From NCBI GenBank assembly GCA_963205115.1, contig CAUJHV010000061.1, positions 30,602-94,601 on the forward strand: a stretch of DNA of 64,000 nucleotides. The letters are read 5' to 3'. The notes under the pieces were generated by a model. That model was not told the origin of the DNA. It worked only from the letters and a program-made list of their open reading frames with translations, and made no database searches. The stretch comes from Pseudomonadota bacterium. GTDB lineage: Bacteria; Pseudomonadota; Gammaproteobacteria; Burkholderiales; Burkholderiaceae_C. Of the stretch, positions 1-64,000 are shown in pieces. Every line of letters starts with the position of its first letter. The first letter of the stretch is position 1. The position numbers and the translations under genes were made by a program.

Positions 1-350
1 AGATCGTTCTCCTGATCCATCCGGATCAGAGCGAACAGGTTCCAGCCATGCTGGAGCGCTACAAGACCCTGGTCACCAATGGTGGTGGCAAGGTGCACCG
101 CGTCGAGGATTGGGGCCGCCGCCAGCTGGCCTACATGATCCAGAAGCTCGCCAAGGCGCACTACCTGTGCCTGAACATCGAGTGCGGCAACGCCGTGCTC
201 GAGGAGCTCGAGACGGGCTTCCGCTTCAACGACGCCGTGCTGCGCCACCTCACGGTGGCCCGCAGCAAGGCCGACACCAACCCCTCCGTGATGATGAAGG
301 CCGTCGAGCGCGAAGAGTCGCGCAAGGCAGCCCAGGAGACCACGAGCTGA
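1..350 (+). CDS. rpsF: 30S ribosomal protein S6, 5'-truncated by the window edge
   Basis: Frame is open from the window start (...[54 protein letters not shown]); S6-like, followed by priB-rpsR-rplI order. Confidence 0.96.
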
Positions 351-384
351 GGCCATTGGCCTCGCGGGCTCGAGCGTCGTCGCG

Positions 385-672
385 ATGAACCGTCTGGTTC
401 TGAGCGCGCGTCTCGAGGAGCGCGGCGCCCTGCGATACACACCGGCCGGACTGCCGGCCCTGGACCTGAGCCTGGCTCACGAGTCCGAGGTCAGCCACGA
501 AGGGCAGGTGCGCAAGGTGTCGATGCAGGTCAAGTCCCTGGTGATCGGCCAATTGGTCGCCACCCTCGACAGCCTGCCGCTCGGCTCGGAAGCCGTCTTT
601 GGCGGATTCCTGGCGCCAGCCCGCAACGGCCGCGGACTGCTCTTCCACATCACCGAATGGGCTCGGCCTTAG
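385..672 (+). CDS. priB: Primosomal replication protein N (PriB)
   Basis: MNRLVLSARLEERGALRYTPAGLPALDLSLAHES SSB-like OB-fold sequence, between rpsF and rpsR. Confidence 0.92.
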   Translation: MNRLVLSARLEERGALRYTPAGLPALDLSLAHESEVSHEGQVRKVSMQVKSLVIGQLVATLDSLPLGSEAVFGGFLAPARNGRGLLFHITEWARP

Positions 673-735
673 CTTGACGCTCGGGCGCGAACCCACCCAC
701 CACCGATCACCGAATCCGATTCAAGGAGCTATCTC

Positions 736-1026
736 ATGGCACCTCCCCGTGGCAAAGGCAAAGGCAGCAAGGACCGTCGTCCCAAGCGCAACCAGCAATC
801 GCTGCTCTTCCGCCGCAAGCGTTTCTGCCGCTTCACCGTGGCCAACGTCGAAGAGATCGACTACAAGGACGTGGACACGCTGCGCGACTTCGTCGGCGAG
901 AACGGCAAGATCACGCCGGCCCGCCTGACCGGCACGCGCGCCATCTACCAGCGTCAGCTCACCACGGCCATCAAGCGTGCGCGCTTCCTGGCCCTGCTGC
1001 CGTACTCCGACCAACACCGCGTCTGA
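736..1026 (+). CDS. rpsR: 30S ribosomal protein S18
   Basis: [69 protein letters not shown]. Confidence 0.97.
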
Positions 1027-1039
1027 AGGAGCTCACACC

Positions 1040-1492
1040 ATGCAAGTGATCCTTCTGGAAAAGGTCGCCAACCTGGGCAACCTGGGTGACGTGGTCAAGG
1101 TCAAGGACGGCTACGCCCGCAACTTCCTGATCCCCACGCGCCAGGCCCGTCGCGCCACCGAAGCCGCGATCAAGGAGTTCGAAGTCAAGCGCGCCGAACT
1201 CGAGAAGATCGCCGCAGACAAGCTGGCCGCCGCGCAAGCGCTGGCCGAGCAGCTGTCGGGCAAGACGCTGCGCGTCGCGCAGAAGGCTGGCGTCGATGGC
1301 CGCCTGTTCGGCTCTGTCACCAACCACGACATCGCCGAAGGCCTGGTCAAGATGGGCCTGAAGGTTGTCAAGGCGCAGGTGCGCATGCCCAACGGTCCGC
1401 TGAAGACCGTCGGCGAGCACACCGTCAGCGTGGCACCGCACGGCGACGTGGCTGTCGACATCACCGTTCAGGTGGTCGCGCAAGCCGACTGA
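1040..1492 (+). CDS. rplI: 50S ribosomal protein L9
   Basis: [32 protein letters not shown]; the internal ATG at 1040 is the likely start of the longer ORF. Confidence 0.97.
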
Positions 1493-1512
1493 GCAACGCC
1501 TTCGCGTGCACC

Positions 1513-1538
1513 AAGGGCCGGTTCATCCGGCCCTTTTT
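1513..1538 (+). terminator. Intrinsic terminator after rplI
   Basis: AAGGGCCGG-TTCAT-CCGGCCCTT stem followed by a T-run. Confidence 0.85.
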
Positions 1539-1587
1539 CATTGGCGCCACGACTTGCCCACGCAAGGTCCCCCGGCTGTCCCCAGGC

Positions 1588-1596
1588 TTATCCACA
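1588..1596 (+). promoter_or_regulatory. Candidate DnaA box upstream of dnaB
   Basis: Exact TTATCCACA match, about 34 bp before the dnaB ATG. Confidence 0.4.
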
Positions 1597-1629
1597 GGCG
1601 GCGGGCCCCTGCCGTCCTATGATCGTTTC

Positions 1630-3045
1630 ATGAGCATGCGCATCGAATCCATCGAACCCCTGGGCTCGCGTGACGAGGAGGTCGCGCGTCTGCGCGTGCC
1701 CCCGCACTCGACCGAGGCTGAACAGAGCGTGCTCGGCGGTCTGCTGCTGGACAACCTGGCCTGGGACAAGGCCTCGGACCTGCTCACCGACAGCGACTTC
1801 TACCGCTGGGAGCACCGCCACATCTTCGCGGCCATCAACTCGCTGGTGGCCACCAGCAAGCCGGCCGACGTCATCACCGTGCACGAGGTGCTGCAAAGCC
1901 TGGGCAAGGCGGACGAGTGCGGCGGCCTGCCGTACCTCAACGCGCTGGCGCAGAGCGTGCCCAGCGCGGCTAACGTCCGACGTTATGCGGAGATCGTGCG
2001 CGAGCGCGCCGTGCTGCGCAAGCTGATCGCCGCCAGCGACGAGATCGCCACGGTCTCGTTCAATCCGCAGGGCATCCCAGTCTCGCAGATCCTCGACGAG
2101 GCGGAGTCCAAGATCTTCCGCATCGGCGAAGAGGGCTCGCGCGCGGGCGTGGGCTTCCACGGCATGGACAAGCTCGTCGCGGCGCTGCTCGAGCGCGTCG
2201 AGGAGCTCGAGAAAAACGGCGCCGAGGAAGTCACCGGCATCCGCACCGGCTTCTACGACCTGGACCGCATGACGGCCGGCCTGCAGAAGGGCGACCTGAT
2301 CGTGCTGGCCGCGCGTCCGTCGATGGGCAAGACCGCCTTCGCGCTGAATATCGCCGAACACGTGGCCGTGCAGGAAGGCCTGCCGGTGGCCGTGTTCTCG
2401 ATGGAAATGGGCGCGTCCCAGCTCGCGCTGCGTCTGGTGGGCTCGCTGGCGCGCATCGACCAGCAGCACCTGCGCACCGGCCGCCTGCGCGACGACGAAT
2501 GGGAGCGCCTGCCCGCGGCCGCCACGCAGCTGAGCCAGGCGCCGATGTTCATCGACGAGACGCCGGGCCTGAACCCGGCCGAACTGCGCGCGCGGGCGCG
2601 GCGCCTGGCGCGCCAATACGGCGGCACGCTGGGCCTGATCGTCATCGACTACCTGCAGCTGATGAGCGGCTCGGGCGGCGGCAGCGAGGAAAACCGCGCC
2701 ACCGTGCTGGGCGAAATCTCGCGTGGCATGAAGGGCCTGGCCAAGGAATTGCAGTGCCCGGTGATCGCGCTGTCGCAGCTCAACCGCAGCGTGGAAACGC
2801 GCCCGGACAAGCGGCCGATGATGAGCGACCTGCGCGAATCGGGCGCCATCGAGCAGGACGCGGACGTCATCATGTTCATCTACCGCGACGACTACTACAA
2901 CAAGGAGTCGAAGGAGCCGGGCGTGGCCGAGATCGTGATGGCCAAGCAGCGTAACGGCCCGGTGGGCACGGTGAAGCTGGCCTTCCTGAAGCCGCTCACA
3001 CGCTTCGACAACCTGGCGCCGGACGCGGTCTCGCAAGAGTACTGA
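1630..3045 (+). CDS. dnaB: Replicative DNA helicase
   Basis: RVPPHSTEAEQSVLGGLLLDN; Walker A ARPSMGKTAFALNIA; LIVIDYLQLM; SQLNRSVE. Confidence 0.97.
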   Translation: MSMRIESIEPLGSRDEEVARLRVPPHSTEAEQSVLGGLLLDNLAWDKASDLLTDSDFYRWEHRHIFAAINSLVATSKPADVITVHEVLQSLGKADECGGLPYLNALAQSVPSAANVRRYAEIVRERAVLRKLIAASDEIATVSFNPQGIPVSQILDEAESKIFRIGEEGSRAGVGFHGMDKLVAALLERVEELEKNGAEEVTGIRTGFYDLDRMTAGLQKGDLIVLAARPSMGKTAFALNIAEHVAVQEGLPVAVFSMEMGASQLALRLVGSLARIDQQHLRTGRLRDDEWERLPAAATQLSQAPMFIDETPGLNPAELRARARRLARQYGGTLGLIVIDYLQLMSGSGGGSEENRATVLGEISRGMKGLAKELQCPVIALSQLNRSVETRPDKRPMMSDLRESGAIEQDADVIMFIYRDDYYNKESKEPGVAEIVMAKQRNGPVGTVKLAFLKPLTRFDNLAPDAVSQEY

Positions 3046-3117
3046 GCGGCTGCGCGGGCGGCGACGGGGCGTCGCCGTCACCGGTCCTGGCACGCCCGGC
3101 CGGATCGTTGCAGAATA

Positions 3118-3133
3118 CTGTATGTATGTACAG
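3118..3133 (+). promoter_or_regulatory. LexA (SOS) box upstream of dnaE2
   Basis: CTGTATGTATGTACAG fits CTGT-N8-ACAG; 55 bp before the dnaE2 start codon. Confidence 0.88.
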
Positions 3134-3187
3134 TACAAATCCCGGCCATCGCCGCGCCGGCGCGGTGCCTGACGTCCGGCGAGGGCC

Positions 3188-6622
<3,435 letters not shown>

Positions 6623-6633
6623 GGGACGCGACA

Positions 6634-7368
6634 ATGCAGCCCATGAGCCCGATGCTGAACCTGCCCATCGAATGGCTGCCCGCGCAAGGACGGCCCGAAC
6701 AACTCATCGTGCTGCTGCACGGCTGGGCGCATGACGCCACCGATTTCCTGCCCGTCGCGCAGGCCCTGCGGGACGCCTTCCCGCAGGCCGCGATCCTGGC
6801 GCCGGAGTCGCCGTTGGCGGCCGACGGTGACCGCCCGGGCCGCCAGTGGTATTCGATCCAGGGCATCGAGGACCCGGTCGAGTGGTGCCGCCGGGTGGAC
6901 GACAGCGTCGAGCGCATCGCCGCGTGGGTGCGCGCACAGCAGGCCCGACTGGGTGTGGGCGAAGCGGCCACGGCCCTCGGCGGCTTTTCGCAGGGCGGGC
7001 TGCTCGCGCTGCACGCGGCCACGCGCCACGACGGCATCGCCGGCCGCGTGCTGGCATTCGGAGCGCGCATGGTCGAGCTGCCCGAGGCCGCGCCGCGCCA
7101 CGCCACGCTGCACCTGTTCCACGGCAGCGCGGACAAGATCTTCCCGGTCGACCAGGCGCGGGCCTTGCTGGAGCGCATCGGCGAACTGCAGGGCGACGCC
7201 ACGCTGGACGTCGCCGAAGGCCTCGGCCATGCGCTGCACCCGGCGCTGACCGACTGCATGCTGCACCGCCTGCGCAACCACATCCCGCTGCGCACCTGGC
7301 GTGAAGCCATGGGCGCGGCCTCCGCCGCCAGGCCCGGTGCCGCCGGCGCCCCCACCGACGACGACTGA
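6634..7368 (+). CDS. Alpha/beta-hydrolase, phospholipase/carboxylesterase-like (YpfH-type)
   Basis: LIVLLHGWAHDATDF, GGFSQGGLLALHAA nucleophile elbow, LHLFHGSADKIFP; starts 12 bp after dnaE2. Confidence 0.85.
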   Translation: MQPMSPMLNLPIEWLPAQGRPEQLIVLLHGWAHDATDFLPVAQALRDAFPQAAILAPESPLAADGDRPGRQWYSIQGIEDPVEWCRRVDDSVERIAAWVRAQQARLGVGEAATALGGFSQGGLLALHAATRHDGIAGRVLAFGARMVELPEAAPRHATLHLFHGSADKIFPVDQARALLERIGELQGDATLDVAEGLGHALHPALTDCMLHRLRNHIPLRTWREAMGAASAARPGAAGAPTDDD

Positions 7369-7382
7369 GACCCACGCACGCG

Positions 7383-8189
7383 ATGTTGTTCCTGCTGTCA
7401 CCCGCCAAGAGCCTGGACTACGAGACCCGCGTGCCGGCTGCTGTCGCCAGGCGCGCCACCGAGCCGCTGTTCCTGGACCGCGCGGCCGAGCTGATCGACA
7501 CCATGCGCCAGCGCACGCCGGCCGAGGTGGCCAGCCTGATGCACCTGTCGGATGCGCTGGCGCTGCTGAATGTCGGGCGCTATGCCGCCTGGCAGCGCGA
7601 AGCCACGCCGCAGAACAGCAAGCCTGCCGTGCTGGCCTTCGATGGCGATGTCTACGGCGGCCTGCAGGCGCCCACGCTGAAGACCGCGGATCTGGATTGG
7701 GCGCAGCAGCACCTGGTGATCCTGTCCGGCCTGTACGGCGCGCTGCGGCCGCTGGACCGCCTGCAGCCCTACCGGCTGGAAATGGGCACGCCGCTGGCCA
7801 CGTCGCGCGGGCGTCACCTCTACGATTTCTGGGGCGACACGGTCACCGATTACCTGAACGCGCGGCTGGAAGACGAGCGCCAACGCGTCGTGATCAATCT
7901 GGCCTCGCAGGAGTACGCGCGCGTGGCCCTGCGCCCGAACTTGAACGCGCGGGTCATCCACTGCCACTTCCAGGACGCGCAGGTCGAACCGGGCTCTACG
8001 GCCGCGCCGAATTTCAAGGTGATCAGCTTCTTCGCCAAGCGCGCCCGCGGCCTCATGGCGCGCCACGCCATCACCAACCGGGTGCGTGGCCCGCAGGCGC
8101 TGAAGGCCTTCGACGCCGACGGCTACGCTTTCGACCCGGCCGCGTCCGGCAAGGACGATTGGGTGTTTCGTCGCACAATCGGCGCCTGA
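7383..8189 (+). CDS. yaaA: Peroxide stress protein YaaA (DUF328)
   Basis: MLFLLSPAKSLDYE; AFDGDVYGGL; LSGLYGALRPLD; FFAKRARGLMARH. Confidence 0.94.
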   Translation: MLFLLSPAKSLDYETRVPAAVARRATEPLFLDRAAELIDTMRQRTPAEVASLMHLSDALALLNVGRYAAWQREATPQNSKPAVLAFDGDVYGGLQAPTLKTADLDWAQQHLVILSGLYGALRPLDRLQPYRLEMGTPLATSRGRHLYDFWGDTVTDYLNARLEDERQRVVINLASQEYARVALRPNLNARVIHCHFQDAQVEPGSTAAPNFKVISFFAKRARGLMARHAITNRVRGPQALKAFDADGYAFDPAASGKDDWVFRRTIGA

Positions 8190-8212
8190 TTGCCACGGTT
8201 GTCGATCCTGCG

Positions 8213-9094
8213 ATGTCCACGTCCTCATCAGCCGCGGCCCTGCAGGCCGTCACGCCCCAACTGCAGAACTGGCTGGCCGAACACCTGCGCGCAGGCACGC
8301 CCGACGAATCCATCGTCGAGAGCATGGTGGCCAGCGGCTGGCACGTCGAAGTGGCGCGCCGCGCACTGGCCGAAGCCCGCGCCGGCCGCGAGGCGGTCGA
8401 ACAAGCCATCGCGCGCGGCGCCCAGGTGATGCCGGCCGGCGCCGTGCCCGAGCCCGACATTGCCGACAGCCGCAACGTGGTGCTGGCCGACGGTCACGCG
8501 GTGCGCGTGGCGGTGTCGATGAAGCAGCCGCGGGTGGTGGTCTTCGAAGGCTTCCTCACACCCGACGAATGCCGCGAACTGGTCGAACAGGCGCGGCCGC
8601 GCCTGTCGCGCTCAGAAACGGTGGACAACGCCCACGGCGGCAGCGAGGTCAACGCGGCGCGCACCAGCGACGGCATGTTCTTCGCGCGCGGCGAGACGCC
8701 GCTGCTGGCGCGCATCGAGGCACGCATTGCCGAACTGCTGCGCTGGCCAGCCGACCACGGCGAAGGCATCCAGGTCCTGCGCTACCGCCCGGGCGCCGAA
8801 TACCTGCCGCACTTCGACTATTTCGACCCCGTGCATCCGGGCTCGGCCGCGGTGCTCCAGCGCGGCGGGCAGCGTGTGGGCACGCTGGTGATCTACCTGA
8901 TCGCACCGGTGCGCGGCGGTGGCACGACATTCCCGTCGGTGGGCCTGGAGGTGGCGCCGATTCCGGGCCATGCGGTGTTCTTCAGCTACGACCGGCCGCA
9001 TCCGTCCACCGGCACGCTCCACGGCGGTGCACCGGTGCTCGAGGGCGAAAAGTGGGTCGCTACCAAGTGGCTGAGAGAGCGGGTTTTCCAGTAA
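8213..9094 (+). CDS. 2OG-Fe(II) oxygenase, prolyl 4-hydroxylase-like
   Basis: VVVFEGFLTPDECRELVE; YLPHFDYFDP iron-ligand motif; GHAVFFSYDRPHPSTGTLHGGAPV. Confidence 0.88.
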   Translation: MSTSSSAAALQAVTPQLQNWLAEHLRAGTPDESIVESMVASGWHVEVARRALAEARAGREAVEQAIARGAQVMPAGAVPEPDIADSRNVVLADGHAVRVAVSMKQPRVVVFEGFLTPDECRELVEQARPRLSRSETVDNAHGGSEVNAARTSDGMFFARGETPLLARIEARIAELLRWPADHGEGIQVLRYRPGAEYLPHFDYFDPVHPGSAAVLQRGGQRVGTLVIYLIAPVRGGGTTFPSVGLEVAPIPGHAVFFSYDRPHPSTGTLHGGAPVLEGEKWVATKWLRERVFQ

Positions 9095-9212
9095 CTAACG
9101 AAATACTGATAGCCCGGTGCAGCGGGCTGTCAACGAAGCGCTTCGAGCACGCGTTGTGCCGCCTGAGCCGATGACGGCTCGTCAACTTCCGAATAGCTAT
9201 CCAGGAAACCCC

Positions 9213-9437
9213 ATGAAGAAGATTCTTGCTCTGATCGCCGCCACCGCCTTCTCCGCCAGCGTTCTGGCCCAAGCCGCCGCCCCGGCCGCTCCGGCTGCCG
9301 CCCCGGCCAAGCCCGCTGCCCCGGCTGCCGCTCCGGCCGCCGCCGCTGCCCCGGCTGCCAAGGCTGAAGCCAAGGCTGAAGCGAAGCCCGCCAAGAAGTC
9401 CGCCAAGAAGGCCAAGAAGGCCAAGAAGGCTGCCTGA
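9213..9437 (+). CDS. Small Ala/Pro/Lys-rich predicted exported protein
   Basis: MKKILALIAATAFSASVLAQA signal peptide, then AP-rich linker and KKSAKKAKKAKKAA tail; terminator downstream. Confidence 0.75.
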   Translation: MKKILALIAATAFSASVLAQAAAPAAPAAAPAKPAAPAAAPAAAAAPAAKAEAKAEAKPAKKSAKKAKKAKKAA

Positions 9438-9510
9438 AGCCGTAGCGGCCGGCAGGCCGCTGCCACCTGAAAGCAGGCCGGAAGGCTGGCCGACAGGTGA
9501 AAAGAATGCG

Positions 9511-9546
9511 GAAAAGCCCGGCCTCTGGTCGGGCTTCTTCTTTTTG
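9511..9546 (+). terminator. Intrinsic terminator after the small Ala/Lys-rich gene
   Basis: AAGCCCG...CGGGCTT stem followed by CTTCTTTTT. Confidence 0.8.
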
Positions 9547-9884
9547 GGGTCGTGCACCCTCGATTCCCGGGCCCATCCGCAGGCGCGGTGATGACCGCCG
9601 CGGCGGCGGTGGCTAGCATCCGGCCCTTGGTGTTCCCCTGTGCGGCGGCCGCGTGGCCGCGGCGCGGGGCCACGAGCCCGAGCCCCGTCCGAATCATGGG
9701 CGCGTGCCCAGGAGGATGGCAGCTCACGCCCCGCCGGCGCAGACCCCGGGCGATCGACTGCCTTGTCGAAGTCCGGGACAACCCGGTCCGGTACCGAAGG
9801 CTTCGCCTGAACCGCCGGACCGCGGTTGGACCCCGACCGCCGCGCGTGCGCGAGCAGGCCAGCGGCACAGGCCGCGCCATGCCT

Positions 9885-11240
9885 TCAGATCTCGATGGTC
9901 GTACCGTGCCCCGGCGAGCGCACGGCCCAGCCGAGTTCGTCCTGGATGCGAACGCGCAGCGCATCGCTGGCGGCGGGTTCGCCGTGCACGACAAAGGTCT
10001 GCCGCGGCGCGCGCCGGAAGCCGCGCAGCCAGCCCATCAGCTCGTCGCAATCGGCGTGGCCGGAGAAGGCCTCGAGGTGCGTCACCGCTGCGCGCACGGG
10101 TACGTATTCGCCGTGGATCTTCACTTCCGTGTCGCCGGCCACCAGGTGTGCCCCGCGGCTGCCGCCGACCTGGAAGCCGGCAAAGACGATGTGGTGCCGC
10201 TCGTCCGGCGCCATGGCCTTCAGGTGGTGCAGCACGCGGCCGCCGGTGGCCATGCCGCTGGCCGAGATCACCACCCGCGGGTAGCGCAGCCCCGTGCTGC
10301 GGATGGATTCCTGCGCCGTGACCACCAGCCGCACGCCATGGGTCAGGCCGGCCACTTCGTCGGCCGGCACGCGCAGCAGGTCGTGGTGGCGCTGGTAGAG
10401 CGCAGTGGCCTGCACGGCCATCGGGCTGTCCAGGAAGATCGGCAGGCTGGCGGGGATCTCGCCCGCGCGCTTCAGCCGCTGCAGCACCAGCAGCAGCGCC
10501 TGCGCGCGACCCACGGCGAATGCGGGCAGCAGCACCGAGCCGCCACGCTGCACCGTCTGGCGGATGATGTCGGCCAGCCGCGCGCTGGCGTCTTCCTGCG
10601 GGTGCCAGCGGTTGCCGTAGGTGGATTCGACCAGCAGCACATCGGCGCGTGTGAGCTTCTGCGGCGGCGGCATCAGCAGGTCCACCGAGCGGCCGAGGTC
10701 GCCGGAGAACACCAGCGTCTGCTTGCGGTGTTCCAGGCTGATGGCGCAGGCGCCCAGCAGGTGCCCCACGGGCGTCAGGCGCGCGGCGACCTCGCCGATC
10801 TTGAACGTCTGCCCCGGCTCGACGGCGCGGATGCGCGCGCTGGCCTTCAACGCATCGGCCTTGGTGTACAGCGGCAGGGCCTTCTCGTGGCGTGAGTAGC
10901 CGTACTTGTTGGCCCGCCGCGCGTCTTCTTCCTGCAGATGGGCGCTGTCCAGCAGCAGGACGGCCGCCAGATCGCGCGTGGCCGGCGTGGCGATGATCTC
11001 GCCGCGCCAGCCGTGTTTGACCAGCACCGGCAGCCAGCCCGAATGGTCCAGGTGTGCGTGGCTCAGCACCACCGCATCGGCCTGCATCAGTGCGGGCGAG
11101 GGCGGTGCCCAGTTGCGTTCGCGCAGGGCCTTGTAGCCCTGGAACATCCCGCAATCCAGCAGGATCTGCTTGCCGCCGATGCCCACCAGGTGACGCGAGC
11201 CAGTGACGGTGTCGGCTGCGCCGTGAAAGCCGATGCGCAT
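9885..11240 (-). CDS. MBL-fold metallo-hydrolase with beta-CASP/RNA-specificity domain
   Basis: VVLSHAHLDHSGWLP; FSGDLGR; VESTYGNR; SGMATGGRVLHHL; FSGHADCDELMGWLR. Confidence 0.92.
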   Translation of the reverse strand: MRIGFHGAADTVTGSRHLVGIGGKQILLDCGMFQGYKALRERNWAPPSPALMQADAVVLSHAHLDHSGWLPVLVKHGWRGEIIATPATRDLAAVLLLDSAHLQEEDARRANKYGYSRHEKALPLYTKADALKASARIRAVEPGQTFKIGEVAARLTPVGHLLGACAISLEHRKQTLVFSGDLGRSVDLLMPPPQKLTRADVLLVESTYGNRWHPQEDASARLADIIRQTVQRGGSVLLPAFAVGRAQALLLVLQRLKRAGEIPASLPIFLDSPMAVQATALYQRHHDLLRVPADEVAGLTHGVRLVVTAQESIRSTGLRYPRVVISASGMATGGRVLHHLKAMAPDERHHIVFAGFQVGGSRGAHLVAGDTEVKIHGEYVPVRAAVTHLEAFSGHADCDELMGWLRGFRRAPRQTFVVHGEPAASDALRVRIQDELGWAVRSPGHGTTIEI

Positions 11241-11268
11241 GGGACAGGCTCCTGCGCGGTTCAGGACA

Positions 11269-11823
11269 TCAGATGCGGTGGCCGAAACGGCCGATGACGT
11301 CCGGCATCACGTGGCGCATGTGCAGCGACACGCCCAGCGCGGCCATGTGGTTGCCGTTGCGCGAGAGGATCTGCTGCGACAGCGGCAGGAAGACCTTCTC
11401 TTCGTAGTCGGCATGTGCGCGGTACACGGCGACCAGGCTGCCGACCTCGGCGCCGTTGAGTTCGCTGTCGCGTCCGCGCGCCACGTCCTTCAGGCCGGGT
11501 TCCAGCCGCACCCATGCTGCTTCGACCTGGCGGTGTTCGCGCGTCAGGCGCTCGACGATGCCGCGCACGTAGTCGCGCTCCTGGCCTTCTTCGGCGCTGG
11601 CCAGCACGGCGGGGAAGAGCTCGCGCTCTTCTTCCGCGTGGTGTTCGTAGACGGCGGCCCGGAAGAAGTCCAGCGTCTGGCTGGCGATGCGCCGTGCCCG
11701 CGTCGCGGGATCGAGCAGGGCCGGCAGTTCACCCAGCTCGCCCAGGCGCTCGAGGATGCCGGTGTGGCACTGGCTGAACTGGTCGAGCGGGGCGTCGGAT
11801 TCGGGGGCGGGACTGTGGGCCAT
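11269..11823 (-). CDS. Hemerythrin domain-containing protein
   Basis: FSQCHTGILERLGEL...YEHHAEEERELFPAVL...HADYEEKVFLPLS His/Glu pattern. Confidence 0.85.
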   Translation of the reverse strand: MAHSPAPESDAPLDQFSQCHTGILERLGELGELPALLDPATRARRIASQTLDFFRAAVYEHHAEEERELFPAVLASAEEGQERDYVRGIVERLTREHRQVEAAWVRLEPGLKDVARGRDSELNGAEVGSLVAVYRAHADYEEKVFLPLSQQILSRNGNHMAALGVSLHMRHVMPDVIGRFGHRI

Positions 11824-11857
11824 GCAGGCACTCCGGTGTTGGATACCGGAGCGCAGG

Positions 11858-13360
11858 CTATCGGCCCTTGTTGCCGCCGCCCTTGAGGCCCGTCAAGCTG
11901 CGGCTCTGGCCGCCTGCAGATGAGCCGGTGCGGCCCTGTCCGCCGCCGCTGCTGCCGCGTGCGCCGGATGCGGGCCGTGAACCCGGGTTCGCCGGACGCG
12001 CGGCCGGCGCGCGCGCGCCGCCTTGTCCGCCGCCGGGCGGACGCCCTGGCGCCGGTGCACGGCCGCGGTCGCCGGAGCGACCACCACCGTTGCGCCCGCC
12101 GCCACCACCGCCGCCGCCGCCCGGACGCGCACCGCCACCGCCGCCACCGCCGCGGCGGGTGCCGCCGATGCCGATGGTCATGCGGCCCAGCACGATGGGC
12201 TCGGCGCGCTCGTCGGAGGGCGCCTCGAAGCCGGCCACCACCTCGCGCGGGATGCTGCGCTTGATGAGACGTTCGATGTCGCGCAGGAAGATTTCCTCAT
12301 CCAGGCAGACCAGCGAGATGGCCTCGCCCGTGGCGCCGGCACGGCCCGTGCGGCCGATGCGGTGCACGTAGTCTTCCGGCACGTTGGGCAGCTCGAAGTT
12401 GACGACGTGCGGCAACTGGTCGATGTCGATGCCGCGCGCGGCGATGTCGGTGGCCACCAGCACCTGCAGGTCGCCGCTCTTGAAGTCGCTCAGCGCCTTG
12501 GTGCGCGCGCCCTGGCTCTTGTTGCCATGGATCGCCATGGCCGTGATGTCCTGGTCGTTCAGGTACTCGGCCAGGCGGTTGGCGCCGTGTTTCATGCGCG
12601 TGAAGACCAGCACCTGGTGCCAGTCGCCGCGCTTGATCAGGTGCGCCAGCAGTTCCTTCTTCTTCTCGCGGCCCACCGGATGCAGCTTCTGCGCGATGTT
12701 CTCGGCCGTCGCATTACGGCGCGCCACTTCGATCAGCGCCGGCTGGTTCAGCAGCCGGTCGGACAGTGCCTTGATCTCGTCGCTGAAGGTGGCGGAGAAC
12801 AGCAGGCTCTGCTTCTTGGCCGGCACGATGGCCAGCACCTTCTTGATGTCGTGGATGAAGCCCATGTCGAGCATGCGGTCGGCTTCGTCGAGCACGAAGA
12901 TCTCGACACGGCTCAGGTCCAGCGTGCCTTGCTGGTGGTGGTCCAGCAGGCGGCCGGGTGTGGCCACCAGGATGTCGACGCCTTTTCTCAAACGGTCGAC
13001 CTGAGGGCCCATGCCCACGCCGCCGAACATCACCATGCTGGGCAGCGGCAGGTATTTGCCGTAGGTGCGCACACTCTCTTCGACCTGTGCGGCGAGCTCG
13101 CGCGTGGGGGTCAGGATGAGGGCACGGATGACGATGCGCCCGCGCGCATCGCGCTGGGTGCCGGCGGCGGCCAGCCGGTGCAGCATCGGCAGCGTGAAGC
13201 CGGCGGTCTTGCCGGTGCCGGTCTGCGCGCCGGCCAGGAGGTCGCCGCCCTGGAGCACCGCCGGAATGGCCTGTGCCTGGATGGGTGTGGGGATTTCGTA
13301 GCCCTGTTCGCTGATGGCGCGCAGAAGCGGCTCGGCTAGGCCGAGTTCGGTGAATTTCAT
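11858..13360 (-). CDS. rhlE: DEAD-box ATP-dependent RNA helicase, RhlE-like, with Gly/Arg-rich C-terminus
   Basis: [49 protein letters not shown]; start assigned at [13 protein letters not shown]. Confidence 0.92.
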
Positions 13361-13562
13361 GCTTGGGGCCCGGGGTTCGGGCCAAGGGTTCGCAGCCTGC
13401 TGACGCCCGTGGCGGGCGCACCAGTCGGAAGGCGCGAGGGCTTCAGAAGGGAAGTCTGAAACGACTGCGCCGCGGTGACTGGACGCCGCGGCGCAAGGGG
13501 CAGTGTAGCCGTATCGCGCGAATCGCCGCCGCGCCGGGGTGGACCGGTGTTGCAACGGATTG

Positions 13563-14414
13563 TCAGGCGGGCCCGCCCGAGCGCAGTGCCGCAGCTTCCT
13601 GCAGCACCGCGCGGATCTCCCCGAGCAGGTCGATGGCGTCGATCGGGTGCGTCAGGAAGCGCTGTGCGCCCATCGCAAGCCCCTGCTTGCGCAGCAGGTT
13701 GTTGTAGGTCGACGCGGTCAGCAGGATGAAGGGCACGGCGCGGCTGCGTTCGTCGCGCCGCATCGCGGCGAGCAGGTCGATGCCCGTGCCACCGGGCATC
13801 AGCACGTCGCACAAGACCAGGTCGACCCGCGTGGCCAGCAGCAGCTCGCGCGCCTCGGCCACGGAGGTGGCGGCGAGCGTGCGGTAGCCCGCCGGTTCGA
13901 GCAGCTGGCACTTGTAGTGCAGGTTGGCCGGCGTGTCGTCCACCACCAGCAGCATGAGGCCGGGCAGGGGCGCCCGACAGTCGTCCGGCACGTCCCCCGG
14001 CGCCGCGCCCGCGGCCGATGCGGCGTCGGGCGCGGCGGGCGCGCGATGCCCCGCGCCCAGCATCGACTCGATCGCCTTGAGGAAGGCGGGCGGATCGATC
14101 GGCTTGGCGAAATGCGCGTCGAAACCGACCGCCAGGGCGCTGTCGCGGTCCCCGACCATCGCATGCGCGGTCACCGCGACCAGCGGGATGCCGGCCAGCC
14201 GCGCATCGGACTTCAGTTCAGCGGCCACCGCGTAGCCGTCTCGGCAGGGCATCTCGACATCGCACAGGATCAGCGTCGGCTCGAGTTCGCGCGCCAGGAC
14301 GACCCCGCGGTCGCCGTCCATCGCGGCATGCACCTCGTGTCCCTGCGACTCCAGCAGGAAGACCATGAGCTCCAGGTTGACCGGGTTGTCCTCGATGACC
14401 AGCACGCGTGCCAT
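13563..14414 (-). CDS. Response regulator with two tandem REC domains and no output domain
   Basis: [28 protein letters not shown]...ILCDVEMP and [20 protein letters not shown]...[12 protein letters not shown]. Confidence 0.9.
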
Positions 14415-14421
14415 GGTCGAC

Positions 14422-15891
14422 CTAACGGTGCCGGGCAACCGCCAGCGTGAAGCGGCTGCCCTGGCCTTCCACGCTGGCGGCGGTGAGCGAGCCGCCCATC
14501 AACTCGGCCAGCTTGCGCGACAGATGCAGCCCCAGCCCGGTTCCGTTGCCCCTGTGTTCCCGCTTGCCGACCTGGACGAATGCCTGGAACAGGCGCTGCA
14601 GGTCGTCGGGTGCGATGCCCGGGCCGGTGTCTGCCACGCTGAAGGCGACGGCCGGCCGGCCGTCCTGCAGCGTCGCGGGCTGGATCTCGATCGTCACGCC
14701 GCCGTCTTCGGTGAATTTCAGGGCGTTGTTGACCAGGTTCAGCAGTACCTGCTGGATGGCCCGGTGTTCGCCCGAAGCGAACAGACCCGTTTCCCCGGCG
14801 ACGACCTCGAGCGTGAGCCCCCGTTCCTGCGCCAGCGGCCGCAGGGTGGACGCCACGGCTTCCGCCAGCGGCATGCACTCGACCGCCTCCCGCGCGAATT
14901 CCACGTGACCGGACTCGATCTTGGCCAGGTCGAGCAGGTCGTTGATCAGCGACAGCAGGTGCTGGCCGCTCGCGCGCACATGCTGCAGCTGGCGTTCCTG
15001 CTTGTCGGTCAGCGGCCCGGGCAGCTGCATCAGCAGGATGCCGGTGAAGCCCAGGATGGCGTTCAGCGGCGTGCGCAGTTCGTGGCTCATCGTCGCCAGG
15101 AAGCGGTCCTTGGCGTTGCTGGCGCGCTCGAGCTCCAGGTTCTTTTCCTGCAGCGCACGTTCGATGCGCTTGCGGTCGCTGATGTCGCGGATGGCGCTCA
15201 TCACCATGCGTCGGCCGTCCAGCTCGATCGGGCTGAGGCTGATCTCCACCGGGAACTCGCTGCCGTCGGCGCGCAGGCCCAGCAGCTCTAGGCCGCGGCC
15301 CATCGGGCGCAGCCGCGGCAGGTGCAGGTACGCCGTGCGCTGCGGCAGGTGCTGGGCACGCAGCCGCTCGGGCAGCAGCATCTCGATCGGATGTCCGATC
15401 GCGTCGGCAGGGGCATGGCCGAAGATCGAGCGCGCCTGCGCATTGAACAGCACGATGCGGCCGGTGTCGTTGATCACGACCACGGCGTCCGGCAGCGATT
15501 CCAGCAGGTTCTGGTAGCGCGCCTGCAGCAGGTTGGTATCCAGCGCCACGCGCGAGGCGGTCAGGTCGCTGATGGTGCACACGCGGTGCTGGATCTCGCC
15601 GTCCGTGCCCCGCTGCACGCGCCACGAACAGCGCACGTGGATGACCGCGCCGTCCTTGCGCCGGTGCATCGTTTCGCGCGGGGCCGCTTCGCCTTGCGGT
15701 GGCTCGTCAGGCGCCATGCCCGCGGGAGCCAGCAACTGCGCCATCGGCTGGCCCAGAGCTTCTTCTTGTTCGAAGCCGTAGATGCGTTCGGCGGCGCTGT
15801 TCCACCAACGCACGACGCCGTCCCGGTCCAGCAGGATCAGGCCGTCCGGAGAATGCTCGACGATGAGGCGGGTGACTTCATCGATGCTCAT
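14422..15891 (-). CDS. PAS-domain sensor histidine kinase
   Basis: Two PAS segments, H-box ATMSHELRTPLNAILGFT, N box LLNLVNNALKFTEDG, G box VADTGPGIAPDD, GNGTGLGLHLSRKL. Confidence 0.93.
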   Translation of the reverse strand: MSIDEVTRLIVEHSPDGLILLDRDGVVRWWNSAAERIYGFEQEEALGQPMAQLLAPAGMAPDEPPQGEAAPRETMHRRKDGAVIHVRCSWRVQRGTDGEIQHRVCTISDLTASRVALDTNLLQARYQNLLESLPDAVVVINDTGRIVLFNAQARSIFGHAPADAIGHPIEMLLPERLRAQHLPQRTAYLHLPRLRPMGRGLELLGLRADGSEFPVEISLSPIELDGRRMVMSAIRDISDRKRIERALQEKNLELERASNAKDRFLATMSHELRTPLNAILGFTGILLMQLPGPLTDKQERQLQHVRASGQHLLSLINDLLDLAKIESGHVEFAREAVECMPLAEAVASTLRPLAQERGLTLEVVAGETGLFASGEHRAIQQVLLNLVNNALKFTEDGGVTIEIQPATLQDGRPAVAFSVADTGPGIAPDDLQRLFQAFVQVGKREHRGNGTGLGLHLSRKLAELMGGSLTAASVEGQGSRFTLAVARHR

Positions 15892-15996
15892 CTATGAAGT
15901 GATCATCACACGCCGGCAGCTTTCCGGCGGAATGACCCAATTGCTCACGCGGCATCCCGCGGCCGCCCTGCGCGTCGGCGCCGGGCGAGGCGGCGG

Positions 15997-16407
15997 TCAG
16001 GCGGGCATGGGCTGGCGGCCTTGGAGGCGCAGCCAGCCGCGTGCGATGCGGTAGACCGCCCACACGCCCAGGACCGCCAGACCGATGTACCAGGTGGCGA
16101 AGCCGATGATCACCAGCGTGAGCGGCAGCGACACGACGACGATCAGCACGGCCCACAGCAGCACCCACCAGAAGGTGCGGATCTGCCAGTTGAAGTGCGA
16201 CTCCAGCCAGGTGCCGCGCACGTCGCCGCGCTTGACGTAGTTGATGATCAGCGCGATCACGGACGGCAGGCCCAGGAAGGCGCCCACAACCGTGGCCGAG
16301 CCGAAGATGCCCAACGCCAGGCCGAACGCGTGCAGCGCGTACGTGATGTGGGTCAGCCGGACCAGCGACGCGTCGGATTCGATGGCGGCCAGGGTGGTGG
16401 TGTTCAT
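15997..16407 (-). CDS. DUF4870-like small membrane protein
   Basis: MNTTTLAAIESDASLVRLTHITYALHAFGLALGIFG...ALIINYVKRGDVRGTWLESHFNWQIRTFWW, hydrophobic segments. Confidence 0.8.
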   Translation of the reverse strand: MNTTTLAAIESDASLVRLTHITYALHAFGLALGIFGSATVVGAFLGLPSVIALIINYVKRGDVRGTWLESHFNWQIRTFWWVLLWAVLIVVVSLPLTLVIIGFATWYIGLAVLGVWAVYRIARGWLRLQGRQPMPA

Positions 16408-16702
16408 CTCGCATGCCCCTCCTTCTTGGGCAAGCGCTATTTTCCGGCGTCGGCCCGGAATGCAAGGGCTGCTGCGACGAAATGCCCCCACAGCGGACCG
16501 AACGGTCGCCCGCGCCGACAGGCGTGCGCCTGGCGCCGTCGCCGGTGTGGCGCGCCGAACGCGCCGGCGGTTGCGCGCCCCGTGTCCGGTTCTCGCACCT
16601 GTGCGGCAGCCGACCCCGGCGTTGGAGGACAATGTCAGGTTGTCCTGCGGCTGCGCGCCTGGCGCGGCTGCCTATCGAACCGCTACGGAAAACCCCAAGC
16701 CC

Positions 16703-18367
<1,665 letters not shown>

Positions 18368-18378
18368 GGTCGCCGGGT

Positions 18379-18421
18379 CCGCACGACACCCGCCGGTGCG
18401 GGTGCCGTGTGCGGGCTTTTC
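18379..18421 (+). terminator. Probable intrinsic terminator after ettA
   Basis: CCGCACgACACCCGC-CGGT-GCGGGTGcCGTGTGCGG imperfect stem followed by CTTTTC. Confidence 0.6.
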
Positions 18422-18542
18422 CCGAGTTGTTCCGGTGATGCCCCGAAGGTGTGGCGTGCAGGCTTGACCGCACAATCGGCGGCGGTTGCCGCGCGTTGGT
18501 GCGGTGGACCGATCCCCGTCACTTCCCGATTGGCAACTGCCC

Positions 18543-21404
18543 ATGCGTGTTCGCCCGACCGTTCTTTCGCGCTCATCGCTGGCCCTGGCCGCGTTGCTGG
18601 CCCTGGCGGGCTGTGCGCAGTTCCAGTGGCCCGCAGCGCCGGGCGCCGTGACGCCGGCGTCTGCGACCGCATCGACGCCCGCATCTGCGCCGGCCGTGGC
18701 AGCAGCGGCTCCTGCACCCCGACCTGTGGTGCGTTCCACGCCAGTCCCGCCGACTGGCACGACCGCGGCCGCCGGAGCAGCAACTGCGCCGCGCCCGCCC
18801 GCGTCGGCCCCAACCGCGGCGCCCGCACCCGGCTCGCCGCCCAGTTTCGACAGCGTGACCAAGGATGCCACCCGCAGTGACGGACTGATCGCGGTCTGGC
18901 GCAAGGACGACAAGGTCTGGCTCGAGTTGAAACCCGAGGACTTCGACAAGCCCTTCTTCCTGTCGCCCAAACTGTCCAAGGGGCTCGGCGAGGGCGTGCT
19001 GTTCGGCGGGATGATGATGCCGTCGCGCGTCGGCCGCGCGCAGGTCGTCGAGTTCCGACGCGTGCACAACACCGTGCACCTGGTGGCGCGCAACCTGCGC
19101 TACGTGGCCAATCCGGCCACGCCTGAGGCACGCGCCGTCGAACGCGGCTTCGCGGACAGCATGCTGTCGGGCGCGCCGGTGGCCAGCCAGCCGCATCCGC
19201 AGCGCAACACGGTGCTCGTCGATGCCGCACCGCTGTTTCTGGGCGATCTGATGGGCCTGGCACCGATCCTGCAACAAACCTATCGGCAGGGCTACTCGCT
19301 GGATCCGCGCTACACCGGCTTCACGTCGGTGCGCAGCATGCCCGATCAACTGGCCCTGGACGTGCGGGCGCATTTCGCCACGCCGTCGCTGGCCAGCGCG
19401 CCGCCTGTCTCGCTGCCTGGCGCACCGGTGCCTACCGTGCCCGGCTCGCTGGCCGATCCGCGCAGCATGCTGCTGGGCGTGTATTACTCGATCTCGAAGA
19501 TGCCCGAGCAGCCGATGAAGCCCCGCCGGGCCGATCCGCGCCTGGGCCACTTCACCAGTTCCGTCGACGACTTCAGCACCGACGCGCGGCCCTCGACGCG
19601 GGTGCGCCACATCGACCGCTGGCGGCTGGAGAAGAAGGACCCGGCCGCTGCCCTGTCCGAGCCGGTCAAGCCGATCACGTTCTGGATCGACCGGACCGTG
19701 CCGCTGCGCTACCGCGATGCCGTCACCGCCGGCATCGTCGAGTGGAACAAGGCCTTCGAGAAGATCGGCTTCAAGGATGCGATCGTGGCCCGGGTGCAAC
19801 CCGACGACGCCACCTTCGACACGCTGGACGTCGGCGTGGCCTCCGTGCGCTGGATCACCACCGCATCTCCTCGTTTCGATGGTTATGGGCCCAGCGTGAC
19901 CGACCCGCGCAGCGGTGAGATCCTGGATGCCGACATCGTGATCGATGCAGGGGCCGCCCGCACGATGAGAACCCTGCGCGCGCAGGTGCTCGACGGCGCG
20001 ACCGACCTGAACTTTCCCGCGTTGATGCAGTTCCCGCGTGAGTCACGCGCGGCACATGCGGCGCATGCGGCGCACGATGCCGGCCCCGACGCGGCTTGCG
20101 AATTCGGCGCGCACCTCAGCGAGCAGATGGGCTATGCGCTCGAGGTGCTGGCCGCGCGTGGCGACATCGGGCCGGACGACGAGACCACGCAGCAATTTGC
20201 CATCGAACGCGTCAAGGCCGTCACGGTGCACGAAATCGGCCACGCGCTGGGCCTGCGCCACAACTTCCGATCCTCGCGCGCCTACACGCTGGCCCAACTG
20301 GCCGACCCCGTATTCACCGCGGCCAATGGCATCACGGCCTCGGTGATGGACTATCCCGACCTGAACCTGCCGCCGCCGGGCACGTCGCTGGCCCAGCACG
20401 GCGCGGTCTTCCGCACGGGCCTGGGGCCCTACGACTACTGGGCCATCGAATACGCCTACTTGCCGCTCGAGCCCGCTGCGGAGAAGCAGGCGCTGCAGCG
20501 CATCGCCGAGCGTGGAACGGACCCGCTGCTGGCCTACGGTACCGACGAAGACAACTCGCTGGGCATCGATCCGGAATCGCTGACCTTCGATCTGGGTGAC
20601 GACCCCGTGGCCTACGCGCGCCAGCGATTTGCCATCGCCCGCGACCTGATCCGCCGGCAGGAAAGCCGCACGCTGCGCGGCGACCAGAACTACACGGCGC
20701 TGCGCCGTGCGGTGCGATTCGCGGTGCGCGACGTGGCGGTCTCGGCCGGCATCCTGGCGCGCCAGATCGGCGGCGTGCGCACCCTGCGCGATTTCCCGGG
20801 CAGCGGCCGCGACCCGCTGCAGCCCGTCGCCGCCGATGTGCAGCGTGCGGCGCTGGACCTCCTGGCTCAGCACGTGCTCTCGACGGACAGTTTTGCGCTG
20901 TCGCCCTCGTTGCAGCGCAAGCTGGCACCGGACTTCGAGGAACGCGGCGAGGGCGGGCAGAGCACCGACTACCCGATCATCGAAACCTTGTCGGGCCTGA
21001 AGAAGGCGCTGCTGGGGCAGTTGATGAGCGACAGCCTGGCCTCACGGATGCTGGACAGCGAAGGCAAGTCGGCGCCTGGCGCGGCCATGACGCTGTCCGA
21101 GCTGTACCGGCGCATCGGGACGGCGGTCTGGAGCGAGCTCGACAGCCGCGCCGACATTCTCACCACCCGCCGCGAGCTCCAGCGCGACCACGTCAACCGG
21201 CTGTCGGCGCAGTTGCTGCGTCCCTCGACCGGGCGCACCGATACGCGCGCGGTCCTGCGCACCGAAGCACGCGTGCTGCTCAAGCGCCTGCAGGTCGCCA
21301 CGGCACGCAAGGGCCTCAGCCCCGAGTCCCGGGCACACCTGGAAGACAGCCTCGAGACCCTCGACCTGGCTTTGAAGGCCCGGCTGCAGCGCGTCGGACT
21401 CTGA
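18543..21404 (+). CDS. Zinc-dependent metalloprotease lipoprotein (DUF4953/DUF5117-type)
   Basis: Lipobox LAALLALAGCAQ; VTVHEIGHALGLRHNF (HEXXHxxGxxH). Confidence 0.9.
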   Translation: MRVRPTVLSRSSLALAALLALAGCAQFQWPAAPGAVTPASATASTPASAPAVAAAAPAPRPVVRSTPVPPTGTTAAAGAATAPRPPASAPTAAPAPGSPPSFDSVTKDATRSDGLIAVWRKDDKVWLELKPEDFDKPFFLSPKLSKGLGEGVLFGGMMMPSRVGRAQVVEFRRVHNTVHLVARNLRYVANPATPEARAVERGFADSMLSGAPVASQPHPQRNTVLVDAAPLFLGDLMGLAPILQQTYRQGYSLDPRYTGFTSVRSMPDQLALDVRAHFATPSLASAPPVSLPGAPVPTVPGSLADPRSMLLGVYYSISKMPEQPMKPRRADPRLGHFTSSVDDFSTDARPSTRVRHIDRWRLEKKDPAAALSEPVKPITFWIDRTVPLRYRDAVTAGIVEWNKAFEKIGFKDAIVARVQPDDATFDTLDVGVASVRWITTASPRFDGYGPSVTDPRSGEILDADIVIDAGAARTMRTLRAQVLDGATDLNFPALMQFPRESRAAHAAHAAHDAGPDAACEFGAHLSEQMGYALEVLAARGDIGPDDETTQQFAIERVKAVTVHEIGHALGLRHNFRSSRAYTLAQLADPVFTAANGITASVMDYPDLNLPPPGTSLAQHGAVFRTGLGPYDYWAIEYAYLPLEPAAEKQALQRIAERGTDPLLAYGTDEDNSLGIDPESLTFDLGDDPVAYARQRFAIARDLIRRQESRTLRGDQNYTALRRAVRFAVRDVAVSAGILARQIGGVRTLRDFPGSGRDPLQPVAADVQRAALDLLAQHVLSTDSFALSPSLQRKLAPDFEERGEGGQSTDYPIIETLSGLKKALLGQLMSDSLASRMLDSEGKSAPGAAMTLSELYRRIGTAVWSELDSRADILTTRRELQRDHVNRLSAQLLRPSTGRTDTRAVLRTEARVLLKRLQVATARKGLSPESRAHLEDSLETLDLALKARLQRVGL

Positions 21405-21506
21405 TGGTCGGCGGCGGGCCAGTGGGCCCGCTGTCCGTGACCTGTCCGCTCTCGAGGCCTTAACGCGCGCCGCTGTCGGCGTGCCCGCGTCGCGCAAGGG
21501 CGAACA

Positions 21507-22478
21507 TCAGCGCCACAGCCACGCGGCCCCGCGCACACCCGAGGCATCACCGTGCATCGCCGGCACCAGCCGCGTGCGCACGGGGTCGCGCGCACCCGCG
21601 CTGAACACCCATTGATCCCACAGTTCGGGCACGCGCCGGTACAGGTGCGGCATCAGCGACAGCCCGCCGCCCAGCACGATCACGTCGGGATCCAACAGGT
21701 TGATGATGCTGGCCAGCGCGCGCGCCAGGCGCGAGGCGTGGCGTTCGAGCGTCGCCTGGCTGCCGGCATCGCCGGCGGCGGCGTCTTCCGCGATCTGCCG
21801 CGCGGCAACGAACCGACCCGTCTGGCGTTCGTGGTCCCGGCTGATGCCCGGGCCGCTGACCCAGGTCTCGACGCAGCCTTGCTGGCCGCAATAGCAGGCC
21901 GGGGCCGGCAGCTCGTCGGCGGTTGGCCAGGGCAGGGGGTTGTGGCCCCACTCGCCGGCGATGCGGTGCGCGCCGGTGATCACCTGCCCGCCCACGACGA
22001 TGCCCGCGCCCGTGCCCGTGCCCAGGATGGACGCAAAGACCACGTCCGCACCGGCGCCTGCGCCGTCCGTGGCCTCGGACAGGGCCAGGCAGTTGGCGTC
22101 GTTGGCAAAACGCACCGGCTGCCCGATGAGCCCGGCCAGGTCGTCCGGCAGGCGCTTGCCGTTCAGGCAGGTGGAATTGGCATTCTTGATCGTGCCGTCG
22201 GCGGAGACCGCGCCGGGGCCACCCACGCCGACCGTCATGTCGGCGGGCCCGCACAGCAGCCGCGCGATGCCGACTACATCGGCCAGGACCTCGAGCGTCG
22301 CCCGGTAGTCGCCCGCGGGCGTGCCGATGCGGCGGTGCCAGACCTCGCGCCCGTCGGCATTGAAGAGTGCGGCGTGGATCTTCGTGCCGCCCAGGTCGAT
22401 GCCCAGCGCGTGTACGCGGTGGTCTTCAACTTCTTTTTCTCCCTCGATCGTCAACGCCCGCTCCTCCCCACTGCGCAC
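21507..22478 (-). CDS. ROK-family sugar kinase (fructokinase/NAGK-like)
   Basis: ALGIDLGGTKIHAALF; CYCGQQGCVETWVSGPG; VIVLGGGLS; exact start uncertain. Confidence 0.88.
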   Translation of the reverse strand: MRSGEERALTIEGEKEVEDHRVHALGIDLGGTKIHAALFNADGREVWHRRIGTPAGDYRATLEVLADVVGIARLLCGPADMTVGVGGPGAVSADGTIKNANSTCLNGKRLPDDLAGLIGQPVRFANDANCLALSEATDGAGAGADVVFASILGTGTGAGIVVGGQVITGAHRIAGEWGHNPLPWPTADELPAPACYCGQQGCVETWVSGPGISRDHERQTGRFVAARQIAEDAAAGDAGSQATLERHASRLARALASIINLLDPDVIVLGGGLSLMPHLYRRVPELWDQWVFSAGARDPVRTRLVPAMHGDASGVRGAAWLWR

Positions 22479-22515
22479 TTCAGGAACCGCCGGACTGCGT
22501 GTCCCGGCGTGCCCC

Positions 22516-23283
22516 TCAAGTCCCGGTTGTCCCGGTGTCTTCCGAACCCGCTGTCCACCGCCCGTCGGTCAGCACCTGGAACGGGCGGAACTGTGTCTTG
22601 TAGGCCATCTTGGGGCTCTCGCCGATCCAGTAGCCCAGGTAGACATGCTTGAGCTTGAGTTGTCGGGTCTGCTCGATCTGCCACAGCACGCTGTAGGTGC
22701 CGTAGCTGGCGTGGGTGATGTCGGGGTCGTAGAAGGTGTAGACGGCAGACAGGCCGTCGTTGAGCACGTCCAGGATGGACACCATGCGCAGGACGCCCGG
22801 GCCCTGGCCGTCGGCGGCAGGCTCGCGGAATTCGACGAGGCGCGAATTGACGCGGCTTTGCAGCAGGAACTGCGTGTACTGGTCGACGCTGTCGTGGTCC
22901 ATGCCGCCGCCGCTGTGCCGGCCGGCCTGGTAGCGCAAGTAGAGCTGGTAGTGCTCCGGCAGGAAACCCAGTCGCAGCACGCGCGACTTCAGGTCGGCGT
23001 GCGCCTTCCACGTGCGCCGCTGCGTGCGGCTGGGCTTGAACTCGGCCACGGGAATGCGCAGCGGCACGCAGGCCTTGCAGCCGTCGCAGTAGGGGCGGTA
23101 GGTGAACATCCCGCTGCGCCGGAAGCCGTTGGCGACCAGGCCGGAATACGCATCGGCGTGGATCAGGTGACTGGGCGTGGCCACCTGGCTGCGGGCCAGA
23201 CGCCCCGGCAGGTAGCTGCACGGATACGGCGCCGTGGCATAGAACTGCAGCGAAGAGAGCGGAAGCTCTTTGGGAAACGTCAC
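22516..23283 (-). CDS. bpt: Aspartate/glutamate leucyltransferase (arginyl-tRNA--protein transferase family)
   Basis: [24 protein letters not shown]...[30 protein letters not shown]. Confidence 0.93.
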
Positions 23284-23411
23284 GCGTTCAATCCTGCCAT
23301 CGGGCCTCGATCGGGCCTGTTCTTGCGCGCGGTCTGGGTTCCTCGCGCCCTGCGAGCCGGTTCCTTCCGGCCCTCTTCCCTGCGGGTTGCAGCTGCGCCG
23401 GCATGGCCGTT

Positions 23412-24152
23412 TCAGTCTGCGAGCCCAAGGGTCGCCCAGTGCCGCGGATCATAGGACCAATCACGGATGTCACCGCCCCCGAGGCCAAGGGTGAGCATCC
23501 GTTCGAAGAGCTCACGCGGCACTTCGAAAGCACCCAGGCTGGCCAGGTGTCGCGTGTTCTGCTGGCAGTCGATGACCGGCACCTCGTGCACGCGGCAGAA
23601 CGCGACGAGTGCCGACAAGGCGATCTTGGAGGCATCCGTGCGACGCGCGAACATCGATTCGCCGAAGACCATGCGGCCGATGGACACGCAGTACAGGCCG
23701 CCGACGAGTTCCTCGTCGATCCAGGTTTCCACGCTGTGCACGCGGCCCGCGCGGTGCCAGATGCGGTAGGCACGCACCATCGCGGGGACGATCCAGGTGC
23801 CGCTCTGGCCCTCGCGCGGCATGCTCGCGCAGGCGTCGATCACCTGGTCGAAGGCGGTGTCGAAGCGGATCTCGCAGCCGGGTGTGTCGATGAAGCGGCG
23901 CAGTGTCTTGCGCAGCGAACGCGAGAGCTTGAAGGCCTGCGGCGGCAGCACCATGCGCGGGTCGGGGCTCCACCACAGCACCGGCTGGCGTTCGCTGTAC
24001 CAGGGAAAGATGCCGTGGCGGTAAGCCTCTTCGAGGCGCTCGATCGACAGCCGCCCGCCGGCCGCCAGCAGACCCGGTGCCTCGGATTCGGGCGGCATCG
24101 CGAGCTGGGTTGGCGGCAAGGGCCGCTGCTCGTCGATCCAGTGCAATTGCAT
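23412..24152 (-). CDS. aat: Leucyl/phenylalanyl-tRNA--protein transferase
   Basis: [62 protein letters not shown]. Confidence 0.95.
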
Positions 24153-24268
24153 GACGTGATACTAGCGCGCCATGCCGTTTCACCCAATGGCCGAAGCCCC
24201 CGCGACCCTGCCGTGGTCTGGGGATGGACAAGCGCGGGGCCGCCCTGCCGAGCGGGCCCGCCCGCCGT

Positions 24269-25450
24269 TCAGAAGGTGGGAATGCCGGTGATGGCGCGGC
24301 CCAGGATCAGCGCGTGGATGTCGTGCGTGCCTTCGTAGGTGTTGACGACTTCCAGGTTGACCAGGTGGCGCGCCACGCCGAATTCGTCGCTGATGCCGTT
24401 GCCGCCCATCATGTCGCGCGCCAGGCGGGCGATGTCCAACGCCTTGCCGCAGCTGTTGCGCTTGAGGATGCTGGTGATCTCGACGGCGGCCGGACCTTCG
24501 TCCTTCATGCGGCCCAGCCGCAGGCAGCCCTGCAGGCCCAGCGAGATGTCGGTCAGCATGTCGGCCAGCTTCTTCTGGATCAGCTGGTTGGCCGCCAGCG
24601 GCTTGCCGAACTGCTTGCGGTCCAGCACGTACTGGCGCGCGCGGTGGAAGCAGTCTTCGGCCGCGCCCAGCGCGCCCCAGGCGATGCCGTAGCGCGCGCT
24701 GTTCAGGCAGGTGAACGGGCCCTTGAGGCCGCGCACATCCGGGAACGCGTTTTCCTCGGGGCAGAAGACCTCGTCCATCACGATCTCGCCGGTGATGCTG
24801 GCGCGCAGGCCCACCTTGCCGTGGATCGCTGGGGCGCTCAAGCCCTTCCAGCCCTTCTCGAGCACGAAGCCGCGGATCGCGCCTTCGTCGTCCTTGGCCC
24901 AGACGACAAAGACATCGGCGATCGGCGAGTTGCTGATCCACATCTTGCTGCCGCTCAAGCTGTAGCCGCCGGCCACCTTCTTCGCCCGCGTGATCATGCT
25001 GGCGGGGTCCGAGCCGTGGTTGGGTTCGGTCAGGCCGAAGCAGCCGATCCATTCACCCGTGGCGAGCTTCGGCAGGTATTTCTGGCGCGTGACCTCGTTG
25101 CCAAATTCGTAGATCGGCACCATCACCAACGACGACTGCACGCTCATCATGCTGCGGTAGCCGGAGTCCACACGCTCCACTTCGCGCGCGATCAGGCCGT
25201 AGCAGACGTAGTTCATGCCGGCGCCGCCGTACTGCTCGGGGATGGTGGGGCCCAGCAGGCCGAGCTCGCCCATCTCGCGGAAGATGGCCGGGTCGGTGGT
25301 CTCGTTGCGGAAGGCCAGCTGCACACGCGGCGCCAGCTTGTCCTGGCAATAGGCCTGGGCGGCGTCGCGCACCGCGCGCTCGTCGGCCGTCAGCTGGTCG
25401 TCCAGCAGGAAAGGGTCTTGCCACTGGAAGGTGGCCTTGGGGGATGCCAT
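24269..25450 (-). CDS. gcdH: Acyl-CoA dehydrogenase, glutaryl-CoA dehydrogenase-like
   Basis: [34 protein letters not shown]...[13 protein letters not shown]...[43 protein letters not shown]. Confidence 0.9.
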
Positions 25451-25516
25451 GGGGAATGCTCCGGATCGATTCAGGTGAACGGAAGGCGGGAAGTGGCGCG
25501 ATTGTCGCGGCCCGGC

Positions 25517-25927
25517 TTACTCGGGTACGACGGCCGTGACTTCGATCTCCACCACGGCGGCGTCTTCCATCAGCGCAACCACCTGTACCGCGGCCATGGC
25601 CACGGCGTAGTTGCCGATCAGCTCGCGGTACTGCGCACCGATCTCGCGGCCGGCGGCCAGGTAGGCCTTCTTGTCGGTGACGTACCAGGTCATGCGCACG
25701 ATGTGCTCGGGCTTGGCGCCGGCCGCGGCCAGCACGGCCACGACGTTCTGCAGCGCCACGCGTGTCTGCGGCACGATGCCGCCGTCGGGGAAACGGCCTT
25801 CGGCATCCCAGCCGACCATGCCGGCCACGAAGACCTGGCGTCCCTGGGCCGTGACGGCGGCGCTCACGCCGTTGGCATATCCCTTGGGGCGCGGCCAGCC
25901 GGGGGGCAGAAGGGCTTGATGGCTCAT
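25517..25927 (-). CDS. RidA family (enamine/imine deaminase) protein
   Basis: GYANGVSAAVTAQGRQVFVAGMVGWDAEGRFP...QTRVALQNVVAVLAAAGAKPEHIVRMTWYVTDK. Confidence 0.88.
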   Translation of the reverse strand: MSHQALLPPGWPRPKGYANGVSAAVTAQGRQVFVAGMVGWDAEGRFPDGGIVPQTRVALQNVVAVLAAAGAKPEHIVRMTWYVTDKKAYLAAGREIGAQYRELIGNYAVAMAAVQVVALMEDAAVVEIEVTAVVPE

Positions 25928-26043
25928 CGGGGGGTCTCCTGGGCAAGGCGGGGTGACAGCATACGGTGCGGACGAACGGGAGTACCTTCGCGCTGCCTGC
26001 GCCGGTATGAACCCTTCGGGCGGCCGGGCGGGCTCATCTCGGG

Positions 26044-27216
26044 TCAGGCGGCCGGCACGTGGGCGGCGAGCAGCTCACGCGCGATGATCAGCTGCTGCAC
26101 CTCGGTGGCGCCTTCGTAGATGCGCAGCGCGCGGATCTCGCGGTACAGGCTCTCGACGGCCTGGCCGCTGGTGACGCCCAGGCCGCCCCACATCTGCACG
26201 GCGGCATCGATGACCTGCTGCGCGCCTTCGGTGGCGGCCATCTTGGCCATCGCGGCTTCGCGCGTGACCTTGCGGCCCTGGTCGCGCAGCCAGGCAGCGC
26301 GCGCCACCAGCAAGGCCGAGCTCTCGATGGTGGTGGCCATCTGCGCGAGCTTGGCCTGCGTGAGCTGGAAATCGGCCAGGCGTTGCCCGAACATCTTGCG
26401 CGAGACCGCGCGGTCCAGGCCTTCGTCCAGCGCGCGGCGCGCAAAGCCCAGTGCCGCGGCGGCCACCGAGGTGCGGAAGACATCCAGCGTGCGCATGGCG
26501 ACCTTGAAGCCCTCGCCGGCCGCACCGATGCGGTGGCTCAGCGGCACGCGGCAGTTGACGAAGCGCAGCCGCGCCAGCGGGTGTGGCGCGATGACCTCGA
26601 TGCGCTCGGCGATGTCGAAGCCCGGCGTGCCGGCTTCGACGATGAAGGCACTCAGGCCGCGCGCGCCGGGCGCCTCGCTGGTGCGCACGAAGACGACGTA
26701 CAGGTCGGCGATGCCGCCGTTGCTGATCCAGGTCTTTTCGCCGTTCAGCACGGCATGGTCGCCGTCGATGTGTGCGGCGCAGGACAGCGCGGCCACGTCG
26801 CTGCCGGCATTGGGCTCGGACAGCGCGAAGGCCGCGATGGCGTCACCGCGTGCCACGCGCGGCAGCCACTCGGCCCGCTGCGCCTGCGTGCCGGCCAGCG
26901 AGATCGCCCCCGAGCCCAGGCCCTGCATCGCAAAGGCGAAGTCCGCCAGGCCGTTGTGGCGGGCCAGGGTTTCGCGGATCAGGCAGATCGAACGGGTATC
27001 GATGGTCTCGGCCGCACCGCCGTGGGCCGTGCCGCCCACCGCGTGGCGCAGCCAGCCGGCGTCGCCCAGGCTGCGCACCAGCGCGCGGCATTGCGCGTCG
27101 ACGTCGCTGCCGTGGGCGTCACGCACGTGCTCACGCGCCCAGGCATCCAGTGAAGTGGCCAGTTGGCGGTGGCGGTCTTCGAAGAAGGGCCAGTCGAGGT
27201 AGGTGGGGTCGGACAT
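26044..27216 (-). CDS. Acyl-CoA dehydrogenase
   Basis: [74 protein letters not shown]; start taken at [12 protein letters not shown]. Confidence 0.9.
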
Positions 27217-27271
27217 GTGCGGCGTTTCCGTGGTGTGCGGCCGCCCGGGCGTGGCGCCGGGCGGTGTGGCG

Positions 27272-28128
<857 letters not shown>

Positions 28129-28132
<4 letters not shown>

Positions 28133-28635
28133 GGTTTTTTCTCCGTCGGGGTGTGCAGTGCGGTGGACAGTTGGCTGCGCAGCCGGCCCAGCAGGTCCAA
28201 CAGCTGGCGGCGGTCGCCGGCGGGCATGCCGGCAAAGAGCTCGACCACCCATTGCTCGTGCACGCCGGCGGCAGCCTCGAAGGCCTGACGGCCCTCGGGG
28301 GTGAGCCGCACACGCTGCGAGCGCCGGTCGTGCGGATCGCCTTCGCGCAGCACGTGGCCTTCCTTGACGAGTTCGTCGGTCAGGCCGGTGACGCTGCCGC
28401 CGGTGACCATCAGCCGGCGCGAGAGTTCCGACATGCGCAGCCCTTCGGGCATGCGGTGCAGCTGCGCCAGGTAATCGAAGCGCGACAGCGTCATGCCAAA
28501 TTCGGTGCGCAGGCGCTTGCGGATCTCGTTTTCGATCTCGGTGCTGCACGACAGCAGGCGCAGCCACAGGCGCAGCGCCTGGTGGTCATCGGGGGCGATG
28601 CGGGCTTCGAGGCCGCTGCGCACGGGGGCGTCCAT
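28129..28635 (-). CDS. MarR family transcriptional regulator
   Basis: [66 protein letters not shown] wHTH; stop overlaps the next gene's ATG (ATGA). Confidence 0.92.
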
Positions 28636-28637
28636 CG

Positions 28638-30983
28638 TCAGGCGGCGCCGCCAGACGCGTTGCCGGCGGCCGCTTTCTCGCGCAGGAACAGCGCTTCCAT
28701 CTGCGACTTGCCCGACACGTACTGGCGCGGCCAGGGCACGTCGGCGTAGCCGATCTTGGCCGCTTCGGTCAGCACCCACGCCGGGTTGGCCAGGTGCGGA
28801 CGCGCGATGGCGCACAAGTCCGCGCGGCCGGCGGCGATGATGCTGTTGACATGGTCGGCTTCGCTGATGGCGCCCACCGCGATGGTCGCGATGCCGGCTT
28901 CGTTGCGCACGCGGTCGGCAAAGGGCGTCTGGTACATGCGGCCGTAGGTGGGCTTCTGGTGCGCGCTGACCTGGCCCGAGGAGCAATCGATCATGTCCGC
29001 GCCGGCGGCCTTGAAGGCGCGCGCGATCTCGACCGCGTCGTCGGGCGTGATGCCGCCTTCGACCCAGTCGTGCGCCGAGATGCGCACCGACATCGGCTTG
29101 TCGGCCGGCCAGGCGGCGCGCACCGCGGCAAAGATTTCCAGCGGGTAGCGCAGCCGGTTCTGCAACGGGCCGCCGTAGTCGTCGCTGCGCCGGTTGGTCA
29201 GCGGCGAGATGAAGCTCGACAGCAGGTAGCCGTGCGCGCAGTGCAGCTCCAGCCAGTCGAAGCCGGCCGCGGCGGCGCGCTGCGTGGCGGCGACGAAGTC
29301 ATCGCGCACGCGGTCCATGTCGGCGCGCGTCATCGGGTGGGGCAGGGGGCCGTCGTCGAGATAGGACACGGCCGATGCGGCCAGCAGCGGCCAGTTGCCG
29401 GCGGGCAGTGGCTGGTCCATGCCGCCGCCGGACCAGGGCACGCAGGTCGATCCCTTGGGCCCGGCGTGGCCCAGCTGGATCGCGATGCGGGCGTCGCTGT
29501 CGCGGTGCACGAAGTCGACGATGCGTGTCCACGCGGCCTGCTGCGCGTCGTTCCACAAACCGGGGCATCCCGGCGTGATGCGCGCATCGGGCGAGGTGCA
29601 GGTCATCTCGGCCACGACCATGCCCGCGCCGCCCAGCGCACGCGCGCCCAGGTGCACGAGGTGGAAGTCGCCCGGCACGCCGTCCTCGCAGGAATATTGC
29701 GCCATCGGCGAGACGACGACGCGGTTTTTCAGCGTCACGCTGCGCACCGTGTACGGCGTGAACATGGGCAGGACGGGCGGATGGCCGGGCCGCGACGGCA
29801 CGCCGGCCGAATGGGCAAACCAGCGCTCGAAATCGCCGAGCCACTTCGCATCGCGCAGCCGCAGGTTCTCGTGGCTGATGCGCTGGCTGCGCGTGAGCAT
29901 CGAGTACATGAACTGCTCGGGCGGCAGCACATCCGCGTAGCGGTGGCCGACCACCTCGAACCATTCCATCGCATTCCAGGCGGCGTTCTGCAGGCGCAGG
30001 GTTTCGATGCGGCGGGCTTCCTGGTAGTGCGTCAGCACGGTCTCGAGCTGGGCCGGGTCGTCGCCGTGGATCTTGAACTGGCGCACCAGCTCGATGCCGT
30101 CCTCGAAGGCCAGCTTGGTGCCCGAGCCGATGGCGAAGTGGGCCGTGTGCACCGCGTCGCCCATCAGCACCACGTGGCTGCCGTTGCGGTTTTTCAGCCA
30201 CCAGTGCTCGCACACCACGCGCTGGAAATTCAGCCAGGCCGAGCCGCGCAGGTGGCGCGCATTGGTCATCAGCCGTGCGCCCTTGAGGTTGTCGGCGAAG
30301 AGCTTTTCGCAGAAGTCGATGGAGCCCTGCTGGTCGGCCTTGTCCAGGCCGTGTGCAAGCCAGACGTGTTCCGGGCACTCGACGATGAAGGTCGTGGTCT
30401 GCTCGTCGAACTTGTAGATGTGCGCCTGGAACCAGCCGTGTTCGGTGCGCTGGAAATCGAAGGTGAAGGCGTCGTACAGGCGGTTGGTGCCCAGCCAGAT
30501 GTAGCGGTTCGGGCGCGTGACGATGTCGGGCTTGAAGACATCGGCGTACTTGCTGCGGATCTTCGAGTTGATGCCGTCGCTGGCGATGATGAGGTCGGCG
30601 TCGGCGTAGTCTTCGTCGTTGTCGGCCTCGGTCTCGAAGACCAGCTTGACGCCGGACTGCTCGCAATGGGCCTGCAGGATGTTCAGCAGCTTCTTGCGGC
30701 CGATGCCCACGAAGCCGTGCCCGCCCGAGCGGATGGTGCGTCCCTTGAACAGCAGCTCGATGTCGTCCCAGTGGTTGAAGGCCTCCTGGATCTCGTCGGC
30801 CGTGGGCTTGTCCCACAGGCGCATGTTGTCCATCGTGGCGTCGGAAAACACCACGCCCCAGCCGAAGGTGTCGTAGGCGCGGTTGCGTTCGACCACGGTG
30901 ACGTCGTGGCGCGGATCCAGGCGCTTCATCAGCAGCCCGAAGTAGAGCCCCGCGGGTCCGCCACCCATGCACACGATCTTCAT
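28638..30983 (-). CDS. Bifunctional FAD monooxygenase / OYE-like oxidoreductase (salicylyl-CoA 5-hydroxylase or 2-aminobenzoyl-CoA monooxygenase/reductase type)
   Basis: N-terminal [21 protein letters not shown] and [26 protein letters not shown]-terminal TIM-barrel [25 protein letters not shown]...[31 protein letters not shown]. Confidence 0.9.
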
Positions 30984-31000
30984 GAACTGCTCCGGTGAAG

Positions 31001-31018
31001 TACTTTGGATCCAAAGTA
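31001..31018. promoter_or_regulatory. Perfect 18-bp palindrome, candidate MarR operator
   Basis: TACTTTGGATCCAAAGTA, 17-35 bp upstream of the minus-strand start codon at 30983. Confidence 0.7.
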
Positions 31019-31110
31019 ATTATCACCGAAGCCGCCAACCGGCCCACCCGAGGCATCCCTAGTCGGAGGATTGGGCGCGCCGCAGCGCCTCAGCGCCTGG
31101 ACGGCGCCGC

Positions 31111-32181
31111 TCAGCGCGTCTTGCGCGCGCGGGCGATGGCCGAGCCCAGGTCGATCACGGCCATCGCGTAATAGGACGACCAGTTGTAGCGCGTGACCAC
31201 GTAGAAGTTCTGCGTGCCGGCGATGTGGCTGGCCGCCGCGTCGCCGTTCTGCAGCTCGACCAATGCCAGCGGCCCGGTGTGGGCCTGGCCGGCGGGCGAG
31301 AGCTCGGCGCCGAGTTCGGCCATCTGCGTGGCGGTGAAGCTGGGCAGGATGTCCGGCGCCAGCAGCCGTGCGCGAGAGCTCGTATCCACCGGCATCGCCA
31401 CGCTGTGGTGCGTGGGCATGCCGCGTGTCCAGCCGAAGGCGGCCAGGTAGTTGGCGACGCTGCCCACCACGTCGGCGCCGCTGCCGTGCAGGTCGATGCG
31501 GCCATCGCCGTCGAAATCGACCGCGTACTTGTTGAAGCTGCTGGGCATGAACTGCGGCAGGCCCGTGGCCCCCGCATACGAGCCGCGCAGTGAATCGGGC
31601 GCGATGCCCTGCTGCTGCGACAGGGCCAGCAGCTCTTCGAGCTCGGTGCGGAAAAACTCGCTGCGGTCGCGACGGCCCGGCGGGAAATCGAAGGCCAGCG
31701 TGGACAGCGCGTCGATCAGGCGGAAGTCGCCCATGATGCGGCCGTAGAAGGTTTCCACGCCCACGATGCCCACGACGATGTCGGGCGGCACGCCGAACTG
31801 TTCTTCGGCGCGATCCAGCCAGCTGGCGTGTGCGTCCCAGAAGCGCAGGCCGGCCTGGATGCGGCTGGTCTCGACGAAGCGCGCGCGGTAGGCCTGCCAG
31901 TTCTTGGCCGTGCCCACCGCCGGCGGCATGATCAGCCGCCGCACGACGGGCAACACCTGGGCCTGGCCCAGGTAGCGCTCGATCCAGGCGCGGTCCCAGC
32001 CGCGGCGCTCGGCCAGCTCGGCCGCAAATTGGGCGACGTCGGCGCGGCCGGCGTAGGTGACGGGTGCGGCTGTGCCCTGGCGGGCTGTCTGGCGGGCCGG
32101 GCGCGCGAAAGCCGGCGCGAAATTGGCGGCGCCGGCGCTGCCGACCAGCGTCCAGGCGATCAGGCGGCGGCGATGGATCAT
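31111..32181 (-). CDS. mltB: Lytic murein transglycosylase B
   Basis: FGVPPDIVVGIVGVETFYGRIMGDFR; GSYAGATGLPQFMPSSFNKYAVDFDGDGRIDL. Confidence 0.9.
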   Translation of the reverse strand: MIHRRRLIAWTLVGSAGAANFAPAFARPARQTARQGTAAPVTYAGRADVAQFAAELAERRGWDRAWIERYLGQAQVLPVVRRLIMPPAVGTAKNWQAYRARFVETSRIQAGLRFWDAHASWLDRAEEQFGVPPDIVVGIVGVETFYGRIMGDFRLIDALSTLAFDFPPGRRDRSEFFRTELEELLALSQQQGIAPDSLRGSYAGATGLPQFMPSSFNKYAVDFDGDGRIDLHGSGADVVGSVANYLAAFGWTRGMPTHHSVAMPVDTSSRARLLAPDILPSFTATQMAELGAELSPAGQAHTGPLALVELQNGDAAASHIAGTQNFYVVTRYNWSSYYAMAVIDLGSAIARARKTR

Positions 32182-34277
32182 GCGTGTACGGCGGTCGTGG
32201 GTGCCTCTGCCGGCGCGGGCTGGACCTGCGCGGCAGCCTGGCGGAAACGCGACCACCAGCGCGGATCGAGCTTCGTGGCCGCGTGGCGCCCGTAGCGTGC
32301 GCTTTCGAGCTGCTCGAGCAGCTCGGCCAGCGGCTCGGCGGCGCTGCCCAGTTGCTCGCGCACGCGCTCGGCGCGGCGGCGCGGGCCTTCATGCATGGCC
32401 ACCTCCACGCCCAGCTCGTGGAGCCGGCGTTGCACCCGCGCCTGCAGGCGCTGCCAGGGATCCTGCCGTTGACGGTCCCACAGCGCCCAGCCGGCCGCGG
32501 CGAGCGCGGCCATGCTCAGCAGGCCGGCCAGCACGTAGCTGAGATCGGCCCAGCTCGGCGACTGGAAGCCCAGGTGTTGCAGCAGATTGAACTGCTTGCC
32601 GCGGGAGTAGTTCAGGACCCATTGATTCCACTGATTATCGAAGCGCTCCCAGACCCCTTTGAGCTGCGTCAGCAGCTGCGGGCTGACGCGGTCCATCGCC
32701 TGCTCGACCAGGCCGCGCTGCGGTTGCAGCGCCTGGCTGCGGCGGATGCGCTCCGGCGCGACGCTGGCCGTGGGATCGGCGCGTATCCAGCCTTCGCCGG
32801 GCTGCCAGTATTCGGCCCAGGCGTGTGCGTGGCTCTGTCGCACGATCCACCAGCCGTCCACGGGCTCGGCGTCGGTGCCTTGGTAGCCCGTGACCAGGCG
32901 CGCGGGCACGCCCCAGCTGCGCATGATGATGACGAAGGTCGAGGCGAAGTGTTCGCAGAAACCCAGCTTGCGGTCGAGCCAGAACTCGTCGGCCGCGTCG
33001 TTGCCGTAGGCGCCGGGCTCCAGCGTGTAGGTGTAGCCGGCGGTGGCGATATGGTGGTTCAGCGCATCGGCCAGCGTGCGGGGATCGGCCTTGACCAGCC
33101 GGGGGTCCTCGCCGCGGAACTGCTGCGCCCAGGCCAGCAGGCGCGGGTTCGATCCGCCGGGCAGGGCGGTCAATGCATGCAGGCCGATGGCTTCGGTGCG
33201 CGGGCCGTGGCGGTGCAGCGGCCAGGCCTGGGCTTCGAAGCGCACACGGTCGGTCACGGGGAGGTTCAGCTGCCACTGCAGATCGGGGCGCAGGCTGGCC
33301 ACGTAGCCTTCGATCTGCGGCGCGGCGTCGGTGCGGTCGGGCGTCAGCTCCAGCAGCGGCAGCAAGGTCATGCGGCTGGGCTCCAGCGTCACTTCATAGC
33401 GCACCGGCGCGCCCAGCAGCTGCAGGTCGGTGCGCGAGCGGAAGGCCGGCGTCAGCGCCGAAGGCAGACGGGTCCATTCGCGGCCGTCGAAGCTGCTGAG
33501 CACGGGCCCGCGGAAGTACAGCGCCTGCGGCGGCGGCGCGCGGCCGTCGGGGAAGCGCACGCGCATCGCGATGGTGTCGTCATTGGCCAGCGAGGCCACG
33601 CCGCCCATGCGCAGCGAGCCCGACAGGCCCGTGCGCCCGCCGGCGTCCTGCGGCACGCCCCACAGCGGCGAAAAGCGCGGGAACAGCAGGAACAGCACCG
33701 CCATCAGCGGCAGCGCCCACAGCGCGGTGCGCAGCGCCACCGTGCTGGCCTCGCGGATCGCCGGGCGGCCCACCGGCATGTGTGCCAGGGCCAGCGCCGT
33801 GAGCAGGCCCCACACCGAGCCCAGCGTGGCCAGCGCCATCGGCAGCGACTGCGAATACAGGAAGTGCGTCAGCACCAGGAAAAAACCCAGGAAGAAGACG
33901 ACCAGGGCGTCGCGCCGGGCACGCAGCTCCAGCATCTTCAGCGACATCAGCACCACCAGCATGGTCACGCCGGCCTGCTTGCCCAGCAGGGTGCCTTCGC
34001 CCCAGGCCGTCAGACCGACGGCCAGTGCGAGCACGGCCGCCACGATCCAGCGGTTGGGCAGCGGCTGGTTGGCCACCGCCAGCCGCATGCGCCACAGCAG
34101 GATGGCCGGCACCATCACGGCGCACCACAGCGGCAGGCGCATCAGGTGCGGCCCGACGGTCCAGCCGATGACACCCAGCTGGAACAGCGTGTCGCGTGCC
34201 TCGCGGGGCAGGTGGGCCCAGCCCGGCCAGCGCGGCAGCAGCAGCGACAGTGAGCGGTCCGCCGGGCTCATTTCCAT
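32178..34277 (-). CDS. TgpA-type membrane transglutaminase (DUF3488/DUF4129)
   Basis: Multiple N-terminal TM segments; FCEHFASTFVIIMRSWGVPARLVTGYQG...SHAHAWAEYWQPGEGWIRADPT catalytic core. Confidence 0.9.
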   Translation of the reverse strand: MEMSPADRSLSLLLPRWPGWAHLPREARDTLFQLGVIGWTVGPHLMRLPLWCAVMVPAILLWRMRLAVANQPLPNRWIVAAVLALAVGLTAWGEGTLLGKQAGVTMLVVLMSLKMLELRARRDALVVFFLGFFLVLTHFLYSQSLPMALATLGSVWGLLTALALAHMPVGRPAIREASTVALRTALWALPLMAVLFLLFPRFSPLWGVPQDAGGRTGLSGSLRMGGVASLANDDTIAMRVRFPDGRAPPPQALYFRGPVLSSFDGREWTRLPSALTPAFRSRTDLQLLGAPVRYEVTLEPSRMTLLPLLELTPDRTDAAPQIEGYVASLRPDLQWQLNLPVTDRVRFEAQAWPLHRHGPRTEAIGLHALTALPGGSNPRLLAWAQQFRGEDPRLVKADPRTLADALNHHIATAGYTYTLEPGAYGNDAADEFWLDRKLGFCEHFASTFVIIMRSWGVPARLVTGYQGTDAEPVDGWWIVRQSHAHAWAEYWQPGEGWIRADPTASVAPERIRRSQALQPQRGLVEQAMDRVSPQLLTQLKGVWERFDNQWNQWVLNYSRGKQFNLLQHLGFQSPSWADLSYVLAGLLSMAALAAAGWALWDRQRQDPWQRLQARVQRRLHELGVEVAMHEGPRRRAERVREQLGSAAEPLAELLEQLESARYGRHAATKLDPRWWSRFRQAAAQVQPAPAEAPTTAVHA

Positions 34278-35293
34278 ACCGCCAGGACGTTCAGCGTGGC
34301 GATGCGGTGGGCGTCGCCGAGTGAAGGGGCGATGTCGCGGCCCGGCAGGTGCAGGCCGTAGGGCTGGCCGCTGCGCTCAGCCTCGACGATCCAGGCGCTC
34401 AGGCGCGACAGGCGCTCTTCCAGACCGGCGCCGGCCACGCGTGCGGCGTTCCAGTCGAGCCAGAACTCCTGCGTGATGGGCGTGCTCGTGTCGCGGCTGA
34501 CCAGCTCGCCGGTGCGCGCGACCTTCTTCCACACGATGTTGCGCAGCGTGTCGCCGCGTCGCCAGGCGCGCACGCCGTCGAATTCGCCACCTTCGCTGCG
34601 CCGCTGCAGACGGCCCTCGCCGCCGATGGCCTGGCTGCCGGGCAGCGCCGGCGGCGGGCTTTCCGGGCGCGGCCAGGCGGTGACCTCGGCCGCCGGGCGC
34701 CAGACGCTCCAGGCGCGGAACAGCCCCAGCGGAAACCGGGTCTCGACGGTGATGGTGGGCACGCGGTGGCGTCCGCGGCGCGCTGGCGTCATCGCCAGCC
34801 GGGCCGAGGCCTGGCCGTGGGCCGGCACGTCCGTGAAGCCCTGGCGCCAGCCGAAGCGGCGCGTGTCGAAGAAGCTCAGGCCGATGCCGTGGCGGCGCGC
34901 GCCGGGGCTGGTCAGCACGATTTCCAGCTCGGCCTGCTCCTGCGCGAAGACGGCGGCCACCGGCCGCATGCGCAAGGTCAGCCCCTTGAGCGTGCCGTGG
35001 GTCAGGTGCATCGACACCAGCGCGCAGCCGGCCAGCAGGAAGGTCAGCAGGTAACCCAGGTTGAGCTGGTAGTTGATGGAGCCGATCAGCATGATCAGCA
35101 GCATGAACGCGAAGGCCCAGCCGGCCTTGGTCGGCAGGATGTAGATGTTGCGCTGGGTGAGTGTCCAGGTGTCCTTGAGCGCGAGCCGGCCCTCGATCCA
35201 CGACACCACGCGGCGGCGGATGGAGCGGCGCTCGCGCCGGAACCAGCGGCGGCCCTCGGCGGGCGGTGTCGTCACGGCGGTGGTCACGGGCAC
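34268..35293 (-). CDS. DUF58 domain-containing protein
   Basis: TM pair, then FPLGLFRAWSVW...GEFDGVRAWRRGDTLRNIVWKKVARTGELVSRD. Confidence 0.9.
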   Translation of the reverse strand: MPVTTAVTTPPAEGRRWFRRERRSIRRRVVSWIEGRLALKDTWTLTQRNIYILPTKAGWAFAFMLLIMLIGSINYQLNLGYLLTFLLAGCALVSMHLTHGTLKGLTLRMRPVAAVFAQEQAELEIVLTSPGARRHGIGLSFFDTRRFGWRQGFTDVPAHGQASARLAMTPARRGRHRVPTITVETRFPLGLFRAWSVWRPAAEVTAWPRPESPPPALPGSQAIGGEGRLQRRSEGGEFDGVRAWRRGDTLRNIVWKKVARTGELVSRDTSTPITQEFWLDWNAARVAGAGLEERLSRLSAWIVEAERSGQPYGLHLPGRDIAPSLGDAHRIATLNVLAVWK

Positions 35294-35300
35294 AGCCCGC

Positions 35301-36227
35301 TCACGGAATCGGTGTGGCCTCGACCATGGCCCGCACCTGCTCCAGCGCGCCGCGGCCGGCGCCGGACACGGGCACCAGGCGGTGGGCGGCGGCCTGGGGC
35401 AGGATGGCCTGGATGTCGTCCGGGGCGACGTAGTCGCGCTGGGCCATCAGTGCACGCGCCTTGGCCACGCGCAGCATGGCGATGCCCGCGCGCGGGCTCA
35501 GGCCTTCGACGAACCACTGGCCCGAGCGCGTGGCCGCGATCAGCGCCTGCAGGTAGTCGAGCAGGGCCTCGGAGGCGTGCACCTGCAGGACGGCTTGCTG
35601 GGCGGCACGCACGTCGCCGGGCTGCATCACGGGTTCCAGGCGGCCGATGGAGCTGCGCTTGTCTTCGCCGGACAGCAGGGCGCGCTCGGACAGGCGGTCC
35701 GGGTAGCCCAGCGTGATGCACATCAGGAAGCGGTCGAGCTGGCTCTCGGGCAGCGGGTAGGTGCCCAGCTGGTCGCTCGGGTTCTGCGTGGCGATCACGA
35801 AAAACGGGTCGGGCAGCTCGCGCGTCACGTTGTCCACCGAGACCTGGTGCTCTTCCATGGCCTCCAGCAGCGCACTTTGCGTCTTGGGGCCGGCGCGGTT
35901 GATTTCGTCGGCCAGCAGCACCTGGGTGAAGACAGGGCCGGAGTGGAAGACGAAGGATTCCTTGGCGCGTTCGTACACGCTGACGCCGATCAAGTCGCTG
36001 GGCATCAGGTCGGCCGTAAATTGGACACGTGAAAACCGCAGCCCCATCGAGACCGCCAAGGTGTGTGCCAGCGTCGTCTTGCCGACGCCGGGAACGTCTT
36101 CGATGAGCAGGTGTCCACCCGCCATGAGGCAGGCCACGCTGTCTTCGATCTGGCTTCTCTTGCCGACGATAATCGTGGAAATCTGGTCCACGAGGCGGGC
36201 CAGCTGTCGCGCAACGGTCACATCCAT
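35301..36227 (-). CDS. MoxR family AAA+ ATPase
   Basis: HLLIEDVPGVGKTTLAHTLA; VLLADEINRAGPKTQSALLEAMEEHQVS; ATQNPSDQLGTYPLPESQLDRF. Confidence 0.94.
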   Translation of the reverse strand: MDVTVARQLARLVDQISTIIVGKRSQIEDSVACLMAGGHLLIEDVPGVGKTTLAHTLAVSMGLRFSRVQFTADLMPSDLIGVSVYERAKESFVFHSGPVFTQVLLADEINRAGPKTQSALLEAMEEHQVSVDNVTRELPDPFFVIATQNPSDQLGTYPLPESQLDRFLMCITLGYPDRLSERALLSGEDKRSSIGRLEPVMQPGDVRAAQQAVLQVHASEALLDYLQALIAATRSGQWFVEGLSPRAGIAMLRVAKARALMAQRDYVAPDDIQAILPQAAAHRLVPVSGAGRGALEQVRAMVEATPIP

Positions 36228-36262
36228 CCATCCACGTTAGCCGAATCGCCGAGCCCCTTTTC

Positions 36263-37201
36263 ATGAAGACCGCGTTTTATTCCCCCCCAGATTGCCGCTT
36301 GCACAACATGGGTGAAGGCCATCCGGAGTGCCCGCAGCGACTGGACGCGATCCAAGACCATCTGCGCGCCACCGGGGTCGACATGTTCCTCGATTGGCGC
36401 GACGCGGGTGTGGCCACGCTCGAGCAGCTCGAGCGGGCGCACACCGCCGGTTACGTCACCGAAGTCACTTCGCAGATGGAAATCGCCCGCGACAGCGGTG
36501 ACCACAAGGCGGTGGACCCCGACACCAGCATCTGCAAGGGCACCCACGCGGCGGCCTTCGCGGCGGCCGGCGCGGCCATCGCGGCGACCAACGATGTGAT
36601 CGACGGCAGCGCCGTGAACGCCTTCTGCGCCATCCGCCCGCCGGGCCACCACGCCACGCGCGCGGAATCGATGGGCTTCTGCTTCTTCAACAACATCGCC
36701 GTGGCCGCGCGGCATGCGCTGGACGTGCGCGGGCTCGAGCGCGTGGCGATCATCGACTTCGATGTGCACCACGGCAACGGCACGGAAGACATCGTCGCGG
36801 GCGACGACCGCATCCTGATGTGCAGCTTCTTCCAGCACCCGCTCTATCCCTTCAGCGGGGCGGTGCCGCTGGGCACGAACATGGTCAACGTGCCGATCCC
36901 GCCCTACACGCGCGGCGCCGAGATCCGCGAGTCGATCGAAGCCATGTGGATGCCGGCATTGAATGAATTCAAGCCGCAGCTGATCTTCATCTCCGCCGGC
37001 TTCGATGCGCACCGCGAAGACGAACTCGGCCAGCTCGGCATGGTCGAGGCCGACTACGAGTGGATCACGCGCCGCCTGCTGCAGGTGGCCGATGCGCATT
37101 GCGGCGGCCGTGTGGTGTCTTGCCTGGAGGGTGGGTATTCGCTGAGCGCGCTGGCGCGCAGCGTGGCCGCGCACCTGAAGGTGCTCTGCGGCGCGTCCTG
37201 A
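36263..37201 (+). CDS. Histone deacetylase family protein (class II-like/acetylpolyamine amidohydrolase type)
   Basis: MGEGHPECPQRLDAI; RPPGHHATRAESMGFCFFNNIAVAARHAL; IIDFDVHHGNGTEDIV; ISAGFDAHREDELGQL. Confidence 0.93.
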   Translation: MKTAFYSPPDCRLHNMGEGHPECPQRLDAIQDHLRATGVDMFLDWRDAGVATLEQLERAHTAGYVTEVTSQMEIARDSGDHKAVDPDTSICKGTHAAAFAAAGAAIAATNDVIDGSAVNAFCAIRPPGHHATRAESMGFCFFNNIAVAARHALDVRGLERVAIIDFDVHHGNGTEDIVAGDDRILMCSFFQHPLYPFSGAVPLGTNMVNVPIPPYTRGAEIRESIEAMWMPALNEFKPQLIFISAGFDAHREDELGQLGMVEADYEWITRRLLQVADAHCGGRVVSCLEGGYSLSALARSVAAHLKVLCGAS

Positions 37202-38553
37202 TGGCGGCGGCAGCCGCGCCGCCGGCGTCGGCGGCTACTCTGGAGGTGCTGGCCGCGTCGGCGGCCGGCAGCGGCTCCAGCGAGCTGTGGCGCACGCTGG
37301 GTGCGCTGGCCACGCCGCAGGCCCTGGCCGAGGGCGGCATCCTGCTGGGCTGCCTGCTGGCGGCCTGGTTTGTGGCGCGCCTGATCGGCGGCTCGCGCAC
37401 GCGTGCGGACAGCGTCTGGCTGGGCGAGCGCATCGTCGACGGCGTGCTGTTCCCGGCGCTGGCGCTGGCGGCGGCCTTCACGGCGCGCTGGGCGATGCAG
37501 GGCCTGTGGCCCATCGCCATGTTCAAGCTGGCCATTCCGGTGCTGCTGAGCCTGGTGCTCATCCGCATCACCGTGCGCGTGCTGCACGCGGCCTTCCCGC
37601 ATTCGTCCGCCGTTCGCGTGCTGGAGCGCACCGTCTCGTGGGTGGTTTGGGTGGGCCTGGTGATGTGGCTCACGGGCCTGCTGCCGGTGGTGCTGGCCGA
37701 GATGGAGGATCTGCGCTGGAAGCTCGGGGGCGCCGACATCTCCTTGCGCGCTTTGGTGGAAGGCGCGCTGAGCGCCATGGCGGTGCTGGTGGTGGCGTTG
37801 TGGCTGTCTTCGGCCATCGAGTCCCGGCTGATTGCCGGCGCCAACGGCAACGGCGACACGCTGAGCATGCGCAAGATCGCGGCCAACGCCACGCGCGCGC
37901 TGCTGTTGCTGGTGGGCCTGCTGCTGGCGCTGTCGGCCGCCGGCATTCCGCTGGGTGCGCTGGGTGTGCTCGGCGGCGCGCTGGGCGTGGGCATCGGCTT
38001 CGGTCTGCAGAAGCTGGCGGCCAACTACGTCAGTGGTTTTGTCATCCTGGCCGAGCGTTCGCTGCGCATCGGCGACATGGTGCGCGTGGACGGATTCGAA
38101 GGTCGCGTGTCCGACATTCACACGCGCTACACGGTCATCCGCTCACTCAATGGCCGCGAGTCCATCGTGCCCAACGAGATGCTCATCACCAACCGGGTGG
38201 AAAACGCCTCGCTGACCGATGCACGGGTGCAGATGACCACCGTCTTCCAGGTCGCCTACGGCACGGACCTGGATGCGCTGACGCCGCGTCTGCTGGAGGC
38301 CACGCGGGCCGTGGAGCGCGTGCTGGCGGACCCGGGGCCCGACCTGCTGCTGTCGGCGTTTGCCGCCGATGGCCTGGAAATGACCCTGGTCTTCTGGATC
38401 GCCGATCCGCAGAACGGCCAGGGCAATGTGCGCAGCCACGTCAACCGGGCCGTGCTGCGCACGCTCGACGAGGCGGGCGTGGAGATTCCCTTCCCGCAGC
38501 GCGTGGTGCGCAGCCTGACACCCGTGCCGCCGACCGAACGACCGGCGGTCTGA
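37201..38553 (+). CDS. MscS family mechanosensitive ion channel
   Basis: GALGVGIGFGLQKLAANYVSGFVILAERSLRIGDMVRVDGFEGRVSDIHTRYTVIRSLNGRESIVPNEMLIT; its ATG shares one base with the upstream TGA. Confidence 0.92.
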   Translation: MAAAAAPPASAATLEVLAASAAGSGSSELWRTLGALATPQALAEGGILLGCLLAAWFVARLIGGSRTRADSVWLGERIVDGVLFPALALAAAFTARWAMQGLWPIAMFKLAIPVLLSLVLIRITVRVLHAAFPHSSAVRVLERTVSWVVWVGLVMWLTGLLPVVLAEMEDLRWKLGGADISLRALVEGALSAMAVLVVALWLSSAIESRLIAGANGNGDTLSMRKIAANATRALLLLVGLLLALSAAGIPLGALGVLGGALGVGIGFGLQKLAANYVSGFVILAERSLRIGDMVRVDGFEGRVSDIHTRYTVIRSLNGRESIVPNEMLITNRVENASLTDARVQMTTVFQVAYGTDLDALTPRLLEATRAVERVLADPGPDLLLSAFAADGLEMTLVFWIADPQNGQGNVRSHVNRAVLRTLDEAGVEIPFPQRVVRSLTPVPPTERPAV

Positions 38554-38728
38554 GCGCCGGTCGAAGGCCCGTGCGGCGCGGGCTTGCCAGCAACGCTGGA
38601 ATCGGTTGCGCCCCGGCAGGGAACTGGGCTTGCGCCGTGCGGCTTTTCTCACGATGGTGAGCGGGCGCGCCGCAGCCTAATGAGGGCAGTCGGCCGAGTG
38701 CTCGAAGCACGCGCACGGTCGCGCCTGC

Positions 38729-40159
38729 ATGAAACTCAATGACCTGCCTGCCTACCTGACCGCGGACGACACACGCGAGCGCACCGAGACCGTCGTGTCG
38801 GTCGCGCCCGCCTTGCTGGAACTCCAGGGTCTGGCCTTGCGCGAAGCGCGATTCGATGCGGCTGCCACCGCGGTGCTGGCGGATCTCGCCCGCCGCCTGG
38901 GCTGTTCGCGTATCAGCCTGGCGGCGCGTGCGACGCCCATGGATTCCGCGCGGCTGCTGGCGACCTCGGACGGCATCGACAACGACGGCCGTCTGCTGGC
39001 GATGCGCGCCTTGTGCGACGCCGCCGACGAGGCGCTGGAGCGCGACGAGCCCGTGGAGTCGCCGGCCGCCGAAGACGGCGTCGGCAACCCGCGCGCGGTG
39101 GCCCTGGGGGCCTTGCTTCGCGCCGACGAGGTGCGCGCCGTGATGGGCGTGGCTTTCGAGACCGAGGGCGCGCAGCGCGCGGTCTTCCTGTACGAGATGC
39201 GCAATGGGCTGGGTGCACCGGCGCGTTCGCTGGCGCGCGATGCGGCGTTGTTCGTCGGTCCCATCCTGATGCTGAAGTCGCGGCTGGATGCGCCGCTGGC
39301 CGAGCGTGCACGCGACTTCATCGCGCAGCGCACGGCGGGCGAGCGGCGGCTGCCGACCTCCTGGCTGATGGCGACCGTGATCGGCGTGACGGTGCTCTTC
39401 GGGGTGCTGTGGCCGTCCACGCACCACGTCGTGGCGCAGGCCCGTGTGGAAGGCCACGGCCAGCGCATCGTCCCTGCGCCGATGGACGGTTTCCTGCAGT
39501 CGGTCGCCGTGCGACCGGGTGAATCCGTGAAGGCCGGCCAGGTGCTGGCCACGCTGGACGACCGCGAGGCAGCGACCACCGCCGAGAAGACCACGGCCGA
39601 GCGCGTGCAGTTCGAGCGCCAGTACCGCGACGCGCTGACCCGCGAAGACGCCGCGGCCACCGAGATCGCCCGCGCAAAGTACGAGCAAGCCAAGGCCCAG
39701 GACGACCTCGCGCAATCGCGCATGGCGCGTTCGCGGCTGCTGGCGCCCTTCGACGGCGTGCTGATCAGCGGCGACCTGGCATCGGCCATCGGTTCGCCCG
39801 TCAAACGCGGCCAGGAATTGATGGTCGTGGCGCAAAGCCACGCCTGGCGCGTGGTCGCCGAGGTCGACGAGGCCGACGTCACCAGTCTCGTGCCGGGCCA
39901 GAAGGCGCGCCTGCTGCTGGCGGCCCTGTCGGGTGCGACGGCGGAGTTTGTCGTCGACCGCGTCAGCCCCGTGGCACAGGCCGCGGACGGCCGCAACATC
40001 TTCGAGGCCGAGGGCCGCCTGTCCGACGACCTGTCGGGCCTGCGTCCCGGCCTGCGCGGCATCGCCCGCATCGAAGCGGGCGACCGCGCCCCGCTGGCGG
40101 TCTGGTTCGAGCGTGCCAGCACCGCGCTGCGGCGCCTGATGTGGACCTTGATGGCGTGA
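38729..40159 (+). CDS. HlyD-family periplasmic adaptor with N-terminal GAF-like cytoplasmic domain
   Basis: About 190-aa soluble GAF-like N-terminus, TM WLMATVIGVTVLFGVLWPS, then HlyD core (GQRIVPAPMDGFLQSVAVRPGESVKAGQVLATLDDRE ... SRLLAPFDGVLISGDLASAIGSPVKRGQELMVVAQ). Confidence 0.8.
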   Translation: MKLNDLPAYLTADDTRERTETVVSVAPALLELQGLALREARFDAAATAVLADLARRLGCSRISLAARATPMDSARLLATSDGIDNDGRLLAMRALCDAADEALERDEPVESPAAEDGVGNPRAVALGALLRADEVRAVMGVAFETEGAQRAVFLYEMRNGLGAPARSLARDAALFVGPILMLKSRLDAPLAERARDFIAQRTAGERRLPTSWLMATVIGVTVLFGVLWPSTHHVVAQARVEGHGQRIVPAPMDGFLQSVAVRPGESVKAGQVLATLDDREAATTAEKTTAERVQFERQYRDALTREDAAATEIARAKYEQAKAQDDLAQSRMARSRLLAPFDGVLISGDLASAIGSPVKRGQELMVVAQSHAWRVVAEVDEADVTSLVPGQKARLLLAALSGATAEFVVDRVSPVAQAADGRNIFEAEGRLSDDLSGLRPGLRGIARIEAGDRAPLAVWFERASTALRRLMWTLMA

Positions 40160-40165
40160 GGGCCC

Positions 40166-42349
40166 GTGAACCGATCCGACAGCTCCGCCTCCGCATCACA
40201 CGCGCCCGACTCGGCTGAACTCCACTCGGCGGACTGGTACCGCGTCGGCGGGCTGCGGCTGCGGCTGCGCCCCGGTGTCTCGGTGTCGCGCCAGGTCGTG
40301 CGCGGCATGGTCTGGCACGTGCTGACCGACCCGTCCACGGGCCGGCAGCACCGCTTCAACGAACCTGCTTACCGGCTGATCGCCGCGCTGGACGGCAACC
40401 GCAGCCTGGACGCCATCTGGCGCGGGCTGCTGGCGCAGGACGGCGACGCCGCGCCCACGCAGCCGGAGGCGATCCGTGTCGTCTCGCAGGCCTATGCCGC
40501 CAAGCTGCTGCTGGGGCAGGTCGTTGGCGATGCGCGCGGCATCGTCAAGGCGCAGCGCAAGGATCGCCAGCGGCGCGACCGTGCGGCCGCCAATCCGCTG
40601 GCTTTCCGCTTGTCGCTGTGGAACCCGGATGCCTTCCTGGACCGGACCGTCGACTACGTGCGCCCCTTGTGCGGCCCGAAGGCACGCGCCGTGGGCTGGC
40701 TGATCGCGTTCGTCGGCCTGTGCCTGCTGATGGCCAATGGCGAAGCATTGGCTCGTGACGCCAGCCTGCACGTGGGCTCGGTGCGCCTGATGATGGCCAT
40801 GTGGCTGGCCTGGCCGCTGCTCAAGGGCCTGCACGAACTCGCACACGCCTTCATGGTGAAGGTGCACGGCGGGGCGGTCAACGAGATCGGCGTGACGCTG
40901 ATGGTGCTCACGCCCTTGCCCTATGTGGACGCGACGGCGTCGGCGTCCTTCGCCGACAAGCGCCACCGCGTGGCCGTCGCGGCCGCGGGCATCCTGTGCG
41001 AGGCCGTGCTGTCCACGGCCGCACTGGCCGCCTGGCTGGTGCTGGAGCCCGGCATGCTGCGCGAGATCTGCCTGGCGGTGGTGCTGGTGGGCGGCGTCTC
41101 GACACTGCTGGTCAACGGCAACCCGCTGATGCGCTACGACGGCTACCACGTGCTGGCCGATGCGCTGGAACTGCCCAATCTGGCGTCGCGCAGCCTGCGC
41201 TGGTGGAAGACGCTGCTGCAGCGGGTGCTGCTGCGCCAGCCGCAGGCGCGCATGGACGACCTGTCGCCCGGCGAAGAGCCGTGGCTCGTGGCCTATGCCC
41301 CCCTGTCCTGGATCTGGCGCATCGTGCTGCTGGCCGTGCTGTCGCTGGCGCTCAGCGCCTGGAGCGTGCTGCTGGGCCTGGGGCTGATGGCGGCCGCCGC
41401 GTGGATGGCCGTGGCCGGCCCGATCTGGCGCGTGGCGCGCTGGCTGTGGCGTTCGCCCGAAGCCACCGGCGTGCGCGGCCGTGGGGCGATCGCGCTGTCC
41501 GCCGCTGCGGTGGCGGGTTTGCTGGTGCTGTTTGCGCTGCCGATGAACGACCGGACGCAGGCGCCCGGCATCGTGTGGCTGCCCGACGATGCCTTTGTCC
41601 GACTGCAGAGCGATGCCCGCATCGAGCATTTCCTGGTCGAGGACGGCGCGCAGGTGCAGGTGGGCACGCCGCTGGTGCGCCTGAGCAACGAGGAATTGCT
41701 GGCCGATCTGGCACGCGTGCGCGGCCAATGGCGAACGGCGCAGATCGAACGCCTGCAGCGTTTCGACTCCGATGCCGCGCGTGTCGCGGTGGCCGAGGAC
41801 GAGATCCGCCGCCTGGCCTCGGAGACCCAGCGGCTGCAGCAACTGGCCGACCAGCTGACCTTGCGCGCCGCCATCGCGGGCCGGGTTGTCATCCAGGAGC
41901 CGCAGCGCATGATCGGCCGCTGGCTGTCGCAGGGTGAGACCGTCGCGCAGGTGCTGCCGCCGGGTGCGGCGCGCGTGCGTGCCCTGGTGCGCAACGAGGA
42001 CGTGGCGCGCGTGCGCCAGCAGCCGGGCGACATCGCCGTGCAGCTGGCGCACAACCGCCAGCCGGCGGTGTCCGCCACGCTCGAGCGCGGCATTCCGCGC
42101 AGCTCGCGCGAGTTGCCCAGCGCCGCCTTGGGCGAACACGCCGGCGGACCGCTGTCCACCGACCCGGCAGACCGCACCGGCCGCACCGCGCAGGAATCGC
42201 GCTTCTCGTTCGACCTGCGGCTGCCCGAGGGCGTCGAGGCGCGCGTGGGCACGCGCACCTGGGTGACCTTCGATCACGGCGCCACCGTGGCGGCCGATGT
42301 GCTGCTGCGCGTGTGGCGCGAAACCTTCCTGCGGCACTTTGCCCGATGA
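40166..42349 (+). CDS. M50/site-2-protease-like membrane protein fused to a HlyD/lipoyl-like domain, PqqD-like N-terminus
   Basis: GTG start; N-terminal HRFNEPAYRLIAALDGNRSLDAIW; LLKGLHELAHAFMVKVHGG (HExxH); NGNPLMRYDGYHVLADALELPNL; C-terminal adaptor IEHFLVEDGAQVQVGTPLVRLSNEELL...LRAAIAGRVV. Confidence 0.8.
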   Translation: MNRSDSSASASHAPDSAELHSADWYRVGGLRLRLRPGVSVSRQVVRGMVWHVLTDPSTGRQHRFNEPAYRLIAALDGNRSLDAIWRGLLAQDGDAAPTQPEAIRVVSQAYAAKLLLGQVVGDARGIVKAQRKDRQRRDRAAANPLAFRLSLWNPDAFLDRTVDYVRPLCGPKARAVGWLIAFVGLCLLMANGEALARDASLHVGSVRLMMAMWLAWPLLKGLHELAHAFMVKVHGGAVNEIGVTLMVLTPLPYVDATASASFADKRHRVAVAAAGILCEAVLSTAALAAWLVLEPGMLREICLAVVLVGGVSTLLVNGNPLMRYDGYHVLADALELPNLASRSLRWWKTLLQRVLLRQPQARMDDLSPGEEPWLVAYAPLSWIWRIVLLAVLSLALSAWSVLLGLGLMAAAAWMAVAGPIWRVARWLWRSPEATGVRGRGAIALSAAAVAGLLVLFALPMNDRTQAPGIVWLPDDAFVRLQSDARIEHFLVEDGAQVQVGTPLVRLSNEELLADLARVRGQWRTAQIERLQRFDSDAARVAVAEDEIRRLASETQRLQQLADQLTLRAAIAGRVVIQEPQRMIGRWLSQGETVAQVLPPGAARVRALVRNEDVARVRQQPGDIAVQLAHNRQPAVSATLERGIPRSSRELPSAALGEHAGGPLSTDPADRTGRTAQESRFSFDLRLPEGVEARVGTRTWVTFDHGATVAADVLLRVWRETFLRHFAR

Positions 42350-44295
42350 ACGCCGGGACGTGGCGGCTGAAGGGCCGAGCGTCCGTGGCCGCCTCGCCCG
42401 AGGGCGAGGACGCCCGCCCGGATGCCGTCGGCACGCTGCCGGGCTGGCCTTCGGCCGTGGCCCAGACCTGGCGGATGTCGTTCGATCACTGGGCGGGTGC
42501 GGATGCGCCGGCGTTGACGCAGGCTGCGGCTGAACTGCGGCGTCAGCTGCGGCCGCACGCGCTGGGCGGCGTGGAAGGCGCCAGGGCGCTGGGCCTGGTG
42601 GCCGCGGCGCTGAAACACACCTTGGGCTGGTCGGCCTACGACCAGCAGGGCCTGGCGGCCTGGCTGATGCTGCGCGGGCGACTGGTGGAGATGGCCACCG
42701 GCGAAGGCAAGACACTGGCGGCCGGCCTGGCGGCGGCCACGGCGGGGCTGGCAGGCCTGTCGGTGCATGTGCTGACCGCCAACGATTACCTGGTCGAACG
42801 CGACCGCGAGACGCTCGAGCCGCTGTTCCGGCTGCTGGGCCTGGGCACCGCGGCCGTTTGCGCGACGACCCCGCGCGAATCGCGGCTTCTGGCCTACCGC
42901 CAGCCCATCGTCTATGTCACCGGCCGCGAGCTGGTGTTCGATCACCTGAAGGACCATCTGCAACTGCGCGGCGAGCGCGACCCGCGTGTGCTGCGCGCCC
43001 GTGCGCTGGGCGGGGAAGGCGCATCCGCGGACGGCCAGGCGTTGCTGCCGCGCCTGCAGCAGGCCATCATCGACGAGGCCGACAGCATCCTGCTCGACGA
43101 GGCCAGCATCCCGTTCATCCTGTCCACGCCCGGTGCGGCACCGGACGTCGCGGCACTGGAGGCGGCGCGCGTGCTGGCGGGCCTGCTGGGCCCCGAGGAC
43201 TTCGTGCTGATGCCTTCCCGACGGCAGGCCGAACTGACCGAAGCCGGCCGCGAGCGCGTGGCGCGCACGGTACCGCCGTCGAGCCCGCTGTGGCCCGCGC
43301 GCCATGCCGTGGAACTGGTGCGGGCGGCCCTGGTGGCCGAACGTCTGCTGGTGCGGGACCGAGACTACACACTGAGCCCCGGCAAGGGCGTGCAGCTCAT
43401 CGACGAGATCACCGGCCGCATCGCCTTCGGCCGGCAATGGAACAGTCCGCTGCATGCCATGGTGGAGCTCAAGGAAGGGCTCGAGCCGACGCCCGCGATG
43501 CAGACCGCCGCGCGCATCACCTACCAGCGCTTCTTTCCGCGCTACGAACGCCTGGGCGGCATGAGCGGCACGCTGCGTGAATCGCACGCCGAGTTGAAGG
43601 CGTTGTACGGCTGCCCGGTCGTGCGTGTGCCGCTGGTCAAGCCGTCGCAGGCGCGCTGGTGGGGCCAGCGGGGTTTTGTCGATGCGGCCGCACGCCAATG
43701 GGCCTGCGTGGAGCGCATCCGCGACATGGTTCAGCAGCGCCGGCCTGTGCTGGTGGGTACCGACAGCGTGCGGACCAGCCAGAACCTCTCGGCCGCGCTG
43801 ACGCGTGCCGGGATCGAGCACCAGGTGCTCAACGCCGTGCAGGATGCCGACGAAGCCCAAGCCGTGGCACGCGCCGGCGAAGCCGGCCGCGTGACCGTGA
43901 CCACCAACATGGCCGGGCGTGGCACCGACATCCGTCTCAGCGAAGCCGCCCTGGCCGCGGGCGGCCTGCACGTCATCCTGGCCTTGAGCAACCGCAGCCG
44001 CCGCATCGACCGGCAATTGGCCGGACGCGCCGCGCGCCACGGCGACCCGGGCTCGGCCGAGTCGCTGGTCTGCCTGGACGATCCGGTCATTGCCCAGACC
44101 CTGCCGGCACGCTGGCGTGCCGCGCTGGCCCGCCGCGCCGACGCGCAGGGTGAACTGCCCGCCCTGCTGGTGCGCCCGCTCGTGATGCTGGCGCAACGCC
44201 GGGCCGAGTGGCGGGAGCGACTGCTGCGCCGCGACCTGCGCCTGATGGACGAAGGCCTGGTCGAACAGCTGGCTTTCTCGGGACGCCAGGAGTAG
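42346..44295 (+). CDS. Divergent, shortened SecA-like translocase ATPase
   Basis: EMATGEGKTLAAGLAAATAGL, VHVLTANDYLVERDRETLEPLF, IIDEADSILLDEASIPFILS, VTTNMAGRGTDIRLSEAAL, RRIDRQLAGRAARHGDPGSAESLVCLDD; 649 aa; ATGA overlap with upstream gene. Confidence 0.87.
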   Translation: MNAGTWRLKGRASVAASPEGEDARPDAVGTLPGWPSAVAQTWRMSFDHWAGADAPALTQAAAELRRQLRPHALGGVEGARALGLVAAALKHTLGWSAYDQQGLAAWLMLRGRLVEMATGEGKTLAAGLAAATAGLAGLSVHVLTANDYLVERDRETLEPLFRLLGLGTAAVCATTPRESRLLAYRQPIVYVTGRELVFDHLKDHLQLRGERDPRVLRARALGGEGASADGQALLPRLQQAIIDEADSILLDEASIPFILSTPGAAPDVAALEAARVLAGLLGPEDFVLMPSRRQAELTEAGRERVARTVPPSSPLWPARHAVELVRAALVAERLLVRDRDYTLSPGKGVQLIDEITGRIAFGRQWNSPLHAMVELKEGLEPTPAMQTAARITYQRFFPRYERLGGMSGTLRESHAELKALYGCPVVRVPLVKPSQARWWGQRGFVDAAARQWACVERIRDMVQQRRPVLVGTDSVRTSQNLSAALTRAGIEHQVLNAVQDADEAQAVARAGEAGRVTVTTNMAGRGTDIRLSEAALAAGGLHVILALSNRSRRIDRQLAGRAARHGDPGSAESLVCLDDPVIAQTLPARWRAALARRADAQGELPALLVRPLVMLAQRRAEWRERLLRRDLRLMDEGLVEQLAFSGRQE

Positions 44296-44424
44296 GTCGT
44301 CCCGTGGGATGGCATGCGGGTGGGCTCGCAGCGGTCCCATCCGCCAACTGCGACCCAAATCAGGTTGTTCGAGCGATCGGGCCGGGGCGAGCTGACGCCC
44401 AATCCCTCTCACGTGTGCCTGCTT

Positions 44425-44453
44425 CATGCATGGGCCGGCGCACGCCATGCATG
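44425..44453 (+). repeat. Perfect 9-bp inverted repeat in the leader of the giant gene
   Basis: CATGCATGG-(11 nt)-CCATGCATG, no T-tract. Confidence 0.6.
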
Positions 44454-44599
44454 TCCCTACCTGAACCCCGCGGCGCACCGCGCGCCCACACCTCGCGGTC
44501 GCCGTGGCCGTCGCGGCGTCGCGTCGACAACTGGCCGTTCAAGGCGACCCGGTCGTGGGTCGCCGAACGGGCGCTCGCCTGAGGGCGCCGGATTCCGCC

Positions 44600-47500
44600 A
44601 TGCCCGCGCCTGCCCGTTTCCCGCTGAATCGCCTGGTCTCCTTGATCCGGCGGGCCTGGTCCGCCCTGCGACCGGCGCGGCGTGCGGGCCTGCGCGTGCG
44701 GCCCAGCGTGGAGGCGCTGGAGCCCCGCGTCCTGTACTCGGCCGATCCCCTGGCGCTGGCCAGCCTCAGTGCCGAAGTGCGGATGCTCGATTCGCAAGAC
44801 ACACCGGCCATCCAGCCGCCAGACGGTCCGGTGGGCAACGCTGCGGCCCGTGCCACGCTGGCTGCGGGCGCGGCATCCGGCGCCACTGCCAGCGACGCGC
44901 CCGAGCGCACGGCGCCCGTGCACGAGCTGATCTTCGTGGACGCCGCGGTGGCCGACGCGCAGGTCCTGATCGACGGCATCCTGGCCTCGCGCGCGCCGGA
45001 CGCCCACGTCGAGGTGGTGCAGCTGCGGGCCGATCGCGACGGCCTCGCACAGATCAGCGAGCGTCTGGCGCAGGCACGCGATCTGGCGGCCGTGCACATC
45101 GTCTCGCACGGTGACCAGGGTCTGCTGCAGCTGGGCAGTGGCCGGGTCGATGCCGGCACGCTGCAGGCGCGGGCGGCTGAGCTGGCGGCCTGGCAGACGG
45201 CCCTGGGCGCGCAGGCCGACCTGCTGCTGTGGGGCTGCAATGTCGGCGAGGGCGAGGTCGGCAGCCGCTTCATCGGGCAGCTGGCCGCCTTCACCGGCGC
45301 CGATGTCGCGGCCAGCACCGACCCCACCGGCAGCGCCGCGGCCGGCGGCGACTGGCTGCTGGAGCTGCACACCGGCGCCATCGAGGCCCGCTTCGACCTG
45401 CTGGCCAGCGCGCTGCCGCAGCGCTGGGAAGGCGTGCTGGCCTTGACGCCGCAAGGCGGTGAGACCCGCGTCAACACCACGACCACCCAGGTGCAGCAGA
45501 CGCGGCCGGGTGGTCGCTCCGTGGCCATGGATGGGGCTGGCAACTACGTGGTCACCTGGTATGGCCGCGGCTCGGTGGACTTCACGGGCGTCTACTTCCA
45601 GCGCTACGACGCCAGTGGCGTGGCGCAAGGCGGCGAGACGCTGGTCAACACCACCACCACCGGCCCCCAGGAGTGGCCCCTGGTGGCCATGGATCCCAAT
45701 GGCAACTTCGTGATCGTCTTCGAAGATGCCAACGGCCTGGACGGCAGCGGCTACGGCATCTACGGACAACGCTACAACGCCAGCGGCGCGGCGCAGGGCG
45801 GGCAGTTCCGCATCAACACCACGACCACCGGCGACCAGGCGGCTGCCGGCGTGGCGATGGATGCCAGCGGCAACTTTGCCGTGGCCTGGATGAGCACCCA
45901 GACCGGCGACTTCGACGTCTATGTGCAGCGCTACAACGCCGCGGGTGTGGCCCAGGGCGGCGAGGTGCGTGTCAACACCACCACCACCGGGATCCAGGAC
46001 TACCCCACGCTGGCGATGGATGCGACCGGCGGGTTTGTCGTGGCCTGGACCAGCGACCAGGGCGCGTTCACCGACATCTACGCGCGGCGCTACGACAGCA
46101 GCGGCACGGCGCTGGGGGGCGAATTCCAGGTCAACACCGACACGGTGTCCGCTCACAGCTACGCGAGTGCTGCGATGGCGTCGGATGGCAGCTTCGTGAT
46201 GGCCTGGGCGAGTGCGGCGCAGGACCCGGACAGCACCGAGGGCATCTATGCGCAGCGCTACAACGCGTCCGGTGTGGCCCAGGGTGCAGAGTTCCGTGTC
46301 AACACCTACACGACCTTGGCGCAGAGCTATCCCGTCGTGGCGATGAACGCCACCGGTGGCTTCATCGTCACCTGGCAGAGCACCGGCCAGGACGGCAGCC
46401 TCGAGGGCGTCTATGCCCAGCAGTTTCTGGCCAGCGGCTCGCCCACAGGGACCGAGCTGCGTATCAACACGACCACCGCCAACGAGCAGCGGAACGCCAG
46501 TGTGGCCTATGCGGGGAGCCAGTCGGTCGTGGTCTGGTCCGGCGACGGTGTAGGCGACGGCACTGCCGTGTTCGCCCAGCGTCTGAGTGTCAGCGTGCCG
46601 CCCGGCATCACGGTGGGCACCGTCAGCGGCAACACCAGCGAGACCGGCACCACCGCCAGCTTCACGGTGGTGCTGGACACGGTGCCGTCGTCCAACGTCA
46701 CCATCCCGGTCAGCGTGAGCAACGCCCTGGAGGCCGGCGCCTCCACGGCCTTGCTCACCTTCACCAGCGCCAACTGGTCCACGCCGCAGACCGTGACGCT
46801 CACCGGCCTGGATGACACGCTGGACGATGGCGACCGCAGCTACACCGCGGTGCTGGGCGCCGCGAGCAGCGCCGATGGGGCCTACAACGGGCTGGATGCC
46901 AGCGACGTGGCCCTGCAGAACCTGGACAACGACACGCGCAGCACGGTCACCGTGACGACCACGGCCGACACACTGGATGGCGACACCGGCAGCCTCTATG
47001 CGCTGCTGGGCAACCGCGGGGCCGACGGGGAGATCAGCCTGCGCGAGGCCCTCACGGCGGCCAACGCCACGGCCAATGGCAGCGGCGGGGCCGACCGCAT
47101 CCACTTCGCCATCAGCGGCACGGGCGTGCACACGCTGAACATCGGCTCCGCGCTGCCGGTGATCACTGACCCCGTGATCCTGGACGCGAGCACCGACGAC
47201 AGCTTTGCGGCCAACAGCAACCGACCGGCGGTCATCCTGGACGGCAACAACGCCTTCGCCGGCGATGGCCTCGTGCTGGCCGGCACGGCCGATGGCAGCA
47301 CCATCCGCGGCGTCGTGGTCCGCGATTTCAGCGGCGATGGCATCGAGATCCAGGTCGGCGCCAACGGCAACACCGTGGCCGGCAACTACATCGGCAGCCT
47401 CAGCGCCCTGGGCGCCAACGTGGCGGGGGAAGGCAACACCGACAACGGTCTGCGGGTGCTGGGCGCCAGCAACACCATCGGCGGCCTCACGGCAGCCGAC

Positions 47501-50500
47501 CGCAATGTGATCGCCGGCAACCAGCAGGGCATCCAGATCAGCGGCCTGGGCATCGGCAACCTGATCATCGGCAACTACATCGGCACCGACGCCACCGGTC
47601 TGGTGGCCCTGGGCAACACCGACGACGGCATCGGGTTCGATGCCGGCTCCAGTGGCAACACCGTCGGCGGAACCACGGCGGCCGAGCGCAACGTGATCGC
47701 CGCCAACGGCGATGACGGCTTCAGCACGGATACGAGCAACCACGTCGTCCAGGGCAACTACATCGGCGTCGGCGCCGATGGCGTGACGGCGCTGGGCAAC
47801 GGCGGTGACGGTGTCGAACTCCGGGACAACGCGGCAGGCAACCGCATCGGCGGGACCCTGTCCGGCCAGGGCAACCTGATTCGCCACAACAGCGGCGACG
47901 GCATCTTCGTCAGCCTGATCGGCAGCCCACCGACGGGCAACTTCCTGCTCGGCAACTCCATCGACGCCAACACGGGTCTGGGCATCGACCTGGGAACCGA
48001 CGGCGTCACCGCCAACGATGCCGGCGATGCCGACACGGGCGCCAACAACCTGCAGAACTTTCCCGTGCTGGCCTCGGCCGTCACCAATGGCGCCACGCAG
48101 CTGGCCGTCAGCGGGACGCTGAACGCGGTGGCCAACAGCCCGTTCCGCATCGAGTTCTTTGCCAGCACGAACGCCGACCCGTCCGGCTACGGCGAAGGTC
48201 AGATCTACCTGGGCTACGTCCATGTCACCACCGATGGCAGCGGCAACGCCACGTTCGACACCACCGTGTCCGCGTATGTGGCGGCGGGTGTCGCTGTCAG
48301 CGCCACCGCCACGCGCAGCGATGTCGGCTACACCAGCTTCACCGACACCTCGGAGTTCGCCGCCAACGTGGCCGCGACGTTGGGCAGCATCAACAGCGTG
48401 CCGGCCTTCAGCGGACTGGACGGCGCGCCCACCTACGTGGCGGGCGGATCCGCCGTCATCCTGGACAACACGGTCACGGTCAGCGATGCGCAACTCTCGG
48501 GCGCCAACAACTTCAGCGGCGCCACGCTGACCCTGGCGCGCCAGGGTGGGGCGAGTGCGCAGGATGCGCTGGCCTTCGACGGCATCGTGGTCACCACCAG
48601 CGGCGCCGATGTGCTGGTCAATGGCGTGCAGGTGGGCAGCTACGGGTTCACCGCTGGGCAGCTGGACATCACGTTCAACGGCAGCGCCACGGGTGCCCGC
48701 GTCAACGCGCTGCTGCAGAACATCGTCTACTGGAACACCAGCGGCAGCCCGCCCGCCAGCGTGCCGATCGCCTGGACCTTCAGCGACGGCAATGCCGGTG
48801 CGCAAGGCGCCGGCGGCGCGATGCTCGCCACGGGCAGCACCACGGTGACCATCTCGGGTGTCAATGCGGCGCCGGTGCTCACCGCCCCCGCCAGTGTCGG
48901 GATGGTGCAGAACACGACGTTCAGCTTCAGCCCCGATCTGGGGCGCGGGATCAGCTTCACCGACAGCGACATCGGCAGCGGCCAGGCGCAGCTGACGCTC
49001 GGGGTGGCCCAGGGCACGCTGACCCTGGCGCAGACCACGGGCCTGAGCTTCACCACGGGCGACGGCACGGCCGATGCCACGTTGGTCTTCACCGGCACGG
49101 CCGCGGCGATCCATGCGGCCCTCGACGGTCTGGTGTATGCGCCCACGACCAACTATGTGGGCAGCGATTCGCTGACGATCACCGTCAGCGACCAGGGCAA
49201 CACCGGCACCGGCGGTGCGCGCAGCGACAGCGGAACCGTGCCCATCAGCATCGGCGCCCACTCGTTCCTGCAGGGCCAGTATGTCGAGATGGGTGTGCAG
49301 CAGACGGGCAACTTCGGGGCCGATGGCGCAGTGCCGCCGGGTTTCCTCAACCCCGCCTCCACCTATCCGACCGGCAGTTTCGGCATCTATGCCGACTACG
49401 GCCGCGACGGCTGGTACGTCGGCAGCCCAGGCCACACCGGCGACTACGTGTACCCCACCGAGGAATGGGGCATCCATGTGGGAGGTACCACCTTCCGCAA
49501 CCGGGCAGGCCTGGCGCCCGCCATTGCCGGATCCCTCTCGGCCACGGTCGACACCGGCCCGACGCAGCAGGTGGAGTGGACCGGCGGCACCGCCGGCATC
49601 GCGGTGAAGCAGCTGATCACGCTCACGGAGAGCCAGCTGCACTTCTCGATGACCGTGACGCTGACCAACGTCAGCGGCGGCACGCTCAACGACGTCTACT
49701 TCTATCGTTCGTTCGATCCCAACCAGGAATACTCCTGGACCAGCGACTACGCCACGTTGAACTGGGTGGATTCGCAGGGCGGCGACCCCAGCGGCACTGC
49801 CGTGATCGCGACAGCGGGGGCCAGTTACCCCTCGGTGGCGCTGAGGATGTCCAGCACCGGCAGCGATGCCCGGGTGGCCCAGGGCGGCTGGTCGAACATC
49901 AACCCGGTCGATGCGTACCTGGGTATCAACGCGTTCGCCGGCACCGGCCTGTACACCGAGGCCAGTCCCAACTATGCAGACGAGGCCATCACGCTGTTGC
50001 GCAAGGTCAGCACGCTGGCGCCCGGGGCTACGGCGACCTTCGTCATCCAGTACGACATGTCGTCGAACACGGCGCCGCAGGTCGACCTGGATGCCAACGA
50101 CAGCACCGCCGCAGGCAGCGATGCGGCGGTCAGCTACACACCGGGCGGTCCGGCCGTCACTGTGGCCGACGTCGATGCCACCGTCATCTCCATCGACAGC
50201 CCGACGCTGTCGTCGATGACGCTCACGCTGGCGGGTGCGCTGGATGGTCCCGCCGAGACGCTGGCGGCCACCACCGCCGGCACCTCGATCACGGCCAGCT
50301 GGAGCGGCGGCGTGCTCACGCTCAGCGGCAGCGACACCGTGGCCCACTACCAGCAGGTACTGCGCACGGTGACCTACGACAACGCCAGCGGCACGCCCAC
50401 CGCCGGCGAGCGGCGCGTCGACGTGGTGGCCAGCGACGGTGTCAACCTGAGCACCGCAGCCAGTTCGCACGTCACGATTGCCGGGTCGGGGAATGTGGCG

Positions 50501-53500
50501 CCGGTGATCGCCGCCGTGGAGGGCTCGCCGCTGGCGCACACCGAGAACGCTGCGGCGACACCCGTCACCGCCACCCTGACACTGAGCGACGCCGACAGCG
50601 CCAACCTCGGCGGCGCCACGGTGAGCATCAGCGCCAACTTCGCCAGCGGCCAGGACGTGCTGGCCTTCACCAACCAGAACGGCATCACCGGCGGCTGGAA
50701 CGCCGGCACCGGCGTGCTCACCCTCAGCGGCAGCGCCACCGTGGCGCAGTACCAGGCGGCGCTGCGCAGCATCACCTACGCCAACAGCAGCGACGCGCCC
50801 AGCACGGCCACGCGCACGGTGTCGTTCGTGGTCAATGACGGCATCAGCGACAGCGCCGCAGCCACGCGCCAGATCACGGTGGCGGCTGTCAACGACGCAC
50901 CGGTCCTCAGCGCCACCGGCACCGCAACGGCCACCCCCGGCCAGGCCTACACGTTGAACCTGTCCGCCACGGATGCCGACGGTGTGACGATCACCTCCTG
51001 GACCATCAACTGGGGCGACGGCCAGATCCAGACGGTCGTCGGCAATCCCCCCTCGGTCACGCACACCTATGGCGCAGCGCTGACGGGCTTGAGCTTCAAT
51101 GTGGCCGTCGCGGCCACGGATGTCGATGGCACCTGGTTCGGCAACCGGCTGTACGTGCCCACCTGGGCCGGGACCGATGCCGTTCACATCTACCAGGGTC
51201 AGGCCGGCACCTTCGTCGGCACGATGGCACCGCTGACCGACGGACTGGACGACCACATCGAAGTGATCCAGGGCCCTAACGGCCATCTGTATGTGTCTTC
51301 GGAGCAGAGCGACAGCGTCCTGGAGTACACGACGGCTGGCGCACTGGTGCGCACTTTCGTGCCGCCGGGCTCGGGCGGCCTCAACGCGTCGGCGGGCATG
51401 GGCTTCGGGCCGGACGGTCATCTGTACGTGGCCAGCTACCAGAGCAACCAGGTGCTGCGCTACGACGGATCGACCGGCGCATTCCTCGGTGTGGCGGTGG
51501 CTGCCGGCGACGGTGGTTTTGGCATACCGCTGGGCTTGAACTTCGGCCCGGACGGCATGATGTATGTCGCCAGCCGCGCCAACGGCAGCATCATGCGCTT
51601 CGATGCGCCGACCGGCACCCGCGACGCCGGCTTCGCCGCCACCTGGACCGGCCCGGATCTGGAAGACTTCACCTTCGGACCCGACGGCCACATCTATGCG
51701 GCCGACGGCGACCGCATCGTGCGCCTGAACGGCAGCACGGGCGCCTTCATCGACGCGTTCGTGGCCGCAGGTGCCGGCGGCTTGTCGTATGCCGTCGGCT
51801 TGGCCTTCGGGCCCGATGGCAGGCTTTATGTCTCTGACCAGAACGCCGACGCCATCCGTGTCTACCACGGCACCACAGGCGCATCACTGGGCGACCACGT
51901 GCCAGCCGGCGGCGGTGGCTTGAACAGCCCGACCTACATCACCTTCGCGGCCAGCCACCAGGTGACCGTGGCGGCAACGGCCAACGACCAGCCGGCATTC
52001 GGCAACCTGGATGGAACGCCCGCCCATACCGAAGGCGGTTCACCGGTGGTGCTGGATGGCAATGTCCAGGTCACCGATGCAGAACTGAGCGCGGCCGACA
52101 ACTTCAGCGGTGCCACGCTGACCCTGGTGCGCAATGGGGGTGCCAGCGCGCAGGACATCTTCAGCGCCACGGGCACGTTGAGCGCGCTCACCGAGGGCGG
52201 CAACCTGGTGCTGGCCGGCACCACCATCGGCACCGTCACCACCAACAGTGGCGGCACGCTGGTGCTGAGCTTCAACGCCAACGCCACCAACGTGCGCGTG
52301 AACCAGGCGATGCAGCAGATCGCCTATGCCACCACCAGTGACGCACCGCCGGCCAGCGTGCAGGTCAACTGGACCTTCGACGACGGCAACAGCGGCGCGC
52401 AGGGCAGCGGCGGTGCGCTGCAGGCCACAGGAATCACGACGGTGTCCATCACGGCGGTCAACGATCCGCCCGTGATCGCCGCGCTGGATGGTGACACGCG
52501 CGCCTACATCGAAGGCGATGCCCCCGCGCTGTTGGGCTCGGCCAATACCTTGACCGACGTGGACTCTGCCGACTTCGCGGGCGGCGCGCTCACCATCGCC
52601 TTCACCGGTGGCAGCGACAGCGCCGAGGACGTGCTGGCCGTCCGGCATGAGGGCAATGGCGCGGGCCAGATCGGCGTCTCGGGCGGGACGGTGTCCTTCG
52701 GCGGCGTGAACATCGGCAGCTGGACGGGCGGCAGCAGCGGCGCCGCTCTCGTCATCACGCTGGGCGCCAGCGCCGACGCGGTGGCCACGCTGGCGCTGAT
52801 CAACAACATCACCTACTACAACACCGATGCTGTGGCGCCCACGACGGGAAACCGGGCGGTGCGCGTCGTGCTGACCGATGGCGATGACGGCACCAGCCTG
52901 CCCAGTGACACGGTGATGAGCGTCAGCGCGCTCAATGACCCACCCGCGATCACCAGCAACGGCGGTGGCGCCACGGCCGGCATCAACGTCGCCGAAAACA
53001 GCACAGCCGTGACCACGGTGACCCGCAGCGACGTCGATGGCGGGGTGCCGGTGTACTCGATCATCGGCGGCGCCGATGCCGCGAAGTTCGCGATCGATGT
53101 GAACACCGGCGCGCTCAGTTTCCTCACCGCGCCGGACTTCGAGGCGCCCACGGATGCCGGTGCCAACCAGGTCTACGACGTGACGGTGCAGGTCAGCGAC
53201 GGCGCCGGCGGTACGGACGCACAGGCCATCGCCGTGACCGTGAGCAACGTCAATGAGGCGCCCGCCGGCACGAACAAGACGGTCACCACGATCGAGGGCG
53301 GCGCCTACACCTTCACCACCGCCGACTTTGGTTTTGTCGACGCCAGTGACAGCCCGGCCAACGGCCTGCTGGCGGTGACAGTCGCCACTGTGCCGGGCGC
53401 GGGCAGCCTGACCTTGTCCGGCGTGCCCGTCACGGCCGGGCAGAGCGTCAGCGCCGCCAACATCGCCTCGAACCTGCTGGTCTTCACGCCCGCGGCCAAC

Positions 53501-56500
53501 GCCAACGGCGCAGGCTATGCGAGCTTCACTTTCCAGGTGCAGGACAACGGCGGTACGGCCAATGGCGGCGTGGACCTGGACCCCACGCCGAACACCATGA
53601 CGGTGGACGTGACGGCCGTCAACGATGCGCCCTTGGCCTCGGGAAGTGCCACGCTGGCGCCGATCGCCAAGAACGCCTCCAACCCGCCGGGTGCATCGGT
53701 CAGCACGCTGTTCAGCGGGAACTTCTCCGACAGCACCGACGAGGTCACGGGCGGCTCTTCGGCCAACAGCTTCGCCGGCATCGCCATCGGCAGCTACACG
53801 GTCGATGCAGCCAAGGGCAGCTGGCAGTATTCGACCAACGGCGGCAGCAGCTGGACCGCACTGTCCAGCGCCGGCACGACCACTGCGATCACGCTGAACG
53901 CCACCGACCTGATGCGCTTCGTGCCGGCCAACAACTACACCGGCGCGGCCACGGCCTTGGCCGCCAACCTGATCGAAAGCCCCCAGGCCATCACCAGCGG
54001 CGCGACCCTCAACCTGAGCGGCGCCACTGGCGGCACGACGCGCATCTCCACGGCGACCGTTGCACTCGTCCAGACCATCTTCGACGCCAACGCCGCACCC
54101 ACGCTGGACAACACCAGGAGCCCCGCGCTCAGCGCCCAGAACGAAGACGCTGGCGCGCCCGTGGGTGCCGTCGGCACACCGGTTTCGGCGCTGGTGGATT
54201 TCGCCTCGCCCGCCGGCCAGCTGGACAACGTGAGCGACCCGGATGCCGGCGCGCTGCTCGGCATCGCGGTGACGGGTGCGGACACCAGCCAGGGCAGCTG
54301 GTGGTATTCGATCAACGGCGGCGCCAACTGGAATGCGCTGGGCGCGGTGAGCGACGCCAACGCCCGGCTGCTGGCCGCCGATGCCAACACACGCCTGTAT
54401 TTCCAGGCGAATGCGAACTACAACGGCAGCCTGGCCAACGCGATCACCTTGCGGGCCTGGGATCGGACCAGCGGCACCAATGGCGGCAGCGCGAACCTGT
54501 CCGGCGGCAGCAGCACGGTGCGCGACCAGTTCGACGCCGTGTCCTATTCCAACAACCAGGGCACCGCCAATTGGAACGGCGCCTGGACCGAAGTCGGCGA
54601 CAACCCGAACGGCAGTCCGAGCTCAGGCAAGACGGCCATCTCCGGCGGCGCCTTGTCGATCGCCGCCTGGCAGCAGGACTCGCAGGTCTGGCGTTCAGCC
54701 AACCTGTCGGGTGCCACCTCGGCCACCCTGACGTTCGCCCGCAACAACCAGATGTCGGGGAACAACCAGATCGCCGTGGAGGTTTCGGGCGACGGCGGCA
54801 CCAACTGGTCGACGCTGTTCACCTATACCCGAAGCGCCAATGCCGGCGTGGGCACCGACAGTTTCGACATCTCGGCATTTGCCTCCGCCGACACACGGAT
54901 CCGCTGGCGGGTGGCGTCGAACAACGGCTCGATGGACGCCGTGACCGTGGACAACGTGCAGATCGCGTACAGCGTCTCGATGACCGGTGGCACGACGGCC
55001 TTCTCCATCGCCACGGACAGCGCCAGCCTGACGGTCAACCCCGTGGCCGACACACCGTCGGTCACGAATGCCAGCACCAACGAGGACACCCAGACCAGCA
55101 GCGGCCTGGTCATCTCGCGCCACGTGGCCGATGGCGCCGAGGTGACCCACTTCAAGATCACCGGCATCAGCAACGGCACGCTGTTCAAGAACGACGGCAC
55201 GACGCCCATCGCGAGCGGCACGTTCATCACCGTCGCGGAAGGCAACGCCGGGCTGAAGTTCACGCCCGCGGCCCAGTTCAATGGCAGCGGCAGCTTCACG
55301 GTCCAGGCGTCCACCTCGAACCTGGATGCCGGGCTGGGCGGCGGCACCGCGACGGCCACCATCACCGTGAACGCGGTGAACGACGCGCCGGTGATCACCA
55401 GCAATGGCGGCGGCGCCTCGGCGGCGCTGAACGTGGCCGAGAACGCGACGGCGGTGACCACGGTGACGGCCAGTGATGTCGACGCAGGCGCGACCCAGAC
55501 CTACTCGATCGGTGGCGGTGCGGATGCGGCCCTGTTCACCATCAACGGCAGCACCGGCGCCCTGAGCTTCAACGCCGCCCCGAACTTCGAAGTCCCCCAG
55601 GACGCGGGCGCCAACAACATCTACGACGTGACGGTGCAGGTCAGCGACGGCGCAGGCGGCATCGACACCCAGGCGATCGCGGTCACCGTGACGGCGGTGA
55701 ACGACAACAACCCCGTCATCACCAGCAACGGCGGCGGCGCTACCGCTGCGGTGAACATGGCCGAGAACAACACGGCGGCCACGACGGTGACGGCTTCCGA
55801 TGCCGACCTGCCGGCGCAGACGCTGACCTACAGCATCAGCGGCGGTGTCGACGCGGCGAGGTTCACGATCGACAGCAACACGGGTGCGCTGAGTTTCGTC
55901 AGCGCTCCCGACTTCGAGGTGCCGACGGATGCCGGCGGCAACAACGTCTATGACCTGAGCGTGCAGGTCACCGATGGCGCGATGACCGACAGCCAGACCA
56001 TTGCGGTGACGGTGACGGCTGCCAACGACAACGCGCCGATCATCACCAGCAACGGCGCGGGCGCCAGCGCATCGATCGACGTGGCCGAGAACACGACGGC
56101 GGTTGCCACCGTCACGGCCACGGATGCGGATCTGCCGGCGCAGACAGTGGTCTACAGCATCGTGGGCGGCGCCGATGCCGCGCGCTTTTCGATCGTCGGG
56201 GCCACCGGCGTGCTGCGCTTCGTGGCGGCACCGGACTACGAATCGCCCACCGACGGCGGCGCGAACAATGTCTACGATGTGCGCGTGCAGGCCAGTGACG
56301 GCGCGGGTTTCGTCGACACGCAGGACATCGCCGTCTCCGTCACCAACGGCAACGAGGCGCCCACCGCCACCATCACGCCGGCCAGCTATTCGGTCAACGA
56401 ACAGGCCGTGCTGGTGCTCGGTGGCACCGGGTTGGGCGTGGCCGACCCCGATGCCGGTGCCGCGGCGGTCAGCGCCACGCTGAGCGTAGGGCAGGGCGCG

Positions 56501-59500
56501 CTGAGCGCCACAGCCGGAACGACCGGCGTGGTGATCAGCGGAAGCGGCACGGCCAGCCTGGTGCTGCTGGGCACGGTCGCCCAACTCAACGCGCTGTTTG
56601 CCGGGGCCGGCGGCTCGAGCCTGAGCTACCAGGACGGTTCGGACACGCCGGCCGCATCCACCACCTTGACGCTGCTGGTCGACGACCTCGGCAACAGCGG
56701 GGCCGGTGGTGCGCTGACGGCCAGTGACTCGGCCGTGGTGTCCATCACCGCGGTTAATGACACGCCGGTAATTGCCGCACCGGCGCGCGCCAGCGTGATC
56801 CCCGGGCAGACGCTGGTCTTCGACCCGGCGCAGTACCTGGGCATCAGCCTGGCCGATGCGGACGTCGCGGGGTCGATGCTGGAGCTGCAGTTGACGGTCA
56901 GCGGTGGCGAACTGAGCCTGGCCACGACGACCGGCCTGAGCTTCTCGGTCGGTGACGGCACGGCTGATGCGGCCATCACCGTCACGGGCACGCTGGTTGA
57001 CCTGAATGCCGCACTCAACGGCATGAGCTACACGCCTGCCGTCGGCTTCAACGGCAACGACAGTCTGGCGCTCACGGTGTCCGACCTCGGCAGCACCGGA
57101 GCGGGCGGCACACTGAATGCCGGCGCCGCCGTCGACATCTACGTCGGCAACAACACCTTCCTGCGGGGCTTCTTCGTCGAGGCCGGTGTCGACCAGTACG
57201 GCACCCTCGGATCCGACGGCCCGGCACCCATCGGCTACCACAGCGCCGGCGAGATGCTGGGCGCGGAGTCCGATCCCCAGCGCGACGGCTGGGCGACGTA
57301 CGACGGCGACTTCATCACACCGGGTTCGCCGCTGGACGAGTGGGGCGTGCGCATCGACGGGACGACCTATCGCAACGACAGTTCGGCTGGCTCGGCCGGC
57401 ATCGCCGGATCGGCCGCGGCGACGGTCGACAACGGCATGACGCAGACGGTGCTGTGGACGGGCGCCACGGCCGGTCTGAACGTGTCGCAGAGTTTCGTCA
57501 TCGGGCGAAACGACCTGCACATGGACATCGCCGTCACGTTGACGAATACAACCGGCGCGCCGATGCTGGACCTGTACTACTACCGCCACGTCGACCCGGA
57601 CAACAACTACGACCAGAACGGCTCTTTCGAGACGACCAACACCATCGTGTCCCAGGGCGACGTCACGGGCGTGTCGTACGCCAGCGCCAGCCAGCCCGAT
57701 GGGTCGTTCATGGGTCTGGTGGGATTTGGTGCCGAGTCGCGCGTGGCGCATGGCAACTTCGGCGGGATCGAGCCGAGCGACGCCTGGGATGGCTTGAACG
57801 GCCACTCGACCTCGGGGTCGGCCCTCGAGGACCTGGGCATCACGCTGGTCTACCGCATCGCCTCGCTTGCCGCCGGTGCATCTGTGACGCTGGATGCCCG
57901 CTATCTGTTTGGCAGCGAGTCCGCCCCCTATCTGGACCTGGACCCCGACGACAGCACGGGCGCGGGCACCGACCACGCGAGCAGCTTCACGGAGGGCAGC
58001 GGCGGGGTGGCCATCGCCGACACCGATGCCGCGGTCAGCGATGCCGACAGCCCGCGGCTGAGCGGCATGACGCTGACGATCAGCAACCCCCTGGACGGAG
58101 CGGCGGAAGTGCTCAGCGCCAATACCGCGGGCACGTCGATCGTTGCCAGCTATGCCGGCGGCGTGCTCACGCTCACCGGCAGCGACACGGCGGCGCACTA
58201 CAACCAGGTGCTGCGCAGCGTCATCTACAACAACAGCGCCGACAACCCCGACACCACGGCCCGCGCGATCACGGTGAGCGTGTCGGACGGCGTCAATACC
58301 AGCAACGTCGCCACCGCCACGGTGAGCATCCTGGCGGTGAACGATGCACCCACCATCGGCCTGCCGGCCGCGCAAAGCGTGGCCGAAGACGCCACGCTGG
58401 TGCTGTCCACCGGCAATGGCAATGCGATCGGCATCGGTGATCTCGACGACAACGGCGGCACGCTGCGTCTGACGCTCACGGCCAGCACCGGTACGCTGAC
58501 GCTGGGCTCGACGGCGGGCCTGATCTTCGTCAGCGGCGACGGTCTGGCCGACGCCAGCATGAGCGTCGAGGGCACGAAGGCGGCGCTGAATGCGGCACTG
58601 CAGGGTTTGGCGTTCTCGCCCGCGGCCAACTTCAACGGCGCGGCCTCGATCACGGTGGTGGTCAACGACCTGGGCAACACGGGCAGCGGCGGCGCGGGCA
58701 ACGCCAGCCAATCGCTGGCCGTGAGCGTGACCGCGGTGAACGACGAACAGGTCCTGGCGAGCAATCTCGGCCTGACGGTGGTGGAGAACACCACGGGCAA
58801 TGCCATCACGAACGCGGTGCTGAACACGACGGATGTCGACAACAGCACGGCGCAGCTCGTCTACACACTCACGGCCCTGCCGGCGCAGGGCACGCTCAAA
58901 CGCAGCGGCACGGCCTTGGGTCTCGGGCAGACCTTCACGCAGGCGGACATCGACGGCGGTCTGGTGCGCTACGACCACAGCGGCAGCGAATCGTCGGCCG
59001 ACAGCTTCGGGTTCACGGTGGACGACGGTGCGGGTGCGGGCAGCGCGGGCAGCTTCGCGCTGACCATCACGCCCGTGAATGACCAGGCGCCGGTGATCGG
59101 CAGCAACGGCGGAGGCGCGTCGGCCGCCGTCAACGTGGCCGAGAACACGACGGCCGTGACGACCGTCGTGGCCAGCGACGGTGACCTGCCGGCGCAGACG
59201 ATCACCTACAGCATCGCTGGGGGCGCGGATGCGGCCCGCTTTGCGATCAATACCAGCACCGGCGCGCTGACCTTTGTCGCGGCACCGGACCACGAGGTGC
59301 CTCAAGACGTCGGCGCGGACAACGTGTACGTCGTGGTGGTGCAGGCCAGCGACGGTTCCTTGACCGACAGCCAGACCGTGAACGTCACCGTGACCCCGGT
59401 GAACGACAACGACCCGGTCATCGGCAGCAACGGCGGCGGCGCCAGCGCGTCCGTCGGCATCTTCGAGAACACGACGGCTGTCACCACCGTCACGGTCACG

Positions 59501-62500
59501 GATGCGGACCTGCCGGCACAAACGCTGACATTCAGCATCAGCGGCGGGGCGGATGCGGCGCGGTTTGCCATCGACAGCGTCACGGGTGCCTTGCGTTTCG
59601 TCGTGGCACCCGATCGCGAGGCACCGGACGATGTCGGCGCCGACAACGTCTACGACCTGACCGTCAGCGTGAGCGATGGCGCGGGACGCACCGATTCGCA
59701 GAACCTGGCGGTGACCGTGCTGGACGTCGACGAGGCGCCTGTGATCACCCGATTGGCGCTGGTGCTGTCCGAAGGTGCGACGCTGGTTCTGGGCAGCGCG
59801 CAGTTCGACGTGAGCGATGTCGACACGGGCAACGCCTCGCTGGCCTGGAATGTGTCCAGCGTGATGCAGGGCCGGTTCGAATACGTGGCCAACCCGGGCG
59901 TGGCGATCACGGCCTTCACGCAGGCGCAGGTGCTGGCCGGGCAGGTGCAGTTTGTCCACGACGGCGGCGAACTGGCGCCCAGCTTCCTGGCCAGTGTGGG
60001 CGATGCCGTGTCGCGCACCGCAGACCAGGCAGGCGCCATCGGCTTCACGAATGTCAACGACGCGCCCGTTTTGGGTGCGCCGCTTCCCGATCGCGGCGCG
60101 ACGCAGGATGCGGCCTTCAACTTCACGTTTGCAGCCGGCACCTTCACCGACGCCGATACGGGCGACAGCCTGGGCTACAGCGCCGGCGCCATGCCGGCGT
60201 GGTTGGCATTCAACCCGGGCACGCGGACCTTCAGTGGCACGCCTGGCAATGCGCACGTCGGCACCGTGTCCATCACCGTTCGCGCGACCGATCTGGTCGG
60301 CTCGTGGGTCGAGGACACCTTCGACCTGACCGTGGCGAACGTGAACGACCCGCCGGTGGGGTCGCCCGTGATCACCGGCACCGCCGCGGAAGATCAGACC
60401 TTGAGCGCAGACCTGTCGGGCGTGTCGGATGCCGACGGTCTGGGCGCGTTCAGCTACCAGTGGACGCGCAATGGCGTGGACATCGCCGGCGCGACGGCAT
60501 CGACTTATCTGCTCGTTGACGCAGACGTTCAGACCCAGATCCGCGTGCGGGTGAGCTACGTCGATGGCTTGGGCACGACGGAGACGCTGACCAGCGCGCC
60601 GACGGCGCCGGTGGTCAATGTGAACGATGCGCCCACCGGAACGCCGGTGGTCCAGGGCACGGCCGAAGAAGACCAGACGCTGACGGCGGACACCAGCGGC
60701 ATCGGCGATCTCGACGGCATCGCTAGCTTCAGCTACCAGTGGACGCGCAACGGCGTGGACATCGCCGGTGCGACAGGTTCGACCTACCTGCTCGGCGATG
60801 CCGACGTGCAGACGCAGATCCGCGTGCGCGTGAGCTACGTCGACGGTTGGAGCACGACAGAGACACTGACCAGCGCTCCGACGGCTGCTGTGGCGAACGT
60901 GAATGATGTGCCCACTGGCACGCCGGTGATCACGGGTATGCCCCAGGAAGACCAGACACTGTCTGCCGACACCAGTGGAATCGGCGACATCGATGGCTTG
61001 GGTGCGTTCAGCTATCAATGGACGCGCAGTGGCGTGGACATCGCCGGCGCGACGGCGTCGACCTATCTGCTTGTCGATGCGGACGTGCAGACCCAGATCC
61101 GCGTGCGCGTGAGCTACGTCGATGGTCGGGGAACCACCGAGACGCTCACGAGTGCACCGACCGCGCCGGTGGTCAATGTGAACGACGTGCCGACCGGCGC
61201 ACCGGTGATCCTCGGCACGGTCCAAGAGGATCAGACGCTGACGGCGGATACGAGCGGCATCGCCGACATCGATGGCGTTGGGGCCTACAGTTATCAGTGG
61301 ACCCGCAATGGCGTGGATATCGCGGGCGCCACGGCTGCGACCTACGTGCTGGGCGACGCCGATGTGCAGACGCTGATTCGCGTGCGCGTAAGCTACATCG
61401 ACGGCTGGGGCACGACGGAGGCGCTGACCAGCGCGCCGACGGCTGCGGTGGTCAACGTGAACGACACGCCAACCGGCGCCCCGGTGATTGCCGGCACCGT
61501 CCAAGAAGACCAAACGCTGACGGCGGACACCAGTGGCATCGGTGACATCGATGGCTTGGGCGCCTTCAGCTACCAATGGACGCGCAACGGAGTGGATATC
61601 GCCGGCGCGACGGCCTCGACCCATCTGCTCGGTGACGCGGACGTGCAGACGCAGATCCGCGTGCGGGTGCGTTATGTCGATGGTTGGGGCACAACCGAGA
61701 CGCTGACGAGCGCGCCGACGGCGCCGGTGGCCAATGTGAACGACGTGCCGACCGGTGGACCGGTAATACTGGGCACGGCCGAGGAAGACCGGACGCTGAC
61801 GGCCGACACCAGCGGCATCGGCGACATCGACGGCCTGGGTGCCTACAGCTACCAGTGGACGCGCAACGGTGTGGACATCGCCGGTGCGACCGCATCGAGC
61901 CATTTGCTCGGCGATGCGGACGTGCAGACCCAGATCTGTGTGCGCGTGAGTTACGTCGACGGCTGGGGCACGACCGAGACGCTGACCAGCGCGCCGACGG
62001 TGCCGGTGGTCAATGTGAACGATGTGCCCACGGGAACGCCGGTGATTCTGGGCACGGCCGAAGAAGACCAGACGCTGACAGCGGACACCAACGGCATCGG
62101 CGATCTCGACGGCGTCGGCGCCTACAGCTACCAGTGGACGCGCAATGGCGTGGACATCGCCGGCGCGACGGCCGCGACTTACCTGGTCGGCAATGCCGAT
62201 GTGCAGACCCTCATCGGCGTGCGCGTGAGTTATGTCGACGGCTGGGGCACGACGGAGGCGCTGACCAGCGCGGATGTAGGCCCGGTGGCGAATGTCAACG
62301 ATCCGCCAACCGGCGCGCCGGTGATCGTCGGCACGGTCCAAGAGGATCAGACGCTGACGGCCGACACCAGCGGGATCGGCGACATCGACGGCCTGGGTGC
62401 GTACAGCTACCAGTGGACGCGCAACGGCGCGGACATCGCTGGCGAGACGGCATCCAGTTATCTGCTGGGCGACGCGGACGTCCAGTCGCAGATCCGCGTG

Positions 62501-62740
62501 CGGGTGCGCTATGTCGACGGTTGGGGCACCACCGAGACCTCGACCAGCGCGCCGACGGCGCCGGTGGCCAATGTCAACGACACACCCACCGGCCAAGCTG
62601 TGATCACAGGCACGGCCGAAGAAGACCAGACGCTGACGGCTGACACGAGCGACATCGGCGACATCGATGGTGTCGGCGCGCTCAGCTACCAGTGGACCCG
62701 CAATGGCGTGGACATTGCGGGGGCCACTGCTTCGACCTAA
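44600..62740 (+). CDS. Giant LEPR-XLL / DUF4347 / cadherin-like / Ig-like repeat surface protein, ORF closed by an in-frame TAA inside the repeat tail
   Basis: MPAPARFPLNRLVSLIRRAWSALRPARRAGLRVRPSVEALEPRVLYSADPL (LEPR-XLL-type motif), DUF4347 (HELIFVDAAVADAQVLIDGIL...VHIVSHGDQGLLQLG...DLLLWGCNVGEGEVG), many extracellular repeat domains; 6,046 codons to the stop. Confidence 0.88.
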   Translation: MPAPARFPLNRLVSLIRRAWSALRPARRAGLRVRPSVEALEPRVLYSADPLALASLSAEVRMLDSQDTPAIQPPDGPVGNAAARATLAAGAASGATASDAPERTAPVHELIFVDAAVADAQVLIDGILASRAPDAHVEVVQLRADRDGLAQISERLAQARDLAAVHIVSHGDQGLLQLGSGRVDAGTLQARAAELAAWQTALGAQADLLLWGCNVGEGEVGSRFIGQLAAFTGADVAASTDPTGSAAAGGDWLLELHTGAIEARFDLLASALPQRWEGVLALTPQGGETRVNTTTTQVQQTRPGGRSVAMDGAGNYVVTWYGRGSVDFTGVYFQRYDASGVAQGGETLVNTTTTGPQEWPLVAMDPNGNFVIVFEDANGLDGSGYGIYGQRYNASGAAQGGQFRINTTTTGDQAAAGVAMDASGNFAVAWMSTQTGDFDVYVQRYNAAGVAQGGEVRVNTTTTGIQDYPTLAMDATGGFVVAWTSDQGAFTDIYARRYDSSGTALGGEFQVNTDTVSAHSYASAAMASDGSFVMAWASAAQDPDSTEGIYAQRYNASGVAQGAEFRVNTYTTLAQSYPVVAMNATGGFIVTWQSTGQDGSLEGVYAQQFLASGSPTGTELRINTTTANEQRNASVAYAGSQSVVVWSGDGVGDGTAVFAQRLSVSVPPGITVGTVSGNTSETGTTASFTVVLDTVPSSNVTIPVSVSNALEAGASTALLTFTSANWSTPQTVTLTGLDDTLDDGDRSYTAVLGAASSADGAYNGLDASDVALQNLDNDTRSTVTVTTTADTLDGDTGSLYALLGNRGADGEISLREALTAANATANGSGGADRIHFAISGTGVHTLNIGSALPVITDPVILDASTDDSFAANSNRPAVILDGNNAFAGDGLVLAGTADGSTIRGVVVRDFSGDGIEIQVGANGNTVAGNYIGSLSALGANVAGEGNTDNGLRVLGASNTIGGLTAADRNVIAGNQQGIQISGLGIGNLIIGNYIGTDATGLVALGNTDDGIGFDAGSSGNTVGGTTAAERNVIAANGDDGFSTDTSNHVVQGNYIGVGADGVTALGNGGDGVELRDNAAGNRIGGTLSGQGNLIRHNSGDGIFVSLIGSPPTGNFLLGNSIDANTGLGIDLGTDGVTANDAGDADTGANNLQNFPVLASAVTNGATQLAVSGTLNAVANSPFRIEFFASTNADPSGYGEGQIYLGYVHVTTDGSGNATFDTTVSAYVAAGVAVSATATRSDVGYTSFTDTSEFAANVAATLGSINSVPAFSGLDGAPTYVAGGSAVILDNTVTVSDAQLSGANNFSGATLTLARQGGASAQDALAFDGIVVTTSGADVLVNGVQVGSYGFTAGQLDITFNGSATGARVNALLQNIVYWNTSGSPPASVPIAWTFSDGNAGAQGAGGAMLATGSTTVTISGVNAAPVLTAPASVGMVQNTTFSFSPDLGRGISFTDSDIGSGQAQLTLGVAQGTLTLAQTTGLSFTTGDGTADATLVFTGTAAAIHAALDGLVYAPTTNYVGSDSLTITVSDQGNTGTGGARSDSGTVPISIGAHSFLQGQYVEMGVQQTGNFGADGAVPPGFLNPASTYPTGSFGIYADYGRDGWYVGSPGHTGDYVYPTEEWGIHVGGTTFRNRAGLAPAIAGSLSATVDTGPTQQVEWTGGTAGIAVKQLITLTESQLHFSMTVTLTNVSGGTLNDVYFYRSFDPNQEYSWTSDYATLNWVDSQGGDPSGTAVIATAGASYPSVALRMSSTGSDARVAQGGWSNINPVDAYLGINAFAGTGLYTEASPNYADEAITLLRKVSTLAPGATATFVIQYDMSSNTAPQVDLDANDSTAAGSDAAVSYTPGGPAVTVADVDATVISIDSPTLSSMTLTLAGALDGPAETLAATTAGTSITASWSGGVLTLSGSDTVAHYQQVLRTVTYDNASGTPTAGERRVDVVASDGVNLSTAASSHVTIAGSGNVAPVIAAVEGSPLAHTENAAATPVTATLTLSDADSANLGGATVSISANFASGQDVLAFTNQNGITGGWNAGTGVLTLSGSATVAQYQAALRSITYANSSDAPSTATRTVSFVVNDGISDSAAATRQITVAAVNDAPVLSATGTATATPGQAYTLNLSATDADGVTITSWTINWGDGQIQTVVGNPPSVTHTYGAALTGLSFNVAVAATDVDGTWFGNRLYVPTWAGTDAVHIYQGQAGTFVGTMAPLTDGLDDHIEVIQGPNGHLYVSSEQSDSVLEYTTAGALVRTFVPPGSGGLNASAGMGFGPDGHLYVASYQSNQVLRYDGSTGAFLGVAVAAGDGGFGIPLGLNFGPDGMMYVASRANGSIMRFDAPTGTRDAGFAATWTGPDLEDFTFGPDGHIYAADGDRIVRLNGSTGAFIDAFVAAGAGGLSYAVGLAFGPDGRLYVSDQNADAIRVYHGTTGASLGDHVPAGGGGLNSPTYITFAASHQVTVAATANDQPAFGNLDGTPAHTEGGSPVVLDGNVQVTDAELSAADNFSGATLTLVRNGGASAQDIFSATGTLSALTEGGNLVLAGTTIGTVTTNSGGTLVLSFNANATNVRVNQAMQQIAYATTSDAPPASVQVNWTFDDGNSGAQGSGGALQATGITTVSITAVNDPPVIAALDGDTRAYIEGDAPALLGSANTLTDVDSADFAGGALTIAFTGGSDSAEDVLAVRHEGNGAGQIGVSGGTVSFGGVNIGSWTGGSSGAALVITLGASADAVATLALINNITYYNTDAVAPTTGNRAVRVVLTDGDDGTSLPSDTVMSVSALNDPPAITSNGGGATAGINVAENSTAVTTVTRSDVDGGVPVYSIIGGADAAKFAIDVNTGALSFLTAPDFEAPTDAGANQVYDVTVQVSDGAGGTDAQAIAVTVSNVNEAPAGTNKTVTTIEGGAYTFTTADFGFVDASDSPANGLLAVTVATVPGAGSLTLSGVPVTAGQSVSAANIASNLLVFTPAANANGAGYASFTFQVQDNGGTANGGVDLDPTPNTMTVDVTAVNDAPLASGSATLAPIAKNASNPPGASVSTLFSGNFSDSTDEVTGGSSANSFAGIAIGSYTVDAAKGSWQYSTNGGSSWTALSSAGTTTAITLNATDLMRFVPANNYTGAATALAANLIESPQAITSGATLNLSGATGGTTRISTATVALVQTIFDANAAPTLDNTRSPALSAQNEDAGAPVGAVGTPVSALVDFASPAGQLDNVSDPDAGALLGIAVTGADTSQGSWWYSINGGANWNALGAVSDANARLLAADANTRLYFQANANYNGSLANAITLRAWDRTSGTNGGSANLSGGSSTVRDQFDAVSYSNNQGTANWNGAWTEVGDNPNGSPSSGKTAISGGALSIAAWQQDSQVWRSANLSGATSATLTFARNNQMSGNNQIAVEVSGDGGTNWSTLFTYTRSANAGVGTDSFDISAFASADTRIRWRVASNNGSMDAVTVDNVQIAYSVSMTGGTTAFSIATDSASLTVNPVADTPSVTNASTNEDTQTSSGLVISRHVADGAEVTHFKITGISNGTLFKNDGTTPIASGTFITVAEGNAGLKFTPAAQFNGSGSFTVQASTSNLDAGLGGGTATATITVNAVNDAPVITSNGGGASAALNVAENATAVTTVTASDVDAGATQTYSIGGGADAALFTINGSTGALSFNAAPNFEVPQDAGANNIYDVTVQVSDGAGGIDTQAIAVTVTAVNDNNPVITSNGGGATAAVNMAENNTAATTVTASDADLPAQTLTYSISGGVDAARFTIDSNTGALSFVSAPDFEVPTDAGGNNVYDLSVQVTDGAMTDSQTIAVTVTAANDNAPIITSNGAGASASIDVAENTTAVATVTATDADLPAQTVVYSIVGGADAARFSIVGATGVLRFVAAPDYESPTDGGANNVYDVRVQASDGAGFVDTQDIAVSVTNGNEAPTATITPASYSVNEQAVLVLGGTGLGVADPDAGAAAVSATLSVGQGALSATAGTTGVVISGSGTASLVLLGTVAQLNALFAGAGGSSLSYQDGSDTPAASTTLTLLVDDLGNSGAGGALTASDSAVVSITAVNDTPVIAAPARASVIPGQTLVFDPAQYLGISLADADVAGSMLELQLTVSGGELSLATTTGLSFSVGDGTADAAITVTGTLVDLNAALNGMSYTPAVGFNGNDSLALTVSDLGSTGAGGTLNAGAAVDIYVGNNTFLRGFFVEAGVDQYGTLGSDGPAPIGYHSAGEMLGAESDPQRDGWATYDGDFITPGSPLDEWGVRIDGTTYRNDSSAGSAGIAGSAAATVDNGMTQTVLWTGATAGLNVSQSFVIGRNDLHMDIAVTLTNTTGAPMLDLYYYRHVDPDNNYDQNGSFETTNTIVSQGDVTGVSYASASQPDGSFMGLVGFGAESRVAHGNFGGIEPSDAWDGLNGHSTSGSALEDLGITLVYRIASLAAGASVTLDARYLFGSESAPYLDLDPDDSTGAGTDHASSFTEGSGGVAIADTDAAVSDADSPRLSGMTLTISNPLDGAAEVLSANTAGTSIVASYAGGVLTLTGSDTAAHYNQVLRSVIYNNSADNPDTTARAITVSVSDGVNTSNVATATVSILAVNDAPTIGLPAAQSVAEDATLVLSTGNGNAIGIGDLDDNGGTLRLTLTASTGTLTLGSTAGLIFVSGDGLADASMSVEGTKAALNAALQGLAFSPAANFNGAASITVVVNDLGNTGSGGAGNASQSLAVSVTAVNDEQVLASNLGLTVVENTTGNAITNAVLNTTDVDNSTAQLVYTLTALPAQGTLKRSGTALGLGQTFTQADIDGGLVRYDHSGSESSADSFGFTVDDGAGAGSAGSFALTITPVNDQAPVIGSNGGGASAAVNVAENTTAVTTVVASDGDLPAQTITYSIAGGADAARFAINTSTGALTFVAAPDHEVPQDVGADNVYVVVVQASDGSLTDSQTVNVTVTPVNDNDPVIGSNGGGASASVGIFENTTAVTTVTVTDADLPAQTLTFSISGGADAARFAIDSVTGALRFVVAPDREAPDDVGADNVYDLTVSVSDGAGRTDSQNLAVTVLDVDEAPVITRLALVLSEGATLVLGSAQFDVSDVDTGNASLAWNVSSVMQGRFEYVANPGVAITAFTQAQVLAGQVQFVHDGGELAPSFLASVGDAVSRTADQAGAIGFTNVNDAPVLGAPLPDRGATQDAAFNFTFAAGTFTDADTGDSLGYSAGAMPAWLAFNPGTRTFSGTPGNAHVGTVSITVRATDLVGSWVEDTFDLTVANVNDPPVGSPVITGTAAEDQTLSADLSGVSDADGLGAFSYQWTRNGVDIAGATASTYLLVDADVQTQIRVRVSYVDGLGTTETLTSAPTAPVVNVNDAPTGTPVVQGTAEEDQTLTADTSGIGDLDGIASFSYQWTRNGVDIAGATGSTYLLGDADVQTQIRVRVSYVDGWSTTETLTSAPTAAVANVNDVPTGTPVITGMPQEDQTLSADTSGIGDIDGLGAFSYQWTRSGVDIAGATASTYLLVDADVQTQIRVRVSYVDGRGTTETLTSAPTAPVVNVNDVPTGAPVILGTVQEDQTLTADTSGIADIDGVGAYSYQWTRNGVDIAGATAATYVLGDADVQTLIRVRVSYIDGWGTTEALTSAPTAAVVNVNDTPTGAPVIAGTVQEDQTLTADTSGIGDIDGLGAFSYQWTRNGVDIAGATASTHLLGDADVQTQIRVRVRYVDGWGTTETLTSAPTAPVANVNDVPTGGPVILGTAEEDRTLTADTSGIGDIDGLGAYSYQWTRNGVDIAGATASSHLLGDADVQTQICVRVSYVDGWGTTETLTSAPTVPVVNVNDVPTGTPVILGTAEEDQTLTADTNGIGDLDGVGAYSYQWTRNGVDIAGATAATYLVGNADVQTLIGVRVSYVDGWGTTEALTSADVGPVANVNDPPTGAPVIVGTVQEDQTLTADTSGIGDIDGLGAYSYQWTRNGADIAGETASSYLLGDADVQSQIRVRVRYVDGWGTTETSTSAPTAPVANVNDTPTGQAVITGTAEEDQTLTADTSDIGDIDGVGALSYQWTRNGVDIAGATAST
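45455..46590 (+). repeat. About seven ~53-59-aa beta-propeller-like repeats
   Basis: Recurring (R/F)VNTTTT...VAMD.GNFVV.W....DG...IY.QRY(N/D)ASG.AQGGE. Confidence 0.75.
47023..47065 (+). other. CSLREA-like motif leading into right-handed beta-helix repeats
   Basis: DGEISLREALTAANA, then GNYIGT-type repeats to about 48,000. Confidence 0.7.
51130..51949 (+). other. NHL/beta-propeller module within the giant protein
   Basis: Repeats of (F)GPDGHLYV(A/S)S...(N/D)QVLRYDGSTGAFLG. Confidence 0.75.
52950..59730 (+). repeat. Dispersed cadherin-like domains (~105 aa) in the giant protein
   Basis: At least six copies of ITSNGGGA.A..NVAENTTAVTTVTA.DADLPAQTLTYSI.GGADAARF.I...TGAL.FV.APDFE.P.D.GANNVYDVTVQVSDG at ~52.95, 55.38, 55.71, 56.03, 59.09 and 59.41 kb. 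Confidence 0.8.
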
Positions 62741-64000
62741 GTGCTGGGCGATGCGGACGTGCAGACGGCTATCCGCGTGCGCGCCAGCTATGTCGACGGC
62801 TGGGGAACGACCGAGACGCTGACCAGCGCGCCGACTGCCGCGGTGGTGAACGTCAATGACACGCCGACCGGCGCACCGGTGGTCACCGGCACGGTGCAGG
62901 AAGACCAGACCCTGACGGCTGACACCAGCGGCATCGGCGACATCGATGGCTTGGGCGCCTTCAGCTACCAGTGGACGCGCAATGGCGTGGACATTGCCGG
63001 CGCGACGGCATCGACCTACTTGCTGGGTGACGCCGATGTGCAGACGCTGATCCGCGTTCGCGTGAGCTACGTCGACGGCTGGGGCACGACCGAGACGCTG
63101 ACCAGCGCGCCGACCGCGGCCGTGGCCAATGTGAACGATGTGCCGACGGGAACGCCGGTGATCACGGGCACCGCCGAGGAAGACCAGACGCTGACGGCCG
63201 ACACCAGCGCCATCGGCGACATCGACGGCCTGGGTGCGTTCGGCTACCAGTGGACGCGCAACGGTGTGGACATCACCGGTGCGACCGCATCGAGTTATCT
63301 GCTCGGTGATGCCGACGTGCAGACGCAGATCCGCGTGCGCGTGAGCTACGTTGACGGCTGGGGAACGACCGAATCCCTGACCAGTGCACCGACCGCGGCG
63401 GTCGTGAACGTGAATGACGTGCCGACTGGCACGCCGGTGATCACGGGCACGCCCCAGGAGGACCACACGCTGACGGCGGACACCAGCGGCATCGGCGATC
63501 TCGACGGCGTTGCTGCCTACAGCTACCAGTGGACGCGCAACGGCGTGGACATTGCTGGCGCGACGGCGTCGACCTATCTGGTCGGCAATGCCGATGTGCA
63601 GACCGTCATCGCTGTGCGCGTGAGCTACGTCGACGGCTGGGGCACGACCGAGACGCTGACCAGCGCTGACGTGGGGCCGGTGGCGAACGTCAATGATGCA
63701 CCGACCGGCGCGCCGGTCATCGTGGGCACCGTCGAAGAGGATCAGACGCTGACGGTTGACACCAGCGGCATCGTCGACATCGACGGCCTGGGTACCTACA
63801 GCTACCAGTGGACGCGCGATGGCGCAGACATCGCCGGCGCGACGGCATCCAGTTATCTGCTGGGCGATGCCGATGTGCAGACGCAGATCCGCGTGCGGGT
63901 GAGCTACGTCGATGGCTGGGGCACGACGGAGACGCTGACCAGCGCGCCGACGGCTGCGGTGGTCAACGTGAACGATGTGCCGACCGGCGCGCCGGTGATT
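60353..64000 (+). repeat. Tandem 279-bp (93-aa) Ig-like repeats: 13 full units plus the start of a 14th
   Basis: PTGxPVIxGTxxEDQTLTADTSGIGDIDGLGAYSYQWTRNGVDIAGATASTYLLGDADVQTQIRVRVSYVDGWGTTETLTSAPTAAVVNVND; unit starts at 60353, 60632, 60911, 61190, 61469, 61748, 62027, 62306, 62585, 62864, 63143, 63422, 63701, 63980. Confidence 0.95.
62741..64000 (+). pseudogene. Same-frame continuation of the giant gene's repeat tail after the in-frame TAA; 3' end outside the window
   Basis: Manual translation gives 420 uninterrupted codons with the same 93-aa periodicity and frame as the upstream ORF. Confidence 0.7.

Follow-up and report, generated by a model that had tools for sequence, protein, structure and literature searches.

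A short SecA-like ATPase in an M50-HlyD cassette as the putative motor of an export machine for giant LEPR-XLL proteins

Introduction

Giant RTX adhesins such as LapA and SiiE leave the cell by type I secretion, in which an ABC transporter is the energy source. A locus type built around a different ATPase was described by Kamneva, Poudel and Ward in 2015, consisting of a secondary SecA_DEAD protein without the wing-scaffold, encoded with GAF-HlyD, M50-HlyD and HlyD genes (PMC4452313). That paper proposes a type-I-like system with SecA as the ATPase and the M50 protein as the pore, calls the broader role of the locus ‘completely unknown’, and gives its expression in Methylobacterium extorquens as none or very low, the GAF gene excepted. 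No follow-up was found in a literature search covering few subscription journals and no bioRxiv preprints. A laboratory counterpart of such a shortened motor exists in Escherichia coli SecA-N68, a constitutive ATPase that binds SecYEG and signal peptides and is unable to translocate (PMC5603524).

The window analysed here is a 64,000-nt stretch of a Burkholderiaceae_C contig. A preliminary description, made from the DNA sequence, had reported a 649-aa SecA-like protein and taken it for a specialised translocase motor rather than the essential SecA. The locus type itself is thus already known from the 2015 paper; the present analysis contributes a candidate substrate for it.

Results

The short SecA gene of the window

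The short SecA-like ATPase is encoded at positions 42346–44295 (+ strand) and consists of NBD1, PPXD and NBD2 followed by the first helical-scaffold helix. Its ATG at 42346 overlaps the stop codon of the upstream M50 gene as ATGA. An alternative, longer frame begins with a GTG at 42313 (660 aa), and the start giving 649 aa is favoured because of the ATGA overlap, in agreement with the length first reported. The SecA motor signatures named in the preliminary description, GEGKT, IIDEADSILLDEA, TNMAGRGTDI and RRIDRQLAGRAARHGDPGS, all read as quoted in the open reading frame, and alignment indicated that the catalytic residues are intact, with none lost. Matches to SecA_DEAD (6e-66), P-loop_SecA (6e-41) and SecA_PP_bind (1e-14) in Pfam place the protein in the SecA superfamily, with the DEAD domain, the preprotein cross-linking domain, the second motor domain and their motifs all present.

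When compared with the full-length SecA of the same genome, the short family covers residues 1 to ~665 and essentially none beyond, and also lacks an insertion at ~521–560. The parts of the full SecA left without a counterpart are the wing, the two-helix finger and the zinc tail; the early end and missing zinc tail noted previously are shared by the family. By the boundaries of E. coli SecA, where the scaffold spans 611–670 and 755–835 and the wing 671–754 (PMC5603524), what remains in the short SecA is the two motor domains, the PPXD clamp and the scaffold's first helix. Its relatives are equally short, mostly 640–690 aa, and the recurrence of this length in dozens of loci ruled out a local truncation or assembly artefact. 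An AlphaFold2 model built from 27 relatives (mean pLDDT 86.6) matched solved SecA structures with E values down to 1.7e-46, and gave a query-normalised TM-score of 0.78 to the SecA chains of SecA-SecY complexes.

Placement among SecA proteins

Three SecA_DEAD genes are present in the genome: a 915-aa housekeeping SecA on contig C49 and two short ones, on contigs C61 (the window copy) and C42. In a tree of 60 rows, 18 housekeeping SecAs formed one group (SH-aLRT 100%) apart from all short copies, including that of the window; the tree has no outside root and so does not tell which of the two groups is older. The window protein is therefore not the only SecA of its genome, and the separate full-length SecA and distinct tree group support the earlier view of a specialised motor. 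It also scores 386 against a cut-off of 800 with the housekeeping SecA equivalog model and is without the wing, finger and zinc tail. Every SecA2 model likewise scored far under its cut-off (370 of 725, 347 of 1085, 336 of 930 and 274 of 1100 bits), and a Gram-positive-type SecA2 identity was rejected. A search for SecY at 1e-3 found neither an ordinary nor a second SecY in this assembly, which is ~90% complete, and was positive in 13 of 14 control genomes.

The cassette in the window and in other genomes

The window order is MFP, M50-HlyD, SecA and then a giant gene, all on the + strand. The first cassette gene (38729–40159, 476 aa) belongs to the GAF-HlyD adaptors, with matches to HlyD_3 (7e-16) and HlyD_D23 (4e-13) and a score of 499 bits with the family HMM. 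A GAF domain is present in 17 of 22 members of this first-adaptor family and was not detected by the domain scan in the window MFP itself. The second gene (40166–42349, 727 aa) encodes a fusion of a PqqD-like domain, an M50 intramembrane metalloprotease and an HlyD part, for which family-wide domain assignments were M50 in 22/22, HlyD_3 in 19/22 and PqqD in 18/22. The zinc motifs HExxH and NPLxRxD are invariant. The protein is predicted to be membrane-embedded, and its model (pLDDT 85.9) has an adaptor part resembling MexA/MacA, the only part matched among the Foldseek matches listed.

The second short SecA of the genome lies in the same gene arrangement, accompanied by an extra HlyD gene, MFP2. 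This is the one strong MFP2 copy in the assembly, and the window cassette has none. Further loci from the same taxonomic family nearly always show the order MFP, M50, SecA, MFP2 wherever the sequence reaches. The survey was extended to 80 named loci from at least six phyla, including Alpha-, Beta- and Gammaproteobacteria, Myxococcota, Thermodesulfobacteriota, Nitrospirota, Omnitrophota and Rokubacteria. Because these loci were retrieved through M50, an association with SecA was not built into the search; the M50 query alignment itself was built on loci with SecA, which leaves distant M50 relatives under-represented. Both M50 zinc motifs were present in all 80. SecA directly followed M50 in 66 of 71 testable loci and MFP preceded M50 in 69 of 69, while MFP2 was nearby in 54 of 66 and absent from 12, and is therefore not strictly defining for the locus type.

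TolC-like genes were recognised by eye beside some cassettes, and none among the scanned open reading frames of the window. HlyD proteins are present as in type I secretion, and an ABC transporter was not recognised among the genes examined, in agreement with the 2015 report (PMC4452313). Upstream of MFP in four loci (L043, L044, L046 and L049), a giant with RTX-like repeats was observed, as were SapC-like and DUF3467-like genes, the latter two recognised by eye.

Elsewhere in the window, a frame at 11861–13651 (− strand) with a weak SecA-profile match proved to be an ordinary DEAD helicase. Positions 28638–30983 (− strand) encode a 781-aa fusion of FAD_binding_3 and Oxidored_FMN. Three abutting frames of 631, 360 and 361 aa at 24224–28288 (+ strand), with no Pfam match at 1e-8, may form an uncharacterised operon or lie opposite real genes.

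The neighbouring LEPR-XLL giant and its leader

Downstream of the short SecA, positions 44600–62740 (+ strand; ATG at 44600, TAA at 62738–62740) encode a giant LEPR-XLL, DUF4347 and cadherin-repeat protein, the probable substrate of the cassette. Its N-terminus comprises a basic stretch and VEALEPRVLYSAD, with the leader motif VEALEPRVLYSADPL at 44708–44752 (+ strand), and matches the LEPR-XLL family (NF012209), to which it belongs; the LEPR-8K score is 29.6 bits against a cut-off of 17. Further matches are to DUF4347 (1e-51) and to Cadherin and Ig repeats. After the TAA, the reading frame runs on through the same repeats to the contig end without a further stop. The codon may be genuine or may stem from misassembly of the repeats, which makes the length given here for the giant provisional.

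Across 151 genomes of the taxonomic family, LEPR-8K exceeded its cut-off in 22 of the 22 genomes with a short SecA as against 11 of the 129 without (Fisher 1e-18, not corrected for phylogeny; P values of this kind treat related genomes as more independent than they are). Among 35 cassettes of this M50 type, 29 are adjoined by a LEPR giant on the same strand, either up- or downstream, and several of the remaining six are located near contig ends. The adjoining giants have open frames of 740 to 14,318 aa, the shortest of which may be cut by a contig end. Leaders were counted with a widened LEPR pattern, as a strict version under-counted them. Their consensus is ExLEPRxLxSAD. These leaders are basic and non-hydrophobic, with 15-residue hydropathy maxima of 0.5–1.75, and lack a signal-peptide-like hydrophobic core. 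Co-occurrence and adjacency make the LEPR-XLL giants a candidate substrate of the cassette, a link that is new as far as the searched literature goes.

Variants without SecA, degenerate copies and leader subtypes

The great majority of cassettes retain intact motor residues. In Seongchinamella and Parabeggiatoa (L121:11865–14117 and L102:12342–13877) the cassette is otherwise intact and a SecA_DEAD-related protein occupies the SecA position, in which Walker A, Walker B and motifs V and VI have been lost; both appear to be catalytically dead SecA paralogues. In a Marinobacter cassette (L141) a LEPR giant is present and a short SecA is found nowhere in the genome, while in L075, L118 and L134 SecA is not adjacent to the cassette and short SecAs are encoded elsewhere in the genome. 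Four genomes have LEPR giants with the housekeeping SecA as their sole SecA, and a general rule that LEPR giants need a short SecA was rejected on this ground.

A SecA-free sister system was also recognised, in which the LEPR giant adjoins two HlyD genes and a distant M50-HlyD (L159/L160, L161, L162, L163, L168 and L169, with an FD[GA]A-type leader). In the single locus examined for TolC, L160, this gene was confirmed by Pfam. The sister system is that of the four genomes just named and of two more of these loci, which lie in genomes that also bear a SecA-type cassette. Taken together, the Marinobacter cassette, the two degenerate copies and the sister system show that not every version of the machine strictly depends on SecA.

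The two machine types differ in their leaders. SecA-free leaders end in ALEPRxx[FL]D[GA]A in 6 of 6 cases, whereas SecA-type leaders end in LExRxLxSAD or close variants, with Asp at the discriminating position in 1 of 42 (L060, LMDAD). The association between leader ending and machine type gave a Fisher P of 7e-7 on a 40-against-6 table. The Marinobacter locus has a SecA-type M50, no SecA and a leader of the SAD type. Because this leader is kept without SecA, leader type may follow M50 rather than SecA, which, over these few cases, would fit recognition by the PqqD-like domain.

Discussion

We consider it probable that the short SecA drives a dedicated export machine of type-I-secretion-like design, whose cargo is a giant surface protein. 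The basic N-terminal LEPR leader of the giant would be bound by the N-terminal PqqD-like domain of M50-HlyD, a plausible leader reader. The M50-HlyD membrane protein would hold the short SecA, which retains its ATPase and PPXD clamp without the SecY-coupling wing and two-helix finger and which would pass the unfolded polypeptide through the inner membrane. Three proteins would contribute HlyD parts to a periplasmic conduit leading to a TolC-type channel, and the M50 site may cut the leader or a membrane segment. With its chain ending at ~665, a natural SecA would be expected to need a new partner, and the behaviour of SecA-N68 (PMC5603524) fits a motor re-coupled in this way. M50-HlyD is the obvious candidate for that partner because its gene overlaps that of SecA and the protein is predicted to be membrane-embedded. 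We infer the motor role from conserved sequence features, and in a few cassettes SecA or its catalytic residues have been lost. This loss counts against the export-machine reading, as do the missing MFP2 of the window cassette and the absent or very low expression reported for the M. extorquens genes other than the GAF gene (PMC4452313). A broader claim, that these loci constitute a separate type of secretion system for giants in which a SecA-derived motor replaces the ABC transporter, the LEPR leader read by PqqD is the export signal and the SecA-free sister reads another leader subtype, is put forward tentatively, as a possibility that we do not quite lean towards.

The cassettes that have dispensed with an active SecA, namely L141, L102 and L121, and the existence of the SecA-free sister are the main grounds for regarding the short SecA as a helper that keeps the giant unfolded or gates it, with energy coming from SecYEG and the housekeeping SecA or from the proton-motive force. 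Binding of SecA-N68 to SecYEG and signal peptides without translocation (PMC5603524) points the same way. Such a role nevertheless seems unlikely, as most cassettes have intact motor residues, SecA follows M50 with the regularity given above, and the LEPR leaders have no hydrophobic core that would resemble a signal peptide.

Passage of ordinary substrates through SecYEG by a Gram-positive-style SecA2, whether of the SecA2-only or the SecA2/SecY2 kind, is highly improbable given the low model scores, the absent wing and two-helix finger, and genomic partners that are HlyD and M50 rather than Sec genes. The failure to find a second SecY adds weakly to this, since the ordinary SecY is missing from the assembly too. 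The solved relatives with the best scores do include the SecA2 proteins of Clostridioides difficile and Mycobacterium tuberculosis, and the 2015 tree sets the clade beside actinobacterial SecA2 (PMC4452313). The closest NCBIfam match of the M50 protein is a daptide metalloprotease, at 137 bits against a cut-off of 300. A PqqD-like domain next to a protease is likewise reminiscent of peptide-maturation loci. These two features would suit a RiPP-like or envelope-processing cassette in which M50 processes a surface protein's leader and SecA has taken on another task, for instance releasing or recycling the chain. With three HlyD-type proteins and nearby TolC-like genes pointing to envelope transport, and with giants rather than small peptides as substrates, we give this proposal as little credence as the SecA2 one.

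For the export machine that we favour, the LEPR-XLL link offers a concrete substrate to test for a widespread locus and hints at how some of the largest bacterial proteins are exported. If true, SecA would have exchanged SecY for a type-I-like conduit, a switch of channel that is rare among export motors. The dead SecA copies and the SecA-free sister are natural tests of what SecA contributes.

Comparison with known systems places the window cassette closest to the 2015 locus, with which it shares a short SecA_DEAD protein without wing-scaffold beside M50-HlyD and GAF-HlyD genes; it differs in having no additional HlyD gene (MFP2). The cassettes as a group agree with that locus in their four components, loss of the SecA wing-scaffold, overlapping phyla, lack of an ABC transporter and a TolC-type gene that is sometimes adjacent (PMC4452313). 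The parts of the paper covered here name no substrate, LEPR-XLL giants or PqqD-like domain and mention neither a SecA-free sister nor catalytically dead copies. With type I secretion of RTX adhesins the cassettes share HlyD adaptors, a TolC-type channel and a repetitive giant encoded beside the machine, whereas a SecA-like ATPase and an M50 membrane protein stand here in place of the ABC transporter, and the conserved candidate signal (LEPR) is N-terminal rather than C-terminal. SecA2 is alike in being a second SecA-family ATPase for a subset of exported proteins and different in its models, domain loss and partner genes. E. coli SecA-N68 (PDB 5k9t) is comparable in domain content, with NBD1, PPXD and NBD2 present and the C-terminal helical domains missing; SecA-N68 is a laboratory construct, whereas the short SecA is natural and ~50 residues longer, including the first scaffold helix.
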